A DNA stretch of 43,493 nucleotides. Source: a virus. Location of the stretch: IMG/VR virus record IMGVR_UViG_3300037502_004045, positions 1-43,493 of that record. One strand, 5' to 3'. Below, in pieces: positions 1 through 43,493 of this stretch (the stretch's first letter is position 1; the number at the start of each line of letters is the position of its first letter). The position numbers were made by a program, and so were the translations under genes. The notes beneath the pieces are model-generated. The model worked only from the letters and a program-made list of their open reading frames with translations, did not search any database and was not told the DNA's origin.

Positions 1-1525
1 GCTGCAAGTTAACCGATATTTGATTAATCTTAGTATCGTCAATTATTCTTTTAAGGTCAATCTTTCTTGATATAGTTTCTTGAATTACAGGGTCATTAAA
101 AGTATAGGGGACGAAACTTATTAATTCCAAGTCGCTATTTCTTTTCTCTAAATTATGCTCTATTCTCTCCACAATCGCTTTATCATCTATATCTATACTG
201 TTCATATCTAATCTATTTAAAAGTGCTAAGAAGGGCAAAATAGGAGTTTTTAGCTTATACCTTGTCCTATTATTGCACCTTAATCTAAAATTATGTCTAG
301 CATTTAATAAAGCGATAGCTTTTGATTGGAGGTAAGGATTATCATAAGAATATAAATTACTTGGGTCAACTACTTCTGAATATTCAATCTTGTTATCGCT
401 GTAAACTGTTAAGGGTTTACCATACATTATGAATCGCTGAATTATAACATCATAATCATAAGGATTAGAAAACTGTACCCTACCCCCAACCTGATTATAG
501 ACTATCTCGTAATTGATATTGACTTCATCGCCTGCTGCATTCTCAAACAAAGTTTCTATTTCACTTTCTATGATATCTAAGCAAATAGAATCATCAATAT
601 AAGAAAACTCTATCCATGCAGACCGTTGACCTGCCCTTATTTGAATCTTGGCTAGGTCATTCTCTTCGTCATAGCTCTCTTGATTGATATATTGCCAGAT
701 AACCTTTCTTTCTTGTAACTCAAAAGTAGAGTATTGTACCTTTATTCCATCATGTTCAGCTATTATATCCTCTTCTTGTATCTCTCCTAATATATTATAT
801 TGCTCTAGGCTATAACCAATATCGTCATAATCATCCTCATTAAAGGGGGTTGTTAACTTTAGTAAGCCTTCATTATCTACGAATATGCTACCACATACAG
901 CTTCTACTAATAACCTCAATTCATCAAAGACCTTAACCCCTTCTTCAAATACTCGATATTTCCCAACTAGGGGATTCCCCGCTTCGTCAGTTATATCTTC
1001 AAAAGCTATTTCATAGTCCGTAAATCCCATTTTATAAGCTAATTGATGAGCTAGACTATTACTTTTATCAAGGTTATTTGATAGCCAAAAATCAACCCAA
1101 ACCTCTTGTTCTTTAAACTTAGCCTTAACCCCATCTTTTAATTTGTCGTAAATCCCAATACTAAAACTATGTTTAGTATTATCGTGAGTTCTAGGAAAAT
1201 AATCGACAAATCCTGTAAAAAGTCTTATAGTTTCATCGTTAAAAGTATCTTCAATATAGATTATATCTCCCTGCCTGATAATGGTTGCTATATCTATATT
1301 TTTATGTCTTTGAAGATTGATGTCTAGATTTGCCTCATTAGAGTTAGCTTTAGCATTGAGAGATTCTTTTTCCAATAAGATTCTAAAACCTTTTTTATCT
1401 ACATAATCAGTTATATCTAATCCGCCTTTAGATAGATTATAGATTTTAAAGATATGTTCCATTTTATTTTCTTCATCTTTAGTTAAATCCTTAAATTGTT
1501 GACTAACTTCTATAACATTATTCAT
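1..1525 (-). CDS. tail hub/tip-like protein, 3' end beyond the window
   Basis: A frame on the minus strand stays open from an ATG at 1525 to the left edge, so over 500 residues are visible and the C-terminus is missing. It follows the tape measure gene, where tail-tip or baseplate proteins sit. The N-terminal part contains a 'DITDYVDKKG' segment, then a beta-rich region with an 'RLFTGFVDYFPR' stretch, reminiscent of phage D-protein/gp27-type hub domains that begin with a ligand-defining beta domain. I infer a tail-tip hub or adaptor; it could instead be a Dit/Tal-type protein. The start is uncertain: a TTG at 1549 is in frame within a hairpin loop and the only good Shine-Dalgarno lies at 1569-1576, 43 nt before the ATG. 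Confidence 0.55.
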   Translation of the reverse strand, partial: MNNVIEVSQQFKDLTKDEENKMEHIFKIYNLSKGGLDITDYVDKKGFRILLEKESLNAKANSNEANLDINLQRHKNIDIATIIRQGDIIYIEDTFNDETIRLFTGFVDYFPRTHDNTKHSFSIGIYDKLKDGVKAKFKEQEVWVDFWLSNNLDKSNSLAHQLAYKMGFTDYEIAFEDITDEAGNPLVGKYRVFEEGVKVFDELRLLVEAVCGSIFVDNEGLLKLTTPFNEDDYDDIGYSLEQYNILGEIQEEDIIAEHDGIKVQYSTFELQERKVIWQYINQESYDEENDLAKIQIRAGQRSAWIEFSYIDDSICLDIIESEIETLFENAAGDEVNINYEIVYNQVGGRVQFSNPYDYDVIIQRFIMYGKPLTVYSDNKIEYSEVVDPSNLYSYDNPYLQSKAIALLNARHNFRLRCNNRTRYKLKTPILPFLALLNRLDMNSIDIDDKAIVERIEHNLEKRNSDLELISFVPYTFNDPVIQETISRKIDLKRIIDDTKINQISVNLQ

Positions 1526-1532
1526 AATGGAG

Positions 1533-1576
1533 ATATAAGCCCTGACCAACAGGGCTTATATTGGTATACCTCCTTT
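1533..1576 (-). promoter_or_regulatory. Shine-Dalgarno separated from its start by a perfect hairpin
   Basis: On the minus strand AAAGGAGG (1576-1569) directly follows the tape measure stop. A 12-bp perfect stem with a 5-nt loop (arms 1533-1544 and 1550-1561) then lies between it and the ATG at 1525. There is no T-run on either side, so it does not look like a terminator. If the hairpin folds, it brings the Shine-Dalgarno close to the ATG. If it stays open, the in-frame TTG at 1549 lies 19 nt away. Confidence 0.55.
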
Positions 1577-4500
1577 CTACTCTTTAGCTTTAATTTTTTC
1601 TTTCCATTCTAAAAACTCACGATACAAACTCTGTTTATTTCCATCAAAGAAATTATTATCTTTAGGTTGGTAGTAATAGTTATTGTTGATTATTTGGGTA
1701 GTTTCCCCACTTACACTAGCTCCACCATAGAACTCACTGCTACTTGTACCACTTTCACTATCGCTTTCACTTGCTACATCTGAATAATTAAAGCCTAACC
1801 CAGCTTTATTTAATTCACTTTCAAAGTCATCTAATAAACTTGTCATATTCTCTAAATCTGTGTCAATATTACCTGTAAACTCTATTGAATCAGTTTCAAA
1901 CCATTTACTAAACATATCTTGATAAACTTTAGATTCCATAAAAGCATTAATTAAGGCTTCTTTAGCATTATTATAGATAGATTCTCCCATACTAGCTGTA
2001 AAATCTAATACACTACCACTATCTAAGGCAGCACTCATAGCATTACTTAAAGAGTTCTTGACTGAATTAGCTATCTCTTGAGCCTTCTTACTAGCCTCTG
2101 TTGCAGGTAACATAGTATCAATAATCTCTTGACCAATTCCAGCCTCTTTAGCACGCTCTCTTACATTATCCCAGAAAGTATCCATAGTAGTATTATCTGC
2201 TTCTAGTTTTTTCATCTCTTCTAACATACCATCTAAGGTATAGCTAGCTGGATCACCGTTAGCATCTTTTCCTTTAAAGGTACCACCTAATAAACTATTA
2301 GCATACTCTAAAGGATTATTGCCTTCATAACCAGCTAAATTCTCCATAATTCCACCAAAGATAGTTTCAAAACCTTTATTTAGCTTATCGAATTTAATGT
2401 TATAGACTACACTAGCAAAGTTCTGTGCCATAGTGTCAAAATACCCCTTCATGCCACTAGCAAAACTAGCTATCATACTTCCACCATTAGCAAAAGTAGA
2501 GATAAATCCTTGTCGTACCTTTGACATAATGGTTACCATAGAACCTCCTGCTTCTACCATTTTTTCAGCCAATTCATCAATCTCTTCTTTATATTCAGAG
2601 GCTTTTAATCCAGAATCATCATACATTTGAGTTAATTGTTGTTTATATTGTTCTAATTTCTCCTGTCGACTTAACCACTCTATTCCTTCAAAACTTTCTA
2701 ATCTGGATATTTTGGGCATATCCTTAGAATAAGTAAATAATTTATCCATCATTGTTACATATTCATTTAACTGTTCCTTAAAAGGACCTAAATCAAATTT
2801 AAAGTCTTTAAAATCACTTCTGTCAAAAGATTTAGCTAACTTTTTAAAATCAGCCTTATTCAAATTTTGAATCTCTTTATTAAATTCTTTTAATTCTTTT
2901 AAAGGTTCCCTTGCATCTAAATCAATTAAGCTACTTATATCTTTAGTTGATTCAATTTTACTAAATTTAGCACTAATTAAAGAACCTGTATGCTGTTGAT
3001 TTCCCCAATTATCTTTTAAATATCCATGAACAAACTTCATAGGGTCTTGGATTCTATTATGCCAATCTGTAACTTTTTTAGTTCCTAAGCGTTTCCTATC
3101 TGTCTCTCCAATTTCCATAGATAATTTAGAGAATTTAAATCCTTTTCCACTTTGGAATAAAGAGATTAGTTCGTTAAATACTTCTTTTCCTTTTGCTATA
3201 TTGGTTGTTGTTGGATTAACTGAAATAGCTTTAATAATATTTTTAGCTGTATCATTAGTATATTTAGAAGTTAATTTTAATTGTTCTAGCTGTTTATTAG
3301 CTACTTCTAATTGTTTTTGATAAATAGCATCTTGTTTTTGTTTTCTAGCTTCTGCTTTTTTATCAATACTTGAACCCCAAGCACTTAATCCACCTACTAT
3401 CATCCCAATTGGTCCTGCCATACCAGCAACTGAAGATAACATTCCTCCAGCCTTACCAAGCATCCCACTTAATCCATTAGCCCCTTTGCTAATTAGTCCA
3501 TTTAAGAAGCCATCCTTTCCACCAAACTTCTCTCCAATTCCATCTAGAAAACCAACAGCTTTATTAATAGATTTACTAATCTTTTCAGGAGTAAACTTCT
3601 TCTCAAACTCTTTTCCTTTATCTATTGCTTGCTCTAATATATCAGCTATATCCTTTAGTAAATCATTTCCTAAGAAATCACCTAACTTAGATAAGCTTTG
3701 AGCAAGATTACTGGTTATATCAAAAATTTTCTGGTTAAGCTTTTCATAGTTATTTCCTGTTTCTCTAGCTGTTTGGCTAATATCTTTAGCTATTAAATTA
3801 TTATCCTGTAATTGTTTAGTATAGTCTTTAATAGCTTGTTGCATTAATTCAAAATCCTGCTTAGGGTCTCCTGTTAATTGGGTTTGGGTACTATTATTTT
3901 TTTTAAATTCTTCTTGATACTTCTCTTTATTCTTAGAGATAAATTCAGTCATTAGATTACTTTTTAAATCTTGGAGTAATTGATCACCTAAAGCTAAGTT
4001 AATATCTTGGATGTTACCACTCTCTAAGGCAGCACTAACTCCTGTGCTTAAAGCTTGCTTAACCTTATCAGCTATCTCTTGAGCTTTCTTTTCTGCTTCA
4101 GTTAGTGGAAACCAACTTTTAATAATCTCTGGATCTGCTCCAGCTTTTATTAATTTCTCTTTGATTAGCTGTTGAATTGATTCTAGATTCTGAGCTTTAT
4201 CTTTAAAGGTATTTATCTCTGCTACAATACTTTTAATTTCACCATTATCTAGCTCTCCTTTAAGAAAACCAGTAAGATTACTATTTTTAAAATCAAACCC
4301 TTTTAATTTTTGCTCAAGATTATCAAATAAATTTACTAGTTTAGTTGCTAAGCCATCTTTTCCACCTGTCAAACTATCATAGATACTAGAGGCCATATCT
4401 CCAAAAACCTTGTTAACCTGACCTTTAACTCCCTCAAAGATTGCCTCTATAATCCCTTGACCATTCATAAAGGAATTGACAAAACCATCTTTAATAGTTT

Positions 4501-6223
4501 GACCTATCTCTTGGGCTCTCTTTTCGGCTTTACTTGGTGGTAAAAAATGATCGATGATTGTATCATCAATTCCTGCAGCTTTAGCCTTATCCTTAATGGT
4601 CTTAATAACTTGATTCATTCCATTTTCAAGATTTGATAAATTCTTCATTTCTTCAAAAAGATTATCTAAGTTACTATCATTGACTAAATTAACTGCATAT
4701 TCAGTAGGATTAGCTATCTTTTTAGGGTCACTTGCCTTGAATTTAAGGGCTAAGTTAGCAAAGGTTTCTTTGAACTTTTGATTAAGCTTATCTAAGTATT
4801 TAGTATTAAAAACTTCGGCAAGTCGCTTTTTTAAATCATCAAAGTAACTTTTAGCACCTTTAGCAAAGGAGATAAGTGGATTATCACCTTGAGTTAGGTT
4901 GCTTGAAAAGCTATCTTTGACTTTGGCTGCCAAGTCATTAAAAGCTTTAGCCAATTTAGGTAATGCTTTAGTTGCCTCTTCGAAGTTTAAATTGCTAAGC
5001 TCATCTCGAGATTTTTTAAGATCATCACTAATTTTTTCTGAGCCTTCCCCTATATTATCAGCAAATCCAGAGACAGCATCTACTCCTATAGCAAAACCAG
5101 CTTCTAAATCACTATAATCAAGATTAGTAATATCGCCTTCTACCTTAGCAAGCTGTATAACAGTATCACCTATCTTATTAGCTCCATCCATAATCCCTTT
5201 ACCAAAGCCATTAATTCCATTACCGGCTTCTTTAAGTGATGAAGCTAAACTTCCAAAGGGCTTTTTACCCAAAACTTCTATTCCCCCTAAGGCATCTCCT
5301 AAGCCAGATATCATTCCACCAATAGTTTTAACTAAAGCTCCAGTTATATTTACTAAAAGCTCTCCTACCTTCAAAATAATATTAGTTAACTCAATAATTG
5401 AACTGGCTAAAATCTGGAAAACTACCATTAAAGGATTGATTATTGGCTTGAGCATTGAAAGCAATGCTTGACCGATTCCTCCAATAATTTTAACCAACCC
5501 TCCAAAAGACTTATACAAAATACCAACAGACTTAAAGAATACTTCACTTAACCATAATAATGTAACACCTAATGCCTTTAAGATAGGAAATAAAGCTTGA
5601 ATTACTGGTTTTAAAACAGCTGCTAAAACCTTAGCTAAAGCTTTAATAATTGGATTTAAAGTCTTAAAGATAACATTGACCAAAGACATCAAAGGTCTGA
5701 TAATCTCACCTATTGCATCAGCTAAATCTTCTAAGTATAAATTAATTACTTCTATGATGTCATTAAAGGCTTTAGAATTTAATAAAAGTCCAGCAAAAGC
5801 TCCAGCTACTGCTCCAACTGGACCTGTTAAACCTAAAAGTTGAGTCATATCTACCATACTTTGAGCAATTGGCATCTGTCCTAAAAGAACTTGACCTACA
5901 TTCTTTTGTGTTGATTGTATATTTTGAGTATCATTAACAGTAGCTTGGCTTTGATTATTACCTAAAGGTATGCCATTTAGAGTTGCTATTCTATTAAAAA
6001 AGTCTACAGCACTATCTCTAAGTTTGGTTAAGGCAGTATTTAATCTTAAGGCAGATTTAGTTAACAGCTGCTGAACTTGATCAAGTTTTTTAGTAGTATT
6101 GATTAGATTCATAAAGACTCTTTCTACCTCTTGAGCTGCTGCTTTAACTTTGTTAATTACAGTAGCCATAGTTAACATCTCTTTTTTAGCCATCTGAATT
6201 ATCTCTAAAGTAGCTGTATCCAT
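1577..6223 (-). CDS. tail tape measure protein of the long-tail module (1548 aa)
   Basis: Very long protein with helical, Ala/Lys/Leu-rich sequence, hydrophobic Gly-rich stretches (about residues 115-150 and 170-330) and coiled-coil segments, as in siphovirus tape measures that set tail length and later pass through the membrane. It lies directly downstream of tail tube and G/GT chaperone genes, the standard order. It has an internal repeat of about 200 residues seen at least three times, each including a '(P)xxEAxKKAQEI' signature (near residues 565, 710 and 1390), which implies growth by duplication. By the usual rule of about 1.5 angstrom per residue it predicts a tail near 230 nm (inference). 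Start ATG at 6223 has an AGGAGGTGG ribosome site. A terminator-like hairpin lies just upstream. Confidence 0.9.
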   Translation of the reverse strand: MDTATLEIIQMAKKEMLTMATVINKVKAAAQEVERVFMNLINTTKKLDQVQQLLTKSALRLNTALTKLRDSAVDFFNRIATLNGIPLGNNQSQATVNDTQNIQSTQKNVGQVLLGQMPIAQSMVDMTQLLGLTGPVGAVAGAFAGLLLNSKAFNDIIEVINLYLEDLADAIGEIIRPLMSLVNVIFKTLNPIIKALAKVLAAVLKPVIQALFPILKALGVTLLWLSEVFFKSVGILYKSFGGLVKIIGGIGQALLSMLKPIINPLMVVFQILASSIIELTNIILKVGELLVNITGALVKTIGGMISGLGDALGGIEVLGKKPFGSLASSLKEAGNGINGFGKGIMDGANKIGDTVIQLAKVEGDITNLDYSDLEAGFAIGVDAVSGFADNIGEGSEKISDDLKKSRDELSNLNFEEATKALPKLAKAFNDLAAKVKDSFSSNLTQGDNPLISFAKGAKSYFDDLKKRLAEVFNTKYLDKLNQKFKETFANLALKFKASDPKKIANPTEYAVNLVNDSNLDNLFEEMKNLSNLENGMNQVIKTIKDKAKAAGIDDTIIDHFLPPSKAEKRAQEIGQTIKDGFVNSFMNGQGIIEAIFEGVKGQVNKVFGDMASSIYDSLTGGKDGLATKLVNLFDNLEQKLKGFDFKNSNLTGFLKGELDNGEIKSIVAEINTFKDKAQNLESIQQLIKEKLIKAGADPEIIKSWFPLTEAEKKAQEIADKVKQALSTGVSAALESGNIQDINLALGDQLLQDLKSNLMTEFISKNKEKYQEEFKKNNSTQTQLTGDPKQDFELMQQAIKDYTKQLQDNNLIAKDISQTARETGNNYEKLNQKIFDITSNLAQSLSKLGDFLGNDLLKDIADILEQAIDKGKEFEKKFTPEKISKSINKAVGFLDGIGEKFGGKDGFLNGLISKGANGLSGMLGKAGGMLSSVAGMAGPIGMIVGGLSAWGSSIDKKAEARKQKQDAIYQKQLEVANKQLEQLKLTSKYTNDTAKNIIKAISVNPTTTNIAKGKEVFNELISLFQSGKGFKFSKLSMEIGETDRKRLGTKKVTDWHNRIQDPMKFVHGYLKDNWGNQQHTGSLISAKFSKIESTKDISSLIDLDAREPLKELKEFNKEIQNLNKADFKKLAKSFDRSDFKDFKFDLGPFKEQLNEYVTMMDKLFTYSKDMPKISRLESFEGIEWLSRQEKLEQYKQQLTQMYDDSGLKASEYKEEIDELAEKMVEAGGSMVTIMSKVRQGFISTFANGGSMIASFASGMKGYFDTMAQNFASVVYNIKFDKLNKGFETIFGGIMENLAGYEGNNPLEYANSLLGGTFKGKDANGDPASYTLDGMLEEMKKLEADNTTMDTFWDNVRERAKEAGIGQEIIDTMLPATEASKKAQEIANSVKNSLSNAMSAALDSGSVLDFTASMGESIYNNAKEALINAFMESKVYQDMFSKWFETDSIEFTGNIDTDLENMTSLLDDFESELNKAGLGFNYSDVASESDSESGTSSSEFYGGASVSGETTQIINNNYYYQPKDNNFFDGNKQSLYREFLEWKEKIKAKE

Positions 6224-6244
6224 CCTTCCACCTCCTATTTTTAT

Positions 6245-6272
6245 AAAAAAGAGGGCAACTTAAAAGTCGCCC
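6245..6272 (-). terminator. terminator or attenuator between chaperone and tape measure genes
   Basis: On the minus strand a 9-bp stem (GGGCGACTT with AAGTTGCCC, one G-U pair) is followed by CTCTTTTTTA. It sits just after the frameshift-extension stop at 6273 and before the tape measure gene. Partial termination here would lower tape measure mRNA relative to tail tube mRNA. Confidence 0.7.
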
Positions 6273-6940
6273 TTAGCTATTTTTACTTCTTTCTTGTTTT
6301 TTAGAGATTGCTTTATTTAGGTTGCCAATTATTAAGAAGATCCGATCTAATAAAGGGGCAGATTGTTCATAAAATCCACCTTGATAAGGTAGAAATTGTA
6401 ATTCAAGCTGCCCATTAAAGTTACAACGGCACATCTGTCTAACTTCAACAATCTCTTTGATAATCTGATTAATCTCAGAATCTTTAGTTGATTTTCCTTG
6501 GACATAAAGTCTACAGGCTGTCTCAACCTTCTCTTCTTCTTCAGCTTTAAATCTTAGTCTTTTTTTTCTTCTACTTCATCTTTAACCGCCATATTATTAG
6601 CTTTACGAACTTCTAAAAGTACTTTATCAAATAAATCCCCTAACTCTTTATCCTGTTGGATATTAGTAAAGGTTATCGCCTTATCAGAGCTCCATTCAAC
6701 AATCTGCTTTGCCAAAATCAATAGATCTGGATCCTTTCTGGAGTCATACTCATCTAATTCCATAGTGAAGTTATTACCATGACCATTTGAAGTAATCTTC
6801 TTAGGTGCTCTTAAATTCTCTATCTTCTTTCTAAAACCATACTCCATTCTTGCTTCAGCCTTGATAAAACGATCACTTTGAGTATCCTCTACAATAATTA
6901 CATCATTGATAACCTCTACTTTAATTCTCTCTTCTGCCAT
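6273..6940 (-). CDS. tail assembly chaperone GT, made by -1 frameshift
   Basis: The 128-residue G frame (6554-6940) ends in glutamate/lysine codons and a run of eight A. A -1 slip on the heptamer A AAA AAA (6566-6560) moves ribosomes into a frame that stays open for 95 more codons to a TAA at 6273-6275. The result is a G-T fusion of about 222 residues. The extension contains 'GNLNKAIS' near its end and a Cys-x-Cys pair. In lambda-like siphoviruses the G and GT products hold the tape measure and recruit tail tube subunits. Position between tail tube and tape measure genes fits exactly. The slip itself is inferred from the sequence. Confidence 0.8.
6554..6940 (-). CDS. tail assembly chaperone G (zero-frame product, 128 aa)
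   Basis: Small acidic protein directly downstream of the tail tube gene and upstream of the tape measure gene, matching the lambda gpG position and size class. Start ATG at 6940 is preceded on the minus strand by AGGAGGTTATATAA. It ends 'EEVEEKKD' at a UAA three codons after the slippery A-run. Most ribosomes should make this short form and a minority the GT form. I recognise it mainly by position and the frameshift architecture, since such chaperones diverge strongly in sequence. Confidence 0.8.
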   Translation of the reverse strand: MAEERIKVEVINDVIIVEDTQSDRFIKAEARMEYGFRKKIENLRAPKKITSNGHGNNFTMELDEYDSRKDPDLLILAKQIVEWSSDKAITFTNIQQDKELGDLFDKVLLEVRKANNMAVKDEVEEKKD

Positions 6941-6959
6941 TTATATAACCTCCTAAAGA

Positions 6960-7934
6960 TTAATATTTAGTTGAAATAAGGTCTTTAATACTAACTTCCA
7001 TTACAGTAGCTGTACTAGCATCATATAAAGCTGATCCATTGATACTTAAGGTGATCTTATCTGGACCATCCACTGGACTACTTGATTCAGTTAATTTTAC
7101 CTTAGGTAAGTTAACTACTATACCATTAGCAAGCTCTACTTTTAAATCAGTATAAGTATTATTCTTCATCATATCTTTAAGTTGCATATACTTAGTCTTA
7201 TCAAATTTAGCTTGGAAATCAAAAGTAAGCTCTGAACCTTGAGCAGTTAAATCTCTACGGTAGATATCATTTAATCCACGGTCATCATCATCAAAGTTAT
7301 TGCTTAAAGATAAGTTAAACTCATCAACAATGCCCTCATAAGCTGCTCCACCTAAAGTAATCTTTGTCCCATAAGCATACAGCTTCTTATCAACATCTGC
7401 TAATTCACTTACTGTAACACTAGCCTTTGGATCTCCAGTTAAAATCTCATCCTCTAATCCTAAGACATTTAAACTAGCAGTAATATAAGCTTTTTTAGCA
7501 ATTGATAAATCCAAACTATTAATCTTACAACCAATATACTTCTCATAATAATCTTCATCAGTTAAGTTTTTGATGATTGTTGCTGAGTTAGTAACGTTAT
7601 TATCTACTGTAAATGAGTGGAGATACTCTCCAGTCGCTGCTCCTGAGTCATCAGTTAAAGCTATTGGCTCAGTCTTTTCAGTTAGACCAGCTAATTTTAG
7701 AATTGGTACTAAGCTATCCTTAGTTAACTCCAATCCAATCTCACCACCACAGTTAATAGATGTGACTATCTCATCAGTTACAAATCTTTGACCAGTTAAA
7801 GCTTCAGATTGTTGGCTTTCCACCTCCGAATTCATACTATTAGAAGTTGCTAGATATTTAGTAAATATAGTAGCTTCCTCTTTAGGATTTGTTTGTAAAC
7901 CTATTAAGGTCTCTGAATTTCTTCCTATTGCCAT
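6960..7934 (-). CDS. major tail tube protein, siphovirus type (324 aa)
   Basis: Beta-rich protein of the size and composition of long-tail phage tube subunits, which polymerise as rings into the tail tube around the tape measure. It starts 'MAIGRNSETLIG' and includes an 'EFNLSLSNNFDDDDRG' segment in the middle and a C-terminal strand-rich domain. Position between the tail terminator and chaperone genes agrees. It is unlike the 135-aa tube protein of the right-hand contractile module, so the two modules encode separate tubes. ATG at 7934 has an AGGAAGGATGAG ribosome site. It is separated by a single base from the upstream gene, so translational coupling is likely. Confidence 0.8.
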   Translation of the reverse strand: MAIGRNSETLIGLQTNPKEEATIFTKYLATSNSMNSEVESQQSEALTGQRFVTDEIVTSINCGGEIGLELTKDSLVPILKLAGLTEKTEPIALTDDSGAATGEYLHSFTVDNNVTNSATIIKNLTDEDYYEKYIGCKINSLDLSIAKKAYITASLNVLGLEDEILTGDPKASVTVSELADVDKKLYAYGTKITLGGAAYEGIVDEFNLSLSNNFDDDDRGLNDIYRRDLTAQGSELTFDFQAKFDKTKYMQLKDMMKNNTYTDLKVELANGIVVNLPKVKLTESSSPVDGPDKITLSINGSALYDASTATVMEVSIKDLISTKY

Positions 7935-7935
7935 C

Positions 7936-8334
7936 TTATCTCATCCTTCCTGTAATTATAATTTTAGCAACAAAGTTTAAATTATTGCTATCATTTCTGT
8001 CTATATATTCTGCCTTGATACTAAAGGACAGGACAGAACCATTTAAGGTTTTATTAGCTCTTAAGGTATCAATAATCGATTCTACATTATCAATAAAGCC
8101 TGACATATCATTATTTATAGTTGTTTCTTCCAAGTAATAACAGTTAATTTCAAAGAGCTTATTATCACTATGTTGATCTATTGCTTCACTATCCTCAACT
8201 AAGTTCACTGCTTCATAACAGATTGCAGGATAGTCTGAAGGGGTAAACAAATTATATCGTGTTATTCCACTACTGTTTATTTGATTATTAGCAGTAATAA
8301 TCGAATTTAAATTATTGATTAAATAAATCATCAT
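7936..8334 (-). CDS. tail terminator/completion-like protein (132 aa)
   Basis: First gene of the left tail module. Its size, alpha/beta character and place just upstream of the tail tube gene match the tail terminator (gpU/DUF3168-like) that caps the finished tube and normally contacts the head. It starts 'MMIYLINNLNSIITAN' and ends 'KIIITGRMR'. The assignment is by context; I see no diagnostic motif. If right, the module opens with a cap protein and has no head genes before it, as in F-type pyocin clusters. A GAGGTGG ribosome site precedes the ATG. Confidence 0.55.
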   Translation of the reverse strand: MMIYLINNLNSIITANNQINSSGITRYNLFTPSDYPAICYEAVNLVEDSEAIDQHSDNKLFEINCYYLEETTINNDMSGFIDNVESIIDTLRANKTLNGSVLSFSIKAEYIDRNDSNNLNFVAKIIITGRMR

Positions 8335-8464
8335 TGACTTCCACCTCTTTAATTTTGATAAGCCTAGTATAAGAATAACAGACTTTTGTTAAAAATAATT
8401 ACATTAAAATTACTTGAATATTACTTTTAAAACTTTAGATAATATCAAAGAAAGTAATTGTTCT

Positions 8465-8623
8465 TTATTTATCCTTATCAACTTTTAAAGTAAAGTAGCT
8501 ATCTTCATTTAAGAGATAGACAGGAATCTCTTTATTATCCTTACAATCCTTCTGGTAATAAGAAGTCTTTAATAAATATCTTAAAGCAACAATTAAAGTA
8601 ATCATTAAAAACACTAATATCAA
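8465..8623 (-). CDS. small single-span membrane protein (52 aa)
   Basis: Starts at a TTG (8623) overlapping the stop of the preceding small gene by 4 bases, with GAGGGGG upstream. The N-terminus is a hydrophobic segment (about residues 2-16), followed by a charged tail with 'KDCKDNKEIPVYLLN'. I do not recognise a family. With its neighbour it occupies the place where terminase, portal and capsid genes usually lie. It may be a small membrane-active protein, but nothing in the sequence shows its role. About 130 nt without a gene follow (8335-8464), probably holding the promoter and leader of the tail genes. Confidence 0.5.
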   Translation of the reverse strand: MILVFLMITLIVALRYLLKTSYYQKDCKDNKEIPVYLLNEDSYFTLKVDKDK

Positions 8624-8784
8624 TTCAATTCCCCCTCTTCTACTAAATAATTTTTAATTCCAAAATAAGCTATAGATAATCCATAATTAAATAAAAAGGG
8701 TGTCCCTAAAAGCTTTAAAGGCAATGTCCCAATTAAAGCAAAAGATAAATATTTGAGTAAACCTAATATAATCACCTTCATCAT
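8620..8784 (-). CDS. small hydrophobic protein (54 aa)
   Basis: ATG-ATG start at 8784/8781 behind an AAGGAGG ribosome site, ten bases after the upstream regulator gene. Most of the protein is hydrophobic ('VIILGLLKYLSFALIG', then 'LFNYGLSIAYFGI'), giving one or two membrane spans, and it ends 'VEEGELN'. The next small gene starts inside its stop codon. The strong ribosome site and coupled pair make it likely to be real. Function is unknown. It is too small to be confident of a holin role. Confidence 0.55.
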   Translation of the reverse strand: MMKVIILGLLKYLSFALIGTLPLKLLGTPFLFNYGLSIAYFGIKNYLVEEGELN

Positions 8785-8793
8785 TATTCCTCC

Positions 8794-9243
8794 TTAAGAA
8801 CAGACTCTATACTCTTTGACCATCCCTAAAATCTCCATCAATTGATCCAATAACTCCCTTTTCTTATTGGCAACTGTACTCTCTGCTAAACATAAGTTGG
8901 CTGCTACCTCCCTAATTGTATAATTCTCCTTACAATAAGAGAGTTCTAAGAGCTCATACTCTTCTTGATTTAAGGTACTTAAAGCACTTTGAAGGTTCTT
9001 TTTAAGTAATTCTAACTGCTTTAGACGCCTTTCTGCTAAGTCTTTCTTGAGGTTAAAGATTTCTACACTTCTATTAATCTCATTATTCTTACCTGTATTG
9101 ACCTTGGAATAATCAGTTGCTAACAAACTAAACTCCTCATTAACCTTTCTTCTTTCAATCTCTATTTTAGTATCTAGCCTTTCTGAAAAATACTCCCATA
9201 AGATCTTCTTTAGCTCTCTTCTTAGCTCTTTAGAATCCATCAA
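8794..9243 (-). CDS. ArpU/sigma-region-4-like phage late transcription regulator
   Basis: 149-residue protein with a long charged coiled-coil N-terminal half and a C-terminal helix-turn-helix ('LSYCKENYTIREVAANLCLAES', given in part) resembling sigma-70 region 4. This is the arrangement of ArpU/RinA-type regulators that switch on late genes in Gram-positive phages. It lies at the boundary between replication genes and the tail module, the usual place. A strong terminator stands just upstream (9268-9301), so it has its own promoter or is read by readthrough. I infer that it activates the left tail genes; whether it also acts on the right-hand tail operon is unknown. Confidence 0.7.
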   Translation of the reverse strand: MMDSKELRRELKKILWEYFSERLDTKIEIERRKVNEEFSLLATDYSKVNTGKNNEINRSVEIFNLKKDLAERRLKQLELLKKNLQSALSTLNQEEYELLELSYCKENYTIREVAANLCLAESTVANKKRELLDQLMEILGMVKEYRVCS

Positions 9244-9267
9244 AAAAGCCCCCTTTTTAATTAAAAA

Positions 9268-9301
9268 AGGCTGATAATATCTTTAAAGATATTATCAGCC
9301 T
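9268..9301 (-). terminator. intrinsic terminator after the early genes
   Basis: A perfect 34-bp palindrome centred at 9284/9285 is followed on the minus strand by TTTTTTAATT. It closes the replication gene group and separates it from the late regulator. The palindrome has no unpaired loop bases, so the real loop will open a few central pairs. Confidence 0.85.
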
Positions 9302-9320
9302 GCGTTCTTCGCTCAGCTAA

Positions 9321-9464
9321 TTAAACTAGTCTTTTTCTCTTTTCTTTAATCAAATCAATTACTCTACCTTGTTGAAAGACAATTTCAATCTTACCATACT
9401 CTAAATCTTCTGATTCTTTAACCAGCTCTCTAATAACCTTGTCATTAATCTTCTCTTCACTCAA
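9321..9464 (-). CDS. DUF2292-like small protein (47 aa)
   Basis: Starts at a TTG (9464) behind AAGGGGTGG. The sequence contains 'YGKIEIVFQQGRVIDLIKEK' (given in part), which matches the pattern of the DUF2292 family: a short beta-strand with Gly, then a positively charged helix, thought to bind nucleic acid. Function is not established. It lies 20 nt downstream of the helicase loader gene and before a strong terminator, so it is the last gene of the early operon. I am fairly confident that it is translated and less so of the family name. Confidence 0.6.
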   Translation of the reverse strand: MSEEKINDKVIRELVKESEDLEYGKIEIVFQQGRVIDLIKEKRKRLV

Positions 9465-9484
9465 AAAACCACCCCTTAATTAAC

Positions 9485-10408
9485 TTAGATATTATTCATC
9501 CCTGCAATATTTTTAATATTCTTCTCTCTAATATCAGTAATCTTCTTTCCTTTAAGTCGTCTAACATCTACTCCCCCAATTTCAATAGGTGCTCCATTTT
9601 TACCGATAATTCTAGAGATATGATCTGGAGTAAGTTTATCCTCTAAATCGATTAAAGTCTCTGTAGTATTGATAATAGTTGGCTTCTTCTCCTCTACTCG
9701 ATGATTAAGGATAATAAATAACTTATCTAGTTCATCAGCTCCAAATCTAGATCCATTTAAGTTATCAATTACCAATAAATCTACATTCTTAACACCTTCA
9801 ATAATATCAGTAGTATTTTGGGTACTATTATAACTACTAATAATCTCATTATAAAACTCTTTGGCTACAATTCTAATACAATTATAGCCCTGTTTCATTA
9901 TTTCTAAAGCAATTATATGTGATAAGAGACTCTTCCCACTACCACATTTTCCAGTAAAGGTCAACCCAATTCCCTTTTGATAATAAAATTCAAAGTTATT
10001 AATATAGTCAATAGCAGCCAATTTTGCTATCTTCTTTCCTTTAAATTCTTTGAAATCATCTAAAGTCTTCTCTTTAAATTCTTTTCTCAACCTAGCAGTC
10101 TTAATCTTCTTCTCCAAATTTCTCTGTTTAATCTCTCTTTTTAAATCCTTCTGACAATGACAAGCGTAAGCTATATATTCACCCTGGTCTAACTCTACTA
10201 TTATCTTCTGGTCTAAACAGTGGGGACAATTAGCTTCAGCCGGATTGGATTTTCTCTGTTTTTGGTAAATCTCTTTATACCTGTTCTCTTTGATATAGTT
10301 TATCTTATTTAAAAGATTATTAAAGTTCGATCTCTGATAACTCATACTCTGTAAATTCTGTATCTCTAAAGAATCTCTGTTGTGGGATAAGTGAACTACC
10401 TTCTCCAT
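9485..10408 (-). CDS. DnaC/IstB-like helicase loader ATPase
   Basis: 307-residue AAA+ protein. A zinc-binding cluster (C61, C64, C83, C85) lies in the N-terminal third, Walker A is GKCGSGKS at 153-160 and Walker B is LLVID at 211-215. A C-terminal 'HISRI' segment fits the sensor/arginine-finger region. Such proteins load the replicative helicase with a DnaD-like partner, and that partner is the gene immediately upstream. The start at 10408 is supported by AAAGGAGGGAGCGATA before the ATG even though it lies 89 bp inside the upstream gene, so the two are translationally linked. It belongs to the CI-controlled early operon and suggests that the element replicates by a phage-type mechanism after induction. 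Confidence 0.85.
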   Translation of the reverse strand: MEKVVHLSHNRDSLEIQNLQSMSYQRSNFNNLLNKINYIKENRYKEIYQKQRKSNPAEANCPHCLDQKIIVELDQGEYIAYACHCQKDLKREIKQRNLEKKIKTARLRKEFKEKTLDDFKEFKGKKIAKLAAIDYINNFEFYYQKGIGLTFTGKCGSGKSLLSHIIALEIMKQGYNCIRIVAKEFYNEIISSYNSTQNTTDIIEGVKNVDLLVIDNLNGSRFGADELDKLFIILNHRVEEKKPTIINTTETLIDLEDKLTPDHISRIIGKNGAPIEIGGVDVRRLKGKKITDIREKNIKNIAGMNNI

Positions 10409-11072
10409 TATCGCTCCCTCCTTTTAATAAACTATCGGCTTTAGTAATGAAAGAACGAATAAATTGATAACTATAAATACTAGCCTTGGTTTTTCCCTGT
10501 TGCTGTTGACTGGATATTGCTAGCTTTAGAGCTTTTTTGATTACTTTAGTATCATAATTCTCTAAATCATCCTTTAACATTTTAATCTTAGTTAAAGAGT
10601 TACTTTCAATGCTATCTAAAATATAATTTTTAATAGCATCATATTCTTTAGTTGCTTGGGAATTGTATGTATTATATTTATTAATTAGTTCTTGTTTGGG
10701 TAAATCTGCTTTACCCCCTCTGTCTTCCTCTTTAACCCCATGAGTTTTAGAATTACTAGCTTTAGGTTCTATGATAGTATAAATATTGGAAATATCACCA
10801 GATTTAGTACGACGCCTTTCTTTTCTTATATAACCTATTTCAGTCAAGTTTTTTAGGGATTTAATTAAACGAGGTTTAGAACAACTAACTAAATTCTTTA
10901 AAGTATTTAAACTGGGATAACACTGACCACTTTTAAGATTAGCAAACTTACAAAGAATTACATAAGTTAGTTTATCATAAGTATCTAGTTTATCATCTTC
11001 TAAAGGTCTATTCTTTACCATTGTAAAATACCAGGATTTATTCTCTTTTAATTCTACTATCTCTTTCATCAT
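10320..11072 (-). CDS. DnaD-like replisome organizer with winged helix N-terminus
   Basis: 250-residue protein. The N-terminal 100 residues form a winged helix-turn-helix ('LTYVILCKFANLKSGQCYPS' onward, with 'SCSKPRLIKSLKNL' as recognition helix) like phage replication initiators. The C-terminal half is helical and charged as in DnaD-type proteins. It is paired with the DnaC-like gene, which starts inside its 3' end. The expected job is to bind an origin, possibly within its own gene, and recruit the helicase loader. ATG at 11072 follows AGGGGG. Distinct from the plasmid-type Rep at 15251-16366, so the element has two initiation systems. Confidence 0.7.
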   Translation of the reverse strand: MMKEIVELKENKSWYFTMVKNRPLEDDKLDTYDKLTYVILCKFANLKSGQCYPSLNTLKNLVSCSKPRLIKSLKNLTEIGYIRKERRRTKSGDISNIYTIIEPKASNSKTHGVKEEDRGGKADLPKQELINKYNTYNSQATKEYDAIKNYILDSIESNSLTKIKMLKDDLENYDTKVIKKALKLAISSQQQQGKTKASIYSYQFIRSFITKADSLLKGGSDNGEGSSLIPQQRFFRDTEFTEYELSEIEL

Positions 11073-11153
11073 CAGCCCCCTAACGACAGATATACTTATA
11101 TATCTTATAATTATATTTAAATTTAATGTCGATAATCATATTATTCTATCGTT

Positions 11154-11366
11154 TCATATCGTGTCTTTATTGCTTAAAAAAATCTCTTCTATCGTTGTCC
11201 CAAATAAATCTGCTATATTTTTAGCTAATTTTAATGTAGGATTACGTTCTCCCCTTTCAATAGAAGAATAAAAAGAGAGAGATATATCAAGAATTTCAGC
11301 TATATCCTTTTGATATAAGTCATTTTTCTTTCTTAATTTCTTCAATTTAGCTCTCTTTTTAGCCAT
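11154..11366 (-). CDS. Cro-like XRE-family helix-turn-helix protein (70 aa)
   Basis: Compact lambda-repressor-type DNA-binding domain: 'YQKDIAEILDISLSFYSSIE' followed by 'RGERNPTLKLAKNIADLFG' is the classic XRE helix-turn-helix. No other domain. It is divergent from the CI-type repressor and is the first gene of the leftward early operon, the position of Cro. GGAGGGGAG precedes the ATG. Transcribed from the promoter at 11437-11465, which overlaps likely repressor operators. Expected to compete with CI and favour expression of the left arm. Confidence 0.85.
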   Translation of the reverse strand: MAKKRAKLKKLRKKNDLYQKDIAEILDISLSFYSSIERGERNPTLKLAKNIADLFGTTIEEIFLSNKDTI

Positions 11367-11436
11367 TTAACTCCCCTCCTGATGGTAATATTATATATAT
11401 ATGGTCTTTAAACCTTAATTTGTTATCTTGTGTTAT

Positions 11437-11465
11437 ATTATACTACTCTTTTTGTGTATCGTCAA
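11437..11465 (-). promoter_or_regulatory. early leftward promoter
   Basis: On the minus strand TTGACG (11465-11460) and TATAAT (11442-11437) are 17 bp apart, a near-consensus housekeeping promoter. Transcripts would start near 11430 and read through the Cro-like gene into the replication genes. The 17-bp spacer contains one arm of the operator-like repeat, so a bound repressor would block it. Confidence 0.85.
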
Positions 11466-11526
11466 GAAATAACTCTTACAATCTACTCAAAAAGAGTATA
11501 TTATTTCATCACTACACATAATGTGT
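11444..11526. promoter_or_regulatory. operator-like repeats between cI-type and cro-type genes
   Basis: Two kinds of symmetry occur in the divergent intergenic region. TACTCTTTTTG (11444-11454) has its exact inverted copy at 11488-11498. The 13-bp palindrome ACACATAATGTGT lies at 11514-11526, with related TTGTGTTA at about 11429-11436. These are the expected binding sites of the two helix-turn-helix regulators encoded on either side. Which protein binds which site is not visible. Confidence 0.6.
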
Positions 11527-11583
11527 TATTATATAGTTAGATATTAATTTTAAGGTATTATTCTTAGAAAGGAGGGAGAAACT

Positions 11584-12207
11584 TTGACAGAATTTCCTTC
11601 TCGTTTAAAAGACTTAAGAAAAGAAAAGAATCTGCGGCAAAAAGATTTGGCTACAGACTTAGGTGTAGCTAGAACAACTATTGCTAATTATGAACAAGGC
11701 ACTAGATTCCCAGACAAAGATGTTTTAAACAAATTAGCAAATTATTTCAATGTTTCAACAGATTATCTTTTAGGACGTATTGATTACCCTTCTTATCTAC
11801 CACAAGGAACAATGCCAGCTAATGACATGGTTCAAATTCCTATCTTAGGAACTATCCAAGCTGGAAGACCGATTTTAGTCCATGAAAATATTGAAGGATA
11901 TCGTTCTACTGATAGAAATTCAATTAAAGGTAGTGATTACTTTTTTTTAAGAGTTAATGGTGATAGTATGATTGGAAGTAGAATTTATCCTGGAGACTTA
12001 GTTTTAGTTAGAAAACAAGAGGATGTAGATAATGGAGATATTGCTGTAATACTAATTAATGGAGAAGAGGCTACCTTAAAAAGAGTTTTTAAGAAGAATG
12101 GTCAGTTAATCTTGCAACCTGAAAACCCTAAATATGAACCATTAATCTTCACCCAAGGTGAAGTTAGAATTATTGGCAAGATAGTAAAGGTTGAATTTGA
12201 TGTGTAA
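11584..12207 (+). CDS. CI/LexA-type repressor with S24 autoprotease domain
   Basis: 207-residue repressor. Residues 1-65 are an XRE helix-turn-helix ('RQKDLATDLGVARTTIANYE'). Residues 85-207 are a LexA/CI peptidase S24 domain with Ala93-Gly94 as the cleavage pair, Ser128 in 'NGDSM' as nucleophile and Lys166 in 'ATLKR' as general base. Proteins of this type cut themselves when RecA filaments form, so DNA damage should induce the divergent early operon. It starts at a TTG (11584) preceded by AGAAAGGAGGG. A terminator follows at 12227. This is the lysogeny switch of the element. Confidence 0.93.
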   Translation: MTEFPSRLKDLRKEKNLRQKDLATDLGVARTTIANYEQGTRFPDKDVLNKLANYFNVSTDYLLGRIDYPSYLPQGTMPANDMVQIPILGTIQAGRPILVHENIEGYRSTDRNSIKGSDYFFLRVNGDSMIGSRIYPGDLVLVRKQEDVDNGDIAVILINGEEATLKRVFKKNGQLILQPENPKYEPLIFTQGEVRIIGKIVKVEFDV

Positions 12208-12226
12208 TTTAAAATAGTTTATAGTT

Positions 12227-12258
12227 ACAAGGCTGATAAAAATCAGTCTTGTAATTTT
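12227..12258 (+). terminator. terminator of the repressor gene
   Basis: An 11-bp stem (ACAAGGCTGAT with ATCAGTCTTGT, one G-U pair) is followed by AATTTTT, 20 nt after the repressor stop. Confidence 0.85.
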
Positions 12259-12409
12259 TCTAACTTAAGGTTATTTTAGTTAATAGATATATCAGATTAA
12301 TTTAAAAGGGAGAAAGATTTGATAATAGGATTTTAGATTGATTTATCAATTTTCTATGTGAAAAAATAAATTTATAAGAAAACTAATTTACTTATAGGAA
12401 ATTTTTGTT

Positions 12410-12491
12410 TATAATATAAGCTGAGGATTTAATTTGTGAAAAACTTATTAAATAGGGCAATAAAGAGGACAAGCAGTCCTTCTTTATTTTT
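12410..12491 (+). ncRNA. candidate small RNA of about 70 nt
   Basis: The 378-nt gap between repressor and lipoprotein genes holds a -10 TATAAT (12410-12415) with a weak TTTACT -35. A strong hairpin with T-run follows at 12459-12491 (stem AATAAAGAGGAC with GTCCTTCTTTATT, one bulge). A transcript from about 12422 would be short and end at this hairpin. A 32-codon GTG frame (about 12435-12533) also starts in it and runs past the hairpin, but I see nothing protein-like in it. No gene is visible in the rest of 12208-12584. Confidence 0.35.
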
Positions 12492-12557
12492 ACATAGACA
12501 AGATATATTTTCTATATTTACATATTGTCGGTAAATGTCGAAATGTATCAATAATAT

Positions 12558-12650
12558 AACTTACATAATTAAGGAGGAATAAAATTGAAGAAGATAAGTT
12601 TAGTTTTGATGTTAATTGTACTTTTGGCTTTAACTGGTTGTAGTGGTGAT
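12558..12650 (+). repeat. lipoprotein leader cassette, copy 1
   Basis: About 93 bp covering the ribosome site, TTG start, signal peptide and lipobox of the 12585 gene. It is about 90% identical to 13823-13918, while the sequences beyond both blocks are unrelated. See the copy-2 entry. Confidence 0.8.
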
Positions 12651-13454
12651 GATAATGATTCTGGAGATAGCGGAAGTATATCAGAAGGTTATAAATTAAC
12701 AGTTAGTTCTAACGATTCAGGGATGGGGTCAGTAAATAAAGAACCTCAAAAAGATAGGTACGATAAAAATGAAGAAGTGGTTTTAACCGCAAACAGAAAA
12801 GATGGATATGTTTTTGATCATTGGGAAGGTAGTGGGTTTAATGGTAATACAAACAATCCACTAACTCTGACTATAAATAATGACTTAACAATAGTGGCGG
12901 TATTTAAAGAAGATATTTCTGACGATCTATACAAAATAAAAAATAAAATAGATGATACTGTAACTAACGACGAGATGTATTATGAGGATGCTAAAGAGTT
13001 TTATGAAATATATGAAGCGGTTTTAGGAAATTATGATAATACAAATGTAATGCTAAAATACTTGGAGTTAAAAGACTTATTTAAAAATTCTAGCAATGAA
13101 GAACTAGCCAACTATGCAAGTTCTGATGAATTTGAAAAGAATTTATTTTTTATGATAATTAAACACGCTATTGATGAAGGGGGGTATATCGATAAACAGT
13201 CAGTAATATTATCGGATATAGCTGATTCTAGTATAACGCTAAATATTATTGATGAAAGTTCTGATGAATATATTGCTAAAGAATTCTCATATTTCACTAA
13301 AGATAATTACACAGAGCTAAAAAATATTAGATTGAAATCTTTTTATATTAATGCTAAAAATAGCTTTGGAGGTTATATAGGAAATAAATTAGTAATTTCT
13401 GTATCGATTAGTACCACTTCAGATTACGTATTTTGGTCAACGTTCTCGTATTGA
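12585..13454 (+). CDS. lipoprotein with InlB B-repeat-like domain (289 aa)
   Basis: Signal peptide with lipobox LTGC; Cys19 would be lipidated and the protein anchored outside the cytoplasmic membrane. After a Ser/Asp/Gly linker, residues about 37-110 match the divergent InlB B-repeat/'bacterial repeat' pattern ('GSVNKEP', 'VVLTANRKDGYVFDHWEG', 'LTIVAVFKE'). The rest is a helical domain of unknown function followed by a beta-rich end. It starts at TTG 12585 behind AAGGAGG. It lies next to the repressor, the usual place for lysogenic-conversion (moron) genes expressed by the prophage. A surface function such as blocking superinfection is possible but not shown. Confidence 0.8.
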   Translation: MKKISLVLMLIVLLALTGCSGDDNDSGDSGSISEGYKLTVSSNDSGMGSVNKEPQKDRYDKNEEVVLTANRKDGYVFDHWEGSGFNGNTNNPLTLTINNDLTIVAVFKEDISDDLYKIKNKIDDTVTNDEMYYEDAKEFYEIYEAVLGNYDNTNVMLKYLELKDLFKNSSNEELANYASSDEFEKNLFFMIIKHAIDEGGYIDKQSVILSDIADSSITLNIIDESSDEYIAKEFSYFTKDNYTELKNIRLKSFYINAKNSFGGYIGNKLVISVSISTTSDYVFWSTFSY

Positions 13455-13476
13455 TATACAATAAAAATATTTAAGT

Positions 13477-13503
13477 AAGACTCCCAAATTTGGAAGTCTT
13501 TTA
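13477..13503 (+). terminator. terminator after the first lipoprotein gene
   Basis: AAGACT(C)CC and GG(A)AGTCTT form an interrupted stem followed by TTTTATC, 23 nt after the stop codon. Confidence 0.65.
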
Positions 13504-13528
13504 TCTAACATAATCAAGGAATGATCCA

Positions 13529-13837
13529 ATGACTCAGAGACCAAGATTACAAGAACTATATACAAATATCAAAGCTGCACTGCAAGCAGATCCAAAGCTT
13601 CTTGAATTTTACCTAAATTTATCCGAGAAACAAAAAGCAAACAGTTATATTTCCTTGAATGGCTCCAATTTATCAACAGGAGCTATTAGAGATGTGGTTA
13701 AGTTTATTAAAGGTGTTGAGGAAGGCAAAAACATCGGGTTCAAGCTGGATTTAAGTAATATTAAGAGTCGAGAGGATTTAGAGAAGGAGTTGGATAGAAT
13801 TGTGACAGTTAGTAATCAAGAAAACTTACATAATTAA
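13529..13837 (+). CDS. small helical protein of unknown function (102 aa)
   Basis: ATG at 13529 with a modest AAGGAATGATCCA ribosome site. The protein is soluble and mostly helical with no signal peptide ('LLEFYLNLSEKQKANSYISL', then an Asp/Lys-rich C-terminus). I do not recognise a family. Its last codons, encoding 'ENLHN', lie inside the duplicated leader cassette of the next gene, so its original C-terminus may have been replaced when that cassette was copied. It ends 12 nt before the TTG of the second lipoprotein gene and is probably co-transcribed with it. Confidence 0.55.
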   Translation: MTQRPRLQELYTNIKAALQADPKLLEFYLNLSEKQKANSYISLNGSNLSTGAIRDVVKFIKGVEEGKNIGFKLDLSNIKSREDLEKELDRIVTVSNQENLHN

Positions 13838-13918
13838 GGAGTGATGAATTTGAAGAAGATAAGTTTAGTTTTAATGTTAATTGTATTTTTAGCTTTAACT
13901 GGCTGTGGTGGCAGTGAT
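13823..13918 (+). repeat. lipoprotein leader cassette, copy 2
   Basis: About 96 bp matching 12558-12650. The first 19 bases and a later 23-base block are identical and the rest differs by scattered changes. It carries the ribosome site, TTG start, signal peptide and LTGC lipobox, here fused to a different mature protein. Confidence 0.8.
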
Positions 13919-14401
13919 AGTGGAGGCTCAGATGAAAATGTAGTCTGGACAGGTTATAGTAATGATTATTTTGGGATTAAACATCCAGAAGCATGGAAGC
14001 TAGATGAAAGTTCATGGGATGATGAAATAGAAGTTAACTTTGTAATAGATCCAAACGATAGATATAGTTTAGGTTTAGATATTGAATTAAATCTACATGA
14101 TGATGAATATCTAAGTATTGACTCTGAATCAGATTTTAATAAATTCATAACTGATGAAATAAAATATATTGAGTCTGATAATGGTGCTATTTTAAATGAG
14201 GAAAGAGAAATAATTATTGATGGGTATCCAGGACATAAGTTTATAGCTACAAACAATCAAGAAAATATAAAAGCAATTGCAGTATATATTTATTATGCAC
14301 CAGAGATAATATATGAAATAAATTATTATGCTAAAAAAGATGAATTTAATAATTATGAAGGAATAGTGAATGAAATGATTAATTCTTTTGAGATATTTTA
14401 A
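13850..14401 (+). CDS. lipoprotein, PsbP-like fold suspected (183 aa)
   Basis: Signal peptide and LTGC lipobox (Cys19) nearly identical to those of the 12585 gene. The mature part starts with a Gly/Ser linker, then 'GYSNDYFGIKHPEAWKLDES', a pattern seen in PsbP/MOG1-like lipoproteins of bacteria ('F.i..P..W.....'), and ends in 'NEMINSFEIF', also typical of that group. I chose TTG 13850 over ATG 13844 because it has the right spacing to AAGGAG and aligns with the start of the paralogous leader. Probably a lysogenic-conversion gene displayed on the cell surface; role unknown. A terminator follows at 14413. Confidence 0.75.
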   Translation: MKKISLVLMLIVFLALTGCGGSDSGGSDENVVWTGYSNDYFGIKHPEAWKLDESSWDDEIEVNFVIDPNDRYSLGLDIELNLHDDEYLSIDSESDFNKFITDEIKYIESDNGAILNEEREIIIDGYPGHKFIATNNQENIKAIAVYIYYAPEIIYEINYYAKKDEFNNYEGIVNEMINSFEIF

Positions 14402-14412
14402 TTTAATGTTAT

Positions 14413-14440
14413 AAGACTCTCAAATCAAAGGGAGTCTTTT
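14413..14440 (+). terminator. terminator after the second lipoprotein gene
   Basis: AAGACTC (14413-14419) pairs with GAGTCTT (14432-14438), followed by TT. Confidence 0.7.
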
Positions 14441-14445
14441 CAGTT

Positions 14446-14474
14446 TTGAACAGGAAACATTTCTATGCTATAAT
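14446..14474 (+). promoter_or_regulatory. promoter of the type I toxin-like mRNA, locus 1
   Basis: TTGAAC (14446-14451) and TATAAT (14469-14474) are exactly 17 bp apart. The start near 14481 places the hairpin at 14476-14510 at the extreme 5' end of the mRNA. Confidence 0.8.
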
Positions 14475-14475
14475 T

Positions 14476-14510
14476 AAAAAAGTCAGCAGGTCACGACTGC
14501 TGACTTTTTT
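14476..14510. terminator. two-way hairpin: 5' stem of toxin mRNA and terminator of its antisense RNA
   Basis: Perfect 14-bp arms (14476-14489 and 14497-14510) with A6 on one side and T6 on the other, so it can terminate RNA from either strand. For the plus-strand toxin mRNA it is a 5' stem-loop. For the minus-strand antisense RNA it is the terminator. Confidence 0.8.
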
Positions 14511-14530
14511 CCATGAAAGGAGGTGAAATT

Positions 14531-14614
14531 ATGAGAGTTTTATGGATCATCCTCAAACACCTCTTAGTTTTAATAATTGAGTTATTATATCAATGGTTTA
14601 AAACTCAACATTAA
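14531..14614 (+). CDS. small hydrophobic peptide, type I toxin candidate (27 aa)
   Basis: Short peptide with one predicted membrane span ('VLWIILKHLLVLIIELLYQW') and a basic/polar tail, the form of type I toxins of the Fst/TxpA/Ibs kind. AAAGGAGGTG precedes the ATG. It has its own promoter, a 5' stem-loop, a strong terminator and a facing antisense promoter, all within 280 bp. Next to plasmid replication and partition genes this would act as a post-segregational killing system. I cannot assign it to a named family. The same architecture occurs again at 17120-17413. Confidence 0.7.
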   Translation: MRVLWIILKHLLVLIIELLYQWFKTQH

Positions 14615-14627
14615 AAATTGGAGACTG

Positions 14628-14665
14628 GACCGATTAAGTGTTCCCAGCACTTGGACGGTCTTTTT
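14628..14665 (+). terminator. terminator of the toxin-like mRNA, locus 1
   Basis: A 13-nt stem (14628-14640 with 14648-14660) with one A-A mismatch and two G-U pairs, followed by TTTTTAT. Confidence 0.8.
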
Positions 14666-14730
14666 ATATTATATTGTTGTTACCTTTTCTCTATACTGTA
14701 ATTATAACATTTTATGTTATAGAACGTCAA

Positions 14731-15133
14731 GCAATGTAGTACTTCTGAAAATGATATAGATTAAGACCAGTTTCTACGATGATCTCTTGGCTTATAATCA
14801 TAAAGAAATAAAGGAAGATAGCATTAAGATTAATCCGTTTGGAGCTGAGCTTTAATGCTTAGAGTATGGTAACTAAAAGGCTAGAAACTATACCCTCTCA
14901 AATCTAATTTTAATTATTTGCTTTCTTTTTTTATCTATACACTGACCAATTTTAATTGAACTAACAGCCTTCAAACCACTACCACTACAACCACTATCAA
15001 TATCCCACTTTACATAAAAAGATTTTAAAGAGAAGATAAATATTAAGTATATGATTAACCTCTCAAGAAAGAAAATAAGCTAAAATCAGCATTTAATGCA
15101 CCTAATATTAAGCTATAATTTTATCTTTGCACT
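14731..15133. other. gene-poor stretch with a possible orphan coding remnant
   Basis: About 400 nt without a convincing gene. A frame on the plus strand (14763-14855) reads as a plausible C-terminus ('DDLLAYNHKEIKEDSIKINP' followed by 'FGAEL' and a stop) but has an in-frame stop just before it and no start, so it may be the tail of a decayed gene. Inverted segments AGTTTCTA/TAGAAACT (about 14770 and 14884) and AGCATTAA/TTAATGCT flank it. I see no RNA gene. Confidence 0.3.
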
Positions 15134-15174
15134 AAAAAAAGGATAACCACACCTAAAAATAGGCATAGTTATCC
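15134..15174 (-). terminator. terminator of the Rep gene
   Basis: On the minus strand a 15-nt stem with one mismatch and one G-U pair (15174-15160 with 15155-15141) ends in TTTTTTT. A second, weaker hairpin lies between it and the Rep stop at about 15190-15228. Confidence 0.85.
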
Positions 15175-15250
15175 CTTGATCTATAATAATCAACCAAAAG
15201 AGGGCATAGTACCCCCTTGGGTTGTTATCATACTTTATGTATCAAAAATA

Positions 15251-16366
15251 TTAACCTCTAAGAGCATTATCTTTACTCTCTAAGAGTTTCAATAAGCAAT
15301 TGACTGTATTATACTCAGAGAAGATATGAGGCTGTCTAGAGAGGTTCTCGACCTCCTCAAAGGCAAATTCCGAGACTTGTCCAAGTTTCCTGATTACCTT
15401 CTTAACATTATTTTTAGTAGTATCAATTCTCATATTAAACAGGATAGACTTTACCCTCTCATATTGGTGATGAGATTCTACCTCTGAAAGAGCATCCTCT
15501 ACAACTCCAATTCCTAGTTGGATAAAGTTAAAGGTTAATCTTAAGGACTTCATTAGGACACGCTTAACCTTAGTCCAGAAGTTGTCCACTGTTTCAAAGA
15601 TAACCCCTGCCATATCTTTAATCAATTCTCTAAGTTCCTTAAAGCTGACCGACTTAGTAATATTCTTTAAAGTCTGTTGTTTAATCCCACCCTTGTCTCT
15701 ATTATTAGGCATATGATGCTTGTGGGCTACCAGATACCAGACTAAACGATAATGCTTAAGATTATATCTTTGTAGCTTTTTAAACATTTCTAAAGGCATG
15801 ATATAGCCACCCTTACCACCTTTTAGGATAGCTTGCTTATATCCTGTTATGGTGTAAGAGCTAATAACTTCATCACGATTAACCGAAATTAATTTAGATT
15901 CTTCTAACTTAGATATAGCTTGTACCACTTTTGAATCCGAGCTATGACCGATAAAATCAGCTATGTCCATGGTTGATAGTCCGATTACTTGTCCATGCTT
16001 AGCATGATAAGATAAGCAGTAATAGACATTGAACATAGTTTGAGTCATTTTGTGATTCCATTGTATCCCAAATTGATATTGGCAGAAGGGCATAAAAGCA
16101 CCATCTTCTACTAGCTCTAAGTCTGTATATTGAGTATAATCTATAGCTTCAGTTTCTATATTTGCTTCCTGATCTATGGAGATGTTATCCTTTTGATGCT
16201 CCTGGATAAAATTAAAATATTCTTTTGCAGCTGCCGATAGTTCTTTAGCATCTTTAGAATTAATTTCCCCCTGTTCTGCCAATATAGCTAGATTAGATTG
16301 AAAATTAATTAGTTGACTTTGATTTTTTATATTTTTAATTTGTTCTTTTAACTTTTCGATTAACAT
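15251..16366 (-). CDS. plasmid-type replication initiator with winged helix (371 aa)
   Basis: Residues about 75-210 resemble a winged-helix initiator: 'FCQYQFGIQWNHKMTQTMF', 'IGLSTMDIADFIGHSS' as helix-turn-helix, 'DSKVVQAISKLEESKLISV' as recognition part and wing, and 'YNLKHYRLVWYLVAHKHHMP'. The remainder is helical and basic. The strongest evidence is context: a promoter with a long leader, a facing RNA complementary to that leader, and nearby ParM-ParR and toxin-antitoxin genes, the standard kit of low-copy plasmids. GGGGAGG precedes the ATG at 16366. I cannot place it in a named Rep family. A DNA-binding regulator remains possible. Origin DNA is not identified. Confidence 0.6.
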   Translation of the reverse strand: MLIEKLKEQIKNIKNQSQLINFQSNLAILAEQGEINSKDAKELSAAAKEYFNFIQEHQKDNISIDQEANIETEAIDYTQYTDLELVEDGAFMPFCQYQFGIQWNHKMTQTMFNVYYCLSYHAKHGQVIGLSTMDIADFIGHSSDSKVVQAISKLEESKLISVNRDEVISSYTITGYKQAILKGGKGGYIMPLEMFKKLQRYNLKHYRLVWYLVAHKHHMPNNRDKGGIKQQTLKNITKSVSFKELRELIKDMAGVIFETVDNFWTKVKRVLMKSLRLTFNFIQLGIGVVEDALSEVESHHQYERVKSILFNMRIDTTKNNVKKVIRKLGQVSEFAFEEVENLSRQPHIFSEYNTVNCLLKLLESKDNALRG

Positions 16367-16394
16367 TAAAATAACCTCCCCAGTATTCTGAGCA

Positions 16395-16542
16395 GGTTTC
16401 CGTTAGCTTAAATATCAGTTTGTCATATATTTCTAACTATTTTTTTACTAAATAGTGTTGACAATTCCCTAGAAAATTGTTATCATATAGATACAATTTT
16501 GATATTTAAGTTTCCAATACTTTTGCCGGTATCGCGGAAACC
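16395..16542. promoter_or_regulatory. rep leader repeats, candidate attenuation switch
   Basis: GATATTTAAG at 16501-16510 and CGGAAACC at 16535-16542 are both complementary to one segment at 16395-16416 just upstream of the Rep ribosome site. The intervening bases fold as a hairpin (TTTCC...GGAAA with ATAC...GTAT). The leader can therefore form alternative pairings, as in antisense-controlled plasmid rep leaders. Confidence 0.6.
16458..16486 (+). promoter_or_regulatory. promoter of the counter-transcribed RNA
   Basis: TTGACA (16458-16463) and TATCAT (16481-16486) with a 17-bp spacer. It faces the rep leader. Confidence 0.85.
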
Positions 16543-16579
16543 TTAACTCAATCTCGTGTTACCGCACGAGATTTTTTTT
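16493..16579 (+). ncRNA. counter-transcribed RNA controlling rep (about 87 nt)
   Basis: It starts just after the promoter at 16458-16486 and ends at a perfect 8-bp hairpin ATCTCGTG/CACGAGAT (16551-16558 and 16565-16572) with a T-run. It is fully complementary to the 5' leader of the Rep mRNA, which starts near 16597 on the other strand. The internal hairpin is at 16511-16540. By analogy with antisense RNAs of Firmicute plasmids it should block rep expression and set copy number. No protein is encoded. Confidence 0.75.
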
Positions 16580-16603
16580 ATTTTTTGTATTAAATTTGAT
16601 AAC

Positions 16604-16632
16604 ATTATATACCATTCATAGAGATAAGTCAA
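16604..16632 (-). promoter_or_regulatory. promoter of the Rep mRNA
   Basis: On the minus strand TTGACT (16632-16627) and TATAAT (16609-16604), spacer 17 bp. The predicted start near 16597 gives a leader of about 230 nt before the ATG at 16366. Confidence 0.85.
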
Positions 16633-16725
16633 TGTTAAGAATTGGATAAGATTACTAACATGAGCTATTTTGTTTAAGAGATGTACAATTATGACTCGAG
16701 ATAAACGGCTCTTTTAAGAGGATAA

Positions 16726-16932
16726 TCACTCTAATACTCTTATTTCTTCTATAAGACCTTCTTTGAATAATTTCTTCATACAGTATCCTCTAAGCGATCC
16801 TCTACAATCTTCTTTATTACATATATCAGGAACAGGAAAACATCCTCTGTCTATATCTTTCTTTGCAATAATTCTGCTTCTCCACATATTAGAAAACCAA
16901 CTTAGCCCTTCTTCTGTAATATAATAATTCAT
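16726..16932 (-). CDS. small Cys-containing protein of unknown function (68 aa)
   Basis: Starts at ATG 16932 after AAGGAGTGAGCTTTCAAG. It has a CNKEDC motif and a third Cys ('RGYCMKK'), giving a possible small metal-binding or disulfide site, and a Trp-rich N-terminal half. I do not recognise a family. It stands alone between the Rep and toxin loci with AT-rich flanks. The good ribosome site and unbroken frame favour a real gene. Confidence 0.5.
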   Translation of the reverse strand: MNYYITEEGLSWFSNMWRSRIIAKKDIDRGCFPVPDICNKEDCRGSLRGYCMKKLFKEGLIEEIRVLE

Positions 16933-17119
16933 CTTGAAAGCTCACTCCTTATATATAATAATTGCATAAACTATAGTATATATTTTTTTGACAAGTTTGC
17001 TGATAGCGAATATAATTAAAATATGGACAAGGTTTATTAACTTTTTTATAAATAGTAATATTCACAACTTCATATCATAAGATTTAGTATAGAAACTATA
17101 GGTTTTGTCAAGATTAAGT

Positions 17120-17148
17120 GTAACATCCTCATTCCTATTTAGTATAAT
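17120..17148 (+). promoter_or_regulatory. antisense promoter, type I locus 2
   Basis: GTAACA (17120-17125) and TATAAT (17143-17148), spacer 17 bp, facing the toxin-like ORF of locus 2. Confidence 0.65.
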
Positions 17149-17172
17149 GATAAAAGGGAAGAGAGGTTAAAA

Positions 17173-17208
17173 TAAAAAACACCTCAGGTACTGGTAATAC
17201 CTAAGGTG
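17173..17208 (-). terminator. terminator of the toxin-like mRNA, locus 2
   Basis: On the minus strand CACCTTAGGTA pairs with TACCTGAGGTG (11 nt, one mismatch) and is followed by TTTTTT. Confidence 0.85.
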
Positions 17209-17252
17209 CAGGAACACTCCTATAGAGACTTAATCAATATTATCAGGATAAG

Positions 17253-17330
17253 TTATAGTAACTTATCGATTAGATCAATTAAGGCTTGGAGGATATCTAA
17301 TATCAGCAGAATTAGCTTTAAGATTTTCAT
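17253..17330 (-). CDS. small hydrophobic peptide, type I toxin candidate 2 (25 aa)
   Basis: 'KILKLILLILDILQALIDLI' is followed by a short charged end: almost entirely hydrophobic or helix-forming, with basic residues at both ends, as in membrane-acting type I toxins. GGGAGGTG precedes the ATG. A TATAAT (17413-17408 on the minus strand) would start the mRNA at about 17401, again exactly at a 5' hairpin (17373-17403). The arrangement copies locus 1 in the opposite orientation, but the peptides are not obviously homologous. Confidence 0.65.
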   Translation of the reverse strand: MKILKLILLILDILQALIDLIDKLL

Positions 17331-17372
17331 CTATTAGAACACCTCCCTTCGTCAATATTTAGGAGGTTCCTT

Positions 17373-17413
17373 AAGTAGTACCCAGTCGCAGTGGGTGCTA
17401 CTTTTTTATTATA
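17373..17413. promoter_or_regulatory. toxin-2 promoter -10 with 5' hairpin and antisense terminator
   Basis: Arms 17373-17384 and 17392-17403 form a 12-bp stem with one G-U pair. T6 at 17402-17407 makes it a terminator for plus-strand RNA. On the minus strand the same stem is the 5' end of the toxin mRNA, with TATAAT at 17413-17408. The -35 is weak. From 17414 to about 17625 I see no gene. Confidence 0.65.
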
Positions 17414-17625
17414 ACATATAAAAGGATACGAGACTATTCTTGATTGATAAAATGATACTAATTAAGGAGCTATGCTTAGTTCTTTGACTTCATTAAGAAA
17501 ATTATGCTTTTTTAGAGGCTATATTCTGTGATAAAGATGGGGTTCTTCCACAAACTTTGTGAGTGGATATTATTTATTATTCTTAATCACAAAAGTTGTT
17601 ATTGAATCACTATTTTCGAAGCGAT

Positions 17626-17758
17626 TCGTAAATATTCGTAAAATTTACTACTAAAAAGAGTTGATTGATAGGGAGTAGCTCTTTTTTTAATATTTTCTCG
17701 TAAATATTACGACTATTCACGAGAAAATGGTTTGTGATTAATTAATGTTTCGTGAATA
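17626..17758. repeat. centromere-like iterons upstream of parM
   Basis: Five copies of a nonamer close to TCGTRAATA: 17626-17634, 17636-17644 (last bases differ), 17698-17706, inverted at 17714-17722, and 17750-17758. The copies at 17712-17722 and 17750-17760 form an 11-bp inverted repeat. The last copy abuts the -35 of the parM promoter. This suits a parC-like site bound by ParR for both segregation and autoregulation. Confidence 0.6.
17653..17688 (+). terminator. terminator-like hairpin within the iteron region
   Basis: AAAAAGAG (17653-17660) pairs with CTCTTTTT (17679-17686), followed by TT. It would stop any plus-strand RNA entering the par region. Confidence 0.55.
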
Positions 17759-17759
17759 G

Positions 17760-17788
17760 TTGTAAAATCTACAAAACCATGCTATAAT
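17760..17788 (+). promoter_or_regulatory. parM operon promoter
   Basis: TTGTAA (17760-17765) and TATAAT (17783-17788), spacer 17 bp. Directly downstream of the last iteron copy. Confidence 0.75.
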
Positions 17789-17823
17789 AAGCTTAATAAC
17801 AGATTATATCAAGGAGGATTATA

Positions 17824-18849
17824 ATGAGAACAGATAATATTAAATATGCTGGGATTGACTTAGGTTATGATACAATCAAATTGATTACAGAAAAGATGAA
17901 AGATAGTAGTGAAGGTGTGCTAAAATTACCTAGTTTGGTTGAAGAGATTACAGATAGTATGGATGGCTTAGAATTGAATAAAGAATTTTCAAAACAGAAC
18001 GCAATCTTAATAATTGATGGAGTTACATATGGTGTTGGAGATTATGTGGTTAGCCAATTTAGTGGAATTGGAGCTAATTATAGAGCGGACAAGTTTAATT
18101 CTGATAGTGAATTAGCTAAATTATTGGCTAGCTTCTCTATATTGTATCCAGAAGCCAATGAGATAGTAGTTGAAGTATTAGCTACGGGGTTACCAGTTAA
18201 ATATTATGAAAAGTATAAGGAAGAGATTAAAAAAAGATTTGAGGGAAGTTTTAGTGCGACTATTAATGATCGAGAGATTAAATATACCTTTAAAAATGTA
18301 GTAGTCCTACCTCAGGGGGTAGCAAGTCTAGCTTATTATATCAATCAGAATAAGAACTTTAATTTTGATAGTGAGAAATGCCCAGTCTTAGATATTGGGG
18401 GATTAACTATTGATGGAGCTTATTATAATAATGGAGTCTTAGTAAAAGGATCTACTTTCAGTATGGAGAAAGGAATGTCCAATGTATTTAAGAATATGGC
18501 TAAAGAGTTGGTTTTAGATGAGAAATTAATTCGAGATGCTGTTATAGAAGGAAAGGATAAGATTTCTCTTAATACAGGTGATGTTGACCTGACTAAAGCT
18601 AAAGATGCAGCTTGCAAGAACCTATCTAGTGTAATAGTAAGTTATACTTATAATGAATGGAGAGACTTTATTGATACAGTTGATAAGATCTTTATAGTAG
18701 GTGGGGGAGCAGAAATCTTAGAGGGTTATTTAGATGAAGCTTTTACAAATATCAAATTAGAGAAGATCATGAATGCTCAAGAAGCAAATGTACTAGCATA
18801 TCTTTTAAGAGCAGAAGCTATCTATAATAAGTTGAATAAGGAGGGCTAA
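17824..18849 (+). CDS. parM: ParM-like actin ATPase for plasmid segregation
   Basis: 341-residue actin-fold protein with the three nucleotide motifs in order: phosphate 1 'GIDLGYDTIK' (10-19), phosphate 2 'VLDIGGLTIDG' (188-198) and adenosine 'IVGGGAEIL' (291-299). Such proteins polymerise into filaments that push plasmid copies apart, and belong to the ParM/Alp/StbA group. It is followed after 2 nt by a small gene in the ParR position and preceded by iterons, which makes a complete type II partition locus. AAGGAGGATTATA precedes the ATG. In some large phages actin-like proteins position virions instead, but the nearby Rep and toxin genes favour plasmid segregation. Confidence 0.88.
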   Translation: MRTDNIKYAGIDLGYDTIKLITEKMKDSSEGVLKLPSLVEEITDSMDGLELNKEFSKQNAILIIDGVTYGVGDYVVSQFSGIGANYRADKFNSDSELAKLLASFSILYPEANEIVVEVLATGLPVKYYEKYKEEIKKRFEGSFSATINDREIKYTFKNVVVLPQGVASLAYYINQNKNFNFDSEKCPVLDIGGLTIDGAYYNNGVLVKGSTFSMEKGMSNVFKNMAKELVLDEKLIRDAVIEGKDKISLNTGDVDLTKAKDAACKNLSSVIVSYTYNEWRDFIDTVDKIFIVGGGAEILEGYLDEAFTNIKLEKIMNAQEANVLAYLLRAEAIYNKLNKEG

Positions 18850-18851
18850 AA

Positions 18852-19181
18852 TTGGATTTTAGAGCCGATTTAGTCGTTAATGAAGATAATACTCAACCAG
18901 AGATGATGGAATGGTTTGAGCAAAAGTATAAGGCTCATTCAGGGACTAAAAGGGATTTTGTTCGGTTTTTACTCAATGAGTTATATCAGAAGGAGAAGAA
19001 TCAGAGTAGTATCAGTCAGAAGGATATAGAACAGATTAAAGAAGAGCTAAAGGAAGAAGTAATAGATTATGTATTAAAGTATCTTGATCAAGAAGGGTTA
19101 AAAGAAGAGATTAGTAAAAAAATAAATGATTTAGATGATAGTCAGGTTGATGTACAAGATAAATTATTTAGTCAATTTTAA
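18852..19181 (+). CDS. ParR-like partition adaptor (109 aa)
   Basis: Starts at TTG 18852 behind AAGGAGGG, two bases after the parM stop. The N-terminal half has a helix-turn-like pattern ('SGTKRDFVRFLLNELYQKEK') compatible with a ribbon-helix-helix fold. The C-terminal half is strongly charged and coiled-coil-like. ParR proteins bind parC iterons with the N-terminal part and cap ParM filaments with the C-terminal part. Assigned by position and character; sequence alone is not diagnostic. Confidence 0.65.
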   Translation: MDFRADLVVNEDNTQPEMMEWFEQKYKAHSGTKRDFVRFLLNELYQKEKNQSSISQKDIEQIKEELKEEVIDYVLKYLDQEGLKEEISKKINDLDDSQVDVQDKLFSQF

Positions 19182-19232
19182 TAAGAAAAGATTGCCAAGG
19201 ATTAAATCCTTGGCAATCTTTTCTTATTAAAA
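19176..19232. terminator. two-way terminator after the par operon
   Basis: Perfect inverted repeat of 26-27 bp arms (19177-19202 and 19206-19231) around a 3-nt centre. A-rich and T-rich ends allow termination on both strands. The left arm overlaps the ParR stop codon. Confidence 0.85.
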
Positions 19233-19276
19233 AGCTGGACCATTAAATGATTAATAGGATTTATAGGAGAATGAAT

Positions 19277-19329
19277 GTTAAATTATATGGTCTTAAAAGA
19301 ATAGTTCACTTAAGACTATATAATTTAAC
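19277..19329. repeat. 20-bp inverted repeat ahead of the contractile-tail operon
   Basis: Arms 19277-19296 and 19310-19329 differ at one base, with a 13-nt loop. There is no T-run, so it is not a typical terminator. It lies in the 280-nt region before the first tail gene, with a TATAAT-like element farther down at about 19397-19406 that has no good -35. It may be an operator or an RNA element of the late leader. Confidence 0.55.
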
Positions 19330-19462
19330 AGAAGTAAGATCAAAGTACTATCTAAGTAATTCTTAAATAACTATTTTTTTCTAGATTATGTTATCATTTA
19401 TAATAGGTTGAACTGAGAGAAAGAGAATTCAGTTAAATTAATCATCAGAAAGTGGTGATCAA

Positions 19463-19987
19463 ATGTTAGATTTCACAGAGATATCTAGAGATATGGAAAC
19501 AAATTTACAGGATTATACAGAGATACCACAGATTCTAGAAGTAGGTCAAGCTTTATCTCCTGGACATCTATTAGATAGAATAGTTTATAACTTCTCTAAA
19601 CATTATCAACCAGATCCAACAGGGATGATAGTAGAAAAAGAGTTAGTCTCTAGTCCAGAGATAAGCTTTGAAAATGATATAGAATATTCTTATATCACCC
19701 ATCCTGAGGTTACTTTAAATATAACAGCTTATGGTGAAACAGATATCAACCCTTATATCACTAAAGCCCATGACTGGTTTAAAGTTCCCAAATTAGGAGG
19801 GAGATTCTTCGAAAAATATAATGTAGTGATTATAGATGTCACTGAAATTGAGAATTTAGATACTAATCCAAGCAGTGGATATCGCTACAAGAGATCCTTT
19901 GATGTAATCTTGCGATTTGAAGAAGTCATTAAAGTCAGAGAAAAAACAATTGAGATAGTTAAAATTACTGACTTTGATAATAAATAA
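19463..19987 (+). CDS. tail terminator/neck protein of the contractile module (174 aa)
   Basis: First gene of the rightward tail operon, directly before the sheath. The sequence ('GHLLDRIVYNFSKHYQP' near residue 35, 'SYITHPEVTLNITAYGETDI' in the middle) fits gp12-like neck/tail-terminator proteins that occur before DUF3383 sheath genes. These cap the tail and form the joint to the head. No portal, connector or capsid gene precedes it: upstream lies the par operon. AGTGGTGAT is the ribosome site. Confidence 0.65.
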   Translation: MLDFTEISRDMETNLQDYTEIPQILEVGQALSPGHLLDRIVYNFSKHYQPDPTGMIVEKELVSSPEISFENDIEYSYITHPEVTLNITAYGETDINPYITKAHDWFKVPKLGGRFFEKYNVVIIDVTEIENLDTNPSSGYRYKRSFDVILRFEEVIKVREKTIEIVKITDFDNK

Positions 19988-20006
19988 TAACTATAAGGAG
20001 TGATTA

Positions 20007-21020
20007 ATGATGGCAGATGTTGAAGTGGTAATTAGTGATCAGACAAAGGCAATCAGTCAAGCAGGATTTGGCTTACCTTTAGTCTTTGATCCAACAAGTA
20101 ATGTACCTTATACAGAAGTTACAGCTACAAATGAAATCCCTACAGAAGCTGGAGAGGTAGCTGATGGAATGATAGGAAGGATGTTGTCTCAAGAACCTGC
20201 TCCAGGTAAGGTAGCAGTTTATGGTGTTGATTTAGTTACAGCAGGTACTACTTTAGAAGATGAGCTAAATAAGATGATGGTGGAGCATAATGACTTTTAT
20301 TTCTTATTGTTAGCTAGTAGAGTTCAAACAGATATTGAAGCAGTAGCTGAGTGGGCTGGAGCAAATCAAAAGCTATTTATTGCTCAAAATGATATCACTG
20401 TAGCAGCAGCTGATGTTGTAGCAATGGCAGCTAATATTTCAAGCTCTAGAACTGGTATCTTCGCTTATCAAGGTGATAAAGACCCTTATCTAGATGCAGC
20501 AATAGTAGGAAGAATTGCCCCATTACAACCAGGAGCAGTTACTTGGAAGTTTAAAGAGTTAAATGGAGTACCAGTATCACAGTATCTAAATGCTGATGTT
20601 AGTGCTTTACATGCTGGAAATGTTAATACTTATATTAAAGAGATGGGTGTACTACAAACTTCTGAAGGTAAAGCAACTAATGGAAGTTATTTAGATATCC
20701 AACGTTCTAAAGATTGGTTAAAAGCAAGAATTCAAGAGAGTATCTTCTTCTTATTACATAATGCTGAGAAGATACCTTATGATGATAGTGGTATTGCTCA
20801 AGTTGTTAGTAAATTAAAATCAGTTCTGAAATTAGCTGTAGACCGTGGTATTATTGCTAAAGATGTAGATGGCAATGGTATGTGGTCAATTAGTGCTCCA
20901 AGAAGAGTAGATATTCCTACAAATACTATTGCTAATCGTATTTTGCCAGATATTAACTTTACAGCAACTATTGCTGGTGCTGTTCATAATGTTAAAGTTA
21001 ATGGTGTTTTAAAAGTTTAA
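20007..21020 (+). CDS. contractile tail sheath protein (DUF3383-like, 337 aa)
   Basis: Compact sheath of the type encoded beside short tube proteins in small myophages. Features are an N-terminal 'VVISDQTKAISQAGFGLPLV' segment, a central alpha/beta domain with 'GIFAYQGDKDPYLDAAIVGR', and a C-terminal segment 'RDI/RILPDINFTATIAGAVH'-like strand region. Sheath subunits form a stretched helix around the tube and contract to drive it through a membrane. Followed after 35 nt by the tube gene, as expected. AAGGAGTGATTA precedes the ATG. Confidence 0.8.
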   Translation: MMADVEVVISDQTKAISQAGFGLPLVFDPTSNVPYTEVTATNEIPTEAGEVADGMIGRMLSQEPAPGKVAVYGVDLVTAGTTLEDELNKMMVEHNDFYFLLLASRVQTDIEAVAEWAGANQKLFIAQNDITVAAADVVAMAANISSSRTGIFAYQGDKDPYLDAAIVGRIAPLQPGAVTWKFKELNGVPVSQYLNADVSALHAGNVNTYIKEMGVLQTSEGKATNGSYLDIQRSKDWLKARIQESIFFLLHNAEKIPYDDSGIAQVVSKLKSVLKLAVDRGIIAKDVDGNGMWSISAPRRVDIPTNTIANRILPDINFTATIAGAVHNVKVNGVLKV

Positions 21021-21055
21021 TTAGCTAAAAAATTAAAATTAAGGAGTTGAGATAA

Positions 21056-21463
21056 ATGGCAGTAAACTATGATCCAACTAAGGTGCAAGTAGTTGTCGGT
21101 GGCGATGTAATAACTGGCTTTGCTGAAGGTAGTATGATTAAAATCTCTAGAATGACTGAGAAAAGAAGCAGTCACGTAGGAGCTCAAGGAGAGGTGACCT
21201 TTGTTAAATCAGCTGATGATCGGGCTGAAGTAACTATTACCTTAAAACATACTTCCCCAGCTAATGCAAAATTAATGAGCTTATATAAAAGTGATGAAGA
21301 GTTTGAATTTGCAGTATCAGATCAGAACTTTAAAAATGATGTAGGTGGCAGTGGTTCAAGGTGTGTAATTAAGAATATTCCAGATTTTGAGCGAGGGAAT
21401 GAACTTACTGAAAATGAATGGGTATTAATTGTTGCAGATTATGAAGAAGCAATTCAACTTTAA
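21056..21463 (+). CDS. tail tube protein of the contractile module (DUF3277-like, 135 aa)
   Basis: Short beta-rich protein beginning 'MAVNYDPTKVQVVVGGDVIT' with 'RSSHVGAQGEVTFVKSADDR' in the middle, a pattern of myophage inner tube proteins. Next to the sheath gene and of the right length. Tube rings stack inside the sheath around the tape measure. Unrelated in sequence to the 324-aa tube protein of the left module. AAGGAGTTGAG precedes the ATG. Confidence 0.8.
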   Translation: MAVNYDPTKVQVVVGGDVITGFAEGSMIKISRMTEKRSSHVGAQGEVTFVKSADDRAEVTITLKHTSPANAKLMSLYKSDEEFEFAVSDQNFKNDVGGSGSRCVIKNIPDFERGNELTENEWVLIVADYEEAIQL

Positions 21464-21481
21464 TTAAAGGAGCTGGTTTAA

Positions 21482-21730
21482 ATGGCTGAAGGTAAGAAGA
21501 AGACTATTAAAATTGGTGATAAAGACTATACTTTACAACATCCTGGAATCAGATGGTATATCAAGCATGCTGATAATTCTAAAGATGCAATGGGGAATTT
21601 AAGTAATGAAAAGTATATCGATGGTTTACTAGAGAATGTAGTAATTCAACAGGTAACTATGGAGGACTTTGAGAGTATTACCGAGCTTAGAGATTTAGTA
21701 CAAGAGATCGAATCCTTTCTTGGAGCCTAA
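21482..21730 (+). CDS. tail assembly chaperone, short form (82 aa)
   Basis: Small acidic protein between tube and tape measure genes, as expected for the XkdN/TAC-type chaperone. It begins 'MAEGKKKTIKIGDKDYTLQH' and ends 'EIESFLGA'. AAAGGAGCTGG precedes the ATG. The reading frame ends just where a second frame (to 21944) opens, so this is probably the short product of a frameshift pair. Confidence 0.7.
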   Translation: MAEGKKKTIKIGDKDYTLQHPGIRWYIKHADNSKDAMGNLSNEKYIDGLLENVVIQQVTMEDFESITELRDLVQEIESFLGA

Positions 21731-21944
21731 ATATAGTAGAAGATTACAAGATGGTACCATAAGTATCAATTATAATCGCTATAAAAGAGAGGTTGAAGGG
21801 CTTAAAAAAGCTTTCTGGCAGGTTGTTTATGAATTACAATCATTTTCAGAGGTTGAAAAGATGGATATAGATACCTTCTTAGAAGCCTATGCAGCTTTAG
21901 TAGTAATTAATCAAGATATCAAACAAGGTGGTAATAAGCTTTAA
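21482..21944 (+). CDS. tail assembly chaperone, frameshift-extended form (about 154 aa)
   Basis: The frame used from 21720 to 21944 opens only at 21699 and overlaps the end of the short form. Joining them needs a +1 (or -2) shift near TCC TTT CTT (21713-21721); a +1 slip of the Phe codon UUU to UUC gives '...ESFLEPKYSRRL'. The extension ('FWQVVYELQSFSEVEKMDID') is helical and has no good ribosome site of its own, although TTG 21720 could act as a coupled start. Tail chaperones of myophages are commonly made in two lengths this way. Direction of shift is inferred. Confidence 0.6.
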
Positions 21945-21970
21945 TTTAGCTTTAGCCACCTTGTTATTTA
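21922..21970 (+). terminator. candidate terminator after the chaperone gene
   Basis: AACAAGGTGG (21922-21931) pairs with CCACCTTGTT (21956-21965) over the end of the reading frame. The tail ATTTATTAT is T-rich but not a clean run. Confidence 0.45.
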
Positions 21971-21994
21971 TTATATGCTAAATAAAACAGATTT

Positions 21995-22061
21995 AAGACA
22001 CATATGGAGTCATAAACCTAAGGTAAGTATCTTATTTTCACCTAAAGACACATAATGAGTC
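21995..22061. promoter_or_regulatory. direct repeats before ankyrin gene 1
   Basis: AAGACACATATGGAGTC (21995-22011) and AAGACACATAATGAGTC (22045-22061) are near-identical and spaced 50 bp apart. A TATAAT lies at 22073-22078, which puts the second repeat at the -35 position. Likely binding sites of a regulator controlling the ankyrin gene. Related half-sites recur at 25806-25827. Confidence 0.5.
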
Positions 22062-22192
22062 TGATTATTTATTATAATCTGATAGTTAATAAGTAACTCT
22101 AAAGTATATTCTTGTATCTGATCCTCCTTAATAAAGGAAATTTATAGCCTACCAAGAATAACCTAGATATATATTGGTTAAGGAGGAGAATA

Positions 22193-22531
22193 ATGAATAA
22201 AAGAATATTACTTATATTGATCATATCTAGTCAACTCTTTCTAGCAGGATGTTCGATGATGAGAGTGAGGATGTTGATTGGAGCCAGTACTCATGGAACT
22301 CCTACAGAGGTAAAATTAGCTCTTAAGTTGGGAGCAGATCCTAATCTAAGGGTACAAACTGAGCTTACTCCTTTAATGTTTGCTGCAGGATATACTAGCA
22401 ATCCAGAAGTGATTAATGCTCTAGTAGAGTATGGAGCTGATCCTAAAATGAAGAATGATTCAGGTTGGCAAGCCATTGATTTAGCTGAAGAAAATGAATG
22501 TATAAGGGAACAGAGATCTATCATCAATTAG
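22193..22531 (+). CDS. ankyrin-repeat lipoprotein, C-terminus frameshifted
   Basis: Signal peptide with lipobox LAGC (Cys20), then two ankyrin repeats ('TPTEVKLALKLGADPNLR', 'LTPLMFAAGYTSNPEVINAL', 'VEYGADPKMKN'). The last eight residues read 'EQRSIIN', but a one-base shift near 22505 restores 'GTEIYHQLEELSD', which matches the end of the paralogue at 25070 and stops at 22546-22548. The gene therefore seems recently frameshifted at its very end; the ankyrin part is intact. It interrupts the tail operon between chaperone and tape measure, with its own repeats, possible promoter and terminator. Envelope-anchored ankyrin proteins can be immunity factors; that role is a hypothesis. Confidence 0.75.
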   Translation: MNKRILLILIISSQLFLAGCSMMRVRMLIGASTHGTPTEVKLALKLGADPNLRVQTELTPLMFAAGYTSNPEVINALVEYGADPKMKNDSGWQAIDLAEENECIREQRSIIN

Positions 22532-22546
22532 AAGAGTTAAGTGATT

Positions 22547-22569
22547 AAACACCCAGTTGGGTGTTTTTT
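22547..22569 (+). terminator. terminator after ankyrin gene 1
   Basis: Perfect 8-bp stem AAACACCC/GGGTGTTT with loop AGTT and a run of T, between the ankyrin gene and the tape measure gene. Confidence 0.85.
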
Positions 22570-22604
22570 ATTTTAAAAAACAATTTTTAAAGGAGGTGTT
22601 AACA

Positions 22605-24917
22605 ATGAGTGATTTTGCTTTAGATTTTGGCTTAGGTTTAGATACTAACTTAAACTTTGGAATAAATGATACTTTAAGCTTCTTTAAAAAGGAATTACAG
22701 AAGAGTATAATTGAATTAAAGAGTTTTAACACTCAATTAACAGAAACTAATACAAATTTAACAGAACTTAACAATCATGATAACAAAGCTTCTAAGATTT
22801 CTACAATCAATAGCTTAGTTATTGGTAAAGTAGATAAGTTAACTATCAGTAATTTAACTAACAATGAAAGTGATAGAACAGGTCAAATTGAAAGAGGTAA
22901 AAGTAAAGATTCTAAAGAACAAAATGAAGGAAGTCAAGACCAACAACAATCAGGAATAACGGATTTCTTATCAAGTAATAAGTATGTATTAGCTTTGGCT
23001 AGTACTCTAACAACAGTTCCTGGACTCGTAACAGTATACAAGGGTTTAAAATCTACGTTAGACAAATTTAAATTAGGTATTAGTCCAAAAAATTTCAAGT
23101 TAAATAATATCTATTCTTCACAAGGACTATTAGGTTCAGGTTATAAGTTGCCGGGGTTATCTGGAAGCTATGGCTTGGGAGAATCTCTCTTAAAATTTGG
23201 TTCCTTATCTGCTGGCATATCTTTAGCAATTCATGATGGTTTTAAAGGAGTATCAAAATCTCAAGAATGGCTAGGCAAGAAGAAAGGTAATACTTTTCTT
23301 GGTAAAGCTAACTCCTTTACTAGTGCAGTGATAGGAGGGACTGATTCTGGCTGGTCAGGTGCTTTCAAAGGATTAGGAAAGGGAGCCTTAATTGGAGGTT
23401 ATTTTGGACCTGTTGGGGCTGCTATTGGTGGTGCTATTGGAGCTGGTTTAGGAGCTATTGGAGGAGAAAGAATTGCTAAATGGGTAGGTGGTGTTAAATC
23501 GGATCAAAAACAAAAAGATATAAAATCTGAATTAAACACTAAGAGAAATACTAATAAAGATTTAGTTACCTCAGCTAAGATTGCTATAACAGCTCAAGAA
23601 ATTAGTACAACAGACCAGGGGAATACAACTGTCTTATCTGGTAATAAGGGTAATTCTAATCCAGCTCAAAAAAGCTTAAAGCAAGGCTCTAGTGATGCTG
23701 CAAGCGGAGATAAACAGCCTACTTTGTTAGAGGTACTACAAGAGATTGCTAGTGATGTGAAGAGGATAGCTAATAAGGTGATTAGTATTGGTCAACCGAA
23801 AGAGCTTATAACATCTGAAGTTGCTACTAAACAAGGTGTAGGGGATATAAGTACAAATAAAAAGGATGAGAATAATAAAAAAGATCAAAAAAGTCAAAAT
23901 AAGCAAAGTAGTATCTGGTCTAATCTTTATAATTGGTTGGCTTCTCCCCCCAAGTGGCTACAGTCCTTTTTTAATGCTGATGCTCTAGCAGGATTACTTG
24001 CTGGTAAGACTATCAGTCAAGCAGTTTTAGGTGAAGGAAAAGGTTTATTTTCTGTTATTAAAAAAGCTCCTAAATTATTAGGAAATATGTTTAAGACTAA
24101 TAAATTTATCCCTAATTCTTATCAGGGAGTTCTAGGTTATAAATTGCCAAAACTACCTGGTAGCTTTGGTTTGGATGAAGTAGCTGTAAGGGCTGGAGCT
24201 TCAGTTGCTGGTCTAGGCTTAGCAGTTGTTGATGGTATTAAGGGAATCACTAAATCTAAAGAATGGTTAGGTAAGGAAAAAGGTCATACCTTAATTGGTA
24301 AAGCCAATTCCTTTACTGGAGCAGCTTTAGGAGGAACTGATTCTGGTTGGTCAGGTGCTTTCAAAGGTGCAGGAAAAGGAGCCTTAATTGGATCTTACTT
24401 TGGACCGATTGGGACAGCTGTAGGTGCTGGTGTTGGTGGTATTTTAGGTGCTATTGGAGGAGAACGGATTACTAAAGGGCTACAAGCTACTGGAGATTTT
24501 ATTGGTAATAGATTCAAAAAAGTTGGTAATTGGTTTGGAGAAAAAGTATTTGAATTTGGTCAAAATGATGATATGAATCCAGTAAAACCAAAGGTACTTA
24601 GAGGTCGAGGAGTGATAATTAATCAAGATAAGGAAATTAGAAGTATCCCTAGACATCCTCGAAGTCAATATCTAAGAAATCAAAGAATTACTACTGATTT
24701 TCAAGGGATAAGTTTTAATCAAACTACTACCAATGATATGATTGCTAATAACTCTAATATTAAAGAAGGTAATACATTAAAACAACAAGAGGTTAAGCAA
24801 GTTTTTAATCTTAATATCTCTGGAGATACTGCTGATCCTTATGCTATAGAGCAGGCTATTAAAAATGGTTTTGCTAAGTTAATTGCTGAAGATGCAGCAG
24901 CAGTAATTTCAACATAA
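22605..24917 (+). CDS. tail tape measure protein of the contractile module (770 aa)
   Basis: Long protein between chaperone and baseplate genes. It has a helical N-terminus ('FKKELQKSIIELKSFNTQLT'), Gly/Ala-rich hydrophobic stretches and a polar linker. A block of about 70 residues occurs twice (near residues 225-295 and 545-615), with shared 'KANSFT', 'GGTDSGWSGAFKG' and 'GKGALIG', so the gene grew by duplication. ATG 22605 is chosen over an upstream in-frame GTG at 22557 because AAAGGAGGTG precedes it and the longer form would begin inside the terminator. Predicted tail length near 115 nm, half that of the left module (inference). Confidence 0.85.
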   Translation: MSDFALDFGLGLDTNLNFGINDTLSFFKKELQKSIIELKSFNTQLTETNTNLTELNNHDNKASKISTINSLVIGKVDKLTISNLTNNESDRTGQIERGKSKDSKEQNEGSQDQQQSGITDFLSSNKYVLALASTLTTVPGLVTVYKGLKSTLDKFKLGISPKNFKLNNIYSSQGLLGSGYKLPGLSGSYGLGESLLKFGSLSAGISLAIHDGFKGVSKSQEWLGKKKGNTFLGKANSFTSAVIGGTDSGWSGAFKGLGKGALIGGYFGPVGAAIGGAIGAGLGAIGGERIAKWVGGVKSDQKQKDIKSELNTKRNTNKDLVTSAKIAITAQEISTTDQGNTTVLSGNKGNSNPAQKSLKQGSSDAASGDKQPTLLEVLQEIASDVKRIANKVISIGQPKELITSEVATKQGVGDISTNKKDENNKKDQKSQNKQSSIWSNLYNWLASPPKWLQSFFNADALAGLLAGKTISQAVLGEGKGLFSVIKKAPKLLGNMFKTNKFIPNSYQGVLGYKLPKLPGSFGLDEVAVRAGASVAGLGLAVVDGIKGITKSKEWLGKEKGHTLIGKANSFTGAALGGTDSGWSGAFKGAGKGALIGSYFGPIGTAVGAGVGGILGAIGGERITKGLQATGDFIGNRFKKVGNWFGEKVFEFGQNDDMNPVKPKVLRGRGVIINQDKEIRSIPRHPRSQYLRNQRITTDFQGISFNQTTTNDMIANNSNIKEGNTLKQQEVKQVFNLNISGDTADPYAIEQAIKNGFAKLIAEDAAAVIST

Positions 24918-25069
24918 GAAATTATAATTTTTCCCTATCTTTTTAACTAATAAAAATGAGATAATGATAATATAGATTTCTTTACAGAGTACAATTTACA
25001 GGTAAATTATACTTTTTGAAGAATAAATTACAATAGTTATCCAGATTATATAGTAGATTAGGGGAATAT

Positions 25070-25651
25070 ATGAATAACAAACAAAAAACTTCTAAATCAA
25101 AGTTATTTTTAATGATAATTTTTTATTTAATTATTTTATATCTGTATTATCGAGGAGGAAGTTTTGTTAAAATTGCTGGTAATGGTAGTCCAATAGAGGT
25201 TAAACTAGCACTTAAATTAGGAGCTGATGTGAATCAAAGAGTTCAGGAAGAGGAAGTAGAAGGATTAACCCCTTTAATGGGAGCAGCTAAATATAATAAT
25301 CTAGAAGTTTTAAAGATATTAGTAGACCATGGAGCAAAAGTAAATGAACGCGATCGTTTGGAATTTACACCTTTAATGTATGCGGTAGCTTTTAATTCTA
25401 ATCCACAAGTAACTAAAATATTGTTAGAGGCTGGAGCTGAAGTTAATGGTGTAAGAGATGGTGGTTGGACACCGTTAATGTGGGCAGCTAGATATAATCA
25501 AAACCCTGAGGTAGTACTAACTCTTTTAAACTATGGTGCCGATCCAAAAGCCAGAAATAATGGAAATTGGCGTCCAATTGATTTAGCTGATAAGAATGAA
25601 AATTTAAAGGGAACAGATGTCTATTATAAGTTACAGAAGTTGAGTTATTAG
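25070..25651 (+). CDS. membrane-anchored ankyrin-repeat protein (193 aa)
   Basis: N-terminal basic segment and one hydrophobic span (about residues 13-27, 'LFLMIIFYLIILYLYY'), then about four ankyrin repeats ('SPIEVKLALKLGADVNQR', 'LTPLMGAAKYNNLEVLKI', 'FTPLMYAVAFNSNPQVTK', 'WTPLMWAARYNQNPEVVL'). No lipobox, so the repeats are held at the outer face by an uncleaved anchor. Clearly related to the 22193 lipoprotein. It sits between the tape measure and baseplate genes, followed by its own terminator. Such inserted genes are typically expressed independently of the late operon. A protective role for the host cell is inferred only. Confidence 0.8.
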   Translation: MNNKQKTSKSKLFLMIIFYLIILYLYYRGGSFVKIAGNGSPIEVKLALKLGADVNQRVQEEEVEGLTPLMGAAKYNNLEVLKILVDHGAKVNERDRLEFTPLMYAVAFNSNPQVTKILLEAGAEVNGVRDGGWTPLMWAARYNQNPEVVLTLLNYGADPKARNNGNWRPIDLADKNENLKGTDVYYKLQKLSY

Positions 25652-25688
25652 TAAGTAGTAATAAGTTAAAAATAATCAATTTTAAGAT

Positions 25689-25713
25689 AAACACCCAATT
25701 TGGGTGTTTTTTT
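25689..25713 (+). terminator. terminator after ankyrin gene 2
   Basis: AAACACCC/GGGTGTTT stem with loop AATTT and T-run, the same stem sequence as the terminator after ankyrin gene 1. Confidence 0.85.
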
Positions 25714-25767
25714 ATTGCCAATAATTCACTTGGTTGTAATTACTCGCTATGAAACTTTTTTCATTTA

Positions 25768-25825
25768 AAACAATGTTATATACACAAAATATGTATATAA
25801 CATTGTTTATGACTCTTAATGAGTC
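25768..25825. promoter_or_regulatory. 16-bp inverted repeat and adjacent GACTC-GAGTC palindrome
   Basis: Perfect arms at 25768-25783 and 25793-25808 around a 9-nt loop, without a T-run. Next to it, GACTCTTAATGAGTC (25811-25825) is a palindrome whose halves match the sites before ankyrin gene 1. A weak -10 TACAAT lies at 25853-25858, upstream of the Dit-like gene. Probably the control region that restarts transcription of the baseplate genes. Confidence 0.5.
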
Positions 25826-25911
25826 TAAATACTTCCTTATTTATGTCAATGTTACAATAAGAGTAATATTCAATTAGTAGTTAAATTCTTAAAGAAGATG
25901 GTGGTGATAAG

Positions 25912-26373
25912 ATGGCTAAACTAGGTAAATTAATCTTTGAAGTGGTTGAGGAAGAGACCGTTGACTTTACTAATAATCTAATCTCTAAACCGATAGAGGA
26001 TCGTAATGAGATTTCAGATCATATAACCCATCAGCCAGTTACGGTTAATATTAAGTTTGTAGTATCTGCTCTTAATAGTAAAGATACTTATGATACTTTG
26101 ATTGAGATGCATAATTCTAATCAAGTTTATGACTATAATGGAGTTCATGGCTTTTATAATAATATGGCAATTAAGAGTTTAAGTGTTCCTAGAAATTCTA
26201 AGATAGTAGAGGGATTTCAAGGAAGCCTTAAATTACAACAGATTAGAATTGTAGAACAACAGAGTATTCAAAGGGCATTAGGCAAGGACCCAGTTACTGA
26301 AAATCAAGCCCAAAGTGATAGTAAGCAAGCAGAGAAAAGAAGTACTAAAGAAGATAATATTCAAAAGACCTAA
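25912..26373 (+). CDS. Dit-like baseplate protein (153 aa)
   Basis: The N-terminal 120 residues resemble the Dit-like N-terminal domain of tail proteins ('GKLIFEVVEEETVDFTNNLI', 'ISDHITHQPVTVNIKFVV', 'VYDYNGVHGFYNNMAIKSLS'), a beta-rich ring-forming fold. The C-terminal 30 residues are charged and unstructured. In compact contractile phages this gene sits after the tape measure and before plug and hub, as here. GGTGGTGATAAG precedes the ATG. Confidence 0.7.
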   Translation: MAKLGKLIFEVVEEETVDFTNNLISKPIEDRNEISDHITHQPVTVNIKFVVSALNSKDTYDTLIEMHNSNQVYDYNGVHGFYNNMAIKSLSVPRNSKIVEGFQGSLKLQQIRIVEQQSIQRALGKDPVTENQAQSDSKQAEKRSTKEDNIQKT

Positions 26374-26391
26374 TAAAAAAGGGGGATTAAG

Positions 26392-26733
26392 GTGAAAGTC
26401 AATTATTTGCCTATTAATAGAGAAGAGATTGAAAAGAGACCCGATAAATTTATCACAACTATTGATAAGATAGAGCTTATCTTTGAAATTTCATGGAATC
26501 CAGAGATGGAAGCCTTCTTCTTTAAACTCTATGATTACGAAGAAAATCCTATTTTATTAGGAAGAAGAATAGTTTATGGAGAAGATATGTTAGCTACTTT
26601 GATAGATGAAAGGATTCCAGATGTTAAGATTATTCCTCTAGACAAGACGGGGGCAGCAGAGAGAGAAGGAATCACCTTTGAAAATTTCATGGTCAGTGTT
26701 AAACCTTATATTATTGAAGGTGATAGTCAATGA
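26392..26733 (+). CDS. baseplate plug-like protein (113 aa)
   Basis: Small beta-rich protein ('KFITTIDKIELIFEISWNPE', 'ILLGRRIVYGEDMLA') matching the pattern of the baseplate plug family found between Dit-like and hub genes in simple myophages. Starts at GTG 26392 after GGGGGATTAAG and overlaps the hub gene by 4 bases (ATGA), so the two are translated together. Confidence 0.65.
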   Translation: MKVNYLPINREEIEKRPDKFITTIDKIELIFEISWNPEMEAFFFKLYDYEENPILLGRRIVYGEDMLATLIDERIPDVKIIPLDKTGAAEREGITFENFMVSVKPYIIEGDSQ

Positions 26734-27530
26734 CTGCTTTTGGTAGGAATGTAGAGCTTACTATTGATGATAAGGTAATTAAATATCCAGATTTAGAGAT
26801 GAGCTTTGAAGTAAATTTTGATACGAAATCTGATGGGAATGTGGGAAATATAAAGGTTTATAATTTAAGTAAAGAGACTATTAGACTGATTAAAAAGAAT
26901 GCGGTATTGAGCTTAAAAGCAGGATATAAGGATGACATAGATTATATCTTTATAGGGGTTGTAGCTTCTGCTACTACCAAGTGGAAGAATCCTGACAAGG
27001 AAACAGAGATTATTATTGGTGATCATACTGATGCTTGGCTAAATACTACAATTAATCAAACCTGGCGCAAGGGAATTCAAGCTTCTAAGGTAATTAAGGA
27101 TGTTGTAGCTGTCCTTCCCTTAGAGATTGGGAAGATAGAGATACCAGAGGATAAGAGTTATCCTAAAGCAAAGACCTTTAGCTGTACTTGTAAGAAGGCT
27201 TTAGAAGAGCTAGCAGCTGACTTATCTTTAAAGCTCCATGTCAATAAAGGGAAAATCTATTTAAGGTCAGAAGACAAAGGAACAGAGCAGATAGTTATTT
27301 TAAATAAAGATACAGGCTTAATAGGCAGCCCTCAAGAGATAAGTACTACAGATGCTAAGAAGGATAAATATAAGATTCAATCCTTATTGAATTACAGAAT
27401 TGAAAGTGATTTAGTATTAAAGGTGGAATCGAATACAATCAATGGCTATTATCGAGTAGAGCAGGGCAAGCATTTTTTAAGTGGAGATGACTTTTTAACT
27501 GAGATTGAAGTTAGTAAATATGAAGAATAG
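26730..27530 (+). CDS. baseplate hub protein, gp27/late-control-D-like (266 aa)
   Basis: Typical hub layout: an N-terminal domain ('DLEMSFEVNFDTKSDGNVGN', 'IKVYNLSKETIRLIKKNAVL') as in small-phage hub proteins, then a middle domain with 'FSCTCKKALEELAADLSLKL' and a C-terminal barrel ending 'TEIEVSKYEE'. The hub trimer links the tube to the spike. It is translationally coupled to the plug gene and separated from the spike gene by a decayed lipoprotein gene. Confidence 0.75.
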   Translation: MTAFGRNVELTIDDKVIKYPDLEMSFEVNFDTKSDGNVGNIKVYNLSKETIRLIKKNAVLSLKAGYKDDIDYIFIGVVASATTKWKNPDKETEIIIGDHTDAWLNTTINQTWRKGIQASKVIKDVVAVLPLEIGKIEIPEDKSYPKAKTFSCTCKKALEELAADLSLKLHVNKGKIYLRSEDKGTEQIVILNKDTGLIGSPQEISTTDAKKDKYKIQSLLNYRIESDLVLKVESNTINGYYRVEQGKHFLSGDDFLTEIEVSKYEE

Positions 27531-27646
27531 ATCTTATTTATCTTTCTCTAAAATCATTATTTTAAGATAAAATATAGTAATTAATAGAATTAAAACCACT
27601 TATATACTATAATATAGATAAAGTGTTAATAATTGGAGGAAGCTAG

Positions 27647-28478
27647 ATGGTGTCTAAAATAAAATTACTAATATGGGTAATAATAGCAATTATGTTACAG
27701 GATGTATAATAAAGGGATTAGCTGAGAAACAAGCAGCTCGAGAGAGAGTAGCCAAGGTACACCAAGAGGCATTGGAATATTTACAAGACTTGTATAATGA
27801 AGAGTTTGTAATCAAAGATACGAGATATATCAAAAATACAGGTGTTTGGGAGCTGACAGCAGCGCCAAAGACTGATCAAGACTTAGATTTCTTTGTTAAA
27901 ACAGGTGGGATGTATGGAGATGGCTTTGTATCTAATTATGCAAAATTAAAGTTATCTTAATCAATCAAAAGACTATTATAATCCAGTTTTAAAAGAAATC
28001 TTTGGAAGACAAATGTACTTCTATTCTAATATGGCGACAAGGGCAAAATTTAAAGATAGTAAGATACCGACCTTTGAAGAATTATTGGAATATGGTCCTG
28101 AAGATACTTATGTCAATATATTCATTTACATATTTGAAGATGTAATAACTGATGAGAAGAGAAAAAAAGAATTTCTATCTAACGTGCTGGAGTTATTAGA
28201 GTACCTGCGAGGACAAAATCTGAAATGGGCACAAATTCAAGTAAATATCTATGATGAAGAGTTCTTTAAAGATAAGGATATAGAATATCTTAAAAGAGAC
28301 ACAGTTCTTTCATACAGGCTCAGTAAACCTTAAATATAATGCTTTTGAATATAAATCCTATGAAGTATATGGATTGAGAATAAGTCGTAAGGAATTTTCT
28401 GAAATAAAGACACTTAAAGGTTTAGAAGGTGAATTGTATAAAACAGATAAAAAAATTTTTAAGAGAATAAAAAATTAA
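27647..28478 (+). pseudogene. decayed lipoprotein gene with three frameshifts
   Basis: One protein can be followed across frames. It starts 'MVSKIKLLIWVIIAIML' at ATG 27647 behind GGAGGAAG and should continue into 'GC' of a lipobox but shifts frame at about 27705. The body (to 27957) then shifts again into 'NQSKDYYNPVLKEIFGRQMY' and on to 28331, and a last segment ('YEVYGLRISRKEF' to a stop at 28476-28478) is in a third frame. Open pieces at 27673-27960 and 28013-28333 are thus fragments, not genes. It resembles small phage lipoproteins inserted as morons. Neighbours on both sides are intact, which argues against poor sequence quality. Confidence 0.7.
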
Positions 28479-28565
28479 GCAAGAAATCTTAATTTAATTT
28501 TGCTAGATTAGCGAAAAATATATTTTAAATACATTTCTTTAGTAGGAGAGAGGTGAAGCAGAAAG

Positions 28566-31500
28566 GTGAGTCAAATTATAGAGATTAAAAGAAAAATAGA
28601 GTTATTAAGTCAGGAATTTACAGAATTATTGGAGCTCAAGGAATTAGCTAATGATGTTGAGCAAGGAATGGTGAGCTTGTCTGATGAAGAGAAGAAAGAA
28701 TTAGAAGATTCTATTACTTCTACAAATCATCAAGTAGAGACTTTACAACAGGAATTAAATCAATTATCCAAGGAAGTATCCTCTGAAGTTGCAACTGAGG
28801 TTATAGAAGATACCAAAGTAAGGTTATACAAGATAGAGGAAGAAATCATAAATAATCAAGAAAAAATAGCAGAGTTGGAAGAATTAAAAAAATCAATAGA
28901 ATCAGAAATAGAGTTACTAAACCTTGAACAATTAATCACATATAAAGAGGTTGAGATAGACAAATTAAAGGAAAAAAAAGAATTAATAAAATCGATACAA
29001 CAACTTTTTTATAAATCAGAATTAGATCCAATAACCGACTTACAATACTTAGCCTTAGCTGATTTAGTATATGAGGATTTTAGTAAATTTAATGGCAATA
29101 ATGGTGGTATAGTACTAAATGATATATTTAATGATAATAGTAATTTTAAATCTAAAAGAGAAGATACCAAAAGTAGATGGAGAACTTACAGAAAACATGT
29201 AGGAGATTGGATGTTTTTAAAAGCCTATAATCCTAAAGAATTATTAACTGGGGGAAAAGAAGAGCTGACTCTAGAAGAAGAGCAGTTCTATGCAGCTGCT
29301 TTTCAGCACCCTGATAAGAAAAGAATAGTCATTACCTACAGAGGAACAGATGGTGATAATGGAGCTTATGACCGAGGGAAGACGATATCAGGTGTCAGTG
29401 TAAGCCAATCAATCCCTATATTAAAAGAATTAATTCCTATATTAGCAGAAAAGATTACCATACTAAAGAAAAAATTAAATATTGATCCCGACTTTCTATT
29501 GGAACATCTAGTTACAAATAGAAAGATAGCAGTAGATACTCCAGGAAGACAGTTTGAATTAGCTAAAGAATTTTATGAAAAAATACAAACTTTGTATAAT
29601 GATAATATTTCTTTTACTGGTCATTCCCTTGGTGGTGGCTTAGCCCAATATGCAGCAGTAATCTCTTCTAGTAAATCTAATCTCCCAACTTCAGTGAAGA
29701 ATACTGTAACTTGGAATGGAATAGGAATCAAAGCATTTTCAAAGATAATGGGCTATGAATTCTTCGATGAATATATCTCTATTGCCCAAAGGCTAAGAGA
29801 TATATCAGGGGAATTTGCTAAAGATCATATACCTTTTATAATATATACAAGTTTAGCGAAGAGTACTTTAAATTCTTTTGAAGAGAAGGGCTATATAAGA
29901 GATGGAGAGATAACAGACGAGTTCTTAAATATCAAAGGAGAAATAGACACTGAAAAGATAAAAGAGGTCATAACACCTTTAAGTATAAAAAGAGCATTCA
30001 TAGAGTTTTTTAAAGAGTTAATACAGATTGTAGGTGATATAGGAGATATTCTTAAAACACCAGTTATTGGAGTCTTAAAATTTATTTTCAACAGAGTAGA
30101 TGTTATTTTTGAGACTTTATGTAATGATGATGGCTACAATATCTTTGATTCTCCTAAAAATATACAGAAAAAATTAGAATCTAAAAGAAGATTTGCTACC
30201 TATTATCAAAGTGGAGATAAGTTTGAAAAAAGGGTAGTCAATTATATCAATTCTCTAGATTTAACAGGTAATTTTGCTCAGCATATAGGGAGTACTTATG
30301 TAGTTGATAAAGAGCTAAAAATAAAAGATGCTGAAAGCTTATTAGCAGATTACCCAGACATTGAAGGGATAGAATTTTCAGCTCAGCATGGATTTGATGT
30401 CTTTTATCCCTTTATACTCTTAGAAGAAGAAGGACAAGTCGGTGACCCTAAAAATAGATATGGTGAAACTGCTAAAGTTGGTGACATCACCACTAATCTC
30501 AGCTATGATTACCTCCGTTCCATAGTCAAAACTATCTTCTTAGATATAACTGATGCTGGAAAGAAGAAGAAACTATTAAAGAAGTTTTTTAAGAGTAAAG
30601 CAGCAGGAAGTAATTTAAAAGCAATCAAAGCTGCTTTAGCCAATAGTGCCATCTTTCAAGAAAGAAATGATAATCAAACTGTAGAGGATGTTATGGCTGA
30701 AAGTAAGATAATGTGGCTGCCTTATCGCGGGGCTTTAGTTATTATTGATGGTATTATTCCAGATATCTCTTTAACCTCAGATAATTTAAAATATAAATTA
30801 GATACAACCATCCTAGCAAATTTAGCTAAGATGACAGCTGATGAGATAAATAGCTTATGGAAGTGGGAGAGTAGTGAAGAGCAGGCTTATCTAACTTTGG
30901 GGACAGAAGATATCAATGAGAGTAATAAGACTATCTATCATGTTATTGATGAAGATGCAGAGGAGTATATAGATAATTCTAGACAGAACCTTAGTATAGA
31001 GCTTGAGCAAGGAGAAGCTAGCACAGAGCAAAGTAGCAATACCTTTGCTAACAAAACAACTCAACAGTCTACTCTAGCTAAGAATCAAAAGACTACTAGC
31101 TTAAGTGGCTTAATAAAGTCATTGATTAATCAAGAGCTAGATGAATTGAATGTAGCCTTACCAGCTAAAATAGAAAAGTATTATCCCAAAGAGTTAAAAG
31201 CTGAGGTTACCTTACTTGCTAAAAAGAATTTAGAGGGGCAAGAGGTTGTTATTCCCCCATTACTAGAGTGTCCAGTTAAGATATTAAAGGCTGGACCTTT
31301 TATTATTAGACCACCTTATCAAAAAGGTGATATAGTTCAGGTCTTATTCAATCAGCGTGCCTTAGATAAATTATTGATCACTGGAGAACCAGCCAGTGTA
31401 GAATATACTCGTCGCCATGCTTTAGATGATGCAGTAATTATTGGAGGATTAAAGACAGATAATCAAGTTGATACCCCAGATGAAGAGTTAAATAGCCTTT

Positions 31501-31838
31501 ATATCGCCAATACTGATACCAATTCAAGGGTCTTTATTAACTTACTTGGAGATATAATCGCTAATAATGAAACCCATCAAGTTGAGTTAATTCAAGGTAG
31601 CAATATCAATATTAGTACTGAAAATAAGGTCAATATCAATTGTAGTGAGGCAAATATCAACTCAGGTTCAATCAATTTAGGAAACAATGCTACTGAAAGT
31701 GTAGTCTTAGGTGATTCTTTTGCTGCAGTTTTTGAAAACCATACCCATCCTTATAGTTGGGGTCATAATCCTGGGTCAGGAGATACATCTCCTCCAAGTT
31801 CAAAAGTACCTTTAAGTTCAGTAACTAAAACAGAATAG
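28566..31838 (+). CDS. baseplate spike fused to a class 3 lipase (1090 aa)
   Basis: Three parts. Residues 1-150 form a charged coiled coil. Residues about 160-600 are a class 3 (Rossmann-type alpha/beta) lipase: 'TYRGTDG' near 258, nucleophile Ser354 in GHSLGG, and Asp565 in 'NSLDLTGN' and His573 in 'HIGSTYVV' as likely remaining triad members. Residues about 850-985 match the gp138-type spike N-terminal domain ('LPAKIEKYYPKELKAEVTLL', 'PPYQKGDIVQVLFNQR'), followed by a beta-helix-like repeat region and a His-rich tip ('NHTHPYSWGH'). The spike sits under the hub and is driven into the target on contraction, so the lipase would be delivered with it. Starts at GTG 28566. Confidence 0.8.
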   Translation: MSQIIEIKRKIELLSQEFTELLELKELANDVEQGMVSLSDEEKKELEDSITSTNHQVETLQQELNQLSKEVSSEVATEVIEDTKVRLYKIEEEIINNQEKIAELEELKKSIESEIELLNLEQLITYKEVEIDKLKEKKELIKSIQQLFYKSELDPITDLQYLALADLVYEDFSKFNGNNGGIVLNDIFNDNSNFKSKREDTKSRWRTYRKHVGDWMFLKAYNPKELLTGGKEELTLEEEQFYAAAFQHPDKKRIVITYRGTDGDNGAYDRGKTISGVSVSQSIPILKELIPILAEKITILKKKLNIDPDFLLEHLVTNRKIAVDTPGRQFELAKEFYEKIQTLYNDNISFTGHSLGGGLAQYAAVISSSKSNLPTSVKNTVTWNGIGIKAFSKIMGYEFFDEYISIAQRLRDISGEFAKDHIPFIIYTSLAKSTLNSFEEKGYIRDGEITDEFLNIKGEIDTEKIKEVITPLSIKRAFIEFFKELIQIVGDIGDILKTPVIGVLKFIFNRVDVIFETLCNDDGYNIFDSPKNIQKKLESKRRFATYYQSGDKFEKRVVNYINSLDLTGNFAQHIGSTYVVDKELKIKDAESLLADYPDIEGIEFSAQHGFDVFYPFILLEEEGQVGDPKNRYGETAKVGDITTNLSYDYLRSIVKTIFLDITDAGKKKKLLKKFFKSKAAGSNLKAIKAALANSAIFQERNDNQTVEDVMAESKIMWLPYRGALVIIDGIIPDISLTSDNLKYKLDTTILANLAKMTADEINSLWKWESSEEQAYLTLGTEDINESNKTIYHVIDEDAEEYIDNSRQNLSIELEQGEASTEQSSNTFANKTTQQSTLAKNQKTTSLSGLIKSLINQELDELNVALPAKIEKYYPKELKAEVTLLAKKNLEGQEVVIPPLLECPVKILKAGPFIIRPPYQKGDIVQVLFNQRALDKLLITGEPASVEYTRRHALDDAVIIGGLKTDNQVDTPDEELNSLYIANTDTNSRVFINLLGDIIANNETHQVELIQGSNINISTENKVNINCSEANINSGSINLGNNATESVVLGDSFAAVFENHTHPYSWGHNPGSGDTSPPSSKVPLSSVTKTE

Positions 31839-31852
31839 CTAAAGTTTATTAG

Positions 31853-31875
31853 GCAGCTAAAAGGCTGTTTTTTTA
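31853..31875 (+). terminator. short terminator after the spike gene
   Basis: CAGC/GCTG stem with a 6-nt loop and seven T. Weak stem, strong T-run. Confidence 0.6.
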
Positions 31876-31904
31876 TTTTAATAAGAGAAAGTAGAGGTGA
31901 TTAG

Positions 31905-33149
31905 ATGAGTGAATATGGAGTTAATCAAAAAGGCTTTAACAAGAAGACAAGGGAAGAGATCTCAAAGGATATGGAGATTTTAGCTAAAAATCTATTTGGA
32001 GATGAGATTAATTTAGCAGACAACTCCCCTTTAGGAAAGTTTATTAAGTTAAATGCTTTTGAGATGAATAGGTTATGGGATTTGGCAGAAGGGATTTATA
32101 ATGCTACCTTTCTTAATACAGCCACTGGTCAAGCATTAGATAATATAGCTAACTATTTAGGAATTAAAAGAAAAGAGGCCACTGCTGCTAGAGGAAAGGT
32201 CATCTTTAGTGGTGAAGCTGGAACGCTAATTAAGCCAGATACCTTATTAGAGACTGATGAGGAGAATCCAGTTCAATTTAAGACAATCAATCAAGAAGAT
32301 GTAGTTTTAATAAATAGTACTTCAAGTCCTAATTTAGGAGAAGCAGAGGTTCCTATTCGAGCAATAACTAAAGGAGCTAACACCAATGTTGATGCACATA
32401 CTATTACCCAAATAACTAATCCTTTGCCAGGCATTGATAGTGTTACTAATCCTAAAGCTACAGCAGGTGGTCAAGAAGAGGAGACAGATTTTGAATTAAG
32501 GGAACGTTATAAGGCTTCTGTAGCTGCTCCAGGAGGGTCTACCATAGCTGCTATTAAGTCCAATGTACTCAAGGTTGATGGGGTCAGAGCTTGCTTAGTT
32601 GAAGAGAATGATACTTTTGATTTTGATAAGTACGGTCGTCCCCCCAAAAGCTTTGAAACTATAGTCTTAGATGGTGTTGATGAAGATATTGCTCAAGCTA
32701 TCTTTGAGAGAAAACCTGCTGGGATACAGGCCTATGGTCAAGAGACTGTTGAAATCTATGATGATGCTAATAACCCACACCTTGTCAACTTCAGTAGAGC
32801 TGAAGAAGCACATATCTATGTTAAGCTTGAGTTGACTGTCGATGAAACTAAGTATCCAGAAGATGGTGATAAGTTGGTCAAAGATGCAATTATTAGCTAT
32901 ATTGGAGGGAAAAACTCTAAAGAAGAGCTAGCTTTAGGATTGAGTTTAGGTCAAGAAGTAATCTATAGTAAACTATTTGATGTAATCTATTCTGTCTCTG
33001 GAATTAAAGATGTTAAGTTTAGCTTAGCTAAAAGTAATCAAAAGATTGAGAGTGATCAGTTGGAGTTTAAAGCAGAGAACTTAACTATAAAATCTAATCA
33101 GGTGGCAACTACCAGCTTAGATAAGATTGAAATTAGTAAAGTAGAATAA
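31905..33149 (+). CDS. baseplate J-like wedge protein 1 (414 aa)
   Basis: Matches baseplate J proteins: N-terminal 'ADNSPLGKFIKLNAFEMNRL', 'TGQALDNIANYLGIKRK', a beta domain with 'LIKPDTLLETDEENPVQFKT', then 'ELRERYKASVAAPGGSTIAA' and 'GVRACLVEENDT'. J proteins form the baseplate wedges holding fibres. It is a paralogue of the 35851 gene with one Ig-like domain fewer. It is followed by a gpI-like gene and a fibre gene, making a full wedge cassette. AGAGGTGATTAG precedes the ATG. Confidence 0.85.
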   Translation: MSEYGVNQKGFNKKTREEISKDMEILAKNLFGDEINLADNSPLGKFIKLNAFEMNRLWDLAEGIYNATFLNTATGQALDNIANYLGIKRKEATAARGKVIFSGEAGTLIKPDTLLETDEENPVQFKTINQEDVVLINSTSSPNLGEAEVPIRAITKGANTNVDAHTITQITNPLPGIDSVTNPKATAGGQEEETDFELRERYKASVAAPGGSTIAAIKSNVLKVDGVRACLVEENDTFDFDKYGRPPKSFETIVLDGVDEDIAQAIFERKPAGIQAYGQETVEIYDDANNPHLVNFSRAEEAHIYVKLELTVDETKYPEDGDKLVKDAIISYIGGKNSKEELALGLSLGQEVIYSKLFDVIYSVSGIKDVKFSLAKSNQKIESDQLEFKAENLTIKSNQVATTSLDKIEISKVE

Positions 33150-33161
33150 AGGGGGGAACTT

Positions 33162-33869
33162 ATGAAGAAGACAGTTTCTGATTTGATCAATAGATTACCT
33201 GATAATTATCAAAAAGATGAGAGTCTAGATAATAATATTTACAAGATACTTAGTCTATTAGGTGCTGAGCTTGATTTGAGTAAAGAAGTATTTAAAAAAT
33301 TAAGTGAAGTATTCTTAATTGATCAAGCAGAGGGAAAGAATTTAGATAGAATTGGAGAGAATCTACAACAACAGCGTGGTTATCTCTTAGATAGAATCTA
33401 TCGAGTCTTACTTAAGGCTAGAATCAAACTCAATATCTCCAATGGTACTATCAATGAGATTATTGAGATTTTAGCTACTATCTTTTCAATTAATAAGAGT
33501 GAAATTGAGGTTAAAGAGCCCTTTTGGGGTACTTTTAAATTTGCTACCAAAAGCAATCAAGCTGAATTTGATCACTTTGGCTTTGATAGTGGGAAGTTAG
33601 CTGCCAATCCTAGTGATTGTGCAAGGATTATGTTAGCTCTTCCACCCCATGCCTTAAATAAGATTGGATTTTCAAGACAATGGTTTGAAGAGTTAATCAC
33701 AGAGCTTTCAGCTGCTGGAGTACAGGCTCAACTATTATATCGTGGAAGTTTTGCTTTTGCTAAAAAAGCAGCTCAAATAGATAAAGATGATAAAGAAGGT
33801 TTTGATAGTGGTAATTTAGGAGCTTATTTTGAACCTCCTAGTGCCAAAAGCTTACCATTAACAAGATAA
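33162..33869 (+). CDS. gpI-like baseplate wedge protein 1 (235 aa)
   Basis: N-terminal 'RLPDNYQKDESLDNNIYKIL' and 'DQAEGKNLDRIGENLQQQRG' are typical of the gpI/DUF2612 group that partners baseplate J. The C-terminal half is longer than in the second copy by about 40 residues and has an inserted 'KSNQAEFDHFGFDSGKLA' segment that recurs in part at the C-terminus ('GFDSGNLGAYFEPP'). AGGGGGGAAC precedes the ATG, 12 nt after the J gene. Confidence 0.75.
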   Translation: MKKTVSDLINRLPDNYQKDESLDNNIYKILSLLGAELDLSKEVFKKLSEVFLIDQAEGKNLDRIGENLQQQRGYLLDRIYRVLLKARIKLNISNGTINEIIEILATIFSINKSEIEVKEPFWGTFKFATKSNQAEFDHFGFDSGKLAANPSDCARIMLALPPHALNKIGFSRQWFEELITELSAAGVQAQLLYRGSFAFAKKAAQIDKDDKEGFDSGNLGAYFEPPSAKSLPLTR

Positions 33870-33885
33870 AAAAGGAGAGGATATT

Positions 33886-35358
33886 ATGCCACAAGAAGGT
33901 AAAATCACACAACACATCCCTGAAGATTGGGAGAAACAGGGTTCAGCTATCCCTAGTGGAGAGAGAAGTTGGGAGGCCCAAGAGAGACCTCCAGCAGATT
34001 GGTTTAACTATTTCTTTTATCATGTAATTGAAAGTTTAAAAGATTTGGATCAAAATAGTATTGCAAATATCAATGAGATTCCTGCTTTATACGTAGACAG
34101 TCAAGATAACTTACCTAAGCCAGGAGAGAAGAATAGTTTATTTATTAATACTGATAATGGAGAGATTTTAGTTGACAATGGTACAAAGTGGGTGCAGGTA
34201 GCTGCTGATGATTTGACCTCACAAGAGATTCTAAACCTACTTAAGAAGGTAGATGGCAAAGGTAGTGGATTAGATGCTGATACTGTTAGAGGAAGAAAAT
34301 TAGATCAGGAGTTAGATACTTTAAAGAGTAATATGAATAACTCTAATTCTGCCTTAAATACTAACCTAACTAACCATAAGAATGATAAAACTAACCCTCA
34401 TGATGTAACAGCAACACAGTTAGGAGCTACTAACATCTTAACTGAAGTAAAGAAAGTAGATGGTAAAGGCAGTGGACTAGACGCTGATACCATTAGAGGA
34501 AGAGAACTAGATGAAGAGTTGGATCAATTAAATACTAAGGTAGATAATACTACAGCTAATTTGAAGAATACTATGAATAATGCTGATAATGAACTAGCAG
34601 TTAATTTGACTAATCATCAAGATGATACTACTAATCCCCACCAAGTGACAGCTGCTCAATTAGGAGCAAATAATATCTTAGCTGAAATCAATAAGGTTGA
34701 TGGCAATGGAAGTGGCTTAGATGCCGATAAATTGGATGGACTAGAAGCTAATAATTTTGCTAAAACAGGTCATAATCATGACAATAGATACTATACTCAA
34801 GCTCAAGTGGATACTAAGGTTAGTAATTTAGTCGATTCAGCTCCCGAAACTTTAAATACTTTAAATGAATTGGCTCAAGCTTTAGGAGATGACCCTAACT
34901 TTGCTACAACTGTCTCCAATCAGATTGGAACTAAACTCAGTCAGTCTAGTAATTTAGCTGATCTTAATAATAAAGCTACAGCTAGAACTAACTTAGGTTT
35001 AGGTAGTGCAGCTACTAAAGATAGTAGTCATTTCTCATCTGCAGGACATGATCATGATGGGCTTTATTATACGCAAGAACAAGTCAATAATTTATTAGAA
35101 GAAAATAATATTGCTGTTATTAGTGGTAAAATAGCACATGGGCAGAAATTACCTTTGCCTTCTGGCTATATACAAGAACAATGTCATTGGATAATATCAC
35201 CTAACACTGTAAAAACAGATAATAATTATGGTAAAAATATTCATTATAGAATTTATTCTTATGTGGATTCTGATTTAACAGTTAATATTTATTTTAATGA
35301 TGGTTCAGGACATAGTTATGGTGGCTCTGCCAATTATTTAGTTATAGGAATAAAATAG
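33886..35358 (+). CDS. tail fibre 1 with repeated shaft units (490 aa)
   Basis: N-terminal anchor 'SWEAQERPPADWFNYFFYH' matches phage fibre attachment regions. The shaft has three 'VDGxGSGLDAD' units with 'NPHDVTATQLGA'-type repeats, then 'HNHDNRYYT' motifs and a block of about 65 residues shared with fibre 2 (34791-35000). The tip differs: a beta-rich C-terminus ending 'GGSANYLVIGIK', probably the receptor-binding part. Placed after a J/gpI pair and before a terminator. Together with fibre 2 it gives the particle two alternative or joint receptor specificities. Confidence 0.8.
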   Translation: MPQEGKITQHIPEDWEKQGSAIPSGERSWEAQERPPADWFNYFFYHVIESLKDLDQNSIANINEIPALYVDSQDNLPKPGEKNSLFINTDNGEILVDNGTKWVQVAADDLTSQEILNLLKKVDGKGSGLDADTVRGRKLDQELDTLKSNMNNSNSALNTNLTNHKNDKTNPHDVTATQLGATNILTEVKKVDGKGSGLDADTIRGRELDEELDQLNTKVDNTTANLKNTMNNADNELAVNLTNHQDDTTNPHQVTAAQLGANNILAEINKVDGNGSGLDADKLDGLEANNFAKTGHNHDNRYYTQAQVDTKVSNLVDSAPETLNTLNELAQALGDDPNFATTVSNQIGTKLSQSSNLADLNNKATARTNLGLGSAATKDSSHFSSAGHDHDGLYYTQEQVNNLLEENNIAVISGKIAHGQKLPLPSGYIQEQCHWIISPNTVKTDNNYGKNIHYRIYSYVDSDLTVNIYFNDGSGHSYGGSANYLVIGIK

Positions 35359-35441
35359 TCATATAGGGGAACCTATACTTGACTAATATAAGTGAAGAGT
35401 ATTTAATTAACTAAACTAGTTGGTTAATATGAAATAACTTT

Positions 35442-35465
35442 ACCGCCTAAGAGCGGTTTTTTTAA
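35442..35465 (+). terminator. terminator after fibre 1
   Basis: ACCGC/GCGGT stem with loop CTAAGA followed by seven or more T. Confidence 0.75.
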
Positions 35466-35490
35466 TTTATCAGATAAAGAAGGTGATAAA

Positions 35491-35850
35491 ATGAAAAGTT
35501 TCTACCTTAATCAAGCTGGAGATTTAGAATTGGATCAATTCAATAATATTAAGCTTGTTGAAGATACAGCTGAAGTTAAGCAACGTAATTACTTAACCTT
35601 AACAACTAATCAAGGGGAATGGTTTTTAAACCTTAACTTTGGTATTCCCTGGATTGAGCTTTTAGGACAGAAGAATAATCAGGAAGATATCAGATATGAG
35701 ATCATTAAAGCTTTAAACCAAGATGATGCTATTAAATCAGTAGATTCTGTTGAGCTTGATTTTAACCAAGAGAACCGTTATCTAACTATATACTTTCAAG
35801 CTACATTAACTGATGATACAACCTTTAGCCAAGAAGTGGAGGTGCTTTAG
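35491..35850 (+). CDS. gp25/GpW-like baseplate wedge protein (119 aa)
   Basis: Carries the family pattern 'NYLTLTTNQGEWFLNLNFGI' followed by 'PWIELLGQ', and a beta-strand C-terminus. gp25-like proteins start sheath polymerisation on the baseplate. Only one copy is present, next to the second J gene with no gap, which suggests it serves both wedge sets. Confidence 0.85.
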   Translation: MKSFYLNQAGDLELDQFNNIKLVEDTAEVKQRNYLTLTTNQGEWFLNLNFGIPWIELLGQKNNQEDIRYEIIKALNQDDAIKSVDSVELDFNQENRYLTIYFQATLTDDTTFSQEVEVL

Positions 35851-37329
35851 ATGGGAGACTATGGTGTCAAACAGCAGGGTTTTAGAAAGAAGAGTCGAGC
35901 AGAGTTAGTGGCAGATATGGAGATTACAGCTAAGAATCTCTTTGGTGATAATATTAATTTAGCTGATAACTCCCCTTTAGGTCTTTTTATTAAAGTCTTA
36001 TCCTATCCCCTAGCTTTATTATGGCAAGGGCTTGAAGGGGTTTATAACTCTGCTTTTATCAATACTGCTAGTGGTCAATCCCTAGATTATCTCGGTCAAT
36101 ATATTGGGATTGAACGTAAAGGGGCCAGTAAAGCTAAAGGAATAGCCAAATTTACTGGACAGGCAGGCTTTGAAATACCTCAAGGCTTTCTAATCGAAAC
36201 TGAAGGTGATTCAATAATTCAATTTCAGACTACAGAAAGTGGAGTAATTAGTCCCAACAATAGTGTTAAGGTCAAGGTTAAATTAGTAGATGAAGAGCAA
36301 GAAGGAAATATCGCCTCAAATACTATTACTAAGATGGCTCAACCTATCTCTGGGATTGAGAGTGTAAATAATCCTACTGCTATTATAGATGGTAGTGGAG
36401 AGGTTAAATTTACTGGTAAAGCTGATACTACTATTCCACTAGGAACAATTCTTGAGACTGAAAGTGAGCCAGTAATTCAATTTATAACTATAGAAGAGAA
36501 GGGTATTGACAGTAGAGAGAATAATGTAGAGTTGGCAATTGAAGCTGTTGAAGCTGGCTCTAAAGGAAATCTAGGAGCAAATCTAATTACTACAGCAGTT
36601 AATAAATATAGTCAATTAGAAAAAGTCACTAACCCCTTTGCTACAGAAGGAGGAGCAGATAGAGAGAGTGATAGTGAGTTTAGAAAGAGGTATAAGAAAT
36701 CAGTTGCCAATACAGGAGCAGCTACCATTGATAATATTAGAGCTAAATTATATCAGATACCCAATGTAGAGGCAGTCTTAATTAGAGAGAATAATACTGC
36801 CATAGACCATAAGCTAGCCATCCATGGTGATAATTTACCAGCCAAATCAATTGAAGCAGTAGTCTTAGGTGGAGCAAGAGAGGAGATTGCCCAAGCTATT
36901 TTGGAGAGTAAAGCTGCTGGAATTGAAGCTTATGGTCAGCTAGGAGTTCAGGTTAGGGATTTAGCTAATAATCAGCATTTAATTAGATTTTCTAGACCCC
37001 AAGCAGTTGAAATCTATGTTAAGATTAGTGAAGTTGAGATTGATGATAGCTTTGCTCAAGATGGAGTAGGAAAAATTAAAGACGAGATTATCAAGTATAT
37101 TGGTGGTAAGGATAGCTCTGGAAAGAGTTGGACAGGTACCAAATTTGGAGAGAAGGTTACTTATAATAAGATAATTGATGCTATCTTTAATGTAGTAGGG
37201 GTTCAAGATGGAGTAATTGAGCTTAAAAAGGAAGATGGAGAGTATCAAAAATCTAATCTAACAATTGAAGAGACTGAGATGGCTATTACTAAGATAGAGA
37301 ATATCAGAGTGGATGTGATTGATAGATGA
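35851..37329 (+). CDS. baseplate J-like wedge protein 2 (492 aa)
   Basis: Paralogue of the 31905 gene: 'ADNSPLGLFIKVLSYPLALL', 'SGQSLDYLGQYIGIERKGAS', 'ESDSEFRKRYKKSVANTGAA'. It has an internal tandem duplication of the Ig-like domain (about residues 92-172 and 173-255; compare 'IPQGFLIETEGDSIIQFQTT' and 'IPLGTILETESEPVIQFITI'), explaining the extra 78 residues. The start directly abuts gp25, and its stop overlaps the next start (ATGA). Confidence 0.85.
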   Translation: MGDYGVKQQGFRKKSRAELVADMEITAKNLFGDNINLADNSPLGLFIKVLSYPLALLWQGLEGVYNSAFINTASGQSLDYLGQYIGIERKGASKAKGIAKFTGQAGFEIPQGFLIETEGDSIIQFQTTESGVISPNNSVKVKVKLVDEEQEGNIASNTITKMAQPISGIESVNNPTAIIDGSGEVKFTGKADTTIPLGTILETESEPVIQFITIEEKGIDSRENNVELAIEAVEAGSKGNLGANLITTAVNKYSQLEKVTNPFATEGGADRESDSEFRKRYKKSVANTGAATIDNIRAKLYQIPNVEAVLIRENNTAIDHKLAIHGDNLPAKSIEAVVLGGAREEIAQAILESKAAGIEAYGQLGVQVRDLANNQHLIRFSRPQAVEIYVKISEVEIDDSFAQDGVGKIKDEIIKYIGGKDSSGKSWTGTKFGEKVTYNKIIDAIFNVVGVQDGVIELKKEDGEYQKSNLTIEETEMAITKIENIRVDVIDR

Positions 37330-37919
37330 GTATCTTAAAGGATTTATTAAAGCGATTACCCCATAACTATAAAGCTACAACTAATAGCCAGATTGCTAAG
37401 TTATTTGGAGTAATAGCTACAGAGTTAGCAGAGCTTAAAGAGGCTAAAAATGATATTACCCACAGTCGTAGCATCGACCAAGCCATTGGACAAACTCTAG
37501 ATAACTTAGGTCACAATGTCCAACAAGGACGGGGTCAAAGAGAAGATAAGACCTTTAGATTCTTCATTAAGGCTAGAATAGCCATTAACCGTTCTTCAGG
37601 TTCAATTAGTGATATTATTAGCATTATAGCAAATCTTTTAAACATAGAAACAGAAGAGATAAAGGTTAAAGAGAGATTAGATGGGGAGATGGCTTCTATT
37701 TATCTATCTCTTCCCTTAAAGGCTATTAATAAGATTGGACTTAAAAGGGATGAATTTTTAATTGTCCTCAATCAGATCTTAGCTGCTGGGGTTAGACCTT
37801 ATACTAGATTAAGAGGAAGTTTTACTTTAGGAGATACTGCTGATAGTTCTTCTACTGATCAGGGCTTTGGTGATGTTAATAGTAATAGGGGTGGTTATTT
37901 TGGTAGTTGGCATAATTAA
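37326..37919 (+). CDS. gpI-like baseplate wedge protein 2 (197 aa)
   Basis: Starts 'MSILKDLLKRLPHNYKA', with 'IDQAIGQTLDNLGHNVQQGR' matching the first gpI copy. The C-terminus ends 'DQGFGDVNSNRGGYFGSWHN', a shorter relative of the first copy's end. Translation is coupled to the J gene by a 4-base overlap. Confidence 0.75.
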   Translation: MSILKDLLKRLPHNYKATTNSQIAKLFGVIATELAELKEAKNDITHSRSIDQAIGQTLDNLGHNVQQGRGQREDKTFRFFIKARIAINRSSGSISDIISIIANLLNIETEEIKVKERLDGEMASIYLSLPLKAINKIGLKRDEFLIVLNQILAAGVRPYTRLRGSFTLGDTADSSSTDQGFGDVNSNRGGYFGSWHN

Positions 37920-37932
37920 AAAGGAGGAGTTA

Positions 37933-38133
37933 ATGATGAAGATTGAACAAGAGTTAAAGGAAGCTCAACAGAAGTTAAAGAGAATTAGAGAGGAACATTA
38001 TAAATTGATAGAAGATGCTAAAAAGATAATCGATAGTTCACGGGATAATTTAATTGCTCAAGAGGCTATAGTTGATTATCTTAAGGGCTTAGTAGCTACA
38101 ACTGAAGAAGAAATTAGTACAGAAAAGGAGTGA
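37933..38133 (+). CDS. small coiled-coil protein between wedge and fibre genes (66 aa)
   Basis: ATG 37933 is preferred over an in-frame upstream start within the preceding gene because AAAAAGGAGGAG lies just before it. The product is a charged helix ('IEQELKEAQQKLKRIREEHY'). I do not recognise a family. Its place 5 nt before fibre 2 suggests an adaptor or fibre chaperone, but this is inference. Confidence 0.65.
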   Translation: MMKIEQELKEAQQKLKRIREEHYKLIEDAKKIIDSSRDNLIAQEAIVDYLKGLVATTEEEISTEKE

Positions 38134-38138
38134 TTTAG

Positions 38139-39245
38139 ATGGGTTATAAGGGAAATTATCTTAGTAATCTTCCTGATTGGAAACCAGATCAAGATAAAGT
38201 AATAGAACCACCAGAAGAGAAGAAGAATAGTGGCTGGGAGGTTGAAGAGAAGCCCCCAGCCCAATGGTTTAATTGGCTACACCAAGGTTTTTTTAAGAGT
38301 ATGATAGAACTTGATGATGCTCTAAATAACTTAAATCAAACTTTAGAGCAGGATATAAGTGATTTAAATAATCAATTAACCTTAGCTAAAGGTTCATTAG
38401 AAACAAATATAACTGATCATAAAAGTGATAAGAACAACCCTCACCAAGTTACTACTAGCCAAATTGCTGCTTTAAATAAGAATAATAATTTATCAGACAT
38501 AACTGATGTAGCTCAAGCTAGAACTAATCTAGGATTAGCAGGTACTAGTAATACTACCCATTACCATGATGGACGCTATTATACCAAAAATGAAGTGGAA
38601 ACTAAGGTAAGTAATTTAGTCAATTCTGCTCCAGAAACCTTAGATACCTTAAATGAATTGGCTCAAGCTTTAGGTGATGACCCTAATTTTGCTACTACTA
38701 TATCTAATCAGATTGGAACTAAGCTAAGTAAATCTAGTAACTTAGCTGATTTGAGTAATAAGGCAATAGCTAGAACTAACCTGGGCTTAACTGGTGCTAG
38801 TAATACCACTCATTATCATGATGGACGCTATTATACCAAAAGTGAAGTGGAGACTAAAGTAGCAGCTAATAGTTTAGAAAGAGCATATCCCATCGGTTCA
38901 ATCTATCTCAATGCCAAAACCGCTACCAATCCAAGAACTTTATTGGGCTTTGGGACTTGGCAGCGGTATGCCAAGGGACGAGTCTTAGTTGGAGTAGATG
39001 AGAATGATGATGATTTTGATACTTTAGGATACACTGATGGAGAGAAGAAACATAAATTAGAAGAATGGGAAATGCCTAGGCATAGACACGGTGGAGGTAC
39101 TGCTAATGTTCATCAACCAGATGGGGCTGGTTCTTATGAAGGTAATGCCCCTTGGGGTTCTGTTACAACTTATGCAGGTGGGGATCAACCTCACAATAAT
39201 TTACAACCCTATATCACTGTCTACATGTGGGTGAGAACAGCCTAG
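38139..39245 (+). CDS. tail fibre 2 with collar-type tip (368 aa)
   Basis: Anchor region 'EKPPAQWFNWLHQGFFKS', a coiled shaft, two 'HYHDGRYYTK' motifs and the block shared with fibre 1 (38573-38790). The tip is a tail-collar/gp10-gp12-like domain: 'YPIGSIYLNAKTATNPRTLL', 'GFGTWQRYAKGRVLVGVDE', 'MPRHRHGGG' and 'NNLQPYITVYMWVRTA'. That tip is widespread in fibres and often binds metal with its His residues. The DNA of the collar-adjacent repeats (about 38565-38600 and 38817-38853) is nearly identical, so the gene can recombine within itself. Confidence 0.85.
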   Translation: MGYKGNYLSNLPDWKPDQDKVIEPPEEKKNSGWEVEEKPPAQWFNWLHQGFFKSMIELDDALNNLNQTLEQDISDLNNQLTLAKGSLETNITDHKSDKNNPHQVTTSQIAALNKNNNLSDITDVAQARTNLGLAGTSNTTHYHDGRYYTKNEVETKVSNLVNSAPETLDTLNELAQALGDDPNFATTISNQIGTKLSKSSNLADLSNKAIARTNLGLTGASNTTHYHDGRYYTKSEVETKVAANSLERAYPIGSIYLNAKTATNPRTLLGFGTWQRYAKGRVLVGVDENDDDFDTLGYTDGEKKHKLEEWEMPRHRHGGGTANVHQPDGAGSYEGNAPWGSVTTYAGGDQPHNNLQPYITVYMWVRTA

Positions 39246-39260
39246 GAAAGGAGGTTAAGA

Positions 39261-40160
39261 ATGAATAGTAACAAGAAAAATCAAAGTCCTATTTTAAATT
39301 CCTTTATTGTTAAACCAGAAAACTTGATTGTAGGAGAAGAAGCTTTAATTACAGTAAATGCCTATGATCCTGAGAATAATGAGTTGTCCTATTATTGGAA
39401 CACTACTGGTGGTAGAATTGAAGGTGATGGCAATCAGGTACACTATTTTGCTCCTGATAGACCAGGTTGTTATAAAATTTCAGTGCTAATTAGTGATAAC
39501 AACCATGGGAAACTATGGATAAATAAATATATATCGGTCTATGCTCGGTGCTTTGATACCAATAAAGCACCTATATTTAAATCGATGACTGCCGCCCCTC
39601 AAATAATTAAAACCGATGGAAGATCTACAATTACAGTAGATGCTTTTGATCCAGATAGTGATCAACTAACTTATAGTTGGGAAGTAGAAGGTGGTAGGAT
39701 TGAGGGGGAAGGAGCAGAAGTAACCTATCTTCCAACAGATGTTCCAGGAACTTATAGAGTTACAGTTGTGATTAGTGATCAAAATGGTGAAGAGATTGCT
39801 CCTAGTTGCGAAATAGTGGTTGAAGAAGGAGAGCCACCTAATTATCGCCCTATTGTCAATCAGATTGTTGCTGCCCCAGAGGTAATTAATACAGGAGAGC
39901 TGACCTTGATCACTATAGATGCTTATGATCCAGATGGTGATCAATTATCTTATAGTTGGTCAACTAATGGTGGTACTATTAAAGGTTATAGTAATGAAGT
40001 GGTCTATCAAGCTCCAACTGAGCCAGGGACCTATACAGTCTCAGCAATAATTAATGATAATCAAGGTGGTTATCTTACTGTCAGTAAAGATATTACTGTT
40101 GAAAGAATAGAACAAGTCATTATGGAATTAAGTGATGCGCAGCCACCACCAAAACTATAA
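39261..40160 (+). CDS. three-domain PKD/Ig-like repeat protein (299 aa)
   Basis: Three tandem PKD/Ig-like domains of about 90 residues, each with a 'VxAxDPxxDxLxYxWxxxGG' core ('DAFDPDSDQLTYSWEVEGG', 'DAYDPDGDQLSYSWSTNGG') and a 'PGTYxVxxxIxD' end. No signal peptide or membrane span, so it is not exported by the general route. It follows fibre 2 after 15 nt with AAAGGAGG. Ig-like domains on phage particles often bind surface carbohydrate weakly. A baseplate or fibre decoration role is probable but not shown. Confidence 0.75.
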   Translation: MNSNKKNQSPILNSFIVKPENLIVGEEALITVNAYDPENNELSYYWNTTGGRIEGDGNQVHYFAPDRPGCYKISVLISDNNHGKLWINKYISVYARCFDTNKAPIFKSMTAAPQIIKTDGRSTITVDAFDPDSDQLTYSWEVEGGRIEGEGAEVTYLPTDVPGTYRVTVVISDQNGEEIAPSCEIVVEEGEPPNYRPIVNQIVAAPEVINTGELTLITIDAYDPDGDQLSYSWSTNGGTIKGYSNEVVYQAPTEPGTYTVSAIINDNQGGYLTVSKDITVERIEQVIMELSDAQPPPKL

Positions 40161-40199
40161 AGTTGACTAGATATAGAGCTAATAGAGGAGTGGAGATAA

Positions 40200-41282
40200 A
40201 TGAAGAAGATTAAGCAGGATAGGCAGAGGATATTATCAATAATCACAATCTTTTTTGTGATTATATTAATTTTATCCTTTGGATTGACCAAGATAGATAA
40301 TAGTATTGAAGATATTAAAGAAGATTTAGTTAAATTAGGAGATAAAACTCAAAACCAATTGATTTCTAAGACAGTTTTAGAGCAATCTAAAAGGACTGCT
40401 AAAGCATTAAGGCAAGGCTTTAGATACTTTTTTCAGACTCATCCTAACTTAGATATTAGAAGAACAGATGGGCAAGGAAGGGTTATTTATCGTAACCTTA
40501 AAGGGGAGAAGTTATCCTTTAATCAACAGGTAATGGAGCTTAAAGCAAGGCATGATTTCTTTTATGATATTTATAATAAAGAAGGTAAGTTACTTCTTAA
40601 AAGAGCAAGACCTATTTGGAATAGAGAGGTAATTAAACAAGCCTTAGAAACCTCTTCAATTATGGGAATGAAGCTGTATGGTCCTACAGGAGATCCAATA
40701 ATCTTAGACCCCTATACAGGGGAGTTACTTCTTGATAATTCAAAAGATTGTGCCACAGTACCAGAGGTAGTTAAATTTGCTGCTGATGGTACTTTTTTAT
40801 TTAGAGATATTAACCTTGATTATAAGCATCCTAATGCAGGATATCCTGAGGCAGTTAAATGGATAGTTGATAATAAGATGACTTGGCGTAGAGATGGAAT
40901 ACAGATCTATTACTTTGGTGTGAAAGATCAAGCAATTCCTCTTGAAGATGTCAAAAATAATCAGAGTATGAACTTTAATAAATATCCCTTAGGTAATTAT
41001 AATAGGGAATTTCAATATCAATTTGTAGTTCCATCAGAAACTTTAGGATTACAAGGGACAGATATGCAATTGGTGATTATTTTAGGAGCACAAGAAGCTG
41101 AAATAACAAGCCCCTATCAAGAGGTTAGAGAACTATATCATCAAATTCAAAAGGGAGTTACTAATTTAGAGAGGTTAGCAATCTGGTTGCCAAGGGCAAT
41201 TACAGTTATCAGTATGCTTATAGCTACTTTAGCAACCTTTGGATTGCGTAATCTCTATCTTTATGTTTTACAAAAGGAGTGA
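40200..41282 (+). CDS. membrane protein with large extracytoplasmic domain, unknown role (360 aa)
   Basis: One hydrophobic span near the N-terminus ('IITIFFVIILILSFGL', residues about 15-30) and one near the C-terminus ('AITVISMLIATLATFGL'), with about 290 residues between them, presumably outside the membrane. The middle has a 'GQGRVIYRNLKGEK' and a 'YNKEGKLLLKRARP' segment, like sensory Cache-type domains, but no signalling output domain is attached. I do not recognise the family. It overlaps the next gene by 4 bases and lies just before the lysis genes, so it may act in release or sense the envelope. GAGGAGTGGAG precedes the ATG. Confidence 0.65.
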   Translation: MKKIKQDRQRILSIITIFFVIILILSFGLTKIDNSIEDIKEDLVKLGDKTQNQLISKTVLEQSKRTAKALRQGFRYFFQTHPNLDIRRTDGQGRVIYRNLKGEKLSFNQQVMELKARHDFFYDIYNKEGKLLLKRARPIWNREVIKQALETSSIMGMKLYGPTGDPIILDPYTGELLLDNSKDCATVPEVVKFAADGTFLFRDINLDYKHPNAGYPEAVKWIVDNKMTWRRDGIQIYYFGVKDQAIPLEDVKNNQSMNFNKYPLGNYNREFQYQFVVPSETLGLQGTDMQLVIILGAQEAEITSPYQEVRELYHQIQKGVTNLERLAIWLPRAITVISMLIATLATFGLRNLYLYVLQKE

Positions 41283-41287
41283 TAGTC

Positions 41288-41602
41288 ATGGAGGTAATTG
41301 CAGAATTAACGGTATTTCATCTGATTTTAGTCTCTTATACTGGAGCCTTAATTGGAGAGCTGACTAGGTCTGTTGAATGTAGTGAACCTATTAGTCTAGT
41401 TATCTTTTTAGCAGAGTTATTGGCCAGTGGTTTTTTAGGAATTATGATCGCTTTAGCTTTAGAGTCTACTATTTTAAAGGATAAACCTATTGGAGTATTA
41501 GCAGCTTCAGGGATTTTTGGATATTTAGATAGAAAGACCTGTATCTCTATAGTCAATAACTTAGCTTTTATTAAGATAGATAATAAGAACAATTTAAAAT
41601 AA
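41288..41602 (+). CDS. holin-like membrane protein (LydA-like, 104 aa)
   Basis: Three hydrophobic segments ('LTVFHLILVSYTGALIG', 'ISLVIFLAELLASGFLGIMI', 'IGVLAASGIFGYL') and a small polar C-terminus, in the pattern of LydA-type holins. ATG 41288 fits AAAAGGAG spacing better than a GTG at 41279 that overlaps the previous stop. It lies directly before the amidase gene. A second holin-type gene follows the amidase, so one may be an antiholin. Confidence 0.6.
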   Translation: MEVIAELTVFHLILVSYTGALIGELTRSVECSEPISLVIFLAELLASGFLGIMIALALESTILKDKPIGVLAASGIFGYLDRKTCISIVNNLAFIKIDNKNNLK

Positions 41603-41615
41603 AGGAGGTAATAAA

Positions 41616-42146
41616 ATGAAAGTAATCTGTATCGATCCAGGTCATGGAGGTAAGGACCCAGGAGCAATCAGTCTTAGTAATAAGAGAGAAAAAGATTTTG
41701 CTTTAGACGTAGCTTTACGTTTAGATAAGTTATTAAATCAAGGTGGATTCCGTTCAGCCTTGACAAGATATAAGGATAAATATATTAAATTGGCTGAGCG
41801 TGCTCAGCTGGCCAATCTTATTGGGGCTGATCTCTTTATTTCAATCCATTTTAACGCAGCAGGCTCCAAAGAAGCCCAAGGAACAGAAGTCTTGCACTAT
41901 CCATCTAAAACTTCTCAAAGGTTTGCCCAGCTAATCAATAATGAAGTTAAAGGATTAGGAAGAAAGGATAGAGGGGTTAAGGCTAGAGCTAATTTAGTGG
42001 TCTTAAACTCTACTAACATGACTGCTTGTTTGGTAGAAGGCGGTTTTTTAACCAATGCAGCAGAGGAAAAATTAATAAATTCACCAAACTTTCGTCAGCA
42101 ATTAGCAGCAGCTATCTTTAAGGGGATTAAAGAATACTTTAAATAA
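41616..42146 (+). CDS. N-acetylmuramoyl-L-alanine amidase, endolysin (176 aa)
   Basis: Single Amidase_3 catalytic domain: 'IDPGHGGKDPGA' with zinc ligand His10, Glu25, His78 in 'SIHFNA' and catalytic Glu141 in 'LVEGGFLTN'. It cleaves the amide bond between muramic acid and the peptide stem. No signal peptide and no cell-wall-binding domain, so it depends on a holin for export, and the small single-domain form is common in phages of bacteria with an outer membrane. AAAGGAGGTAATAAA precedes the ATG. Confidence 0.92.
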   Translation: MKVICIDPGHGGKDPGAISLSNKREKDFALDVALRLDKLLNQGGFRSALTRYKDKYIKLAERAQLANLIGADLFISIHFNAAGSKEAQGTEVLHYPSKTSQRFAQLINNEVKGLGRKDRGVKARANLVVLNSTNMTACLVEGGFLTNAAEEKLINSPNFRQQLAAAIFKGIKEYFK

Positions 42147-42168
42147 TCTATAGAAAGGAGTGATTTTA

Positions 42169-42600
42169 ATGTGGAGTCAGATTATGAATTTAGTCTCTAC
42201 TACTATTAAACCAATTGGTGAGATAATCGATAATCTCAATACCTCTGAAGAAGAAAAATTAGCAGCTAAAAGGGCAATGGAGCAAATTCAAAACCAATTA
42301 ACTACAAAGATGATCGATCTTCAACAAAAGGAGCTGGAGGCCAAAAAAGAGGTTGTAGTAGCAGAAGCTAAGAGTGAACACTTCTTAACAAGTGCCTGGA
42401 GACCAATTACTGCTTTGGTCTTTACCTTTATTATTGCTAATAATTATATTATAGCTCCCTATACTGAAGCCTTATTTGATGTTAAGGTTATGTTTGAGAT
42501 CCCACCACAGATGTGGAATCTGTTAAAGATCATGATTGGTGGTTATGTCTTAAGTAGAGGAGTAGAAAAGACAGCTAGTCAAATGAAAAAAGAGAGATAA
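42169..42600 (+). CDS. holin of the 3TM type (143 aa)
   Basis: An N-terminal amphipathic coiled part with 'EEEKLAAKRAMEQIQNQL', then 'FLTSAWRPITALVFTFIIAN' and a C-terminal span with 'MWNLLKIMIGGYVLSRGVE', the signature of Holin_3TMs proteins (Trp-Arg-Pro before the first span and Gly-Gly-Tyr near the end). ATG 42169 has AAAGGAG at the right distance; an in-frame GTG at 42160 is less likely. It closes the right-hand operon. Confidence 0.8.
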   Translation: MWSQIMNLVSTTIKPIGEIIDNLNTSEEEKLAAKRAMEQIQNQLTTKMIDLQQKELEAKKEVVVAEAKSEHFLTSAWRPITALVFTFIIANNYIIAPYTEALFDVKVMFEIPPQMWNLLKIMIGGYVLSRGVEKTASQMKKER

Positions 42601-42802
42601 TTCTTTAACTCTACGAATTAAAGTACAGAATAATGCTGGTGATAGCTATAAGTATACAGGGTTAAAGAAGGTAGTTAATATAGGAATATATTGCCAGACT
42701 ACAAACTTCTTATAGCTATTACTCAAAATTAATCCATCTTCATTTATCATAAGTCTTATGTTATGATTAAACTATCACTGTAACAAAGGAGGTTTATCTA
42801 AG
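42601..42802. other. non-coding stretch between the lysis genes and the pseudogene
   Basis: About 200 nt. I see no clear terminator or promoter, and no RNA gene. Confidence 0.5.
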
Positions 42803-43075
42803 ATGTGCCGTTTAAACCCACAGGTGGACTTTCCTTCAAGAAATTATTTGGTAGTGAAGAGAATAAAGATATCTTAATCTCTTTTATTAATTCAGTCTTA
42901 GATCAAGATGAGCAAATTAAGGATTTAATCTTAAAGAATCCTTATAATTCTAAGAACTTTAAAAATGATAAACTCTCAATTCTTGATGTCAAAGCTGTCG
43001 ATGAAAAGGGAATTTGGTATAAATATAGAGATGCAGATTACAGACCAAGATTATTATGATAAAAGAGTAATGTAG
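42803..43075 (+). pseudogene. Rpn/PD-(D/E)XK transposase-family gene, truncated and frameshifted
   Basis: The start of a common Firmicute family can be read in three frames: 'MCRLNPQVDF' from ATG 42803 (AAAGGAGG upstream), then 'FKKLFGSEENKDILISFINS' and 'DKLSILDVKAVDEKG' in a second, then 'NIEMQITDQDYYDKRVM' and a stop at 43073-43075 in a third. Intact members are about 250-300 residues. Only the N-terminal third, including the Asp and Glu-x-Met-Gln of the nuclease core, remains. A relic of a mobile element at the boundary of the tail operon. Confidence 0.8.
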
Positions 43076-43162
43076 GAAATTTAATCAAGAAAAAATACCT
43101 ATACAGGTCACCTTTACTATTATAAATAAAATTATATAAGTCAATTTTAAGAGAGTTTATCT

Positions 43163-43493
43163 CTACAGTGATAAACTCCGAGCTGAGCTGTCCTCGGGTC
43201 TAGCATGAGAATAGCGATTAGTAGTAGCAATTGAAGAATGTCCAAGGGTGTCTCGCACCACATGAGGAGCTACCCCCTTATCTAGTGCATGGGAGGCATG
43301 GGCATGGCGTAACCAATGGGGACTAACTTCCTTATCAATTCCAGCTTTTTTAGCAACCTTTTTTATAATTCGATATGCTGCCGAAGGGTCAAGGTGTCCG
43401 CCCTTTTGACTCTCAAAGATTGGATCGTCTTGATTAGCCTCCTTTTTAAGTTTGATTAATTCTTCCCAAGTCTTTGGACTAAGAAAGACTGTC
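43163..43493 (-). CDS. tyrosine recombinase, C-terminal part only
   Basis: Runs off the right edge; about 109 residues are visible. It contains the conserved 'HWLRHAHASHALDKGV' (HxxR motif), 'LGHSSIATTNRYSHAR' with the second His and the catalytic Tyr, so the active-site end is intact. Family of phage integrases and Xer-type resolvases. It may integrate the element or resolve plasmid dimers. A hairpin with 9-bp arms lies over the stop codon and could end transcription (43151-43179). 43076-43162 holds no gene; an attachment site is possible there but not visible. Confidence 0.88.
   Translation of the reverse strand, partial: TVFLSPKTWEELIKLKKEANQDDPIFESQKGGHLDPSAAYRIIKKVAKKAGIDKEVSPHWLRHAHASHALDKGVAPHVVRDTLGHSSIATTNRYSHARPEDSSARSLSL

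What the first reader, a model, noticed from the sequence alone, without database searches (positions are those of the whole stretch)
28566..31838. Spike protein carrying a class 3 lipase and coiled coil at its N-terminus
One 1090-residue chain joins a coiled coil, a lipase with GHSLGG and a plausible Ser354/Asp565/His573 triad, and a gp138-type spike. Phage spikes more often carry a lysozyme domain. A lipid-cutting enzyme suits attack on membranes and resembles the way evolved VgrG proteins carry effectors. The enzyme lies N-terminal to the spike, whereas VgrG effector extensions are usually C-terminal.
Basis: partly seen in the sequence, partly recalled or inferred. Interest (0 to 1): 0.8.

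Follow-up and report, generated by a model that had tools for sequence, protein, structure and literature searches.

The report
Toxin-armed spike on phage-type tail
A lipid-cutting bacterial toxin, which related bacteria carry next to a protective lipoprotein gene, has been welded onto the puncturing spike of a phage-like contractile tail; the needle probably delivers a weapon, and this combination was found nowhere else in the genomes searched.

Summary
The 1090-codon reading frame is real: a charged, probably coiled-coil N-terminus, a class-3/Mbeg1-like lipase with GHSLGG, and a complete gp138-type spike with the HTHP tip. Two corrections. The catalytic histidine is most likely His608, not His573. 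The N-terminal part is not a phage entry enzyme but a captured interbacterial toxin. Its nearest relative is an 865-aa toxin (56% identity over residues 4-477) in a chromosomal VgrG-containing locus of an unnamed Bacillota genome, directly behind an intact membrane lipoprotein gene. The window keeps that lipoprotein gene too, 79% identical in DNA but broken by frame changes, wedged between hub and spike. In related prophages hub and spike genes abut or overlap, and their spikes are 210-257 aa with no extension. The family is related in kind to TslA, the type VII-secreted phospholipase whose immunity protein TilA is also a lipoprotein encoded upstream. The contig has no recognisable head genes, although both its contractile and its non-contractile tail modules come from phages that do; this suggests a tailocin-like weapon rather than a virus. 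Phospholipase activity, delivery and killing are inferred, not shown. The AlphaFold model was uninformative (pLDDT 36).

The parts
28566..31838 (+). Toxin-spike fusion protein, 1090 aa
   Evidence: ORF; domains
28566..29015 (+). Residues 1-150: charged, probably coiled-coil N-terminus
   Evidence: E/K/L-rich; 36% identical in the G412 toxin; no dedicated predictor available
29016..30485 (+). Residues 151-640: Mbeg1-like/class-3 lipase domain with a helical insertion between Ser and Asp
29625..29627 (+). Ser354, predicted nucleophile (GHSLGG)
30258..30260 (+). Asp565, predicted catalytic acid
   Evidence: D in Ser-containing relatives, N in Ser-less paralogues
30387..30389 (+).
30486..31019 (+). 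Residues 641-818: conserved C-terminal part of the toxin module
31020..31100 (+). Residues 819-845: polar linker at the fusion point
   Evidence: relatives' toxin matches end at about 818 and canonical spikes start at about 845
31101..31838 (+). Residues 846-1090: complete gp138-type spike; HTHP tip at residues 1059-1062 (31740-31751)
   Evidence: 43-47% identical to prophage spikes
27647..28478 (+). Broken immunity-type lipoprotein gene (LTGC lipobox), reading frame changes three times; pieces 27673-27960, 28013-28333, 28374-28478
   Evidence: intact in L132 12502-13428
26730..27530 (+). Baseplate hub, 266 aa
   Evidence: phrog_196 1e-58; 49-53% to prophage hubs
31905..33149 (+). Baseplate J, first copy
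20007..21020 (+). Contractile tail sheath
   Evidence: phrog_205 7e-72; 59% to L056
21056..21463 (+). Tail tube
   Evidence: phrog_280; 70% to G436 prophage
19463..19987 (+). Tail terminator, first gene of the contractile module; no head genes upstream
41616..42600 (+). Lysis cassette: amidase (41616-42146) and holin (42160-42600)
   Evidence: phrog_435, phrog_3427

Best explanation
The protein is a polymorphic-toxin effector fused in frame to the N-terminus of the trimeric gp138-type spike of a phage-derived contractile tail. An ancestor took up a lipoprotein-immunity plus lipase-toxin cassette of the kind found in chromosomal VgrG loci of the same bacterial class, at the boundary between hub and spike genes (shown by protein and DNA homology on both sides of the junction). 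The expected working is: the toxin is made in the cytoplasm, is assembled as three copies around the hub and spike, leaves the producer by lysis, is driven through a competitor's envelope by sheath contraction, and there cuts membrane phospholipids with Ser354-Asp565-His608. Kin carrying the lipoprotein (intact in related chromosomes, broken here) would be protected. Shown: gene structure, homology, fusion, broken immunity-type gene, absence of recognisable head genes. Inferred: enzyme activity, antibacterial role, outer placement on the spike, immunity function.
For: Closest relative is an 865-aa toxin in G412 (56% over residues 4-477, 40% over 512-816), directly behind an intact lipoprotein gene that matches the window's broken pieces at 63% and 76% protein identity and 79% DNA identity. 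DNA similarity to that locus covers much of 27717-30589; DNA similarity to prophage spikes starts at 31153. Lipoprotein or membrane-protein genes sit beside lipase genes in L103, L106, L109, L110, L135, L136 and, as short lipoproteins, in L107, L108, L113. VgrG-like domains follow the module in L101, L102, L104, L105, L106, L132, L137. TslA/TilA precedent: N-terminal lipase, phospholipase A, immunity lipoprotein encoded upstream (PMC10730906). Canonical spikes in related prophages are 210-257 aa and abut the hub gene. No head homologue in the window.
Against: No activity, structure or delivery has been shown; the AlphaFold model had pLDDT 36 and says nothing. The immunity-type gene is broken, so a producer would need another source of protection. 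The contig is truncated at both ends, so head genes could lie outside it and the particle could be a true phage. There is a single example of the fusion. His608 was assigned by alignment only.
Confidence: 0.66

Rival explanations
1. An ordinary phage spike whose extra lipase helps the virus get its DNA through the membrane of its own host.
For: The tail genes are clearly of phage origin, and the closest sheath relatives are complete phages or prophages. Lysis genes, a repressor and replication-type genes are present.
Against: None of the related phages and prophages examined carries the domain. The domain comes with an immunity-type gene and has toxin relatives. No head genes in 43 kb.
Confidence: 0.17
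2. A decaying remnant: the toxin was captured but is no longer used, as its broken immunity gene suggests.
For: The lipoprotein gene changes frame three times in 830 bp.
Against: The neighbouring 1090-codon ORF is intact, with Ser, Asp and His kept, whereas paralogues that lost the nucleophile also lost Asp. The spike tip is complete.
Confidence: 0.1
3. A chimeric metagenome assembly joined a bacterial toxin locus to a phage tail.
For: A single virus record; no second copy of the fusion found.
Against: The join is in frame, has a linker, lies inside a tail operon with hub on one side and J on the other, and the cassette is 71-79% rather than 100% identical to its chromosomal relative.
Confidence: 0.06

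Closest known systems
TslA/TilA, type VII-secreted lipase toxin and its immunity lipoprotein (PMC10730906)
   Same: N-terminal lipase of the same broad kind, G-x-S-x-G serine, Ser-Asp-His triad, immunity lipoprotein encoded just upstream
   Different: TslA is exported by the type VII system through a C-terminal helical domain; here the carrier is a contractile-tail spike, and the lipoprotein was not matched to TilA's family
Evolved VgrG / Tle phospholipase effectors of the type VI secretion system
   Same: Effector enzyme carried on the spike of a contractile machine, with membrane-located immunity
   Different: VgrG extensions are usually C-terminal and VgrG joins hub and spike in one chain; here the enzyme is N-terminal and the hub is a separate gene, as in phages
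Chromosomal lipase-VgrG proteins in the same bacterial class (L101, L102, L104-L106, L132, L137)
   Same: Homologous module, N-terminal to a VgrG-like hub/spike
   Different: Where VgrG is fused in the same ORF the nucleophile motif is degenerate or its segment is missing; the long relatives with intact serine (L132 865 aa, L135, L136) are not VgrG fusions
MuF polymorphic toxins of temperate phages (PMC5576092)
   Same: Polymorphic toxin carried on a virion-type structural protein, found in Firmicutes phages
   Different: MuF toxins belong to the head/packaging module; this one is on the tail spike
gp138-type spikes (phage phi92 gp138, PDB 3pqi)
   Same: OB-fold domain, rod and HTHP tip
   Different: No 845-residue N-terminal extension
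R- and F-type tailocins
   Same: Tail modules without head genes, lysis cassette, repressor-type regulator
   Different: Known tailocins kill by puncture and, as far as I recall, carry no spike-fused toxin; headlessness here rests on a truncated contig

Membership tests
gp138-type contractile-tail spike | xxxxx_N / OB-fold domain | tested here: met
   PF18352 8.4e-14 over the whole model
gp138-type contractile-tail spike | rod and HxH tip aligned to a solved spike | tested here: met
   3pqi aligned over 849-1075 with HTHP
gp138-type contractile-tail spike | position between hub and baseplate wedge genes | tested here: met
   hub 26730-27530 upstream, J 31905 downstream; the gp25-like gene lies further on, after the duplicated J-I-fibre block
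Class 3 / Mbeg1-like lipase | profile match above curated cut-off | tested here: met
   Mbeg1-like 33.1 bits against 21.1; Lipase_3 itself is just below its cut-off (19.8 against 22)
Class 3 / Mbeg1-like lipase | Ser-Asp-His triad | tested here: met
   Ser354, Asp565, His608 by alignment; not shown biochemically
Class 3 / Mbeg1-like lipase | alpha/beta-hydrolase fold | tested here: inconclusive
   model pLDDT 35.8, unusable
TslA-type T7SS substrate | C-terminal helical targeting domain and small helical partner genes | tested here: not met
   C-terminus is a spike; no WXG-like partner next to the gene. Not filed as TslA
Evolved VgrG | Phage_GPD (gp27-like) plus spike in one chain | tested here: not met
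   no Phage_GPD match in the 1090-aa protein; hub is a separate gene
Toxin-immunity cassette | cognate immunity gene adjacent | tested here: met
   lipoprotein gene upstream, homologue intact beside the toxin in L132, L103, L135, L136; broken in the window; immunity function itself not testable here
Tailocin | tail module without head and packaging genes | tested here: inconclusive
   no head homologue found, but both contig ends are open
Tailocin | bactericidal headless particle | not testable with these tools
   needs electron microscopy and killing assays

The most novel reading that the evidence does not exclude
The record is part of a plasmid-like element (replication-type gene, ParM/ParR) that carries two headless tails, one contractile and one non-contractile, as a double tailocin, and its contractile tail bears a phospholipase toxin on the spike. 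It would be a diffusible contractile weapon whose payload, and whose immunity, were taken from a bacterial chromosomal VgrG system.
Probability: 0.35. Interest if true: 0.88.

Novelty: new variant of a known kind. Interest (0 to 1): 0.74.

Why it matters
Phage tails, tailocins, type VI and extracellular injection systems are thought to trade parts, but direct cases of an effector moving with its immunity gene from a chromosomal VgrG locus onto a phage-type spike are hard to catch. Here both edges of the transfer can be read. It also shows a way to arm a phage-type spike: fusion at the N-terminus, without disturbing the needle. If active, it predicts tail particles that kill with an enzyme rather than only by puncture, with kin protected by an immunity lipoprotein, and it makes the idea testable with a handful of recombinant proteins.

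Tried and rejected
Close relatives by exact-peptide scans: P0001, sheath and hub found nothing in viral contigs, P0001 nothing in genome contigs. Lipase part in phage records: no match; whole protein in plasmid records: no match. PHROGs: no match for the fusion protein. Baseplate J alignment was too diverse to search with. A viral-contig scan with TGHSLGGG-type patterns gave a single distant relative, a Bacillus-type prophage lipase beside a WXG-like gene. AlphaFold on the lipase with one homologue: pLDDT 35.8, discarded, and no fold search made on it. Rejected: His573 as catalytic base; assembly chimera; membership in TslA or VgrG proper. Host name: genomes reached through the genome search are unnamed; I suspect Halanaerobiales/Halobacteroidales from GC content and gene flavour, but did not show it. 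Promoter scan at the cassette start was no better than shuffled sequence.

Full report
1. What is there. The window is a 43,493-base virus record. ORF 28566-31838 (+), GTG start, encodes 1090 aa without interruption. Pfam finds Mbeg1-like (4.9e-8, above its cut-off) around the GHSLGG motif, Lipase_3 just below cut-off, and the gp138-type spike domain PF18352 (8.4e-14) at 865-961; NCBIfam finds the SA1320 lipase family (1.1e-11, partial match). The spike aligns with phi92 gp138 (3pqi) over 849-1075, including the HTHP tip, so the needle is complete. The N-terminal 150 residues are E/K/L-rich; I take the coiled coil as likely, not proven.

2. Surroundings. The + strand carries a contractile tail: terminator, sheath, tube, tape-measure-like protein, XkdP-like protein, a 113-aa protein, hub, [broken lipoprotein gene], fusion spike, J, I, fibre, gp25-like, J, I, fibre, then PKD protein, amidase and holin. 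A similar order, with a short spike and no extension, is seen in D6E, AP45, EauM-23, LspM-01 and others and in viral contigs.

3. Relatives of the N-terminal part. Searching 398 genomes of one phylum with the lipase region gave matches in 11. Restricting to the order and class of the best hits (13 and 59 genomes) gave the key relatives. In G412 (locus L132) an 865-aa protein matches residues 4-813 (44% overall, 56% over 4-477) and lies directly behind a 308-aa lipoprotein gene. The window has the same lipoprotein gene between hub and spike, at 63% and 76% identity in its two larger pieces and 79% in DNA over 27717-28502, but its frame changes three times. The long ORFs around it are intact, so poor sequence quality is an unlikely cause. 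DNA similarity to L132 covers much of 27717-30589; similarity to prophage spikes begins at 31153. The fusion point, residues 819-845, is a polar linker. Thus a lipoprotein-toxin cassette sits exactly at the hub/spike boundary and the toxin is fused in frame to the spike.

4. Normal state of that boundary. In the prophages of G412, G127, G426 and G436 the hub and spike genes overlap or lie within about 10 bases, and the spikes are 210-257 aa. No other fusion was found among 59 genomes of the class. The wider 398-genome search used the lipase region only; of the long ORFs inspected, most ended in VgrG-like domains and one in RTX-type repeats, none in this spike. These searches cannot exclude fusions elsewhere.

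5. Catalytic residues. Across relatives, Ser354 (GHS-[LA]-[GA]-G) and Asp565 occur together. Paralogues with GDGLGG, GSLLAG or GDLLGG have Asn instead of Asp. His608 (HGFDVF; HGFDTF, HGLDVF, HGLNMF in relatives; HSMNQY and HGLGNY in shorter ones, read by eye) follows the same trend, though some degenerate paralogues keep it. His573 (H-[IVL]-G) is kept almost everywhere, including in Ser-less paralogues. I therefore place the triad at Ser354-Asp565-His608. Structure prediction did not help.

6. Family and function. The same module occurs N-terminal to VgrG-like hub/spike proteins (phmmer 1e-96 or better for the VgrG part in L101, L102, L104, L105, L106, L132 and L137), as separate toxins beside VgrG genes (L132, L135), and as short lipases beside WXG-like genes in Paenibacillus-like genomes and a Bacillus-type prophage (L107, L108, L113; these two labels are my impression, the records are unnamed). 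Lipoprotein or membrane-protein genes with a shared motif lie upstream in most. The characterised relative in kind is TslA: N-terminal phospholipase A, antibacterial, neutralised by the lipoprotein TilA encoded upstream (PMC10730906). A phospholipase toxin with membrane-anchored immunity is the best reading. Activity and immunity are inferred.

7. What carries it. tblastn with the terminase, portal, head and connector proteins of the related prophages and phages finds nothing in the window, while their tail proteins match in order. In the related contractile prophages G412, G426, G436 and G450, head or connector genes lie just upstream of the terminator; here that place holds ParM/ParR-like genes and a perfect inverted repeat. 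The left, minus-strand module (tube, chaperones, tape measure, tail protein) also starts without head genes, whereas its relatives in G409 and G309 have them. Two headless tails suggest a tailocin-like element, but both contig ends are open. A simple true phage remains possible.

8. How it probably works. Three toxin domains would hang from the base of the spike, outside the hub, much as the lysozyme domain does in phage T4 (from general knowledge; three domains of this size would not fit the tube). Release is by holin and amidase; contraction drives the spike through the target envelope; the lipase then meets the membrane on the side where a lipoprotein would protect kin. The broken immunity gene may be tolerated because related chromosomes hold intact copies (two in G412); this is a guess for the unknown host.

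9. Comparison. It works like an evolved VgrG or a Tle effector, but is not a VgrG (no Phage_GPD domain). It resembles TslA in enzyme and immunity order, but not in export. It differs from MuF toxins, the known phage-borne polymorphic toxins, in being on the tail spike rather than in the head module (PMC5576092). Literature searches within the open-access library found no spike-lipase fusion of a phage-type tail; that library is incomplete and titles, abstracts and term counts were read, not every paper. I rate it a new variant of a known kind.

Noticed in passing
window 1-8334 (-) and 19463-39245 (+): Two tail modules of different type (non-contractile and contractile) on one contig, neither with head genes, although relatives of both have them directly upstream.
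   Followed up: partly
window 31905-35358 and 35851-39245: The J-I-fibre block is present twice; J1 and I1 are closest to the G127 prophage (49.5%), J2 and I2 to the G412 prophage, so the tail seems to combine baseplate parts of two lineages.
   Followed up: partly
window 22193-22531 and 25070-25651: Two small membrane-anchored ankyrin-repeat proteins (one with an LAGC lipobox) sit inside the tail operon around the tape-measure gene; they could be further immunity or exclusion genes.
   Followed up: no
window 22557-24917: The protein in the tape-measure position (786 aa, with a 277-nt internal repeat) has no match in 59 genomes of the class, unlike its neighbours.
   Followed up: partly
window 15251-16366 and 17824-19181: Plasmid-type genes: a replication-like protein (28% to one in the G412 prophage) and a ParM/ParR-like pair, followed by a perfect 28-bp inverted repeat (19176-19232).
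   Followed up: partly
L132, L102 with L114 and L115, L137: Chromosomal loci of this Bacillota class with a VgrG-like protein, a 710-aa and a 145-aa protein, DnaJ, FHA-like, phosphatase and kinase genes and several toxin-lipoprotein pairs; looks like a poorly described VgrG-based system.
   Followed up: partly
L101, L102, L104, L105, L137, L132 6350-9781: Lipase-like modules fused to VgrG have lost the serine and usually the aspartate, as if kept as a structural or adaptor domain.
   Followed up: partly
L109 9323-12266; L132 12502-15024: Tandem copies of the lipoprotein or membrane immunity-type gene next to truncated toxin remnants, a pattern of orphan immunity.
   Followed up: no
window 42805-43059 and 43163-43492: Right end carries a fragment of an Rpn-type transposase and the end of a tyrosine recombinase.
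   Followed up: partly
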